Part shown: in pieces, positions 1 through 36,926 of the stretch
Layout: every line of letters begins with the position of its first letter
How positions within the stretch are numbered: position 1 is the first letter of the stretch
Assembly (NCBI GenBank): GCA_028748685.1
Contig: JAJRDU010000275.1
Coordinates: 1-36,926 of the forward strand
Reading direction: 5' to 3'
DNA from: Methylococcaceae bacterium
GTDB taxonomy: Bacteria > Pseudomonadota > Gammaproteobacteria > Methylococcales > Methylomonadaceae
DNA: 36,926 nt
Made by a program: the position numbers and the translations under genes
Notes under the pieces: model-generated
Databases searched by the model: none
What the model saw: only the letters and a program-made list of their open reading frames with translations
What the model was told of the DNA's origin: nothing

Positions 1-899
1 AAAATGTCCGAGGTAATGGCTTTGGCATTCGCAAAATGAATTTGCGCCTGATTGATGAAGAACGGTGTCAAGCTGTCACCGAAATGCGCAGACACGCGTT
101 GGAAGAACTCGCGGCGAACGAATTGACCGAACAAGGCATCGTAAACGCTATGCGTCGCCCAGATGATTTCATTCCAGTCGTAGGTCGCTTGCCAGATGTC
201 TTGTACGGCTTCCCGGGCGCCCTTGAAGATGGCGCCTTGGGTCCATTCATGTTTAGGCTCGTCGGTGGACTCGGGAAAACCTGGCACCAATTTAGACAGG
301 AAGACGCGTTCCATTTGGAAAGTCTGCGCATTGTCAACCTTATCGAAACCAATGAAGGCGATGCTGAAACGCAATGTATCGCCCAAAGTATCGCGAGATG
401 CCGATGAGTGCGCATTGAACAGACCATATTCGTTGAAGATGAAGGCTCCCAAGTATTTGCTCAAGATTTCATCGCGCCATAAAGGATCCATGGAACGCAC
501 TTGACCTTCTTCCGAATAAGCCAACAGGAAGCGGTCGGTATAACGCCAGTCTTCGGCTTTGTCTTTGACGTAAGGCGCATGCCAACGACGACCTGGATCG
601 CGATGTTTGTGCCAATCGGTGGAATGCAGTTCGGTGGTTTCGTTACCCCAGGATGGACGGCCACCGTGGAACTTTTGAGTCCAGTCACCCCAATCCAGAC
701 CGCCGGGAATCCAGTCCGGCGTTGGCTGTGAGTAGCAGGTCAATACTTCATATTCCGACAGACGACGTCCGCGCGGTTTGACGAAGTAGTTCATTTTACG
801 TTGGGTATCCAGCGGCTGATCCGGAATAGCGTCGAGGATGACCTTGGCGGTATCCGGGTCGGTCAGGCCTCTTTTTCCTTGTTGTATTTGAATCGACAT
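1..899 (-). CDS. mmoY: Soluble methane monooxygenase hydroxylase, beta subunit (partial, 3' end outside window)
   Basis: This gene encodes the beta chain of the sMMO hydroxylase, the alpha2-beta2-gamma2 diiron enzyme that oxidises methane to methanol in the cytoplasm. The beta chain has the same fold as the alpha chain but carries no diiron site and supports the hydroxylase core. The frame is open from an ATG at 899 to the left edge, giving about 299 residues of a protein that is normally near 390. The translation starts MSIQIQQGKRGLTDPD and contains PRGRRLSEYEVLTCYSQPTP and later QDIWQATYDWNEIIWATHTV, which I recognise as MmoY. The start is preceded by AAAGGAGACATCTTAA, a good ribosome binding site. 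It lies 38 nt behind mmoX, matching the standard mmoXYBZDC order, so the two are cotranscribed. Its stop codon lies outside the window. Confidence 0.95.
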   Translation of the reverse strand, partial: MSIQIQQGKRGLTDPDTAKVILDAIPDQPLDTQRKMNYFVKPRGRRLSEYEVLTCYSQPTPDWIPGGLDWGDWTQKFHGGRPSWGNETTELHSTDWHKHRDPGRRWHAPYVKDKAEDWRYTDRFLLAYSEEGQVRSMDPLWRDEILSKYLGAFIFNEYGLFNAHSSASRDTLGDTLRFSIAFIGFDKVDNAQTFQMERVFLSKLVPGFPESTDEPKHEWTQGAIFKGAREAVQDIWQATYDWNEIIWATHSVYDALFGQFVRREFFQRVSAHFGDSLTPFFINQAQIHFANAKAITSDI

Positions 900-937
900 T
901 TAAGATGTCTCCTTTGATTGATAGATGGGAACGGCGT

Positions 938-2521
938 TTACATTGCATCCAGCGGGTTTTTAAACACGCAGTTCAGCTTTTTGATGTCGTCCAATGTCCA
1001 CAACTTGCCGTTTTTATCGGTATGCGGCTGAGCGATCAGCGTTTTGCCGTCGCTACGCACGCCGTGCAGTTCGGCGATCACTTCCGACAGCTCACGACCT
1101 TCGTATTGTTCGAACATGTTTTGGCACTCGTAACGTTCGGGCTCGCTCAACCACATGCGCTCACCCCATTCGTCACTGAACGAATGTTTCTTGCCGTTGT
1201 ACTCATGGACACGCAGGGTGCTGGCACCTTTGCACAATGAAGGGCAGAAAGGTACTTGCGAGACGCGGTCAATGTAGATTGGATGGTTGTTTTCGATGAA
1301 CCACATCAGAGGAATGAAGCCGCTGTTGGGATCTTCGCAACCACGAGCACGCCATTCGTCATAGATTTTGCCGTAGTGGTCATACCAGCCTGGGTAGTTG
1401 GCTTCGAACCAATCCGCTTCTTCCTTGGTTGGCAGAGTCAGGCGGAAGAAGCCTGTGGGCCACAAGGCGTAAGCGATCAGGAACAAGTCATGGTGAGCCC
1501 AGTAGGCGTCTTTTTTCGCGTCGCGCAAGCTGCGTGGCGATTCGACACCGTATTTGCCCAGACGACCGATCCAGATGCCACCCCAATCTTCATAAACCCA
1601 ACGGTTCCAGGTTTTAACCCATGGCTCGACTTTGAAATGACTGCCGTACTCGAACGCCATACCCAGCACTGGGGTAAAGTATTTTTGTTGAGTCCAGAAG
1701 GCGTTGTTCAGGTCGGTGTTCAGGTATTTGGAAGCCGCTTCGTCGTTGGCGATGGACACCACGGTTTGGTAACCGTTGGCCATGTGGCGCAACTCGTCGG
1801 TTTCGATGGACAGGAACACGGTTGGGGTGATTTCGTCGCCGTTGGCCGCAGCCCATTCGGTGACCGCAACGATCAGCGGATTGGTAAAGCAGGCTTCACC
1901 GACCAATTGCAGGTTGATGGAGCACTCCACCGCGTCGCCGGAGATGAAACCGTCGGAGAATACCCGCTTCATGCCTTTCCACAGAGGTCCAATTGTGCGG
2001 GTACGACGCGCGTCGTTGTGGCCCGCTGGATCTTGGCCATGTTTGGTGAAGTAGTAGTTCACATAGCCGCATTGGTTGGTGTGACGAATCTCATCCAACA
2101 CTTGCGCCAAGTAGCCATTTTTTTGCTCGGGCGCGGAAGCGGAATCCCACAGCATGCCGGTGGCGGCAATGGCATTGTACTCGCCCACTTCCAGGAAGTT
2201 GGAGACCACTTTCATGGTTTCATTCCATTTCGGATGCACCCGGTTACCTGCGTCCACGCGTGTCAACACGTCTTGCAAGCTACCGAACTGGCGCTCATCC
2301 TTGACCGATTCCATCCTGGCGTATTCCTTGGCAATCAGTTTGAACTGTTCCTTGGTTTCATTCGCCATTTTGTATTTGGTGGGATACTTGGTACGATTTT
2401 TTTCAAAGTCCCAAGTAAAACTTTGTAACCAGCGATGTACTTCCTGGGCATTGACGCTGGTCGGTGCGCGGTTTACAGCCAGCGCATCGGTTGCGGCTTT
2501 GGTAGCAGCACTTATAGCCAT
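938..2521 (-). CDS. mmoX: Soluble methane monooxygenase hydroxylase, alpha subunit
   Basis: This is the catalytic alpha chain of sMMO hydroxylase, 527 aa, the same length as the Methylococcus capsulatus (Bath) protein. It binds the diiron centre that activates O2 and hydroxylates methane. Both iron-binding EXXH motifs are present: DEIRH (Glu144, His147) and DELRH (Glu243, His246). Glu114 (VGEYNA) and Glu209 (VGEACF) complete the ligand set. Cys151 near the active-site cavity is kept (NQCGYVN; Bath has HQCAYVN). Numbering follows the Bath protein, since the ends align without gaps. The ATG at 2521 has AGAGGAGT as ribosome binding site. It is the first gene of the sMMO operon and lies behind a sigma-54 promoter. 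Expression is normally repressed by copper through MmoR, MmoG and RpoN; mmoR and mmoG are not in this window. Confidence 0.98.
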   Translation of the reverse strand: MAISAATKAATDALAVNRAPTSVNAQEVHRWLQSFTWDFEKNRTKYPTKYKMANETKEQFKLIAKEYARMESVKDERQFGSLQDVLTRVDAGNRVHPKWNETMKVVSNFLEVGEYNAIAATGMLWDSASAPEQKNGYLAQVLDEIRHTNQCGYVNYYFTKHGQDPAGHNDARRTRTIGPLWKGMKRVFSDGFISGDAVECSINLQLVGEACFTNPLIVAVTEWAAANGDEITPTVFLSIETDELRHMANGYQTVVSIANDEAASKYLNTDLNNAFWTQQKYFTPVLGMAFEYGSHFKVEPWVKTWNRWVYEDWGGIWIGRLGKYGVESPRSLRDAKKDAYWAHHDLFLIAYALWPTGFFRLTLPTKEEADWFEANYPGWYDHYGKIYDEWRARGCEDPNSGFIPLMWFIENNHPIYIDRVSQVPFCPSLCKGASTLRVHEYNGKKHSFSDEWGERMWLSEPERYECQNMFEQYEGRELSEVIAELHGVRSDGKTLIAQPHTDKNGKLWTLDDIKKLNCVFKNPLDAM

Positions 2522-2645
2522 GACGACTCCTCTGTTGTTCTGTTATAGAAAAAACGAGGCGGACATCTGCCGGCTTAATTAGAGCAGTTCTATGTCTTGA
2601 AATGTCTGGTGTTCCGGGGCCGTGCCCACCTCGGAGGAGCTAAAT

Positions 2646-2660
2646 GCAGCAAGTGTGCCA
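2646..2660 (-). promoter_or_regulatory. Sigma-54 promoter of mmoX
   Basis: On the minus strand the sequence is TGGCACACTTGCTGC. This matches the sigma-54 consensus TGGCACGNNNNTTGC at all but two fixed positions, with the GG and GC doublets at the correct 10-bp spacing. The predicted transcription start is near 2634, giving a leader of about 110 nt before mmoX. Sigma-54 control of mmoX is established in other methanotrophs. Confidence 0.85.
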
Positions 2661-2725
2661 ACTACGTAATCATCGACTGATTGATTTATAAAACAAATGC
2701 TTACAGCAGATCAAATAGACTGGCT

Positions 2726-2774
2726 CGATGGGCCTCATCGGCGGAAAAACTGTTCAATAAATGGACATTGTCCA
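2726..2774. promoter_or_regulatory. Candidate enhancer (activator) sites upstream of the mmoX promoter
   Basis: Two inverted repeats sit about 90-140 bp upstream of the predicted mmoX start, where sigma-54 enhancer-binding proteins usually bind. One is TGGACATTGTCCA at 2762-2774, palindromic except for its central base. The other is CGATG-GGCCT-CATCG at 2726-2740. MmoR is the expected activator, but I know of no consensus to match these against, so the assignment rests on position and symmetry. Confidence 0.4.
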
Positions 2775-2847
2775 GAAATGAAACGTCTATAAAGAATAAC
2801 CTTGAAGGAAAATAACGAAGGCAGGTAGGAGATGGCGGGATAAAGGG

Positions 2848-2906
2848 CAATGCCGTTAAGTTGAGAACCGTAGATTCGCCACGAACAGCTTAGCTTAACG
2901 GTATTG
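2848..2906. repeat. Small palindromic element, CCGTTAAG family (copy 1)
   Basis: A 59-bp unit with terminal inverted repeats. The left end reads CAATGCCGTTAAGTTGAG; the right end, reverse-complemented, reads CAATACCGTTAAGCTAAG. The same ends flank a larger element at 27782-27902. It is too short to encode anything and resembles a non-autonomous (MITE-like) repeat. Confidence 0.6.
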
Positions 2907-3236
2907 GGATAACCGCTTTTGAAAACGCTGATTTGGTCCTAAGTCCGACTCGGGACGAACGATAAGCGCTCGCTGCGAAACCTTGGAAACGAAGCGCTAG
3001 CGAGTGAAGGTTGAGTAGTCCCTGGAAGCCGTAGCGCCGGGCGGTTTTTCGAGTAGAAAAACTGCAAGGCATCGCGAAACGGCGTCGAGTCATGCGAGAG
3101 CCAAGGCTTTGATCCCCTTGCTGGGTCAAAGCCGAGGTGACGCGGACGGCCAGGGCCGCCAAAGGCAATCACCGTGACGGTGGCGCGATTGTTCACTGAG
3201 GGATGGTGAATAATCTTTACCTCCAGAAGCCCTCAC
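2907..3236. other. Intergenic segment with doubtful small ORFs only
   Basis: Between the mmoX upstream region and tpsA I see no convincing gene. Two overlapping minus-strand frames (2890-3168 and 2939-3196, 92 and 85 codons) are open, but they have Ser/Arg/Pro-rich, low-conservation composition typical of translated repeat DNA. The segment contains short GC hairpins, for example GGCGGCCCTGGCC near 3150 and CACCGTGACGGTG near 3170. It may be a dispersed repeat unit or a remnant. An annotation pipeline might call a hypothetical protein here; I would not. Confidence 0.4.
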
Positions 3237-3307
3237 TCGCCGGATTCCGTTCATGGTAAGCCTGGCCTACCGTGAACGGAAACTGCTTGTTCAGAAACTC
3301 CTTAAAG
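3237..3307 (-). repeat. TTAAGGA-family repeat (copy 1, short)
   Basis: Read on the minus strand it begins TTTAAGGAGTTTCTGAACAA and ends in GAACGGAATC. It contains an imperfect hairpin in which CCGTTCACGGTAGG faces CTTACCATGAACGG. It is related to the units at 16036-16153 and 22895-23036. It directly abuts the tpsA stop codon, so the hairpin may also stabilise or end the transcript, although no U-tract follows. Confidence 0.5.
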
Positions 3308-3308
3308 C

Positions 3309-6300
3309 CTATTCTCCAAACCCAAGTACTTCAACGCTCAACATGCCCAATATCGCGTTTTTCATCGCACTTTTGTCGTTATCAGGGCCCGCGGACACCG
3401 AGCTTTCAGCCATCTGACTGACACCGGCGGTCATGTTGCTGGTGCCGGTCAAACCGGCCGCCACGCTACCAGTAGAAGCGACCGGCACACCGGTACCGAC
3501 GCCGCCAACCTGAATATTGTTGGCGCCGATGACCGCCGTTGCCACCAGAAAGACATTATTGCCACCGATACCCGCTTCACCGGCATCAATCACCCCTTTC
3601 GGGGCGAACAAATAAACGTCACCCGCCTTCGCGGTAGGGGAACCGGCTGCGGTGCGAATACCGCTACCGGAAACAATCGGCGGAAATTTAAATTTCAGAT
3701 TCCCTTTCGGATAACTCCATTCCGCCGGTGGCACGCCGATCACCGATTTAGCCCCACTACCGGCATCGATATTTCCGTTGGAGGACCAAATCGTAATATC
3801 GTCGCCACTCAAGGAAAATACCCGCGACTGGTTCACCAGGAAATCACCGTTGATCACCGCATTTACATCGCCCTCCCCCTTGGCAACAATACCCAGCTCC
3901 GAAGCATCTCTGTCCTCAACGGATACTGCCAGACCCGCATTGACCTTACCGCCTGGCACCAATAAATTGATATTGCCACCGTCCAGAGTTTGAATTTTAC
4001 TGAAGATCATGCTCAAATCACCGCTCCACTGAGTACCCGGAAAAAGGGTTTTGATAGCAGCAAAGCCAGACTCGTTGCCCAGCTTACCGGAGCCGGCGGA
4101 AGCCTTGCCCGACTCCCTGATTTCGTTCATGTAAACCGGCAGAATCAGCGCATTGAGTTTCGGCGCTATCGCCAGATACTCTTCGGCCCGCAAGGATTTA
4201 AACTCTGCTAGCGCAACATCCTCACCCAACTCGCCGTTACCGGAACGTTGGCGCATAAAATCGGTAATCAGGCTGGAAACCTTTGCAAAATCGGCCGCAT
4301 AAAGCCCGCTGCCTTCCAGATACTTGCCGATAAATGCCGCGTAATCCGGATTACCGCCATTCAGCCCACTCAACACGGTGATGCCCGCCCCCTTATCGGA
4401 TGGCCCCGTATTCAGAACGACCGTCGACAATCCCTCCGACGCACCCAAATCGAAATTTCGATTGGTTTTTACCAATAATTCGCCGGCACCCGATACTTTG
4501 ATTTTTCCGGTATTGCCATTCAATGCACCATCCGCGCTTCTATCACTGGTGTAGAACAGATCGCGTCCGACATCCAGCAGGGAGGTATCGTCCAAATTGG
4601 CATGTTCAATAGATAACTGCACATTGGAAAAATCCCGGCCGGTATGCACCAGGGCTTTTTTAGCCAAATTAAATTGGATGTTTTTGATATCCCCGTGACG
4701 CGTCACCAGACGAGCCGGCTCGCGGTCGCCGACATGCACCGGCGTTTCGGCATGCGATTTTGGCGCCAAATCCTCCGGAAAAATACGTTCCACGACATCC
4801 TTAAGAGCGTTGGACGCCGAAGGGGACAAGGCGGTAGGCAATAGCGCCCGGTCGGCATCCGACATACCCAGTTTTTTCGCCTCCACGCCCTTAGAGCTGA
4901 TGTCCTTATCGGCCAATAAATTCAATTCTCCCTTGGCCGAAGGAAACAGCGTGATCGCGTCATCCAGAATCACGCTACCGCCGAAAGCGGTCGCCAGTAA
5001 ACTGGCCGGATAGACAGCCGCCAGCGCTGCCCGCTCGTCATCGATACCCCTAATAGTCGCGAACGAACTGGGATCGGCTCCCAAATGCACATCACCAGAC
5101 GTCGATTTGGCCACAAGTTTACTGGCATCGCCATAACTAAAAAAGTTAGTAGAGGTTGTTCCCAGTATCATGGGGTCGGAAACACCGGTCAGGCTCAAAT
5201 CCTTTTTAGCTTGCAGTTCTAACTGCGTATCGCCCATCAGCAGTTGCGGCCCGGCCGTGAACTGGCTACCGCCCTTGATTGCGCCGTCGGCAACCATAGT
5301 GCCCCGCCCCTGTCCAAGATAATAGATCCCGCCGGCAATATCCTTGCCGGCCCGGACATGCATCTCGCCGCCACCTTGTACGTCCACCTGATTAGTCAGA
5401 AAACCGGTTCCAACGGTATTCACGTTTTCGCCATCGGCGATGGGCTGTCCGGTCTGTTTACCGGTGGTCGGCATGATCACAGACAAATCGCGGATATTAC
5501 CGGCCGCGCTAATCTCGACCTTGCCGCCGCCGAACGAACCGACATTTTGTTGAAATGAGTTATCGTTCAATATTACGCCCCAAGTCGTGGGTTCTGAATA
5601 GGCAAAAGTATCGATTTTTATATCGTCATGAATCAGCGCCTTAACTTGAGCTGGCAAAGTATCCTTGTAAGCAGCCAGTGCCGCCGCGTCATCCTTGAGG
5701 CTAATTAAATCACTGGCCACCGTCAGCAAATAACTATCCTCTTGACGCAAGCCGGTGCCCTGCCTGTATAGCCAGGCGTCAACACTCCGGCTATCGTTTA
5801 CCGCGCCTACAATATCCTTGCCGGCTTTGATCAAAAGATTACCCCCTTCCACAGGATAATCGAGGTAAGGAAGCGCGCCCACAACCATGTTCACGGCCAG
5901 AGTCCCATTGGGATTAACATCCGTCGGCCTGCCGGCGTTATAGACGGTAGAGGTTTGATCGATAAATTTTATATCTCCGCCCGCCACCAATTGTATATCG
6001 CCGGTTCCGGAGCGGACCTTGACATTGGAACCAATAACCAGATCTTTCTTGGCCGAGATCGCCGTCGGATCGGCGCTGGTTAAATCCGCACCAGCCGTTA
6101 AGCCATAGGACCAGGAGTCGCCGCGCATCAGTACACCGCTGACCGGCGTTTCATATGTCCCTGCGGCCCCGATAAGCATGCCATCCTTGAAACCATCGGA
6201 AAGCGATTCGTTAACCGTAAACGTACCGCCGGCTCTAACCACCAGATGCCCCGGCATATCGCTTAAGCCGGTGCCTTCGTTATAGCGCCAATCGGCAAAA

Positions 6301-9300
6301 TCCCATGTATCGGTTAATGCCAGATCGCCGCTGTAATTAACCTCCACGCCGGCCCACAACCGTATACCATTACCTAAGCTATTGGTAACACCTTTCATGT
6401 TTGCAGCTGTCATATAGACATTGGTATCGGCCTTGATGGTAGCAATCTCGGTACTGGTTATGAACCCATCGTCGTCGGTGTATTTTCGGACACCTTCCGC
6501 ATAAAACTTTTTGGCACCCGCGACTGTCCCGGCAACAGGCTCAATTTTAATGCTACTACCGTTACGCAAGGCGCGTAGCGAGACTTCGCCGTTTTTCTCC
6601 GCAGTCGAACCTTTAACGTCGATCAACGAACCGGCTTGGAGATCGATGCCGCTGACATTGTCGTTGTCGGAATCGACCGAAGACAACAACACTTCGCCGC
6701 CTTTTGCGCCTTTCGCCGTCAGTTCCGAACCATTTTTGAGCGTGATGCCATCGCCCGCATACAATCGGATCGATCCGCCTTCAGCATTCGCATCGGCATG
6801 GATTTCACCCTCCAGATCGATCGCCCCGCGGTCGGCCACCAAGCTTACGGTTTGGGCATTGATCGTCGAATCGGCGGCTTGCAAAATGTCAGCTTGACGC
6901 GTGCGGAAATAAATCGATTGATTGGCGCCGGCATCGTACAGGGCCTTCATCAAGACATCGAAACCGGTGGTCGCATCGAACCGAGCCACATCGATAACGG
7001 CGCTACCGGCAGCCGCTTGCAATTGCCCCTTCAGGACAACCGACTGCTCGGGGGTTTCCAGGGTCAGCTTACCGCCCTCCGCATTGCCGCCGCCGCTGCT
7101 CATATCGACCAAGGAACCGGCCGCCAGTATCACCTGGCCGTGATCGGCCACGGCCTTGAAATTACCGCCCGGCGTGTACTCGACCTTATCGGCAAATATC
7201 ACCTTGCGGCCCGCCAGATCAAGGCTGGCTTGAGAACCCAGATTGACATCGCCGGTTAAGGCATGCAAATCAAAATCGCCGGAAGGCAACAAGGCTTTGG
7301 TATTAAAGTCAATCTTATCGGCAATAAACTCCATTGCCCCGCCAAAACCAAAGGGTACGGCACCCACTGTGCGGCCGTTACCACTGACGTTTAAAGTATG
7401 GCCATCGGCATTGATTTTAAAACTGGAGCCGCCGGTCGCCGTTAAATAATCGGAGCTCAAATTTAAATCAGAGACCACCGACAAGACGCTGGCGCCATCG
7501 GCGGTAAAACCATTTTGATTGCTTAAATTAACGGCCTTGAAACCATTGATCCCAAAGTTTCCGGCACCCTGAGTGACATTGGTCGCCAATAATTCCAGAC
7601 TGCCTTGCCCATTGCCGTGACCGGCATCCGTGACTATAGCGCCCGAGGCGATTGGCGCGGTCGGTGCCGCGCTTAAGGTTACCCTATCACCTGAAATGGC
7701 GGTGATAGTGGTATGGGCCGCAAAACCCGCGCCGACCAAATAATCGCCTACCTGCAAGCCTTGGGTATTCGCCAGCGTCAAAACATTGGACGTTGTATCG
7801 GTGATTGTTTTGTAAGCGGTCGCGGACAGGTTTTCCAGTTTCAGATTATTAGCCTGCAATCTGGCCGATTGGCCACCCTGACCGAAGCCGGAAAATCCGG
7901 CGGCATTGATCACCAGACTGTCAAATTGCACGGCTTTTTGCAAGCCGTCATCGCCGATCACGGCTTGCCCGTTGCCGTCTACCAGACCCAAATTACCGTA
8001 TATACCAATGCTGCCTCGGCTGGTCAAAACCAACTCTTCGACCGAGAAATTCTGTAATTTGCTATTAGACAAGTTCAGCGCATTACCGCTCAGGTTGTCC
8101 ACTTCGCCCAAATTGATGGTGTTGGCACCCAGATTTAACGACCCACCCCGCATGTCAATATCGCCGGACAATTGCGTCGACTTGCTGGCATCCAGCACCA
8201 TCGATTCGGAAGCACTCAACTTTGAGCCTGCGGCAAGCTTCAATTCGCCTTTATTACCCGGTGTATTGGTTCTATTCAAAACGACCTGTTTATCGCCGGA
8301 AACCCGCAGCAGAACGCCATCGCCGTTGACATTCAACACAGTATCACCGCTGTTAACCTGGCCACTCGCCACCAATTCCGCACCGCCACGCACTTCAACC
8401 AATTCAGTCGCCGCCGCGATCATATCCGACACGTGCAGTTTACTATCGGCGGAGAAAATCACTTGTTGCGCGGTCACGTCGACGTCGGTTGCACCGGTGG
8501 TCTTATTGCGGTTACGCGCGCCACCCAACATCAGACTGTCGATCTTCAACGCACTCAAATCGTCGGCGAGAAGTTCCAATGTACCGACAGCGGGCGCTGC
8601 ACTCAGTTGATTGACTACCTTGATTTTATTGGCGGCGATGTCCATTCTCGAGCCTCTGCCGCCGTTCGCCGCATCCACCAAAAATGTGCTGTCCAATACC
8701 AGTTTATTCTGGGCGGCGATGGAGATATGGCCGCCATCGTTCGGCAGCTCCGGTGCCGACGTTTCGTTTTTCAGGGCTTTTGCCGCATAAAACGCATTGG
8801 CCGTATTGCCTTCATATTTCGAGCGCAACCTGACATCCGCACCGTTTTCGATACGGAAACCGCTCCAGCGAGCATCGCGGGTACCGCTTCCGGCTACGGT
8901 TTGATAGCCGGCCACTACGGCCAAGCCGCTCTTGGTATGGGTCGTCAGGGTTTGGTCCTGGGTTTTAGCTTGCGGCGTGACCAAAAACGCACCGGGCAAC
9001 AAGGCATAGTGGGCCGGCAATAGCGTATATTCGCCGGCAGCCAGACCGCCACCGCCACTTAAATAAACCTTGCTACCCAACTCGATACCCGCAAAATCCG
9101 CACTACCCGAGCCGGTGGATTCATAATGATCGTAGGGCGCCAAATCGGAACCCAAATTCGGTATTACCGCAAAACCACCCTCGTTGGAACCGCTTCTGGG
9201 TTGCAGATAATCGTAGGAACCGCCGGAACCGGCTTGGAATTCATAGCTGTAAAGATCGCCGCCGCCGGAAATATCGACCGTGCTGCCCTTGGCCAAAATG

Positions 9301-12300
9301 ACTTCGGGCGCTTTTAGAACCAGCTTTTTCTCGGGCGGCGTGTTAAACATCAGGTTACGGACAGTATCCAGCGGATACAACCAATCCAGACCGCCTACCG
9401 TCACCCCGAACGGAATCATTTGATCCTTGGCGGATACCGTGGTCAGGCTGTTTTCCGCCAGCGTCAGTTTTTGACCGGCTTTCAGGTTAATGGTGCCCAG
9501 CGGCGCCTTAAGCACGCCGGACTGATTGATAACCGGCGCTTCAAAACTCAGTTCGCCGGCCGCCGACAACGGCGACTTATCGGTATTGGTACCGCTAATA
9601 TTGATTTGTCCATTGGGGTTGTTTTTAACCGCAAAGGTAAATTTGCTCAGCGTGGTCGGATAGATTTGGCTGGCATGCAGGTTAAGATCGGCGGCGGCCA
9701 CCATCGCGCCCAAGAACTCGCGTTCCGCACCGGAACGGTTGCCGACCGTGCGCAAGTCGTGGATACTGTTGAGATCGATCCGCTTGAAATTATCCCATTG
9801 CGTAGCGCCGAACAACTCTATCCATTGGGCATTTGCGTTGAATTGCCCCGCGCCGGCTACCGGCAAACCGTTGACTTCTCGCTGTTGCGACGAACCCATG
9901 CGCAGCAGCGCGGTATTCAGATTGACCGCACCGCTTGTAGCGCCGTTAGTGCCCACCCAAGCGATCTTGGCGGCATCGAGTTCCAGACGCGCGCTGGTGG
10001 TCAGATCCACATTACCTTCGAAGCGAATCTCGTCGGGCGTTTTCAAGCGTACATCGCTAAAGCCGCCGGCTTCCAGCGCATCGGCGGACACCACGGCCTG
10101 GCCATTGAATCGGTCGGGAATATCGTCGCCAAAGCCGACATCGGCCGCCATTAGCGGCTGTTGGTTTTCCTTGACATGGATCAGCAAGGGATTGTTTGGA
10201 AAAGGTCTCGCCGGAAAATCGGGCGGTAGACGAACGCTTTTGCTGTATAGCTCCAGCGAAAAGCGGCCGGCGCGCATCGTATCGGAACCTGCCTGACCGC
10301 GCAGAGTGCCGTCCAACACCGCGCCTTCCACCGCCATCATGCCGATACTACCCGCATTGGAAGCCACATCGACAGGTGCAAACGAAGCAGTGGAGCCAAC
10401 CTTGGGCAAATCGAGGACCCCATGGGTACCGGAAACATCGATCAACGAGCCTTGTTCGGCGATCAGATAACCCCTCTTCAGATCGAAGGTCACCTGGCCA
10501 CCATCTAGCACCTCCCCTGTCCGGCGACCCAAGGCATCAAGCGGATTCATACGTGTCGTACCTTGCGCCAGCAATTGCGCATGCTCGCCCAGACGTATGC
10601 TTTGCGACGGATCGTATTCGGAACCGGCTTGAGGAAGAATGGATAGATTGATCTTACCAGCCGGGGTTTTGATCAGTCCGTCGATGTAAATTCCACCCAA
10701 CGAGGATTCGAGATTCACCGTGGACTCTTTGTCAGTAACAATGGCACTGCCGGTAGCCAGCGTAACATCGGTCTTACCCGTCAGGCTCAATCTAAACGGT
10801 TGACGCAGATGCTCCGGCAATAATTCGGCATGGGCAAAATCTCGAATGGAACTCGTGGTAGCTTTTTGCCTGAGGTTGCCGTCAAGCACCAGGTTTTTGG
10901 TCTTTAAGTCCAGTTTTACATCCGAACCGACCGTCACACCTTCAAAGTTACCGACCAGATTGATAGCACCGAAACTTGATTCCGGATCGAAGGCAAATTG
11001 GCCGTTAACCACCGCCAATGTTAGTGGATCGGCCGTCTTAGGCACTCCGGCACCGAGAATGATCTCGCCACTATTCAAGGTTAAAGTACCGCCCTTGCTT
11101 AACGAAGCCGCCGAAACCTCGCCATCCAGATGCACCGTCGAAGCAACCCCGTTCCCGACGGCGGCCAGTGCGATTTTGCCGCCCTTGCCGGCGGTCAGCT
11201 TGCCATTCTGCGCCAACCTCGCGCCGCCGTCCGCGCTCAGTTTCGCCCCTGCCCGCACGAACACGTCGCCCACGGATCTCACATTGATGGAACCGCCATC
11301 CAGATAAAGCGGATCGAGCGGGGTTACCGACGAACTCTGCTGCAAATCGTTCACCCAGCGGCCGGAAACATCCAACACCGAGGCTGCGCCCAGATTCACA
11401 TCGCCTATGGAATTGGCAATCGTCAAATTGATGGAGCCACCCGTCGAAACCTCATTTCCATCTTTATCTAATTTCCATGCTCCGCCCACGGCATGAATCT
11501 CTCCCTGCACATCGATTCCGGCAGCCTCAACGGTAAACTTGCCGCCATCCGCCATCCGTACTTCGGCGTCCGCCGCGACCGTCGCCTGTCCACGGGTTTT
11601 AACGATCACATCTTGAACCCCCGAGCGATTGGTCAGATCGGTCGACAGCACCAAGGCTTGCGGCTTGTTATTGTCGGTCTTAGGGAATGGCTGCCCCTGG
11701 GCAATGGCGAAATCGGCTTTTTCAGTCTGGAAGCGCACGTCCTGAAGTGCGTTGACGAATGCGGTGGAATCGAATACAAAGCTACCGCCATCCGGCCTGT
11801 CGCCAGGCAAGCGCTGATAGCGTCCGGTGTCGGAACCGGCACTCAATTCACCATTCCAGGCCAAATAGGGTGCTTTGATATTGATGGAGCCGGCAGCCTT
11901 ACCTTCCCGGTAGCCTTTTTCGAATTGGCCTTGGCCGAAATCCCAGACGCTTTCCACACCCCATTTTTTATGGACTTCCTTTACCACGCCATAAACGGCG
12001 GCATAATGCTCGTTGGGATCGGCGGCGCTGATGTCGACAATACGGCCGTAATCGGTCAGCAACTTGGTGGTACTGATGTAGCCATCCTTATAGTCGACAG
12101 AACCGCCGGCAATGTTGACCTTGGCGCCATCGTTAATAATGACGTCACCGCTGGAGATCAGGTTGATTTCCCCCCCCTCGCTCAAACGCTCTTTAACAGT
12201 ACGCGCCACCCTGGCTTGTGCGCCGCTGGCATCGACAATCTTGGTGTCCTTGCGAAGATCGACCCTGACGGTTTCGCCCTTCAGCACGCCGGTTTTTTGC

Positions 12301-13973
12301 AGGGGCGCGTCGCGCAATTCGTAACTCTGCACCGAAATCTCGCCGACATTGCGCTCCATCGCCACTTCCACGCCTTGGTAGCCAGACACATCGATCACTG
12401 CCCCCTTGTCTACGTAAATTCGACCGCTGGTGCCTTGAGTCGGCACATCATCGTTGGGGACCAGTTTATCGGTTGCGGTGATATCAACCTTGCCGCCGGG
12501 CACGACAATCGCCGAATGGGATTTCAGCGCCACGGTATGGGCATGGGCTTGCAGATAGGATTTCGGCTGTAATTTACCGTCGATTTCGGTGGGTTCTTTC
12601 TTATCGGCAAGGCCGTCGATTTCAGTGAGTTCTTTGTTATCGGCGACGATTTGCGTGACGCTGCCTGAATCGAACGTCAATTCGGATTTGGTTTTCAACC
12701 CGTCGTGGTTATCAATAGTGCGAGTGGTTTTTATTTTATCGGCCGTTATAAGGCCTGGATCCGGATCTTTATCCGCGGCCAGCCCCAGTTCCTGAGCCAC
12801 CAGCCGGATGGAACCGTTGACATTCACCGACGTCGTCGCGCTCACGCGCCCACTCTGATTAACCGCGAAACCGGCCATCGTGATGTTGCCCTGCCTGGCC
12901 AGAATATTACCCATATTCTCGACCTTACCGCCGGTGTTCACTTCCACCAACAGACCCGCAAAATCGCTACCCTTGGCGGTCTCATGCAAATACACCTTGT
13001 CCTGGCTGGCCGCCAGAATGATTTGTCCATGTTCATCGGCGGACAGAGAACCTTGGTTTTCTATTGTCGGCGCGACGATGATGATACGGCCATCTTTATC
13101 GGCGTGAATCCGTGCTTGAACGGGAACAGGTACAATCGGATTACCCAACTTATCCAGAACCACTTGCCCATCGACGCCAATTAACTGTCCAGTCTTATTT
13201 GTAATAAAGCCTTGCTCAACGGGAATGGGCCGATCAAATTTATCAAGAATTTTCTGACCATTCTTATCGATCAAATTCCCGTCCGCGTCCGTTTTCAATC
13301 CTTTTTCAAAGGTAATGCTAGAGGCCTTATTGACCGCAGTCGTCGCATCGTTCGCATCCGGCCTGTCGCCAAACGCTGCCTTGCCTTTCTCATCAAGCAC
13401 CTTGGTAATTCCGCGATTCAGCGCTTCGTCACTGATATTCAGCGTACTGGCGACCAGACTATTCGCGTTGACCACGGAATCCTTGCCAAACACAAAGCCG
13501 TTCTGGTTATACAGATAGATCTGGCCGTTTGCCGTCAGCGAACCGAGAATGCGACTGGCATCTTGCTGATGAATATTGTTGAGCAGCACCGAGGTCGAGG
13601 ACAACTGTTTGACGTTCACGCTGTAGCCTTTATCGATATTGAAGCTATTCCAGTCCGCCGTCGCTTTGTCGGTGAGCTGCTGGATGGTCATTACCTTCCC
13701 ATCCACCATGGCTTTCGCCCGACCATGATTCGCTTTATCGATAATATCCCGGGGCGTCGCATCTAGCGCGACATTCGCCGAAGGCACCGGGAGCGGTATT
13801 GGCAGCGATGCGAGCCCTTGCATCGCTACCGGCAGCTCGGCTTTCACGGGAGATACGCCGGCGCCGATGACAAACCCGCCCGCTACTACGACCCGTACAC
13901 CAGCGACGAGCGGCTTTAATCTGAAAAAATGATCCGATGATTTACGTGCCGTCGGTTGATGTCTATTGGACAT
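3309..13973 (-). CDS. Giant two-partner-secretion exoprotein (filamentous haemagglutinin family, TpsA)
   Basis: A predicted secreted adhesin or matrix protein of about 3554 aa, exported across the outer membrane by a TpsB pore. An extended signal region (about residues 1-47, ending SPVKA) precedes a TPS secretion domain at about residues 50-175, with NNIHQQDASRILGSL, ANGQIYLYNQNGFVFG and NANSLVAST, the usual haemagglutination-domain signature. Residues beyond that are Gly/Asp/Val-rich repeats such as GGKVDIT and GAVIDVSG, expected to form a long beta-helix. The C-terminus (APKGVIDAGEAGIGG ... NNIQVGGVGTGVPV) resembles the DUF3739 tail of this family. The ATG at 13973 follows AAAGGTGACAACC and is preferred to a TTG at 13997 that has no such site. 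tpsB lies directly upstream, with a riboswitch in the 138-bp gap. The ligand or adhesion target cannot be read from sequence. Confidence 0.93.
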   Translation of the reverse strand: MSNRHQPTARKSSDHFFRLKPLVAGVRVVVAGGFVIGAGVSPVKAELPVAMQGLASLPIPLPVPSANVALDATPRDIIDKANHGRAKAMVDGKVMTIQQLTDKATADWNSFNIDKGYSVNVKQLSSTSVLLNNIHQQDASRILGSLTANGQIYLYNQNGFVFGKDSVVNANSLVASTLNISDEALNRGITKVLDEKGKAAFGDRPDANDATTAVNKASSITFEKGLKTDADGNLIDKNGQKILDKFDRPIPVEQGFITNKTGQLIGVDGQVVLDKLGNPIVPVPVQARIHADKDGRIIIVAPTIENQGSLSADEHGQIILAASQDKVYLHETAKGSDFAGLLVEVNTGGKVENMGNILARQGNITMAGFAVNQSGRVSATTSVNVNGSIRLVAQELGLAADKDPDPGLITADKIKTTRTIDNHDGLKTKSELTFDSGSVTQIVADNKELTEIDGLADKKEPTEIDGKLQPKSYLQAHAHTVALKSHSAIVVPGGKVDITATDKLVPNDDVPTQGTSGRIYVDKGAVIDVSGYQGVEVAMERNVGEISVQSYELRDAPLQKTGVLKGETVRVDLRKDTKIVDASGAQARVARTVKERLSEGGEINLISSGDVIINDGAKVNIAGGSVDYKDGYISTTKLLTDYGRIVDISAADPNEHYAAVYGVVKEVHKKWGVESVWDFGQGQFEKGYREGKAAGSINIKAPYLAWNGELSAGSDTGRYQRLPGDRPDGGSFVFDSTAFVNALQDVRFQTEKADFAIAQGQPFPKTDNNKPQALVLSTDLTNRSGVQDVIVKTRGQATVAADAEVRMADGGKFTVEAAGIDVQGEIHAVGGAWKLDKDGNEVSTGGSINLTIANSIGDVNLGAASVLDVSGRWVNDLQQSSSVTPLDPLYLDGGSINVRSVGDVFVRAGAKLSADGGARLAQNGKLTAGKGGKIALAAVGNGVASTVHLDGEVSAASLSKGGTLTLNSGEIILGAGVPKTADPLTLAVVNGQFAFDPESSFGAINLVGNFEGVTVGSDVKLDLKTKNLVLDGNLRQKATTSSIRDFAHAELLPEHLRQPFRLSLTGKTDVTLATGSAIVTDKESTVNLESSLGGIYIDGLIKTPAGKINLSILPQAGSEYDPSQSIRLGEHAQLLAQGTTRMNPLDALGRRTGEVLDGGQVTFDLKRGYLIAEQGSLIDVSGTHGVLDLPKVGSTASFAPVDVASNAGSIGMMAVEGAVLDGTLRGQAGSDTMRAGRFSLELYSKSVRLPPDFPARPFPNNPLLIHVKENQQPLMAADVGFGDDIPDRFNGQAVVSADALEAGGFSDVRLKTPDEIRFEGNVDLTTSARLELDAAKIAWVGTNGATSGAVNLNTALLRMGSSQQREVNGLPVAGAGQFNANAQWIELFGATQWDNFKRIDLNSIHDLRTVGNRSGAEREFLGAMVAAADLNLHASQIYPTTLSKFTFAVKNNPNGQINISGTNTDKSPLSAAGELSFEAPVINQSGVLKAPLGTINLKAGQKLTLAENSLTTVSAKDQMIPFGVTVGGLDWLYPLDTVRNLMFNTPPEKKLVLKAPEVILAKGSTVDISGGGDLYSYEFQAGSGGSYDYLQPRSGSNEGGFAVIPNLGSDLAPYDHYESTGSGSADFAGIELGSKVYLSGGGGLAAGEYTLLPAHYALLPGAFLVTPQAKTQDQTLTTHTKSGLAVVAGYQTVAGSGTRDARWSGFRIENGADVRLRSKYEGNTANAFYAAKALKNETSAPELPNDGGHISIAAQNKLVLDSTFLVDAANGGRGSRMDIAANKIKVVNQLSAAPAVGTLELLADDLSALKIDSLMLGGARNRNKTTGATDVDVTAQQVIFSADSKLHVSDMIAAATELVEVRGGAELVASGQVNSGDTVLNVNGDGVLLRVSGDKQVVLNRTNTPGNKGELKLAAGSKLSASESMVLDASKSTQLSGDIDMRGGSLNLGANTINLGEVDNLSGNALNLSNSKLQNFSVEELVLTSRGSIGIYGNLGLVDGNGQAVIGDDGLQKAVQFDSLVINAAGFSGFGQGGQSARLQANNLKLENLSATAYKTITDTTSNVLTLANTQGLQVGDYLVGAGFAAHTTITAISGDRVTLSAAPTAPIASGAIVTDAGHGNGQGSLELLATNVTQGAGNFGINGFKAVNLSNQNGFTADGASVLSVVSDLNLSSDYLTATGGSSFKINADGHTLNVSGNGRTVGAVPFGFGGAMEFIADKIDFNTKALLPSGDFDLHALTGDVNLGSQASLDLAGRKVIFADKVEYTPGGNFKAVADHGQVILAAGSLVDMSSGGGNAEGGKLTLETPEQSVVLKGQLQAAAGSAVIDVARFDATTGFDVLMKALYDAGANQSIYFRTRQADILQAADSTINAQTVSLVADRGAIDLEGEIHADANAEGGSIRLYAGDGITLKNGSELTAKGAKGGEVLLSSVDSDNDNVSGIDLQAGSLIDVKGSTAEKNGEVSLRALRNGSSIKIEPVAGTVAGAKKFYAEGVRKYTDDDGFITSTEIATIKADTNVYMTAANMKGVTNSLGNGIRLWAGVEVNYSGDLALTDTWDFADWRYNEGTGLSDMPGHLVVRAGGTFTVNESLSDGFKDGMLIGAAGTYETPVSGVLMRGDSWSYGLTAGADLTSADPTAISAKKDLVIGSNVKVRSGTGDIQLVAGGDIKFIDQTSTVYNAGRPTDVNPNGTLAVNMVVGALPYLDYPVEGGNLLIKAGKDIVGAVNDSRSVDAWLYRQGTGLRQEDSYLLTVASDLISLKDDAAALAAYKDTLPAQVKALIHDDIKIDTFAYSEPTTWGVILNDNSFQQNVGSFGGGKVEISAAGNIRDLSVIMPTTGKQTGQPIADGENVNTVGTGFLTNQVDVQGGGEMHVRAGKDIAGGIYYLGQGRGTMVADGAIKGGSQFTAGPQLLMGDTQLELQAKKDLSLTGVSDPMILGTTSTNFFSYGDASKLVAKSTSGDVHLGADPSSFATIRGIDDERAALAAVYPASLLATAFGGSVILDDAITLFPSAKGELNLLADKDISSKGVEAKKLGMSDADRALLPTALSPSASNALKDVVERIFPEDLAPKSHAETPVHVGDREPARLVTRHGDIKNIQFNLAKKALVHTGRDFSNVQLSIEHANLDDTSLLDVGRDLFYTSDRSADGALNGNTGKIKVSGAGELLVKTNRNFDLGASEGLSTVVLNTGPSDKGAGITVLSGLNGGNPDYAAFIGKYLEGSGLYAADFAKVSSLITDFMRQRSGNGELGEDVALAEFKSLRAEEYLAIAPKLNALILPVYMNEIRESGKASAGSGKLGNESGFAAIKTLFPGTQWSGDLSMIFSKIQTLDGGNINLLVPGGKVNAGLAVSVEDRDASELGIVAKGEGDVNAVINGDFLVNQSRVFSLSGDDITIWSSNGNIDAGSGAKSVIGVPPAEWSYPKGNLKFKFPPIVSGSGIRTAAGSPTAKAGDVYLFAPKGVIDAGEAGIGGNNVFLVATAVIGANNIQVGGVGTGVPVASTGSVAAGLTGTSNMTAGVSQMAESSVSAGPDNDKSAMKNAILGMLSVEVLGFGE

Positions 13974-14014
13974 GGTTGTCACCTTTGTCAAAAACAATTA
14001 ACAAATTTAAATAA

Positions 14015-14092
14015 GTGGCAACCCGGCTATCTTTATATTCAAGACCCGCGGCTTTCCGCCCCCGCCTCACGACGGGTTTAGCATTTACACGA
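14015..14092 (-). ncRNA. GEMM / cyclic di-GMP-I riboswitch, copy 1 (before tpsA)
   Basis: The minus-strand RNA starts GTGTAAATGCTAAACCC. A stem capped by a GTGA (GNRA) tetraloop follows, then GGAAAGCC, GGGTCT, and the closing block AGCCGGGTTGCCAC. The order and spacing match the GEMM cyclic-dinucleotide aptamer. It lies in the gap between tpsB (stop at 14112) and tpsA (start 13973). The closing strand GGTTGCCAC can pair at 8 of 9 positions with GTGACAACC, which overlaps the tpsA ribosome binding site. This suggests that ligand binding frees the site (ON switch). Class and ligand are inferred from pattern, not from a covariance search. Confidence 0.75.
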
Positions 14093-14111
14093 AAAATTTT
14101 AAAAAGAAGAG

Positions 14112-15764
14112 CTAAAACTCCGTGGCGACACTAAAATGCAAGCGGGGATCGCCCTTATTAACAGGATGCAACGAAGTAAACGGAATACCGACATCAAACG
14201 CGCCGCTAAGCTGCTTCCATAATTGGAAATGCAGTCCGAAACCGCCACTAGTCAACGTGTTACTCTTAACGTTACCTGGCAAGCTGTCCTTGATCCAACC
14301 CTTGCCGGCATCCAGAAATGCCAACAGTTTCAATTTGTTGACATACTCCCAATCATCCAAACCCAAATGAGGTGAGTGCAACTCCAGCGAACCGAATATC
14401 CCATCATCGGCCAAGGCTTGGGTTTCGAAATACCCTCGCACGCTCTGCGCCCCACCCAACGAGAACTGTTCATTACTAATCAGCGGCGAATCGGCCGCTT
14501 GCCCGGCAAAATGGCTGACCAATTCCATACCCAGCGGTAAATCGTGTTGAAACTTCAGATCGCCGGTCACATACATATAATTGGCTCTGGCTTTGAAACG
14601 TTTGTCTTCGAACTGCTGCTGCTTGTTACCTAGGCCGCGCACCGAGAAATGCAGCCCCAAATCAAAGCTGGTCATCGACTCCTTGCCGCGCAGGCTGCCG
14701 CTGTATTGCGCCAAAAACGGCGCATAAGCGATAGGCGTCTTGATACTATCCGAGCCGATCAGATTTAAATCCTCCTGAAAATCCTTGTAATCGACGCCCA
14801 GCGTGGCGTTGTGGAAATAATCGTTCAGAGGTTTCAAGGGCTTGACCAAGCGCGCACCGTAAATATTACCGATACCGATCACCGACAGCGCCCCGGCACT
14901 AGCGATCTGCGAACTCGACGACGAACTGACCGCATAAAATGCAAAGCGGGTACCGTCGTCGAACAGCGGCATAGCATAGGTACCTGCCCAGACATCGACT
15001 TCTTCGTTATTCTCCGGCGATGTCTGATACATCAGCGAAGCGCTGTGCATCGCCTGCCAAAGATTGTCGTAACGCAACGACGACACCAATCGCAACCTTG
15101 ATGTACTGGAGGTATTGCGGCCGTTTAACTCCACCCTGCCGTGCAAGGGCAACTCGTCCTTGACCTTTAAATCGACTTCCAGCGTACCCGGCGTTTCGCC
15201 CGCGCGCAGTATCGGTGTAATTTGCCGGTCCGGGCTTTGCCCGGCCAATTCCGCCAGCTGTTTCTGCATCTTCGGCAGATTGGGCACATTGCCTTCGGCC
15301 AGTTCCGGCACGCTGGCCTTGATTTTGCCGAGCGAGAAATACCGGGAATCCTTCACCCGCAAGCGCGATACCTTGCCTTCCACCACTTGCAGATAGACGG
15401 TGCCGTTTTTCACATCCTGTTCGGGAATATCCACCGTTACGGTCTGGTAGCCCTGGGTGTGATAAAGCTCTTCCAGCGCGGCCCGCGCCGTTTCCACGTT
15501 GTCTATGCTTTTCTTCGGCCCCAGGAACGGATAAATAGTGCGTTCCAATTGCTTCTTGTCGATCAGCGTATTGCCCTTGACCCGCAACTCCATCAAATCG
15601 AAGGTAGCAGCTTGCCGAGGCGTGGCTTGCGCTTGATTCGCCACTTCCGCCTCGACTTGAGCTCCTTGAGCAACCTCCTGGGCAAACGCATCGGATGCCA
15701 CCGTAAAAATACAGCCTGCCAACCACCATAACGCCCGGCCAGGCTTGATTCTGTTTACCCGCAT
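14112..15764 (-). CDS. Outer-membrane TpsB transporter (ShlB/FhaC/HecB family)
   Basis: A 550-aa Omp85-superfamily pore that exports the neighbouring TpsA exoprotein. The order is: signal peptide (about residues 1-28, ending DAFA), a Gln/Ala-rich linker, two POTRA domains (about 50-210; FDLMELRVKGNTLI, QGYQTVTVDIPEQ, VYLQVVEGKVSRLRV), then a 16-strand beta-barrel. The barrel has the conserved SLGGAQSVRGY motif, whose VRGY sits in the loop that folds into the pore, and ends in a terminal Phe (FSVATEF) needed for outer-membrane insertion. Length is normal for FhaC-type proteins. The ATG at 15764 has only a weak AAGACAG ribosome binding site. tpsB precedes tpsA, the common order in such pairs, and its promoter region carries a Pho-box-like sequence. 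Confidence 0.93.
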   Translation of the reverse strand: MRVNRIKPGRALWWLAGCIFTVASDAFAQEVAQGAQVEAEVANQAQATPRQAATFDLMELRVKGNTLIDKKQLERTIYPFLGPKKSIDNVETARAALEELYHTQGYQTVTVDIPEQDVKNGTVYLQVVEGKVSRLRVKDSRYFSLGKIKASVPELAEGNVPNLPKMQKQLAELAGQSPDRQITPILRAGETPGTLEVDLKVKDELPLHGRVELNGRNTSSTSRLRLVSSLRYDNLWQAMHSASLMYQTSPENNEEVDVWAGTYAMPLFDDGTRFAFYAVSSSSSSQIASAGALSVIGIGNIYGARLVKPLKPLNDYFHNATLGVDYKDFQEDLNLIGSDSIKTPIAYAPFLAQYSGSLRGKESMTSFDLGLHFSVRGLGNKQQQFEDKRFKARANYMYVTGDLKFQHDLPLGMELVSHFAGQAADSPLISNEQFSLGGAQSVRGYFETQALADDGIFGSLELHSPHLGLDDWEYVNKLKLLAFLDAGKGWIKDSLPGNVKSNTLTSGGFGLHFQLWKQLSGAFDVGIPFTSLHPVNKGDPRLHFSVATEF

Positions 15765-15791
15765 GTAATCTGTCTTATCCGTGTGAGCACT

Positions 15792-15855
15792 GGTTTTCCC
15801 ATCGAAAACCGTTAAACCGTTATTCTATGACGCTTGCGTTAAGCTTTTATGACAA
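15792..15855 (-). promoter_or_regulatory. Candidate PhoB-type promoter and leader hairpin of tpsB
   Basis: On the minus strand TTGTCAT-AAAA-GCTTAAC (15838-15855) is followed after exactly 10 nt by TAGAAT (15822-15827), a good -10. The first half matches the Pho-box half-site CTGTCAT; the second half is degenerate. Between this and tpsB lies a perfect 7-bp hairpin, GGTTTTC-loop-GAAAACC (15792-15810), of unknown role. The same 7-4-7 plus 10-nt layout occurs at three other places in the window. Confidence 0.45.
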
Positions 15856-15870
15856 GCCATCTCTTACCAA

Positions 15871-15939
15871 TGTAGGTGCGAATTTATTCGCACTGATAGC
15901 CCCAATTGCCGCCCAAATGCGAATAAATTCGCACCTACA
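15871..15939. repeat. Long palindromic repeat (GTAGGTGCGAATTTATTCGC type)
   Basis: Perfect 22-bp inverted repeats (15871-15892 and 15918-15939), beginning TGTAGGTGCGAATTTATTCG, surround a 25-bp loop. A related half-unit is embedded at 27870-27884. This is a dispersed non-coding repeat; its position about 20 bp upstream of the tpsB promoter means it could block read-through from upstream. Confidence 0.75.
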
Positions 15940-16035
15940 AAAACCGCCTGGAGTATTGGCTTTGTCCACGGAGCATAAAAAGCGCTAGCCATCATCCATC
16001 CCATCGCTTCGATGGTGTCGGATTACGCTCTTTAG

Positions 16036-16153
16036 TTAAGGAAACTCTGAACAAGTTGATTCCGCTCATGGTTCGACAAGCCCACCACGAACGGAATCAC
16101 CCACTTACCGTTCGTCCTGAGCCTGTCGAAAGACTAAATCAGAGCTTTCTTAA
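16036..16153 (+). repeat. TTAAGGA-family repeat (copy 2, full length)
   Basis: A 118-bp unit whose ends are inverted: TTAAGGAAACTCTGA at the left and TCAGAGCTTTCTTAA at the right. Internal blocks such as CTCATGGTTCGACAAG and CGTCCTGAGCCTGTCGAA recur at 22895-23036, 19912-20008 and 26690-26760. It has no coding capacity and is probably a MITE-like repeat. Confidence 0.65.
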
Positions 16154-16234
16154 GAATTAACCATACCTCCCAAGCCCTTCAGCTTCGCTGAACCCTGTCG
16201 ACGGGTGAAGAACTTACGCCACCCCATACAAACG

Positions 16235-16265
16235 AAAAAACCAGCCGTCCGAAAACGGCTGGTTT
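16235..16265 (-). terminator. Rho-independent terminator after the PstS-like gene
   Basis: The minus-strand RNA AAACCAGCCG-TTTTCGGA-CGGCTGGTTTTTT forms a 9-10 bp GC-rich stem followed by a T-run. It lies 55 nt after the stop codon of the gene starting at 17906 and ends that operon. Confidence 0.9.
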
Positions 16266-16319
16266 GCATAGCTTTTGCGGTATTCCCTTACCGCCTCAAC
16301 TTGTCAAATGCTTTGCGCA

Positions 16320-17906
16320 TTATTGAAGTTGAACACCGGCAGCAGTGTTGGTCAGGTCATAAACAGCCGGGATACGGCAGTTGTTGACTGCTTGAGTAGT
16401 CGTACCGTGGCTGTAGGGGTTAACCGGGTAGCTGGATACGAAGTTACCGTCGACGGCTGGCGCGAAGTTTTTAGGCGAAGCCAAGTAACCGCTATCGCCG
16501 AAAGGATGTACGTTGGTCGCGTTCAGAGAAACGATAACGTTAGGGTTGCCGGCGGCTTTGATGAATTCCTTGACAATCAGGTCTTCGCTGGTATCCCATA
16601 CGTGAGTCTTGGAATATTGGAAAGTCAGCTCGGCCCAATCGTGGTATTTGCCTTTAGCAACGTTAGCCAATGTCGGAGCCACACCGTCGATTTTCACGAA
16701 GCGCCAAGCTTCTGCTTGGTTGGCATTTTTTTCCAGACCCTGGATACCGATAGCCCAACGCGCACCGCCGGTTGTATAAGTGTTGTTAAACGCTGTACCG
16801 ATGGTATTGACGCCTGCATCCAGCTCTCTCAAACACTCGGACACGCCACCGGAGGTAGACATGGCATGATTTTGAGGTTTCGCTATCACTTCACCCAGAG
16901 CACCGGAATCAGGTATTGGGCCATTGGCGGCTGTCGCACAAGGGTAGTTCAGGAAGTTGATACCTGCTTGCGCCTTGGTGCCTGAACCATCGACACGTGT
17001 GCACATATGCACACGGGCGTTGGCATTGCCCGGTTTGTTGGCCGCGCTGGCTAACGTGTACAGGTCGCTGGCACCGACTTTCAGGTCTTTCCAGCTGTCC
17101 ATCTTGCCGGTCAAGAGGCTGGCGACTTGGTCGCGAGTCAGGCTAGGCATACAGGCTTCGGTTTCTGAACCCACGCAGGCGTTGCCTACGCCAAATTGCG
17201 CTTCCTGCAGGGCGTTACGCAGTTTCAAGGTAGCGCCGATGCCGAATACTTGGCCGCCGGCGGATTCAACATTCAACAGACTCAAGTCTGATCCATTAAC
17301 CGCCTGAAAACCGGCCGGTGTATTGACGCCGCGGAATTGTTCGGGATCGACATCAGAAATACCGAAATCAGGTTTGCTCAGTTTGAATTGACCAGCAGTC
17401 GTTGCTGAATAAGTACAGGTAGAAACATTCAAACCCGCTGTCAGAGCAGGTACTGTACAAACGCTAGGATCGACGTTCAAGAAGGCAATCGAAGCAGTGG
17501 CGGCGCCCTTGGCATCGTCGATGATAGGGGTAACACCCATCGCGGAACCGCCCGCGCTACGTTTATAGATCAACAGCTCGGTTTTACCGCCGGCCAGACC
17601 TACCAATTGTGGGTTCAGTGGGTTCAGTGTGCAGTAGTAAGCGTTTTGATCCTTGCCGGTGCCATTATCCTTGAATTTATAGATAGGTTTGGTTGAATCG
17701 CACATACGGTCGGCGGCGATCACGGAAGTGCTGGTCGCCAAATGTTCGATATAATCCAGTGCCGCGGAAGCGCCCGACAAATAGATTTCGTAAGTGTTGG
17801 CAGGTGTCACAACGACTTTACCCGCACCATCGAGTGTGATGGCAGCTTGTGCCGCACCACCAAACATCGCCGCGGAAATTGCAGCGCCTAAGATTAACTT
17901 TTTCAT
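16320..17906 (-). CDS. PstS-like periplasmic/extracellular binding protein
   Basis: A 528-aa exported protein of the type 2 periplasmic-binding-protein fold, resembling phosphate-binding PstS. It has a signal peptide (MKKLILGAAISAAMFGGAAQA). Three glycine/serine loops are in the positions PstS uses for the anion: YLSGASAAL near residue 45, KRSAGGSAMGV near 115, and MCTRVDGSGTKA near 305 (PstS typically reads RSDGSGT). The helix-rich stretch LTRDQVASLLTGKMDSWKDL is also typical. Several Cys pairs suggest disulphides. At 528 aa it is longer than ordinary PstS (about 320-350 aa). There is no lipobox and no pstCAB nearby, so a free periplasmic or secreted role is more likely than ABC uptake. It lies 66 nt behind a PEP-CTERM gene, probably in the same transcript. 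The start has GAGAGAGAAC before the ATG. The ligand is inferred, not shown. Confidence 0.7.
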   Translation of the reverse strand: MKKLILGAAISAAMFGGAAQAAITLDGAGKVVVTPANTYEIYLSGASAALDYIEHLATSTSVIAADRMCDSTKPIYKFKDNGTGKDQNAYYCTLNPLNPQLVGLAGGKTELLIYKRSAGGSAMGVTPIIDDAKGAATASIAFLNVDPSVCTVPALTAGLNVSTCTYSATTAGQFKLSKPDFGISDVDPEQFRGVNTPAGFQAVNGSDLSLLNVESAGGQVFGIGATLKLRNALQEAQFGVGNACVGSETEACMPSLTRDQVASLLTGKMDSWKDLKVGASDLYTLASAANKPGNANARVHMCTRVDGSGTKAQAGINFLNYPCATAANGPIPDSGALGEVIAKPQNHAMSTSGGVSECLRELDAGVNTIGTAFNNTYTTGGARWAIGIQGLEKNANQAEAWRFVKIDGVAPTLANVAKGKYHDWAELTFQYSKTHVWDTSEDLIVKEFIKAAGNPNVIVSLNATNVHPFGDSGYLASPKNFAPAVDGNFVSSYPVNPYSHGTTTQAVNNCRIPAVYDLTNTAAGVQLQ

Positions 17907-17936
17907 TTGTTCTCTCTCATTTAAAAAAGGATTAAT

Positions 17937-17965
17937 GCCGCCCCCCGCAACAAAAAGGGAGCGGC
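17937..17965 (-). terminator. Intergenic hairpin, possible attenuator
   Basis: The minus strand GCCGCTCCC-loop-GGGGGGCGGC forms a GC-rich stem 8 nt after the PEP-CTERM stop codon. The T-rich run (CCTTTTTT) begins only several nt later, so it may give partial termination or protect the upstream message, with some read-through into the PstS-like gene. Confidence 0.5.
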
Positions 17966-17972
17966 TAATGAC

Positions 17973-18740
17973 TTATAAAGCCATTGATTTACGACGGTTC
18001 AAACGCAACACGCCCATCAGACCGGCGCCGAACATCCATACCGCGGCAGGCAGTGGCACGGCGGCAGGAGGAGGCGTAATAGCAGGCGCGGCAAAGCTCA
18101 GGCTGTTGCCGGCCAGTTTCCATTCACCTTTGAAAGTACTCGGAATGTTGTCACCGGTGTTTTGGTCCATTTGACCCAATTGAAAACCTACAGATTGACC
18201 ATAGCTGGCCTGTGGATCTTGAATCCAGCCACCCCAAACAGAGGCAGCATCACCGTGCTGACCCAGACCTGCTGCCTCGCTATCCAATACCAAAGTGCTC
18301 ACGTTCTGAGCATCGTTGATCCCTGGAGCTTTGGCGTTGATGTCGGTCACATGGACTTCTATCTTGTTAGCGGTATCCATTCCGAATAACACTTGCGCAG
18401 TAGTAGCCAGGGGCGCGCCGGTGATAGCTGCACCAAAATCAATGGTATCGCCGACGGCGACCACGTACTTGATAACACTGGTTTTCGCGCCGGTGATGAA
18501 GTTGGTCCAGTTGGCATCGGCGGATAGGTCAAAATTCAGGCTGTAAGCAGCATTGTTGACGTTGGCAACCAATTCGTTGTAAGTCACGCCGGTATCCAGC
18601 GTAAAGGTTTTACCGGTGCTGATGTCGTAAGCCGACAAAAAAGCTTCGTTCAAGCCACCAGAGTGGTTAGCGATACTAGCGTTAGCAGCGCCAGCGCTTG
18701 CAAACAGCGCGGCCGCGATCAAAGTTTTTGCAAATTTCAT
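17973..18740 (-). CDS. PEP-CTERM (VPLPA-type) surface protein 1
   Basis: A 255-aa exported protein. Residues 1-22 form a signal peptide (MKFAKTLIAAALFASAGAANA). The middle is a beta-rich Asn/Asp/Ala domain that I do not recognise. The C-terminus is a sorting signal: VPLPAAVWMFGAGLMG, a hydrophobic helix, then a basic RLNRRK tail. Proteins with this tripartite tail are processed by an exosortase and delivered to the outer surface or matrix; no exosortase gene is in the window. The ATG at 18740 has AAGGAAACAACA as ribosome binding site. The open frame continues upstream to 18875, but that part is the riboswitch and not protein. Expression is probably set by the riboswitch at 18786-18875 and by Pho-like promoters further upstream. 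Confidence 0.85.
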   Translation of the reverse strand: MKFAKTLIAAALFASAGAANASIANHSGGLNEAFLSAYDISTGKTFTLDTGVTYNELVANVNNAAYSLNFDLSADANWTNFITGAKTSVIKYVVAVGDTIDFGAAITGAPLATTAQVLFGMDTANKIEVHVTDINAKAPGINDAQNVSTLVLDSEAAGLGQHGDAASVWGGWIQDPQASYGQSVGFQLGQMDQNTGDNIPSTFKGEWKLAGNSLSFAAPAITPPPAAVPLPAAVWMFGAGLMGVLRLNRRKSMAL

Positions 18741-18785
18741 TGTTGTTTCCTTATGTTTAAAAATTGAAAGTCTTAAATACACAAG

Positions 18786-18875
18786 GTGATAACCCAGCCA
18801 TCTTGACGCCCTTTTGGAACTTCGAGACCTGAAGCTTTCCGTCCCCGCTTCACAACGGGTTTGGCTTTTACACAC
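18786..18875 (-). ncRNA. GEMM / cyclic di-GMP-I riboswitch, copy 2
   Basis: The minus strand reads GTGTAAAAGCCAAACCCG, then a GTGA-capped stem, GGAAAGC, AGGTCT, and the closing ATGGCTGGGTTATCACC. The ATG of the PEP-CTERM gene is 45 nt downstream. Just after the aptamer, CCTTGTGT can pair with ACATAAGG, which contains the ribosome binding site (8 pairs, one G-U). This is consistent with translational control. Confidence 0.75.
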
Positions 18876-19071
18876 TTTTCCTGCCTGACACTATCTAACG
18901 AACAAACAGTGCCGCTTTCTCCCCGCTACCATTTTCCGTATCCTCGCCTACTCCCTAACCTCTTCCTTATCCCACTCCCTATTCGTGCCATCCCTGTTCC
19001 CTAGTTTTCCCAACCCCTTGTCAATCGCCTCTTCCTACACGGCGTCCAACTTGCTGCGGATTATTCCAGAG

Positions 19072-19105
19072 TGATTACGAGGTTTCAGTTACAGGTCGGT
19101 TACAG
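19072..19105 (-). promoter_or_regulatory. Candidate PhoB-type promoter, proximal copy
   Basis: On the minus strand CTGTAAC-CGAC-CTGTAAC (19088-19105) is a perfect 7-bp direct repeat with an 11-bp period, the layout of a Pho box (consensus CTGTCAT-AAAT-CTGTCAC). It is followed after 10 nt by TAATCA as a possible -10. The leader to riboswitch copy 2 would be about 190 nt. Confidence 0.5.
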
Positions 19106-19277
19106 TCGTCGGAAATGTAATACATAGGTATTACCACGTAGGCACCGCTACCGATTGCCGCCCGTTCCACCCCTACTAACTTCCTTGCCGCAACATCCTG
19201 GTTCCGTATCTATTCGCAACTCCGCATGCCAGCCGCAAAATTCGGCTAACATTCAATCTGACGTGGATTATCCGGAG

Positions 19278-19311
19278 TCATTGCGATATTTCGGTGACAG
19301 GTCGGTTACAC
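19278..19311 (-). promoter_or_regulatory. Candidate PhoB-type promoter, distal duplicate
   Basis: GTGTAAC-CGAC-CTGTCAC (19294-19311, minus strand) with CAATGA 10 nt downstream. It lies in a roughly 88-bp segment (19265-19353) that is a diverged direct copy of 19058-19146, shifted by about 206 bp. Its second half-site (CTGTCAC) matches the Pho consensus exactly. No gene lies between the two copies. Confidence 0.4.
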
Positions 19312-19443
19312 TTCTCAAAAATGTCATACGAAGGTATTACTTTGCAGGGTAGCCACGTCTGCTTGCATCAAGCACAGGCTTATTGCTCGACGTATGATTG
19401 GTAGGCTGCAGTTGTGGTAAATACTGGAATTGGAGGAGATGCC

Positions 19444-19678
19444 ATGGGCGACACAATATCCATTCGCATTGATCAAAACCGTACGACCAGGCTAAAACCG
19501 AAGCAGCTATTATGAACACCGCACCATTGCCGGACAGGTTGAGTATCGGGCCAACTTGGGGAAGGCTGCACTCGACAATCCCGATCCGCCAGCGAGCTTT
19601 ATCGCCGAAGCCCTAGCCTCGATGGCGGATCCCCGCGTACAATCAACGCCTTTTGTACCGAACCCTTGTCGGAAATGA
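19444..19678 (+). pseudogene. Decayed ParD-like antitoxin
   Basis: The remains of a type II antitoxin on the plus strand. The frame starts MGDTISIRIDQN, shifts to YDQAKTEAAIMN, and shifts again to HRTIAGQVEYRANLGKAA followed by LDNPDPPASFIAEALAS. The last piece strongly resembles the GQ(I/V)EYWA-LGKAA block of ParD-like antitoxins (the DUF3423 type). Two frameshifts therefore break one original gene of about 75 codons. The final TGA overlaps the ATG of the toxin remnant (ATGA), the usual coupling in such modules. No ribosome binding site or promoter was identified. Confidence 0.65.
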
Positions 19679-19914
19679 GTTACGGCGTTCAACAAAACCG
19701 CCGCTTTGCATGCCAGTACAAAAAACTGTATGACAACATTGCCGCCGATGCCGATGCGGCTGTTGGAGTGTTTGCGGATAATCCGTTGGTGAACGCAAGA
19801 AAGGCGATCTTAGCTCTTTACTGGTATAGAAGTTTCACAGCCAAGGCCAGCTATACCTGCTGGGCTACACTGTGGATGACGGTCTATGCTTGATTTATCT
19901 GGAGGCCGTAGGCT
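19675..19914 (+). pseudogene. Decayed RelE/ParE-type toxin
   Basis: The N-terminal part reads MSYGVQQNRRFACQYKKLYD followed by NIAADADAAVGVFADNP, typical of RelE/ParE-family toxins. After NARK the frame shifts by one base. The family sequence then resumes as KKGDLSSLLV, a TAG stop, then KFHSQGQLYLLGYTVDDG and LIYLEAVG. Homologues normally continue with a short PHENFYRDLK-type tail, but here the TTAAGGA-family repeat begins instead. The gene therefore has a frameshift, an internal stop and a truncated 3' end, so no working toxin is expected. Confidence 0.7.
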
Positions 19915-20008
19915 CTCCTGAGAAAAGCCGAAGGGCTCACCACGAACGGAATCAATAAGTTACCGTTTTTGCTGAATTTGTCTAAGGATTGAATCATCGT
20001 TTCCTTAG
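19912..20008 (-). repeat. TTAAGGA-family repeat (copy 3), truncating the toxin remnant
   Basis: Shares CTCACCACGAACGGAATCAA and a CTAAGGA / TTTCCTTAG end pair with the other copies. It begins within the codons where the toxin C-terminus should be, so its insertion probably removed the end of the toxin gene. Confidence 0.5.
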
Positions 20009-20083
20009 CATCCTGTTTGCTTGACGAGGGTATGACGCGGAGGATGGGCAAGTAAAGCCGCATTGAAAAATCTGAATAGCGAG

Positions 20084-20118
20084 AAAAAATCACGTTGGCT
20101 GAAGCGCGGCCAACGTGA
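20084..20118 (-). terminator. Rho-independent terminator after PEP-CTERM gene 2
   Basis: The minus strand TCACGTTGGC-loop-GCCAACGTGA is a perfect 10-bp stem followed by TTTTTT, 22 nt after the stop codon. Confidence 0.9.
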
Positions 20119-20139
20119 CGTGAGACGAGTTATACTTTT

Positions 20140-20922
20140 TTACATGGCAAATTTTGATTGTCCAGCGCTTTTGCGGCGGCTGGCAAACATTGTCATCAGA
20201 CCGGTACCGAACAGCCACACGGCTCCGGGTACGGGAATAGCAGCGACTGATGAAACATCATTGATGGTCTTGGATGAACCGATCAGGGACGCCAGAGTAC
20301 CGTTGCTAACATCGCCATCCAGGGCTTTTACCAGATTGTTGAACCCGGCACTTAAACCAAACAGCCATAGACTTTCACCGGTAGAGCCGCCTGTCAAACC
20401 AGCATTGTTTGCCGCCCATCCGTCCGTGAAATGTGTATTAAAGCCCAGGGCAAAACCGGCGCCGGTACCTATTGGATCGGGAGAGCCATTACCAGGCTCG
20501 GTATCCAGCAAATCCGCTTTAAGCAACAATTGGTACGGTTGGTCAGACCATGAAGTTCCACCATGCGCACCGGCTGGCAATGACCCATTGATTAGCAGAA
20601 AGTTGCTTAAAGCTTTACCACCTATCTGTGTAATCAATTTGCCGTCCGAATTGAAGTTGGCCTGATACGCCACGCTACCGTCATCCAGCTCTAAAGCATC
20701 GGACGCATTGCCATCGCCGACCAAGAACGACGTGGTCAGACCAATGCCTCTCAACTGCCAATACGGGTTGTCGTCGGTACCTTTTTTAATAATCTTGATC
20801 ATCTCACCGGTATCGGTAAATGCCGGCAAACTATAATCATTGATTCCGGAAGCGTTACCGGTGCTCGCGAACAGCGGTAACAAAAGGACTAACACCCATT
20901 GTGCGTTTTTAATGGCTTTCAT
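20140..20922 (-). CDS. PEP-CTERM-type surface protein 2
   Basis: A 260-aa exported protein with a signal peptide (about residues 1-24, ending TGNAS) and a C-terminal sorting tail, IPVPGAVWLFGTGLMTMF followed by ASRRK. The middle shares long blocks with the next upstream gene (21562-22377), such as YQANFNSDGKLIT, GGTSWSDQPYQLLLKADLLD and GLTGGSTGESLW, so the two are paralogues from a local duplication. The function of this domain is unknown to me; a surface or matrix role follows from the tail. The ATG at 20922 has AAAGGGAG as ribosome binding site; the longer open frame to 21015 is leader sequence. A riboswitch lies upstream but is separated from the gene by an inserted element of about 283 bp. 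Confidence 0.85.
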   Translation of the reverse strand: MKAIKNAQWVLVLLLPLFASTGNASGINDYSLPAFTDTGEMIKIIKKGTDDNPYWQLRGIGLTTSFLVGDGNASDALELDDGSVAYQANFNSDGKLITQIGGKALSNFLLINGSLPAGAHGGTSWSDQPYQLLLKADLLDTEPGNGSPDPIGTGAGFALGFNTHFTDGWAANNAGLTGGSTGESLWLFGLSAGFNNLVKALDGDVSNGTLASLIGSSKTINDVSSVAAIPVPGAVWLFGTGLMTMFASRRKSAGQSKFAM

Positions 20923-20962
20923 TTGTAAATACTCCCTTTGCGTTAAAATAACTAAACAAAAG

Positions 20963-21245
20963 TGGCTATTGACTACCCACAGGTTAAAGCAAAACCGGTG
21001 GCTGGTAAGGAACACAATTCCCGCAAGCGATTGGGAATTTGCTTTCCCAAAAGCGATGATTCCTCTGTTTCAGAATATAGATGAACGATATAGGACACTG
21101 GCTAAGGAAACCATCCGTACAAACACCTAAATTTAGCCAAACTGATTGGACCAAGCGACTCGGTTTTCATTAATCAAATACATATCGATCTTCGGAAAAT
21201 CAAATCAGAATTTGTAGTGGACCACCTGTGGTTTGTAAATAGCCA
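20963..21245. mobile_element. MITE-like insertion between riboswitch copy 3 and its gene
   Basis: A 283-bp non-coding element. Its 22-bp ends (20963-20984 and 21224-21245) are inverted repeats matching at 19 of 22 positions; both begin TGGCTATT and end CCACAGGT. The element is flanked by the direct repeat TAAACAAAAG (20953-20962 and 21247-21256), consistent with a target-site duplication of about 10 bp, one base offset on the right. The paralogous leader at 22378-22406 lacks this segment, which supports insertion rather than an ancestral leader. I cannot assign an IS family. Confidence 0.7.
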
Positions 21246-21255
21246 TTAAACAAAA

Positions 21256-21342
21256 GTGACAACCCGGCCATCTTAATGATCAAAACCACCAAGACCCGCG
21301 GTTTTCCGCCCCAACCTCACGGCAGGTTTAGCTTTAACACAG
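21256..21342 (-). ncRNA. GEMM / cyclic di-GMP-I riboswitch, copy 3 (displaced from its gene)
   Basis: The minus strand reads CTGTGTTAAAGCTAAACC, a GTGA-capped stem, GGAAAACC, GGGTCT, and the closing ATGGCCGGGTTGTCAC. All core blocks are intact. Its gene begins 333 nt downstream, against 28-45 nt for the other copies, because of the inserted element. Confidence 0.72.
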
Positions 21343-21504
21343 AAATAAACTTAACACACTATTGAATTTCCAACCACCGTATTTTGATTGCGGGAAAAGT
21401 TTCGAATAAGCCGTTGACAGAAACGGAAACCGTTGATTCCTATCAGCCCAATATTTTGAATTCTTTATGCCTTCAAGCAACGGCTGTCGCCGAGCATCAA
21501 AAAA

Positions 21505-21541
21505 CAAAAAAGCCACGCTGGCTAGCTTCAGCCAACATGGC
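21505..21541 (-). terminator. Rho-independent terminator after PEP-CTERM gene 3
   Basis: The minus strand GCCATGTTGGCT-GAAGC-TAGCCAGCGTGGC followed by TTTTTT, 20 nt after the stop codon. It resembles the terminator at 20084-20118, as expected if gene and terminator were duplicated together. Between here and 21343 (about 160 bp, the promoter region of PEP-CTERM gene 2) I see only a half Pho-like site, CTGTCAA (minus strand, 21414-21420). Confidence 0.88.
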
Positions 21542-21561
21542 GCGGAACGAGTGTTACTTCT

Positions 21562-22377
21562 TTATACGGCAAGTCTTGATGAACCAGTATTTTTGCGGCG
21601 GCTAGCCACTAAAGTCATCAAGCCGGTTCCAAACAGCCAAATGGCACCGGGTACTGGCACGGACGCGACCGATACTACACCGGTAATGGTTTTGGATGAA
21701 CCTATCAATGAACTCAGCGTGCCGTTGCCACTATAGCCATCCAGGGCCTTAACCAGATTTTGAAAACCGGTACTCAAACCAGCCAACCATAGGCTTTCAC
21801 CCGTGGAACCGCCAGTCAAACCGGTGTTATTCGCGACCCAGCCACCGGTGAATTTAGTGTTGAAACCCAAAGCGACACCGGCATAGTTACCGATTAAATC
21901 GGGTGTACCGTTACCTGGCTTTACATCCAGCAGATCAGCCTTTAGCAAGGTTTGATACGGTTGATTGGTCCACGAAGTGCCACCAAAAGTACCGGCTGGC
22001 AAGGAGCCCTTGATTTCCAGATAGTTACTCAGGGTTTTGGAACCCATCGAGGTAATCAATTTGCCGGACGAGTTGAAGTTGGCCTGGTATTTCACACTCT
22101 CGCTACCCAAATTTACACTATTAGACAGGCCTCCCCAAAATGAGGCGGTTGACCCCGTTCCGGTCAGTTGCCAATAGTAATTTGAGCTAGAACCCTTTCT
22201 TTCTACCTTGATTGTTTCGTTGGTATCCAAGAATAACGGCCAGCTAAGATCAGCGACACCGGATGCGGTATACGAATATGCTCCGTTCGTATTCGAATAC
22301 GATGATGCATGACCAGCACTAGCAACCAACGGTAACACGAGAGCCAACGCCCACCGCGCGTTTTTCATTACGTTCAT
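21562..22377 (-). CDS. PEP-CTERM-type surface protein 3
   Basis: A 271-aa exported protein, paralogue of the gene at 20140-20922. It has a signal peptide (about residues 1-25, ending GHAS), a Ser/Asn/Gly-rich domain with SVKYQANFNSSGKLIT and GGTSWTNQPYQTLLKADLLD, and the sorting tail VPVPGAIWLFGTGLMTLV followed by ASRRK. The ATG at 22377 follows AAGGGGAATTTACAA; a second ATG three codons later is less likely, because the paralogue aligns to the first. It is probably an exosortase-processed surface protein. The riboswitch ends 28 nt before the start, the tightest spacing of the four copies. The gene is monocistronic, with its own terminator. Confidence 0.85.
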   Translation of the reverse strand: MNVMKNARWALALVLPLVASAGHASSYSNTNGAYSYTASGVADLSWPLFLDTNETIKVERKGSSSNYYWQLTGTGSTASFWGGLSNSVNLGSESVKYQANFNSSGKLITSMGSKTLSNYLEIKGSLPAGTFGGTSWTNQPYQTLLKADLLDVKPGNGTPDLIGNYAGVALGFNTKFTGGWVANNTGLTGGSTGESLWLAGLSTGFQNLVKALDGYSGNGTLSSLIGSSKTITGVVSVASVPVPGAIWLFGTGLMTLVASRRKNTGSSRLAV

Positions 22378-22405
22378 TTGTAAATTCCCCTTACGTTAAA
22401 AATAA

Positions 22406-22490
22406 GGTGGCAACCCGGCTATCTTGACTAAAATCCGCAAGACCCGTGGTTTTCCGCCCCTACCTCACGGCAGGTTTGGCTTTTACACGC
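22406..22490 (-). ncRNA. GEMM / cyclic di-GMP-I riboswitch, copy 4
   Basis: The minus strand reads GCGTGTAAAAGCCAAACC, a GTGA-capped stem, GGAAAACC, GGGTCT, and the closing ATAGCCGGGTTGCCACC. Immediately after it, CCTTAT can pair with GTAAGG, the 5' part of the ribosome binding site of the gene at 22377. Confidence 0.77.
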
Positions 22491-22647
22491 TTCTGATTTT
22501 GAAATAACACAATTAGTCATCCTTCCCCGCTACCATTCTTAAGACTCCTTATGCGTAGCATCCTTGTTCCTTACAAGCCGTTGCCAACCGGCTAATCCCG
22601 CCGATCCGCAACTTGTTGTATTTTTACTAGGCGATCACGTCAATTCC

Positions 22648-22665
22648 GTTACTAGTTTGTTATTT
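22648..22665 (-). promoter_or_regulatory. Weak Pho-box-like repeat upstream of PEP-CTERM gene 3
   Basis: The minus strand AAATAAC-AAAC-TAGTAAC keeps the TAAC core with an 11-bp period, as in the boxes at 19072-19311, and lies in a region resembling the one upstream of PEP-CTERM gene 1. No convincing -10 follows. This is a weak candidate. Confidence 0.25.
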
Positions 22666-22894
22666 TTGTGCGAAATGTAATACATCCAAACTACGGGGCC
22701 TTGAGTGGAATGGATACAACTCATTTGAGGATTAAGTCATTATTTTTATATATTTATCAACGATCTTGGTATCCGACATGACGACATATCTGAAAAACTA
22801 GAAACTGGCCACGGATAAAATCTGGGAACGCCGGAATGGGGGGGAATCGCGGCTTATTCGGAATTTTCTTAACGCGGTACCGACCAAAACACTG

Positions 22895-23036
22895 TTAAGG
22901 AAACGTTGATCAAGTCCTTCGACAGACTAAGGACAAACGGTAAGCAGTTGATTGCATTCGTGGCGAGCCCTTCGACTTCTCTCAGGAGAGCGTTGTCGAA
23001 CCATGAGCGGAACCAACTTATTCAGCCTTTCCTTAA
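22895..23036 (-). repeat. TTAAGGA-family repeat (copy 4, full length)
   Basis: A 142-bp unit in the opposite orientation to copy 2. Its ends TTAAGGAAACG and CCTTTCCTTAA are inverted, and the inner blocks GAACCATGAGCGGAACCAAC and GTCCTTCGACAGACTAAGG match the other copies. It fills most of the gap between gspM (stop at 23080) and the promoter region of PEP-CTERM gene 3. From 22491 to 22894 I see no gene. Confidence 0.6.
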
Positions 23037-23079
23037 ATGGCCGGAAGTCCTCACCGACTTATCGTGAGATGCTCGCGCA

Positions 23080-23571
23080 TTAGCCGCCCAGCAATATCTT
23101 GGCATTCACCAGACCTTCGCCAGCGGCCTGTCTATCGACATCGGCCTGGATCACCGTCAGCCGGTGTTTGTCTTCCAGAATCGCCAGCCAGTAAACGAGC
23201 TTATCGAAGGCGACGTCTTCCAGCCACAGCGTCACTTTGTCCGCGCCTTCCGGCTGCAGCCGCTTGATGAACAGTTTTATCTCCAACTGCTGGCTACTGC
23301 TATCGATAACCGCCATGGGCGATTGATTCTCCATCTCCGGCGCTGGCGTGGTACCCAAACCTTGCCGGCGCAAGGCGGCCACTTCGGCGCCGACCTGTTG
23401 CAAATGCTGCAAAGCCTGACCTTGCGAACGGATTTTTTGTTGCAACAATACGCTTTCCGTCACCAAGGGCTGGTAAAACAACAGATAAGCGCCGTACATT
23501 AAAACAATGACGGAACAGCCTACCGATAACAGCCTTTCCCTGGGAGACAGCTCGTTAAAGCGCCGCAACAT
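23080..23571 (-). CDS. gspM: Type II secretion protein M
   Basis: A bitopic inner-membrane protein of the T2SS assembly platform that partners GspL. It has about 163 residues: a short cytoplasmic start (LRRFNELSPRERLLSVG), one membrane helix (CSVIVLMYGAYLLFYQPL), a coiled-coil stretch (LLQQKIRSQGQALQHLQQVG), then a periplasmic ferredoxin-like domain. The small size and ELSPRER motif before the helix are typical of GspM. I chose the ATG at 23571, which follows the gspL stop (TGAGATG); an in-frame TTG at 23592 lies within gspL. It is the last gene of the operon; no gspN and no prepilin peptidase gene (gspO/pilD) follow. Confidence 0.85.
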   Translation of the reverse strand: MLRRFNELSPRERLLSVGCSVIVLMYGAYLLFYQPLVTESVLLQQKIRSQGQALQHLQQVGAEVAALRRQGLGTTPAPEMENQSPMAVIDSSSQQLEIKLFIKRLQPEGADKVTLWLEDVAFDKLVYWLAILEDKHRLTVIQADVDRQAAGEGLVNAKILLGG

Positions 23572-23572
23572 C

Positions 23573-24751
23573 TCACTTTTCTCTAATTTCAAGCTGCGCC
23601 TCCACGCCGTTTGCGCCGCTATCGGCGGATTGAATCTTGACCAACAGACTGGTTTGCAATTGCTGCTTGAATTGCTCCAGAAGGCCGATGTCGGTTGCGC
23701 TCAGCTGCATCTGCAAACCGCCGTTAAGGTAGTTCATTTTCCGCAACTGCAAGCCCGGATTGTCCTTGATAAATTCGCCGCTTCGGTACAAAATCCGCAT
23801 GAAGCCGCTGCCGGCATGACTGCCCTGCTTCTTTAGTTCGAGCAATTGCTGGTCGGCCTGCGCCTTGACGTTAACCACGCGCTTGACCTCCGGGAAAGTC
23901 TGTTTGAATAAATCCAGGGTTTGCGTCTCCAGCGCCTTTAGTTCCGTCTGCTGTTGCCAGGCTTGATTCAGCAAGCCACCGACCTGAAGCGTCAGGGCCA
24001 TGAGTGCAATGACTAGGGCCGGCAACCAGGCCTGCCAACGCCCTCCACCCTTGGTTTCTGGCGCATAAGGGCCGCTCAGCAGATTCAGCTCGGCCGCGGC
24101 ATTCAATCCATGGGCGAAGGTTTGCAAGGGTGTGGAGAAGGGCTCTTCAATATATTCGAACGGCAAATCGGCGGGCACTTGTCTTGCCCAGACACGCAAA
24201 AACGGCCCATCTCCACCCTCCTCGCTCAACTTACCGAGAAATTGCGGCAGAAAACCGGTTTCGATACCCCCGCCCCTCCACTGTCCGGTGCGTAATATGG
24301 CCAGTTCACCATCGACCAGCAGCGAACAACTCCCTTGTTGATAAGGCAAGCACAGGGTTTCGGGATAGATGCCCTCCAGCGCGATACCGGCTTGCCGAAA
24401 CGGCTCGATAAAGGCCGCCAGTTTTTCGTGCGTCACGGCGGCAACCGCCAGTTTGTCTTGCGGCTGCCTGAACCAGGCCAGATGATAAGTTTCGACATCG
24501 TCGGCCAGCAGATCCTCCAAGGCGAACGGCAGCGCCTTTTTGAGCTGGGCGTTGCTCTTGACCGGCAGCTCTATTTCCAGCAACAGCACCGCCGATGCCG
24601 GCAGCAGCAGGACAATCGCCTTGCCTTTAGCCGCATCGGCCAAATCCCGCCAGGTACCGGATTGCGGCTGATTGTTAGGCGTAGAGGTGTCCAGCCATTC
24701 CGGATTTTCCGGCGTATGTTGACTAAACCTGACCAACAGTGTCTCAGCCAT
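23573..24751 (-). CDS. gspL: Type II secretion protein L
   Basis: A 392-aa inner-membrane platform protein that links the GspE ATPase to GspM and GspF. It has an N-terminal cytoplasmic actin-like domain (about residues 1-230, with GKAIVLLLPASAVLLLEIEL and LPFALEDLLADDVETYHLAW, the GspL hallmark), a single membrane helix (ALVIALMALTLQVGG, about 245-262) and a periplasmic domain. The ATG at 24751 overlaps the end of gspK by 8 nt, indicating translational coupling; a TTG six bases upstream is less likely. Confidence 0.93.
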   Translation of the reverse strand: MAETLLVRFSQHTPENPEWLDTSTPNNQPQSGTWRDLADAAKGKAIVLLLPASAVLLLEIELPVKSNAQLKKALPFALEDLLADDVETYHLAWFRQPQDKLAVAAVTHEKLAAFIEPFRQAGIALEGIYPETLCLPYQQGSCSLLVDGELAILRTGQWRGGGIETGFLPQFLGKLSEEGGDGPFLRVWARQVPADLPFEYIEEPFSTPLQTFAHGLNAAAELNLLSGPYAPETKGGGRWQAWLPALVIALMALTLQVGGLLNQAWQQQTELKALETQTLDLFKQTFPEVKRVVNVKAQADQQLLELKKQGSHAGSGFMRILYRSGEFIKDNPGLQLRKMNYLNGGLQMQLSATDIGLLEQFKQQLQTSLLVKIQSADSGANGVEAQLEIREK

Positions 24752-25682
24752 GAACAAAACTCCCGCGCTGCCGCTTCACCAGCCTGACCTGCCCCTCCGC
24801 GCCGCGCCGCATTTGCGATTCAAACATCCACCGGGTTTTGCCCATCTCGATTTGCCCTGTTACTAAGAAGTGGTTACTGATCACGCCCAAACCGTATTTT
24901 CCGATGCCGGTATCGCTTACCGCTTCATCTTTCAGAAAATCGGCGATCTTTTCGAACGGCTTGCCCCTGGCCCTGAACATCGATTCAGCCTGATCGGCGC
25001 TGATGTCGTCCGCGAGGCAACGCAATACCGTGGCACTGGCGGTGTTGATATTGAGCGGCGCATAGCCGTCCGCCACATAGACATAAGGCCGTATTGTTTG
25101 GTATTCCTCGCGCGTGATGCCCTGCACCAACAACAGCTCGCTGACATCGGCAAACGGCCGGTTACCGGACCGGTAGGCGGGCTTTAAGCGGGTATAGGTT
25201 TCATCTTCCGCGCCATGCGGATAGGTGATTTCCATGTCGCTGTCGATCCAGTCCAGCATGGCATCGGCCAGTTCCGCCTTCATTTTCAGATTCACCAGCA
25301 AGCGCTTCAGACGCTTGAGGTCTTCTTCGCTGGCTTTGCCTTCGACCAGCAAATTATTCAGATTGATGCGTCCCTGCAAATCCTTGATGCCTGCCCGTAT
25401 CGTGCCCTCCGCCACCTTGGTTTCCGACAAGGGCTTGGCCCAACCGTCGTTCAAGCCGTCGGATTTATTGTCCTTGCCGTCAGCCTGCAAGCTATTCGTG
25501 GCCCAGCTTTCCAGACCATACAGATATTCCCAGGCCTGGGTGGTACGCAGCTGATTTTCGGTTCGGCGAATATCCATCTGCCGGGCGGTCGACATCGACA
25601 CCACGGCCACCGTGGCGATCGCCAGCACCAGCATCACGGTGATCAGCGCGACACCGCGTTGAATCCGAAATTTGGCCATCAT
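24744..25682 (-). CDS. gspK: Type II secretion minor pseudopilin K
   Basis: A 312-aa minor pseudopilin that caps the pseudopilus tip with GspI and GspJ. The leader MMAKFRIQRG is cleaved before VALITVMLVLAIATVAVVSM. The mature protein lacks Glu at position +5, as is usual for GspK. The body has NLQGRIN-type sequence (KDLQGRINLNNLLVEG), DWIDSD and a helix-hairpin-helix-like APLNINTASATVLRCLADD, all typical of GspK. The start overlaps the gspJ stop (ATGATG/TGA). Confidence 0.94.
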   Translation of the reverse strand: MMAKFRIQRGVALITVMLVLAIATVAVVSMSTARQMDIRRTENQLRTTQAWEYLYGLESWATNSLQADGKDNKSDGLNDGWAKPLSETKVAEGTIRAGIKDLQGRINLNNLLVEGKASEEDLKRLKRLLVNLKMKAELADAMLDWIDSDMEITYPHGAEDETYTRLKPAYRSGNRPFADVSELLLVQGITREEYQTIRPYVYVADGYAPLNINTASATVLRCLADDISADQAESMFRARGKPFEKIADFLKDEAVSDTGIGKYGLGVISNHFLVTGQIEMGKTRWMFESQMRRGAEGQVRLVKRQRGSFVHG

Positions 25683-26290
25683 TTTTGCACCAGAAATACC
25701 CGCCGGATGTCGCCCAATCCCGCCAGCGTAAAACTCACTTCAACCGCCTTGGGCAGGGCGCCACCGCCGGCCGGCCAACTTCCGCCCCATTCCTCGCCCA
25801 AAAAGCGTACTTCGACATTTTCCGCGCTCAGCAGCTTCTTGCGCCTAGATTGGCTTTGCTGGGTCCGGTCGAGTAGGGTCCACACCGTCCGGTACAGCGA
25901 GCCGTTTTCGATCCGGTAACTGATACGCTGCAAGCGGCTACGCGCCGAGGTTTGCGCCCAATCGGGCACGCTACGTGTGAAAATCAGCAAGTCCTCGCCA
26001 TTGCCACCGCTGAACGCCAGTTGATCGGTGCCGAATTCGTCCCTGATCGATCGAGGCACCGCCTGGGTCAGATCCTCATTGAGCAAGTAGAGGGTTTGCT
26101 GCAACCGGGCGATGCTCTCGGAGCGTTTCGCGGTGCCTTGCCGCGCATCCAGCACCGCGCTCAAGCCCGCATAAGCCATGCTGGCCATGATGGCGAACAC
26201 CGCCATGGCGATCAGGATTTCCAGCAGCGTAAAGCCGCGATTCGCCTCGACTCCGCTCGGCGAACGGTTTGTTTCAACGGCCGTGGTCAC
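25679..26290 (-). CDS. gspJ: Type II secretion minor pseudopilin J
   Basis: A 203-aa minor pseudopilin. The prepilin motif is NRG/FTLLEILIAMAVFAIM with cleavage after Gly19 and Glu at +5, then YAGLSAVLDARQGTAKRSES, common in GspJ. The 19-residue leader is longer than usual. The start is GTG at 26290, overlapping the gspI stop (GTGA), which supports coupling despite the rare start. It joins GspI and GspK in the tip complex. Confidence 0.93.
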   Translation of the reverse strand: MTTAVETNRSPSGVEANRGFTLLEILIAMAVFAIMASMAYAGLSAVLDARQGTAKRSESIARLQQTLYLLNEDLTQAVPRSIRDEFGTDQLAFSGGNGEDLLIFTRSVPDWAQTSARSRLQRISYRIENGSLYRTVWTLLDRTQQSQSRRKKLLSAENVEVRFLGEEWGGSWPAGGGALPKAVEVSFTLAGLGDIRRVFLVQK

Positions 26291-26652
26291 GAACCCGCCG
26301 GCATGTAACTGACCGAGCCGGCATAAGGCGATTTATCGCCCTCCAGAAACACCTCGATCCGGTAACCGAGAACGCCGCCGCCCATGGCCTGCATGACGTC
26401 GCGCCTGGCTTGCCAATACCAGCGCCGGCCGGCCATATCCTCCCTGCCGTCCTGGCTTTCCGGCCTTTCCTTGTCGAGCCGTAATTGCACGGCATGGTTG
26501 GCGGCTATGGTTGCGGCTATGGTTTTGTTTTCCAGATACCAGAGATTTTTGGTGTTGTCAGCGGTAATCTTGATCAGCCCGGCCATCAGGATGGCCAGCA
26601 AAGCCAGGGCGATCAATACTTCCAGCAGGGTAAAGCCGCGCGAGTCGCTCAT
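26287..26652 (-). CDS. gspI: Type II secretion minor pseudopilin I
   Basis: A minor pseudopilin of about 121 aa. It begins MSDSRG/FTLLEVLIALALLAILMAG, a normal short prepilin leader with Glu at +5. The frame is open upstream to 26781, but those 43 residues (containing FALSPSASLRRALSKGG) are translated from a repeat and would put the prepilin site too deep, so I place the start at the ATG at 26652. The Shine-Dalgarno is poor here. The 125-bp gap to gspH is unusual for this tightly overlapping operon and is explained by the repeat. Confidence 0.9.
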   Translation of the reverse strand: MSDSRGFTLLEVLIALALLAILMAGLIKITADNTKNLWYLENKTIAATIAANHAVQLRLDKERPESQDGREDMAGRRWYWQARRDVMQAMGGGVLGYRIEVFLEGDKSPYAGSVSYMPAGS

Positions 26653-26689
26653 CCTAAAAATAGCAATCGATACTTGTGTTCCGAAATCC

Positions 26690-26760
26690 CGCCCACCCTT
26701 CGACAGGGCTCTCCTGAGCGAAGCCGAAGGGCTCAGGGCAAACGGAACTTCGGAATGCTC
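26690..26760. repeat. TTAAGGA-family related repeat between gspH and gspI (copy 5, partial)
   Basis: Carries the inner hairpin block CCCTTCGACAGGGCTCTCCT ... GCCGAAGGGCTCAGGGCAAA, shared in part with copies 3 and 4, but without clear ends. It separates two genes that would normally overlap or nearly touch. Confidence 0.5.
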
Positions 26761-26777
26761 AACTGCTCTTTTCCGGT

Positions 26778-27290
26778 TCATGGCTTGATCGCAACGTTAG
26801 CCACCGTCAAGCCTTCCTCGGCGGTGTTGGCAACGAAATACAAGCTATCGCTGTCGTGTTGGGCAATGCCGATTTGGAAGACTTCGGAGGCGCCATCCGG
26901 CGTCAGTATGATTTGCGGCTCGGGATGAACCGTGAAGCCGGGTCGTTTATTCAAATACACCGGTTTTTCATCCAGTTTCAACGACAGCTGCATCCGCGCA
27001 TTCAGTGTTCTCGGTTTAAACAGTTGATCGACGGTTTCCGGCAGCCATTCATCTTTTTGCAAACTCAAAAATCGGTAGCCTTCGCTGAACAACTCAAGCG
27101 CGACGACTTCGCCGCGCACCATCGCTTCCTGTTCGGCAAGTTCCAGCAACATAGCCAGACGCTCCGCTTCCAGTTGCTGCTGCTTGCTCCGGTCGGCATT
27201 GCCCATCGCCAACACCGCCATACCGGCCATCAAGCCTATCAGCACCATAGCGATCAACAGCTCGATCAGCGTAAAGCCTCGTGATTTCAA
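26778..27290 (-). CDS. gspH: Type II secretion minor pseudopilin H
   Basis: A 170-aa minor pseudopilin. The leader is MKSRG/FTLIELLIAMVLIGLMAGM with Glu at +5. The start is a TTG at 27290, 14 nt after the gspG stop; the frame stays open upstream into gspG, but no better start is seen and the prepilin site fixes the N-terminus. The rest (AERLAMLLELAEQEAMVRGE, then EGYRFLSLQKDEW) is typical of GspH, which links the pseudopilus shaft to the I-J-K tip. Confidence 0.9.
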   Translation of the reverse strand: MKSRGFTLIELLIAMVLIGLMAGMAVLAMGNADRSKQQQLEAERLAMLLELAEQEAMVRGEVVALELFSEGYRFLSLQKDEWLPETVDQLFKPRTLNARMQLSLKLDEKPVYLNKRPGFTVHPEPQIILTPDGASEVFQIGIAQHDSDSLYFVANTAEEGLTVANVAIKP

Positions 27291-27304
27291 GGCGGCAATC
27301 GAGA

Positions 27305-27736
27305 TTACTTCTCGCTCCAGTTGGTGATGTCGGCATTGGCTTCGGTGCCGCCTTCCACGCCATCGGCGCCGAAGGAATACAAGTCGAACTCGCCGTGGGT
27401 GCCGGGCTGCATGTAGTAATAAGGCTTACCCCAGGCATCGGCCGGCAACTGATCCAGATAGCCGCCCTGCTTCCAATGCGCGCCTTGCGGCAAGTTGGCG
27501 GGCTTATGGACCAGGGCTTCCAGGCCTTGATCGGTGGTCGGATAGCTGAAATTATCCAGCCGATATAAATCCAATGCGGCGGTGATGGCGCGAATATCCT
27601 GCAAGGTGCGGGTGGCACGGGCCTCATCCGGCCGGCCCATGATCTTGGGGACGACGATGGACGCCAATATTCCGAGAATCACGACGACGATCATCACTTC
27701 GATCAGGGTAAAGCCTAGCTGTTTTTTGTTGGTCAT
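27305..27736 (-). CDS. gspG: Type II secretion major pseudopilin G
   Basis: The 143-aa major pseudopilin, the building block of the T2SS pseudopilus. The leader is MTNKKQLG/FTLIEVMIVVVILGILAS with cleavage after Gly8 and Glu at +5. The C-terminal part holds the GspG-specific segment PADAWGKPYYYMQPGTHGEF, DLYSFGADG and the conserved Asp-rich calcium loop region. The start is the ATG at 27736. The upstream gap of 306 bp to gspF contains two repeats; no clear promoter or ribosome binding site is visible before gspG. Confidence 0.97.
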   Translation of the reverse strand: MTNKKQLGFTLIEVMIVVVILGILASIVVPKIMGRPDEARATRTLQDIRAITAALDLYRLDNFSYPTTDQGLEALVHKPANLPQGAHWKQGGYLDQLPADAWGKPYYYMQPGTHGEFDLYSFGADGVEGGTEANADITNWSEK

Positions 27737-27781
27737 AACGGTACGAATTAGTTCATGTTAATGCACCCCCATGTGGATAGT

Positions 27782-27902
27782 TACCGTTAAGTTAAGAATT
27801 TGCCGCACTGTAGGGTCGAATTTAATTATACCCTGTGGGTATTCGACCTTTAGCGCCAAAGTGCGAATAAATTCGCACCTACAAGTTCTTAACTTAACGG
27901 TA
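27782..27902. repeat. CCGTTAAG-family palindromic element (copy 2) in the gspF-gspG gap
   Basis: A 121-bp unit with 21-bp inverted ends (27782-27802 and 27882-27902) beginning TACCGTTAAGTTAAGAA; only one base differs between the ends. Inside is a piece of the GTGCGAATAAATTCGCACC repeat family seen at 15871-15939. It belongs with the shorter copy at 2848-2906. Confidence 0.7.
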
Positions 27903-27940
27903 TTGCCTTGCGGATGCGGGACAATAAAAATTGTGTTTGT

Positions 27941-27985
27941 CGGGTTACGCCCTACCGGGCTTTCATGCCCATAGGGTAAACCCGG
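27941..27985. repeat. Hairpin repeat in the gspF-gspG gap
   Basis: CGGGTTACGCCCTACCGGGC and, after six bases, GCCCATAGGGTAAACCCG form a long imperfect stem. It resembles the GTAGGGCGTAACCCGAC-type intergenic repeats common in such genomes. It is not a terminator (no T-run) but could stabilise the upstream gspCDEF part of the message. Confidence 0.55.
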
Positions 27986-28042
27986 CCTACATTGATTAGA
28001 TTAGAAAGCCAAAATGACAGGCGTATGACAAACGCAATACGG

Positions 28043-29254
28043 CTATCGAATCAGTTGGTTCATCTCAAAAATCGGCAGCAGAATCGCCAGCACGATGGTC
28101 AATACCACCAGTCCCATGAACAAGATCAGCGCCGGCTCGAACAAACCCATGGTCAATTCGGTGAGCGCCTGAATGTCGCGTTCCTGATCGTCGGCGGCGC
28201 TTTCCAGCATGCGCGGCAGCTGCCCGCTGGCCTCGCCGCTGGCGACCAGATGGATGGTCACCGGCGGGAACAGGCCACTGGCTTCCAGCGCCTTGTTCAG
28301 ACTCTGGCCTTCCCTCACCCTGACGGCGGTGTTGGCCACGGCCTGCTGCATGGCATTGTTGGATAACACCTGGGCGGAGATTTTCAGGGCTTCCAGCAAT
28401 TCCACGCCGCTATTGGTCAGGATCGCCAGGGTGCGGGTGAAACGGGCGGTGTTCATGCCCTTGGAAAAGGGCGCGGTTATCGGCATGGTCAGCAAGAAAC
28501 GGTGAAAGGCCATGCGCGGCTCCGGCTTGCGCAGCACCAGCTTGGCGGCAAGCGACAAGGCGATCGCCACCAACAGCAGGATCAAGCCGTTGTTCTTCAG
28601 AAAGTCGCTGCACGAGATCAATCCCTGGGTAATGGCCGGCAACTCATGCCCCATTTTGTCGAACACGCCGGTGATTTCCGGCACCACGTAGGCCAAAAGT
28701 CCGATCACCACCAGCAAGGATACCGACGACAGCAACACCGGATAAATCATCGCCATTTGCAGTTTGCGGTAGAGCTGGCCCTTGTCGCTTAAATAATCGG
28801 CCAGTTTTTCCAACACCTGATCGAGCTTGCCCGACGACTCGCCGGCTTCTATGGTGGCGCGGTACAGCGGCGGAAAGGTGCTGGGAAAAGCCTGACAGGC
28901 TATCGCCAGGCTCTGGCCTTCCAGAATCCGGCTCCTGACCGCCAGCAAGATGCGCCGGGCTTTAGCCGATTCCAGTTGGCGGGCGATGATACCCAGCGCT
29001 TCGTCTATCGCCAGGCCTGATTTCAGCAATGCCGCCAACTGCCGGGTAATATGGGCCAGATGGCGCATGCCGATGCGCTGGGCCAGCAGTGGCGATCCAC
29101 CCGCATGTTCTTTTTTGTGAACTTCCTGAATCTCCAGCAGGGTTAAATCGTTAGTCTTCAGCTGCTGGCGGGCGCTCTTAATGGTGTCGCTTTCCAACGT
29201 GCCCTTGACCGATTTGCCCTTGGCGTTGATGGCCTGATATTCGAAGACCGCCAT
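28043..29254 (-). CDS. gspF: Type II secretion inner-membrane platform protein F
   Basis: A 403-aa polytopic protein at the centre of the T2SS assembly platform, contacting GspE and GspL. Two GspF/PilC domains are visible (about residues 70-195 and 270-395), each with an LAxLxxSGxxLxxAL pattern: LAALLKSGLAIDEALGI and LAILTNSGVELLEALKI. Membrane helices include LLSSVSLLVVIGLLAYVV and ALILFMGLVVLTIVLAIL. The N-terminus MAVFEYQAINAKGKSVKG is the family signature. The start ATG is 5 nt after the gspE stop. Confidence 0.97.
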   Translation of the reverse strand: MAVFEYQAINAKGKSVKGTLESDTIKSARQQLKTNDLTLLEIQEVHKKEHAGGSPLLAQRIGMRHLAHITRQLAALLKSGLAIDEALGIIARQLESAKARRILLAVRSRILEGQSLAIACQAFPSTFPPLYRATIEAGESSGKLDQVLEKLADYLSDKGQLYRKLQMAMIYPVLLSSVSLLVVIGLLAYVVPEITGVFDKMGHELPAITQGLISCSDFLKNNGLILLLVAIALSLAAKLVLRKPEPRMAFHRFLLTMPITAPFSKGMNTARFTRTLAILTNSGVELLEALKISAQVLSNNAMQQAVANTAVRVREGQSLNKALEASGLFPPVTIHLVASGEASGQLPRMLESAADDQERDIQALTELTMGLFEPALILFMGLVVLTIVLAILLPIFEMNQLIR

Positions 29255-29259
29255 GACTA

Positions 29260-30771
29260 TTAATCCTTCAAGGTGATGCGGATGGCTTCGTCGAAACTGG
29301 TTTCGCCGTTCAGGACTTTTTCCAGCGCGCTTTGTTGAATGCTGCGCGACGACAGCCTCGCCTGTCTCTCCAGCTCGAGGTCACCGGCACCGTCGTGGAT
29401 CGCCTGCTGCATAGTGCTGTCGAGCATGATCAACTCGAAAATACCTGCGCGTCCCTTGTAGCCGTGGTCATGGCAATGTGGGCAACCTTGTGCTTGATAG
29501 ACGGTGACGAGCGCCTGATCGTCGCCGGCATAGCCCAGCCTCGCCAGATCCCGCCCCGGAATCTGTTCGGCCTGCTTGCAATGCGGGCACAGCTTTCGCA
29601 GTAGGCGCTGGGCAATCACCCCGACCAGGCTAGATGCCAGCAAAAAGGGCTCGATTCCCATGTCACGCAAGCGGGTGATGGCGCCGACGGCGGTGTTGGT
29701 GTGTAGCGTCGACAGCACCAAATGTCCGGTCAAGCTGGCTTGTACCGCGATTTCGGCGGTTTCCCGGTCGCGAATCTCGCCGACCATCACGATATCCGGG
29801 TCCTGGCGCAGAATGGCGCGCAAGCCCTTGGCGAAGGTCATATCCACCTTGCTGTTGACCTGGGTCTGGCCGACGCCGTCCAGATAGTATTCGATCGGGT
29901 CCTCGACGGTGAGGATGTTGCGGCTGCGTTGGTTGAGCTGATTGACGATGGCATAGAGACTGGTGGTCTTGCCGGAGCCGGTGGGCCCGGTGACCAGGAT
30001 AATGCCGTGCGGCCGGGCGATCATGTTTTGAATGCTGTTCAGCTCGTAATCCGACATGCCGACCTGTTTCAGGCTTAATTGGTTGGCCTGCTTGTCCAGC
30101 AGCCTCAGCACCACCCGCTCGCCGTGGCCGGACGGCAGGGTCGACACCCGGACATCCACCGTGCGGCCGCCGATATTCAAGGAGATACGGCCATCCTGCG
30201 GCAGCCTTTTCTCGGCGATGTCCAGCTTGGCCATCACCTTCAGCCTGGAAATCACCATCGGCGCGAACTCTCGTTGTGGCTCGATGATTTCCCGCAAGGT
30301 GCCATCCACGCGGAAACGCACCACCATGCGTTTTTCATAGGATTCGATATGAATATCAGAGGCGTTTTCCTTGATAGCTTCGGTCAACAGCGCGTTGATC
30401 AGGCGGATGATGGGCGCCTCGTCCTCGCTCTCCAGCAGGTCTTCCGGTTTCGGCAGATGCAGGGCCATGTCGGATAGGTCGATATTGTCCTGCATGTCGT
30501 CAACCATGCGTTGGGCATGACCGGTTTTGTGTTCGTAAACCGCCTGCAACAGGCGTTCAAAATCCTCTTCGCTGACTTGTTCGAAGCTCGCCGGCCTATC
30601 GACGAAGCGCCGCACCTCCAGCAAGGCTGTCGCAGAGGCCTTGCCGTGGTAGGCGATGCTTGCGTCGCTATCCGTGTATTCCCGCACAATCACGCCGTGG
30701 CGCTTGGCAAAACCGTAAGCCGGCAACCTGCCGCTGGCCTTGACCGGCGTGGTTTCGCTATCAGTTGCCAT
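29260..30771 (-). CDS. gspE: Type II secretion ATPase E
   Basis: The cytoplasmic hexameric ATPase that drives pseudopilus assembly; 503 aa. It has an N-terminal GspL-binding domain (residues 1-110), Walker A GPTGSGKTT (262-270), an Asp box near ILTVEDPIEY, Walker B RQDPDIVMVGEIRD and a His box (LVLSTLHTNTA). A zinc-binding loop has two CPHC motifs (LCPHCKQ and GCPHCHDH), as in classical GspE. I chose the ATG at 30771 (MATDSETT), which overlaps the gspD stop by 11 nt, rather than the longer frame to 30816 that lies within gspD. Confidence 0.97.
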   Translation of the reverse strand: MATDSETTPVKASGRLPAYGFAKRHGVIVREYTDSDASIAYHGKASATALLEVRRFVDRPASFEQVSEEDFERLLQAVYEHKTGHAQRMVDDMQDNIDLSDMALHLPKPEDLLESEDEAPIIRLINALLTEAIKENASDIHIESYEKRMVVRFRVDGTLREIIEPQREFAPMVISRLKVMAKLDIAEKRLPQDGRISLNIGGRTVDVRVSTLPSGHGERVVLRLLDKQANQLSLKQVGMSDYELNSIQNMIARPHGIILVTGPTGSGKTTSLYAIVNQLNQRSRNILTVEDPIEYYLDGVGQTQVNSKVDMTFAKGLRAILRQDPDIVMVGEIRDRETAEIAVQASLTGHLVLSTLHTNTAVGAITRLRDMGIEPFLLASSLVGVIAQRLLRKLCPHCKQAEQIPGRDLARLGYAGDDQALVTVYQAQGCPHCHDHGYKGRAGIFELIMLDSTMQQAIHDGAGDLELERQARLSSRSIQQSALEKVLNGETSFDEAIRITLKD

Positions 30772-32668
30772 TGCCGCCGGCCGCTTGTCCACCGTTGTCC
30801 GGGTTTGCCGAATCATTATCCGGCAGTTTTTCCATCAACGGCTGCCTTTCATCTGGCATCAACAACACCCCGTCCCGGTTAAACTCCTGCTGTTTGTCGC
30901 GAATATAATTGTATTTGTCATGCGTTAATCCGGTGGACTTGCCCGCATCCCTGATGATCTGCGGGCGCAGGAACACCATCAGGTTTTTCTTGGTGATGGT
31001 CGTGGAATTGGTTTGAAACAGATATCCCAGCCACGGCAGATCGCCTAGTAAGGGCACCTTGTCGACGGTTTCCGTTATATCGTCTTGTATCAAGCCCCCC
31101 AACACCAACACTTTGCCGTCGTCCACCAGCACGCTGGTTTCGATCTTTCGTTTGTTGGTCTGCAAATCGGCACCGCTGGTACCTTGAACTACGCTGGATA
31201 CCTCTTGAGCGACTTTCAACTTGACCGCATTGCCTTCGCTGATTTGTGGCAACACTTTGAGTTTGATACCGATGTCTTCTCGCTGTATGGTTTGAAACGG
31301 AGTGCTTAGGCTGCCGCCGACGGAAGGCGTGTATTGGCCGGTCGTCAACGGGATATTCCGCCCTACTATCATGCTGGCTTCTTCGTTGTCCATGGTTACC
31401 AGCGACGGGGTCGACAGCACATTCACATCGGTATCGTTGGCAAACGCGGTGATCAACGCCTTCAATTCGCTGCCGGCCAGATAGCCGATACTCAAGCCTT
31501 TTCCAACGTTGCGAACAAAATTCGCCAGATCGAGGTCGTTTTTGAGACCATTTCTATTCGCGGCAAATGGGCTCGAATTCTCCTTGGTCTGCCACTCGAC
31601 GCCTATGTTCTGCGACTTGTCATAACTGACCTCGGCGATGATGGCTTCGATATGAACTTGTGCACGGCGCACATCCAACTGTCTGACCACCGATTTCAGT
31701 GTCAGCATCAAGTCGTGCGGCGCGGTGATGATCAGCGCATTGGCCGCTTCGTCGGCGCGAATATCGAAATCTTTTCCGGTGGTGGCCTTGGTCTTGGGTT
31801 TATCCGCTTTTTCGTCTTTTTGCGAACCGACGCCGGTCAGGGTTTCCACCAGTTCCTTGGCCACCGCATAGCGCATGTAAATCACCTCGGTGTTGCCGCT
31901 TTTTTCCACCGGCGTATCGAGATTGGCGATCAAGGCCCGCAGTTGCAAACGCATGTCGGAATCGCCGCCGACGATGATGGAATTGGATCGTTCATCGGCG
32001 ACCAAGGGTGGCGCGGTCGCCGTGGTTTTCCCGGCGTTACTGCTGGTAATCAGGGTGTTCAAAGGCTCAATCAAATCAGCCGCGTTGGCATGGCGCAGAC
32101 TGATGATTTCGATGTTTTGCACATCGCTCTTATCTATCTGTTTGATCATCAGCGCCAGGCGATTCACGTTGGCCGCGGTATCGGACAGAATGATGGTGTT
32201 ACTTTCCGGAACCGCGCCCATGAACGCATATTGCGGCATCAGCGGCAGCAAGGTTTGCACCACCTGGGCCGCATCGACATGGTGTACCTGCACGATGCGG
32301 GTCAGCTGTTCGTCGCCGTTTTGGGAACTGGCGCGTAGCTCGCTCTCTTCGCCATCCTGTTTGGCGGTGATATTGGGAATGATCTTGACGATGTTGCCGT
32401 TGGGCACCGCCGAATAGCCATGCACCTTAAGGATGGACAAAAACACGTCATAGACTTGGGCGGCCTTCATCGGCGTGGAGGTCACCACCGATATATTGCC
32501 GGTGATACGAGGATCGACGATGAAGTTTTTGCCGGTGGCATCGGCAACGGTTTCGATCAGCGCCCGAATATCGACGTCCTTGAAATTCAGCGTAAATTCG
32601 TCTTTTTCCGCCACTACCAACCGACAAAATAGGGCCAGAATCAAGCCGATCAACAAACGTGTTTTCAT
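30761..32668 (-). CDS. gspD: Type II secretion secretin D
   Basis: The outer-membrane secretin channel, 635 aa. A signal peptide (MKTRLLIGLILALFCRLVVA) is followed by the N0 domain (FTLNFKDVDIRALIETVADA), then N1-N3 modules (about residues 120-340), with a charged Lys/Asp insertion in N3 (KDEKADKPKTKATT). The secretin barrel carries the hallmark VPLLGDLPWLGYLF. The C-terminal tail is Gly/Asn-rich (GGQAAGGNGN) and carries no obvious S-domain for a GspS pilotin. The start ATG is 22 nt after gspC, with no strong ribosome binding site. Confidence 0.97.
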   Translation of the reverse strand: MKTRLLIGLILALFCRLVVAEKDEFTLNFKDVDIRALIETVADATGKNFIVDPRITGNISVVTSTPMKAAQVYDVFLSILKVHGYSAVPNGNIVKIIPNITAKQDGEESELRASSQNGDEQLTRIVQVHHVDAAQVVQTLLPLMPQYAFMGAVPESNTIILSDTAANVNRLALMIKQIDKSDVQNIEIISLRHANAADLIEPLNTLITSSNAGKTTATAPPLVADERSNSIIVGGDSDMRLQLRALIANLDTPVEKSGNTEVIYMRYAVAKELVETLTGVGSQKDEKADKPKTKATTGKDFDIRADEAANALIITAPHDLMLTLKSVVRQLDVRRAQVHIEAIIAEVSYDKSQNIGVEWQTKENSSPFAANRNGLKNDLDLANFVRNVGKGLSIGYLAGSELKALITAFANDTDVNVLSTPSLVTMDNEEASMIVGRNIPLTTGQYTPSVGGSLSTPFQTIQREDIGIKLKVLPQISEGNAVKLKVAQEVSSVVQGTSGADLQTNKRKIETSVLVDDGKVLVLGGLIQDDITETVDKVPLLGDLPWLGYLFQTNSTTITKKNLMVFLRPQIIRDAGKSTGLTHDKYNYIRDKQQEFNRDGVLLMPDERQPLMEKLPDNDSANPDNGGQAAGGNGN

Positions 32669-32690
32669 GTGTGGATATTACAGGGGAGGA

Positions 32691-33239
32691 TTATTCAGTG
32701 GTTGCCGGCAAAGCGGCCTTATTTCTTTCGAGCGCCAGGAATTCCTGGCGATTGTTATGTTCAATCACGACCCGGCTGTGCTCAACGGTTTTCAAGATCG
32801 CGCCGCCGGGCAATTCTTCGCCCGGCCTGTATTTTTTTTGTTGACCATCGTCGGCTTGAATGATGACGCTAGTATTTTCCGGCGCTTGCGAAAACAGGAA
32901 TACACCCAACAGTTTCAACTGCAATTGGGTCTCCGACACCGAGGTACTGGCTTGCTGGCCATTTGCGCTCCGCCCAAATAAATGCCAGTCGGCGATTTGC
33001 AGTAAATCCGGTGGAGGCGGGACGTTGCTTGTTTCAATAGCCGCCGGAACAGGTGATCCAAGTGTTGTCGGCTGATCGGCATCCGCCGCCCCGATCGATA
33101 CCACAAAAAACAAGACATAACTGAAATAGACACTCGCCAGAAACGTTGCCAATACGCGAAAAAATGCCATCCCTGGCAGTCCGGCGCCGGTTACCTTCAA
33201 CTGGAAAGTGAATCGCGATAGTTCCTTAAATTTCATCAT
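32691..33239 (-). CDS. gspC: Type II secretion protein C
   Basis: An inner-membrane protein that links the platform to the secretin and helps select substrates. It has about 182 residues: a short cytoplasmic start, one membrane helix (ATFLASVYFSYVLFFVVSIG), a Pro-rich linker (NVPPPPDLLQIADWHLFG, with the conserved WHLFG), and the homology-region domain (LQLKLLGVFLFSQAPENTSV). No PDZ or coiled-coil domain follows, so it is a short GspC. I chose the double ATG at 33239/33236. The frame is open to 33326, but that part covers the predicted promoter; if that promoter is real, the message would start at or next to this ATG. Confidence 0.85.
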   Translation of the reverse strand: MMKFKELSRFTFQLKVTGAGLPGMAFFRVLATFLASVYFSYVLFFVVSIGAADADQPTTLGSPVPAAIETSNVPPPPDLLQIADWHLFGRSANGQQASTSVSETQLQLKLLGVFLFSQAPENTSVIIQADDGQQKKYRPGEELPGGAILKTVEHSRVVIEHNNRQEFLALERNKAALPATTE

Positions 33240-33245
33240 GCAAGG

Positions 33246-33279
33246 ATTATGCTGCAGGAATATGACTGTTTTATGACGC
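33246..33279 (-). promoter_or_regulatory. Candidate PhoB-dependent promoter of the gsp operon
   Basis: On the minus strand GCGTCAT-AAAA-CAGTCAT (33262-33279) differs from CTGTCAT-AAAA-CTGTCAT at only three positions. It is followed after 10 nt by CATAAT (33246-33251), which differs from TATAAT at one position. In PhoB promoters the box takes the place of the -35, so the spacing fits. This is the best-matched Pho promoter in the window. Confidence 0.6.
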
Positions 33280-33362
33280 ATGCCCGAACCACCGACTCGT
33301 TGGACGTTTATCGGATTTTTCGCCAACCTCCTCTACTCCGAGAATTTAGCCAAATTCAAACT

Positions 33363-33396
33363 CTGTTATAAACCTGTAACATTAATGTTTTACTCT
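33363..33396 (+). promoter_or_regulatory. Candidate PhoB-dependent promoter of the ribbon-helix-helix-like gene
   Basis: CTGTTAT-AAAC-CTGTAAC (33363-33380) matches the Pho-box consensus CTGTCAT-AAAT-CTGTCAC at 15 of 18 positions, with TACTCT 10 nt downstream as a weak -10. It points to the plus-strand gene at 33467, back to back with the gsp promoter about 85 bp away. Confidence 0.5.
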
Positions 33397-33466
33397 TATC
33401 TGCCTAACATCAGCCGCATGTGGGCGGCCTGGTTTTTTGCACAAGCACGTGTATAAGGGATAAGCG

Positions 33467-33952
33467 TTGAGCGAGAACGAACACTTTTTAAACGATAAGA
33501 AACACATCGTTTCGATGCGGCTGAATAACTCCGACAGGATTGCGGTGCGCTCGACAGCGGCGCGCCTGTTCGTCCGTGAGTCCGAACTCTACCGATTTGC
33601 GGTCTACCATCTGCTGAATCGCCTGCATAAGTTGCATGACGAATCCTGCACCGGCAGCGACCTATTGCCGCTATTTCTGGAATTCAGGGAAGAACTCAAC
33701 ATTCACCTGGGCCTAAAGAAGCATCAGCTTTTCAAGATTTTTAATTGCAAGAACACCACGCCGGACAAATTCGTGGCGATGGCCGATATTGAATTGCTGC
33801 TGTTACCGCATCACGCGGTTCGCCAGCGTTTGCAGCAAACCAGTGACGCCGCGGCACAAAAGCAGACCGCTACCGACGCCTGGTTGAAGGGTTATCTGGC
33901 GGAAAAATACCATCTGACCCTGGATTTGGAATACGAAACAGACGAGGAATAG
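33467..33952 (+). CDS. Small ribbon-helix-helix-like protein, unknown function
   Basis: A 161-aa soluble protein. The start is a TTG at 33467, placed because AAGGGA lies 6 nt upstream; no ATG is near. Residues about 13-50 (HIVSMRLNNSDRIAVRSTAA, then RLFVRESELYRFAVYHLLNRL) have the pattern of a ribbon-helix-helix DNA-binding fold: a short polar strand, then two helices with SEL at the turn. The rest is helical and acidic at the end (LEYETDEE). I do not recognise a named family. It is divergent from the gsp operon and has its own Pho-like box, so it may be a regulator of the operon or of the phosphate response. It is convergent with the GGDEF-EAL gene. Confidence 0.7.
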   Translation: MSENEHFLNDKKHIVSMRLNNSDRIAVRSTAARLFVRESELYRFAVYHLLNRLHKLHDESCTGSDLLPLFLEFREELNIHLGLKKHQLFKIFNCKNTTPDKFVAMADIELLLLPHHAVRQRLQQTSDAAAQKQTATDAWLKGYLAEKYHLTLDLEYETDEE

Positions 33953-33980
33953 GCTAGGGTTATAAACAATTCCCTACCAG

Positions 33981-35846
33981 TCATTCGCAAATCGGGAAGT
34001 TTGCTTTGAACATATCTTGATCGGTTACCAGCATCTCCGCGCGCAACTCGGCATCGGCGCCTATAAACTGACTATGCCAGCCTCCAAAATCAGCTGTCGC
34101 CAATGGCTTGGCAAAATGATAGCCCTGCACTTCGTGGCAATGATGACTAGTCACGCACTCCAGCTCTTCGCTATTTTCCACGCCTTCCGCGACCGTTTCC
34201 AGGCCCAGGCTGTTACCCAGCGCGATAATGGCCCGGACGATGGCTTCGTTGGCCGGCGTGGTTTTGATGTACCGGATAAAGGACTGATCGATTTTAATGC
34301 GGTCTATCGGAAACTTGCGCAAATAGCTCAGGCTGGAATAGCCGGTTCCAAAGTCGTCGATGGCAAGTTTCACGCCCAACGCCCTAAGCTCCGTCAGGGT
34401 CTGTACCGCTTGTTCGGCATGATTCATCACCACACTTTCGGTTAATTCCAGCTCCAGATATTGCGGGTCTATGCCGCTGTCCTCGATAATCTGCTTGACC
34501 AGCCCACAAAACTCCGGCTGCTGAAACTGTACCGCCGAAATATTGACCGCCATCCGAAACGTCGGCAGACCTTCCCCTATCCAAGTCAAATGCTGGCGGC
34601 AGGCTTCGCGTAGCACCCATTCGCCGATGGGAATAATCAAGCCGGTTTCTTCGGCGATGGGAATGAACGTGGCCGGCGAAACCATGCCCAGTTCCGGATG
34701 CTGCCAGCGCAACAAGGCTTCCACGCCGATCACCCGGTGTTCGGGAAGCTGAATTTGCGGCTGGTAGAACAGCGACAGTTCGCCGCTTTCCAAAGCCATC
34801 CGCAACTGGGTTTCCAAACTCATCCGCTGAATATTGCCGTGATCCATTTCCGCCGAATAAATCAGGTAAGCGTTACGGCCGCGCTGTTTGACTTCGTACA
34901 TCGCCGCATCGGCCTTGCGAATCAGACCATCGATACTTTCATCATGCCGCGGATAAAACGCGACGCCCATGCTGGCAGTGATCTGGATCTCGCGTTCGAA
35001 AACCGGCATCGGCAACCGCAGTTTTTCGGAAATATTGGCGACCACGCCGGCCGCATCGTCCTCGCTGTCGATGTCGATGTTCTGCAGGATGATCACAAAC
35101 TCGTCGCCGCCTAGTCGGGCAACCGTGTCGCTTTGCCTCACGCAGGCCGTCAATCGATCCGCCGCGATTCGCAGCAAGCGATCGCCGAAACTGTGCCCCA
35201 TGCTGTCGTTGATGTATTTGAACCGATCCAGATCGACGAAGATCAGCGCCAGCATCTTATGGTTGCGCTGGGCATTTTGACAGGCCTGCTGCAGACGGTC
35301 GTTGAACAACAAGCGGTTCGGCAGACCGGTCAGCTGGTCGTAATGGGCGAGAATATAAAGATCACGCTGCCGGCGGTGGGTAATTTCCTCCAATAGGGCA
35401 TGTCCGGTGGCCATGCCCGCATATATACCCTCATCCAGCACGATAAAACCGTTGACCATGTGCCGCATGCCGGAATCGATGATAATCTGCGCCACGTTAT
35501 CGATGCCGGCATTGATGTCGACGACGATGGGATTGGTATCCATGATCTCGGTAATCCGCTTGTTATGCAGCAGATCTCGGGAAAACGGCCTGAGAAAAAT
35601 CTCGCTGATCTTCCCTCTATCCATGATACCCACCGGCGTGTGATGCTGATCGACAATCGCGACGGCCGGCAAATCCTCGTGACGAATGAAATGATCCAAC
35701 ACTTCGACACAGCGCGCCTTCGTGGAGATAGGCTCTACATATTTCAATAAACGCCTGACCGAAGACGCTCCTTCGTCAACATCCTGGCGTTGCTTGTTGG
35801 CATCTCTTAAGGCTAACTGGAAAGAATCGACCGGAAAAAACATCAT
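33981..35846 (-). CDS. CBS-GGDEF-EAL protein (c-di-GMP synthesis/degradation)
   Basis: A 621-aa cytoplasmic signalling protein. Residues about 35-155 form a CBS pair, likely a nucleotide sensor (AVAIVDQHHTPVGIMDRG, then GMRHMVNGFIVLDEGIYAGM). Residues about 165-335 form a GGDEF diguanylate cyclase with intact GGDEF (246-250) and an RQSD inhibitory I-site (237-240). Residues about 345-600 form an EAL phosphodiesterase with EALLRW (EAL at 376-378), ELTESV, DDFGTGYSSL and EGVE, so metal-binding residues are kept. Both activities are possible; the net effect on c-di-GMP cannot be predicted. Starts: ATG at 35846 or 35843; a TTG at 35855 is also in frame, and no start has a strong ribosome binding site. 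It is the only c-di-GMP enzyme in the window. Confidence 0.93.
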   Translation of the reverse strand: MMFFPVDSFQLALRDANKQRQDVDEGASSVRRLLKYVEPISTKARCVEVLDHFIRHEDLPAVAIVDQHHTPVGIMDRGKISEIFLRPFSRDLLHNKRITEIMDTNPIVVDINAGIDNVAQIIIDSGMRHMVNGFIVLDEGIYAGMATGHALLEEITHRRQRDLYILAHYDQLTGLPNRLLFNDRLQQACQNAQRNHKMLALIFVDLDRFKYINDSMGHSFGDRLLRIAADRLTACVRQSDTVARLGGDEFVIILQNIDIDSEDDAAGVVANISEKLRLPMPVFEREIQITASMGVAFYPRHDESIDGLIRKADAAMYEVKQRGRNAYLIYSAEMDHGNIQRMSLETQLRMALESGELSLFYQPQIQLPEHRVIGVEALLRWQHPELGMVSPATFIPIAEETGLIIPIGEWVLREACRQHLTWIGEGLPTFRMAVNISAVQFQQPEFCGLVKQIIEDSGIDPQYLELELTESVVMNHAEQAVQTLTELRALGVKLAIDDFGTGYSSLSYLRKFPIDRIKIDQSFIRYIKTTPANEAIVRAIIALGNSLGLETVAEGVENSEELECVTSHHCHEVQGYHFAKPLATADFGGWHSQFIGADAELRAEMLVTDQDMFKANFPICE

Positions 35847-36094
35847 GACTTGCAAGACCGACTGAATAAAGGTGGCGTTAATCTAAAGGCTGGTTGTTAC
35901 AATTTGATTACGCAAGCCGTCGGCTCGCAAGGCCCGTTACCTTAAAAATTGGACATTTGACCTTTCTGGCTAGATCTTACTCCCTCCCCATCAGAGCCGC
36001 ACATTCGGCCCAGCCACTGCTATCCGGCGCTGGACAGCATCCCGGTACAACGGCTATTCTCCGCGCTTACGATACTTGCAGCACTGGAGGCACC

Positions 36095-36730
36095 ATGTCA
36101 CTGACACCCGTTTTATTTCCCGAATTGATCAACGCCGTTACGGAAACCATCGCCGCCCATGCCGAGGCCGTTACAGAACTGGATCAGGCGATAGGTGACG
36201 GCGACCATGTCTTCAATCTGCAGCGTGGTTTGCAGGCATTGCAGGCCGGCAATGCCGACATCGCCGTATTGGATTGGCCAGCCGCCTGGCAAAAAATCGG
36301 CATGATCTTGATGTCGGCGGTGGGCGGCGCTTCAGGTTCACTGTATGCCACGCTTTTCATCAGCCTTAACAAAAACAGCCATGATAAAACCATAGATTTG
36401 CAGAATTTTGCGTCGATTTTTGGATTAGCCGTCGACGCCGTCAAGCAACGCGGCAAGGCCGACGTCGGCGAAAAGACCATGCTGGATGTACTGGTGCCGG
36501 TGGCGGAAGCCTTGAAACAGGATGCGGCGGCGGGCAAACCGTTGCCTGAGGTGTTGGATCATGTTTGCGCGGTCGCGGAAGCCGGCGTGGAAAGCACGCG
36601 AAATATGCTGGCCACCAAGGGCCGCGCCTCGTTTTTGGGCGAGCGCAGCATAGGCCACATCGATGCCGGCGCCAAGACCGCGCAGTTGATGATAGAGGCG
36701 GTTGCGGGGGTGTTGAAAAAAGCGGCTTAA
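36095..36730 (+). CDS. dhaL: Dihydroxyacetone kinase, ADP-binding subunit DhaL
   Basis: A 211-aa cytoplasmic protein of the DhaL family. In PTS-dependent dihydroxyacetone kinases DhaL carries Mg-ADP and passes phosphate to dihydroxyacetone held by DhaK. The family motif AIGDGDHVFNLQRGL (DGD at residues 35-37, coordinating Mg) and the loop SAVGGASGSLYATLF are present. I chose the ATG at 36095, preceded by GGAGGCACC; the frame is open to 35894 but with no sign of coding. No dhaK or dhaM lies beside it, since the upstream gene is the divergent GGDEF-EAL gene. Dihydroxyacetone kinases also serve formaldehyde assimilation in methylotrophic yeasts, but a role here is not shown. Confidence 0.88.
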   Translation: MSLTPVLFPELINAVTETIAAHAEAVTELDQAIGDGDHVFNLQRGLQALQAGNADIAVLDWPAAWQKIGMILMSAVGGASGSLYATLFISLNKNSHDKTIDLQNFASIFGLAVDAVKQRGKADVGEKTMLDVLVPVAEALKQDAAAGKPLPEVLDHVCAVAEAGVESTRNMLATKGRASFLGERSIGHIDAGAKTAQLMIEAVAGVLKKAA

Positions 36731-36926
36731 TATCGCTGAGCTATGGGAGCGACTCGTAAGAAGACCGGCTGGGTTGAATGCAATGAAACCCAGCAATTAC
36801 TAAATCTTAAGATCGGGTCAGAGGAGGCCGAAGCCTCCGTCTGCCCACAGAACCGTGCGTACGGGTCCGTACACGGCTCATCACGCAAGACTCACCCATT
36901 GAGAAACTTCAAACCAATGCGCTAGC
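36731..36926 (-). other. Possible fragment of a group II intron at the right edge
   Basis: On the minus strand, GAGCCGTGTACG ... CGTACGCACGGTTC forms a long hairpin, followed by GGAGGC-TTCG-GCCTCC. The combination resembles the structured RNA parts of bacterial group II introns flanking their reverse-transcriptase gene. No reverse transcriptase is inside the window; it could start beyond the right edge. Identification is from memory of the motif and is uncertain. I see no protein-coding gene here. Confidence 0.35.

Follow-up and report, generated by a model that had tools for sequence, protein, structure and literature searches.

The question raised by this locus is whether four closely spaced RNA elements, each ahead of a different exported-protein gene, answer to one signal at one level. 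The locus lies in a 36,926-nt contig of a Methylococcaceae bacterium (the whole stretch analysed, here termed the window). A preliminary description of the window had reported four minus-strand GEMM riboswitches of the cyclic di-GMP-I type, before tpsA and three PEP-CTERM-type genes, and had taken a density of four in <9 kb to suggest one cyclic-dinucleotide-controlled surface regulon. Cyclic di-GMP (c-di-GMP) is the bacterial ‘stick or swim’ signal.

The covariance-model search proposed in that description gives RF01051 or RF03167 matches for all four segments. With cmscan each match is full-length and above the Rfam gathering cut-off, all on the minus strand: aptamer 1 at 22405–22490 (match 22405–22489, 68.4 bits, E 2.6e-14, RF03167), aptamer 2 at 21255–21342 (52.5 bits, E 1.2e-7, RF01051), aptamer 3 at 18785–18875 (55.5 bits, E 2.3e-8, RF01051) and aptamer 4 at 14013–14092, between tpsB and tpsA (match 14013–14091, 66.4 bits, E 1e-13, RF03167). 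The RF01051 model alone scores the four, from highest to lowest, at 63.5, 61.1, 55.5 and 52.5 bits, against a gathering cut-off of 35. The original ends were at most 2 bases off, the motifs (AAACC, GUGA cap, GGAAA, GGTCT and GGGTT) are present in the four segments, and the c-di-GMP-I/GEMM-I class assignment holds by the covariance scores.

In the ligand pocket all four carry G20 and A47; base 92 is C in aptamers 1 and 4 (bases 22410 and 14018) and U in aptamers 2 and 3 (bases 21259 and 18789). The window copies resemble the RF01051 model in score, P1/P2/P3 layout, GNRA-type P2 cap, G20 and A47, and two of them in C92; they differ from it in the U92 of the 18785 and 21255 copies and in pair 21-46, which is C-G in the window and G-C in the model. 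The alignment of aptamer 2 also has a mismatch within P2. Rfam reported the 18785 and 21255 copies under RF01051, while those at 22405 and 14013 exceed the gathering score of 59 for RF03167 (c-di-GMP-I-GGC) and have it as their best Rfam match (66–68 bits). The name GGC presumably gives the bases at positions 20, 47 and 92. The RF03167 consensus has G47 whereas both window copies have A47, so that the better score is no sign of a GGC signature, and we rejected that label for them.

The neighbouring genes, all on the minus strand, are as previously described. Aptamer 1 lies 28 nt from PEP5 (21562–22377, 271 aa), aptamer 2 332 nt from PEP4 (20140–20922, 260 aa) and aptamer 3 44 nt from PEP3 (17973–18740, 255 aa), all three being PEP-CTERM-like exported proteins; aptamer 4 lies 40 nt from the gene for TpsA (3309–13973), a very large exported adhesin-like protein of 3554 aa from the ATG at 13973. 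Judged by NCBIfam score the PEP-CTERM calls are weak, PEP5 alone having a match above cut-off among those listed (TIGR02595, 20.3 against 16 bits); the other assignments rest on a C-terminal motif of the form P[VL]P(A/G)AVW(L/M)FG...RRK. The name TpsA rests on the preliminary description and on the position of the gene after that for TpsB, a ShlB/FhaC-type outer-membrane transporter (14112–15764, 550 aa). A gene for a PstS-like exported protein (16320–17906) lies between PEP3 and the tps genes, both in the window and in the four relatives examined. The same contig encodes a GGDEF-EAL protein, a c-di-GMP enzyme (33981–35855, minus strand).

To place the locus we used a survey of 152 listed aptamer copies (150, plus two from an RF01051 search of the organism's own genome), leaving weaker matches uncounted; for other genomes of the genus it took in only PEP3 genes with a listed aptamer. 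Of these 152 copies, 104 stand before a protein whose tail a simple pattern identifies as PEP-CTERM-like, and 21 before TpsA. The own genome (77% complete) has six further RF01051 matches besides the four in the window, 45 GGDEF matches and two exosortases. The sequences thus support a reading of the four elements as c-di-GMP-I aptamers of a genus-wide regulon of surface proteins. This part of the earlier regulon proposal stands; the four copies are, however, not uniform, and that at 21255 is probably uncoupled. Density, which had been offered as the telling feature, proves ordinary: in relatives, 3 kb can hold four copies and 5 kb can hold five. Clustering of such aptamers beside PEP-CTERM genes is already known. 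In Methylophaga nitratireducenticrescens GP59, four c-di-GMP riboswitches (Ribo4–Ribo7) fall within 18 kb, each adjoining a PEP-CTERM gene (PMC12530212), although the portion of that account available here has neither TpsA nor a position-92 analysis. With denser relatives and this parallel, density was rejected as a novelty.

What appears to be new from the sequence comparison is that two of the four copies are changed at a ligand-contact base, and that the change is kept before the PEP3 family across related genera. Among the 152 listed copies, G20 is found in 148 and A47 was read in 151, the other base at position 20 being A (L024, L039, L049 and L085). In the same set U92 occurs in 18 of 18 aptamers before PEP3 homologs and C92 in 21 of 21 before TpsA, and 15 of the 18 genomes having the PEP3 U92 copy also have a listed TpsA C92 copy. 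With other genera, U92 is found in 24 of the 25 PEP3 leaders that belong to the U92 type (the 18 from the survey plus G009, G017, G061, G154, G073, G121 and G097) and C92 in 9 of 10 TpsA aptamers. For these position-92 counts, 20 of 30 collected loci were run through Rfam, the rest being mostly short tail matches or the organism's own copy; L257 and L259, with no aptamer over cut-off, are outside the counts. Rfam misaligned the long P3 inserts of the G009 and G017 aptamers, whose U92 was read from the sequence. A further 26 loci were found and 20 taken forward; among their 10 U92 rows, the 3′ alignment of L307 is doubtful and L305 has C20. A pattern scan of contigs for U92 aptamers gave four matches, which are no census since the P3 portion of the pattern had one base too many.

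The PEP3–PstS–TpsB–TpsA locus thus usually carries two switches, U92 before PEP3 and C92 before TpsA. The pair is not universal: around TpsA in G007 the PEP3 aptamer is the only one to exceed the cut-off; G005 and G034 have no TpsA copy among the listed aptamers, and in G097 the pair is reversed, with C92 at PEP3 and C20/U92 at TpsA. C92 also precedes six PEP3 homologs of four further genera, whose leader is a different one. Outside this locus U92 is found in G061 and G099, ahead of PEP5-like genes, and in metagenome-assembled genomes (MAGs) of other groups.

Does U92 matter? All of the aptamers may be plain c-di-GMP sensors in which U92 is a tolerated, lineage-inherited and functionally neutral substitution, a possibility to which we give a minor but real share of belief. 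U92 copies keep G20 and A47 and still pass the 35 bits of RF01051, mostly at 47–63 and at 36–37 in two with long P3 inserts; they occur in MAGs labelled Desulfuromonadales, Myxococcales, Alphaproteobacteria and Armatimonadetes, showing U92 to be compatible with the class. In a tree of 29 PEP3 proteins (31 collected, minus two identical to others) the U92/C92 label changes at least three times, with 3 changes needed against 6.3 in shuffles; the deep joins are unsure because several branches are long. Neutrality is countered by the retention of U92 in 24 of 25 PEP3 leaders despite protein divergence to ∼29% identity with the window's PEP3, while TpsA leaders keep C92. It is also countered by the part of PMC9049102 available here, which names base 92 as critical for ligand binding and reports that G20 and C92 mutants of the Vc2 aptamer bind c-di-GMP more weakly; according to the same source A47 is better conserved than G20 or C92, and C92 thus does not strictly define the class. 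Unlike it, the relevant section of PMC7288161 gives a Vc2 ligand-contact list without base 92. By analogy with Vc2, the U92 aptamers here would bind c-di-GMP more weakly. The identical change at the identical place exists as a laboratory mutant, Vc2 C92U (3MUR; PMC10671752, in the portion available), from which the U92 of the window is set apart by its natural occurrence, its conservation and its link to one gene family. With two C92 and two U92 copies, a single ligand with a single set point is not to be assumed.

A change of ligand is the more radical prospect: U92 aptamers might sense 3′,3′-cGAMP, with one guanine at G20 and the adenine paired with U92. Natural cGAMP-sensing GEMM-I aptamers have A20, a hallmark absent from the four window copies (all G20), and the signature of Hypr (cGAMP) GGDEF domains is a serine at the motif position read here. 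In the own genome (77% complete) 40 of 45 GGDEF motifs were readable, all with Asp and none with the Hypr-type serine; G007 gave 35 Asp and 1 Asn among 36 readable of 38, and G024 only Asp among 30 read of 60, with one out-of-frame match set aside. The base-pairing logic does favour cGAMP, as do the Vc2 C92U mutants among the solved structures 3MUR, 3UD3 and 3UD4 (in the available part of PMC10671752) and the binding of c-di-AMP by Vc2 G20A/C92U (likewise PMC7288161). The GEMM-I route described in that part of PMC7288161 is, however, G20A, and U92 copies keep G20 except for the C20 copy of G097. The Asp-type GGDEF motifs among those read in these three genomes make cGAMP sensing very unlikely.

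How the leaders would act was examined by pairing and folding. Downstream of aptamer 1, a predicted PEP5 expression platform (22387–22407, minus strand) sets the aptamer-edge CCUUA (22403–22407) against UAAGGGG (22387–22393), the Shine-Dalgarno sequence, whose probability of being unpaired is ≤0.07 in the fold. In the predicted PEP3 platform (18749–18786, minus strand), CCUUGUGU (18779–18786) pairs with ACAUAAGG (18749–18756, the Shine-Dalgarno), and the CCUU of this platform also closes P1. Forcing P1 raises the predicted unpaired probability of the Shine-Dalgarno core AAGG from 0.00–0.02 to 0.69–0.87, at −28.5 against −35.3 kcal/mol for the free fold; being 6.8 kcal/mol less stable, the P1 fold must be paid for by ligand. 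The anti-Shine-Dalgarno helix, CCUU(A/G)UGU:ACAU(A/G)AGG, reaches p ≤ 0.05 against shuffles in 16 of 20 PEP3 leaders (8 of 500 shuffles match that of the window). Aligned in 16 of the 20 distinct leaders (four with identical or near-identical 3′ stretches were omitted), it pairs in 91.4% of cells, against 34–62% when slid by 1–3 columns; its covariation is not above shuffles (one both-sides change, as high in 194 of 500; paired cells, 305 of 500). Among leaders of the TpsA type (C92, ATG 30–50 nt away; 20 TpsA and 3 others) 7 of 23 reach p ≤ 0.05, all of them TpsA. The window's TpsA leader does not (89 of 500 shuffles are as good); its MFE fold hides the Shine-Dalgarno.

Since in these folds the closing strand of the aptamer hides the Shine-Dalgarno, the three intact leaders (PEP5, PEP3 and TpsA) are predicted to be, most likely, translational ON switches. 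It seems unlikely that the leaders are OFF switches, or that they act on transcription termination or mRNA stability and not on translation. Some PEP3 leaders of other genera do have, by eye, a hairpin-like stretch and a U-run after the aptamer, but no terminator-like site is found in the three intact window leaders, and neither promoter-like sites (11 against 9.6 in shuffles) nor terminator-like sites (13 against 11.2) are in excess. The folds count against these alternatives as well: without ligand the Shine-Dalgarno is predicted to be buried, and in the PEP3 leader forcing P1 exposes it.

The folds also bear on a role for U92 in the switch instead of the pocket, whereby it would complete a local hairpin, GAYRGC/GYURUC, in competition with P3/P1 when no ligand is bound. 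All six pairs are possible in 23 of 29 U92 copies against 1 of 206 C92 copies, an excess that follows in part from the facing base itself, which is A in 27 of the 29; with pair 92 left out, the other five pairs are found in 16 of 22 distinct U92 against 56 of 126 distinct C92/C93 aptamers. In silico exchange of base 92 is inconsistent, U92 making the P1 state costlier in 6 of 19 leaders; on average it lowers the P1 cost by 0.7 kcal/mol, the opposite of a stabilized OFF hairpin. We consider this role distinctly improbable.

Aptamer 2 is the exception to the ON-switch reading. Its connection to the PEP4 ribosome-binding site is interrupted by a 283-nt MITE-like insert (20963–21245) with 22-nt inverted ends (86% complementary), flanked by 12-nt direct repeats (20953–20964 and 21247–21258). 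No second copy of the insert was found in the own genome (77% complete) or in 36 other genomes of the genus; a mobile family was accordingly rejected, and the label MITE-like rests on the inverted ends and direct repeats. Aptamer 2 is probably uncoupled from PEP4, and probably decaying after the insertion severed that link.

Our preferred account, which we hold to be probable though well short of assured, is that of four c-di-GMP-I aptamers in a surface-protein regulon, with ON leaders and paired U92/C92 switches at one locus that probably differ in set point. The targets would be secreted surface proteins, both exosortase-sorted and two-partner-secreted. When ligand is absent the 3′ edge of the aptamer would pair with the Shine-Dalgarno, and when it is present this edge would be drawn into P1/P3, freeing the ribosome site. 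Base-92 changes reportedly lower the affinity of Vc2 for c-di-GMP, so the level of c-di-GMP that PEP3 (U92) needs is likely to differ from that of TpsA (C92), and probably to exceed it.

If this is true, one second messenger would be tied by RNA alone to exosortase-sorted and two-partner-secreted proteins, family-wide, with up to 18 copies in a single member. The locus would also offer a natural aptamer pair differing at ligand-contact base 92, so that the effect of this base on affinity, specificity and threshold could be measured in a setting kept by evolution, beyond the engineered Vc2 mutant.

A covariance search (cmscan) found four c-di-GMP-I aptamers over the gathering threshold on the minus strand, at 22405–22489 (aptamer 1), 21255–21342 (aptamer 2), 18785–18875 (aptamer 3) and 14013–14091 (aptamer 4). 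This agrees with the preliminary description of four GEMM elements, and sequence tests support its class assignment. The exported-protein genes that it placed after the four copies were found downstream: PEP5 (28 nt from its aptamer), PEP4 (332 nt), PEP3 (44 nt) and TpsA (40 nt, ATG at 13973). The PEP genes bear PEP-CTERM/VPLPA-type tails, with weak NCBIfam scores; the two exosortase matches in the source genome both lie away from the locus. Four copies within 9 kb, the density from which one surface regulon was proposed, turned out to be ordinary, with tighter clusters in relatives: five copies in 5 kb in G097 and four in 3 kb in G085. Like the window, Methylophaga GP59 has four c-di-GMP riboswitches, described in passages of PMC12530212 as lying within 18 kb and each adjoining a PEP-CTERM gene. 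Among the literature matches listed for methanotrophs, PEP-CTERM, GEMM and filamentous hemagglutinin with c-di-GMP, we noticed no title dealing with this locus.

The source genome (77% complete; the window is its whole contig C275) holds ten aptamer copies. RF01051 matched in 33 of 61 genomes surveyed (this one and relatives), and the survey set is the 152 copies from these 33 that were placed and read, weaker matches falling outside the count; across the family matches occur in 69 of 121 genomes, in 67 over the cut-off. In 104 cases a survey copy precedes a protein whose tail a simple pattern recognises as PEP-CTERM-like; a long open frame follows in 25, the gene is other or unclear in 22, and no gene was called in one. 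Two aptamers, L246 and L247 (G009, G017), contain long extra P3 sequence and are misaligned by Rfam (36–37 bits); searches that rely on the unmodified model may overlook or misread such aptamers.

In the Rfam alignment all four window copies have G20 and A47, but at base 92 two carry C (22410 and 14018) and two U (18789 and 21259), in Vc2 numbering. Among the 152 survey copies 19 carry U92, of which 18 precede PEP3 homologs and the remaining one, aptamer 2, precedes PEP4; C92 occurs in all 21 that precede TpsA. A TpsA C92 copy is also listed in 15 of the 18 genomes with a PEP3 U92 copy. The majority of genomes retain the pair, with G007, G005 and G034 as counter-cases; the G007 stretch retrieved around TpsA contains no second aptamer over the cut-off. 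Querying 121 family genomes with PEP3 gave 30 loci, and Rfam, run on 20, found an aptamer over the cut-off in 18 (U92 in 11, C92 in 7). When the sets are combined and each leader is counted once, 24 of the 25 PEP3 leaders of the GUGU...UCACC type carry U92, the sole exception being G097 (C92); six PEP3 homologs (G170, G062, G165, G149, G065, G091) combine a different leader with C92. A tree built from 29 PEP3 proteins, with several long branches, requires 3 changes of the U92/C92 label versus 6.3 in shuffles. The G097 locus shows a reversed pair, its TpsA-leader aptamer (L305, 8086–8164) having C20/U92 and its PEP3 leader C92. Further family copies have U92 in 10 of 83 read, partly PEP3 copies already counted and including PEP5-like leaders of G061 and G099. 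U92 aptamers also occur in MAGs labelled Desulfuromonadales, Myxococcales, Alphaproteobacteria and Armatimonadetes, and U92 is therefore not exclusive to this family.

Aptamer 2 is separated from the PEP4 ribosome site by a MITE-like element of 283 nt (within 20953–21258, in the PEP4 leader) with 22-nt inverted ends and 12-nt direct repeats; no second copy was found in the source genome or 36 other genomes of the genus. Sequence past the element resembles, by eye, the intact PEP5 leader. Because of this insert and a mismatch in P2, aptamer 2 looks decoupled from PEP4; its U92 may reflect decay, not selection.

Passages of PMC9049102 (simulations and cited measurements) list C92 as a residue critical for binding and report weaker c-di-GMP binding by G20 and C92 mutants, and in the cGAMP riboswitch, according to part of PMC6274999, the ligand is hydrogen-bonded by C75 of J1/3, which we take as the equivalent of C92. 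Excerpts of PMC7288161 give a contact list without base 92 and report c-di-AMP binding by G20A/C92U; C92U structures are listed in an excerpt of PMC10671752. A different affinity is thus the likeliest effect of U92. That U92 aptamers sense cGAMP is less likely: the Hypr signature, a serine in the GGDEF motif, is absent from the readable motifs of the source genome (40 of 45 could be read, and all have Asp), from those of the complete genome G007 (36 of 38 could be read, 35 with Asp and 1 with Asn) and from the 30 GGDEF domains read, out of 60, in G024. Separately, four of the 152 survey aptamers (L024, L049, L085 and L039, in G015, G008, G024 and G056) have A20, the change letting GEMM-I bind cGAMP.

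In PEP3 leaders the aptamer edge CACCUU pairs, by eye and in most but not all of them, with upstream AAG-N-GUG as P1, and CCUU(A/G)UGU is also complementary to ACAU(A/G)AGG over the Shine-Dalgarno. The latter helix is better than shuffles in 16 of 20 PEP3 leaders; across 16 aligned sequences it is 91.4% paired, with covariation no higher than in shuffles. In G007 the P1 strand GAG, edge CUC and Shine-Dalgarno GAGG are all mutually complementary by eye; in several other leaders CUU facing GAGG forms a wobble. Predicted folds hide the Shine-Dalgarno of the PEP5, PEP3 and TpsA leaders, and forcing P1 in the PEP3 leader frees it at a predicted cost of 6.8 kcal/mol. TpsA leaders use a separate segment (GGUUGCC versus GGCAACC in the clearest relatives), and 7 of 23 TpsA-type leaders (20 TpsA, 3 others) give p ≤ 0.05, the window's own lying above that. 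From the shuffle tests and folds, the case for a putative ON switch is stronger in PEP3 than in TpsA leaders.

The order PEP3, PstS-like, TpsB (a transporter of ShlB/FhaC type), TpsA is conserved in all four relatives examined (G007, G013, G031, G032). A terminator-like hairpin of 12 pairs follows the PstS-like gene (16265–16238; sites of this kind are not enriched over shuffles), and therefore tpsB and tpsA probably form a separate operon, with aptamer 4 lying between them. Type II secretion genes (gspD, E, F, K and L matched) and then a GGDEF-EAL gene adjoin the riboswitch cluster (23573–35855), and a group II intron domain match (RF00029, 47.9 bits) lies at the contig end (36812–36881). What deserves an experiment is the conserved U92/C92 contrast at a single locus.
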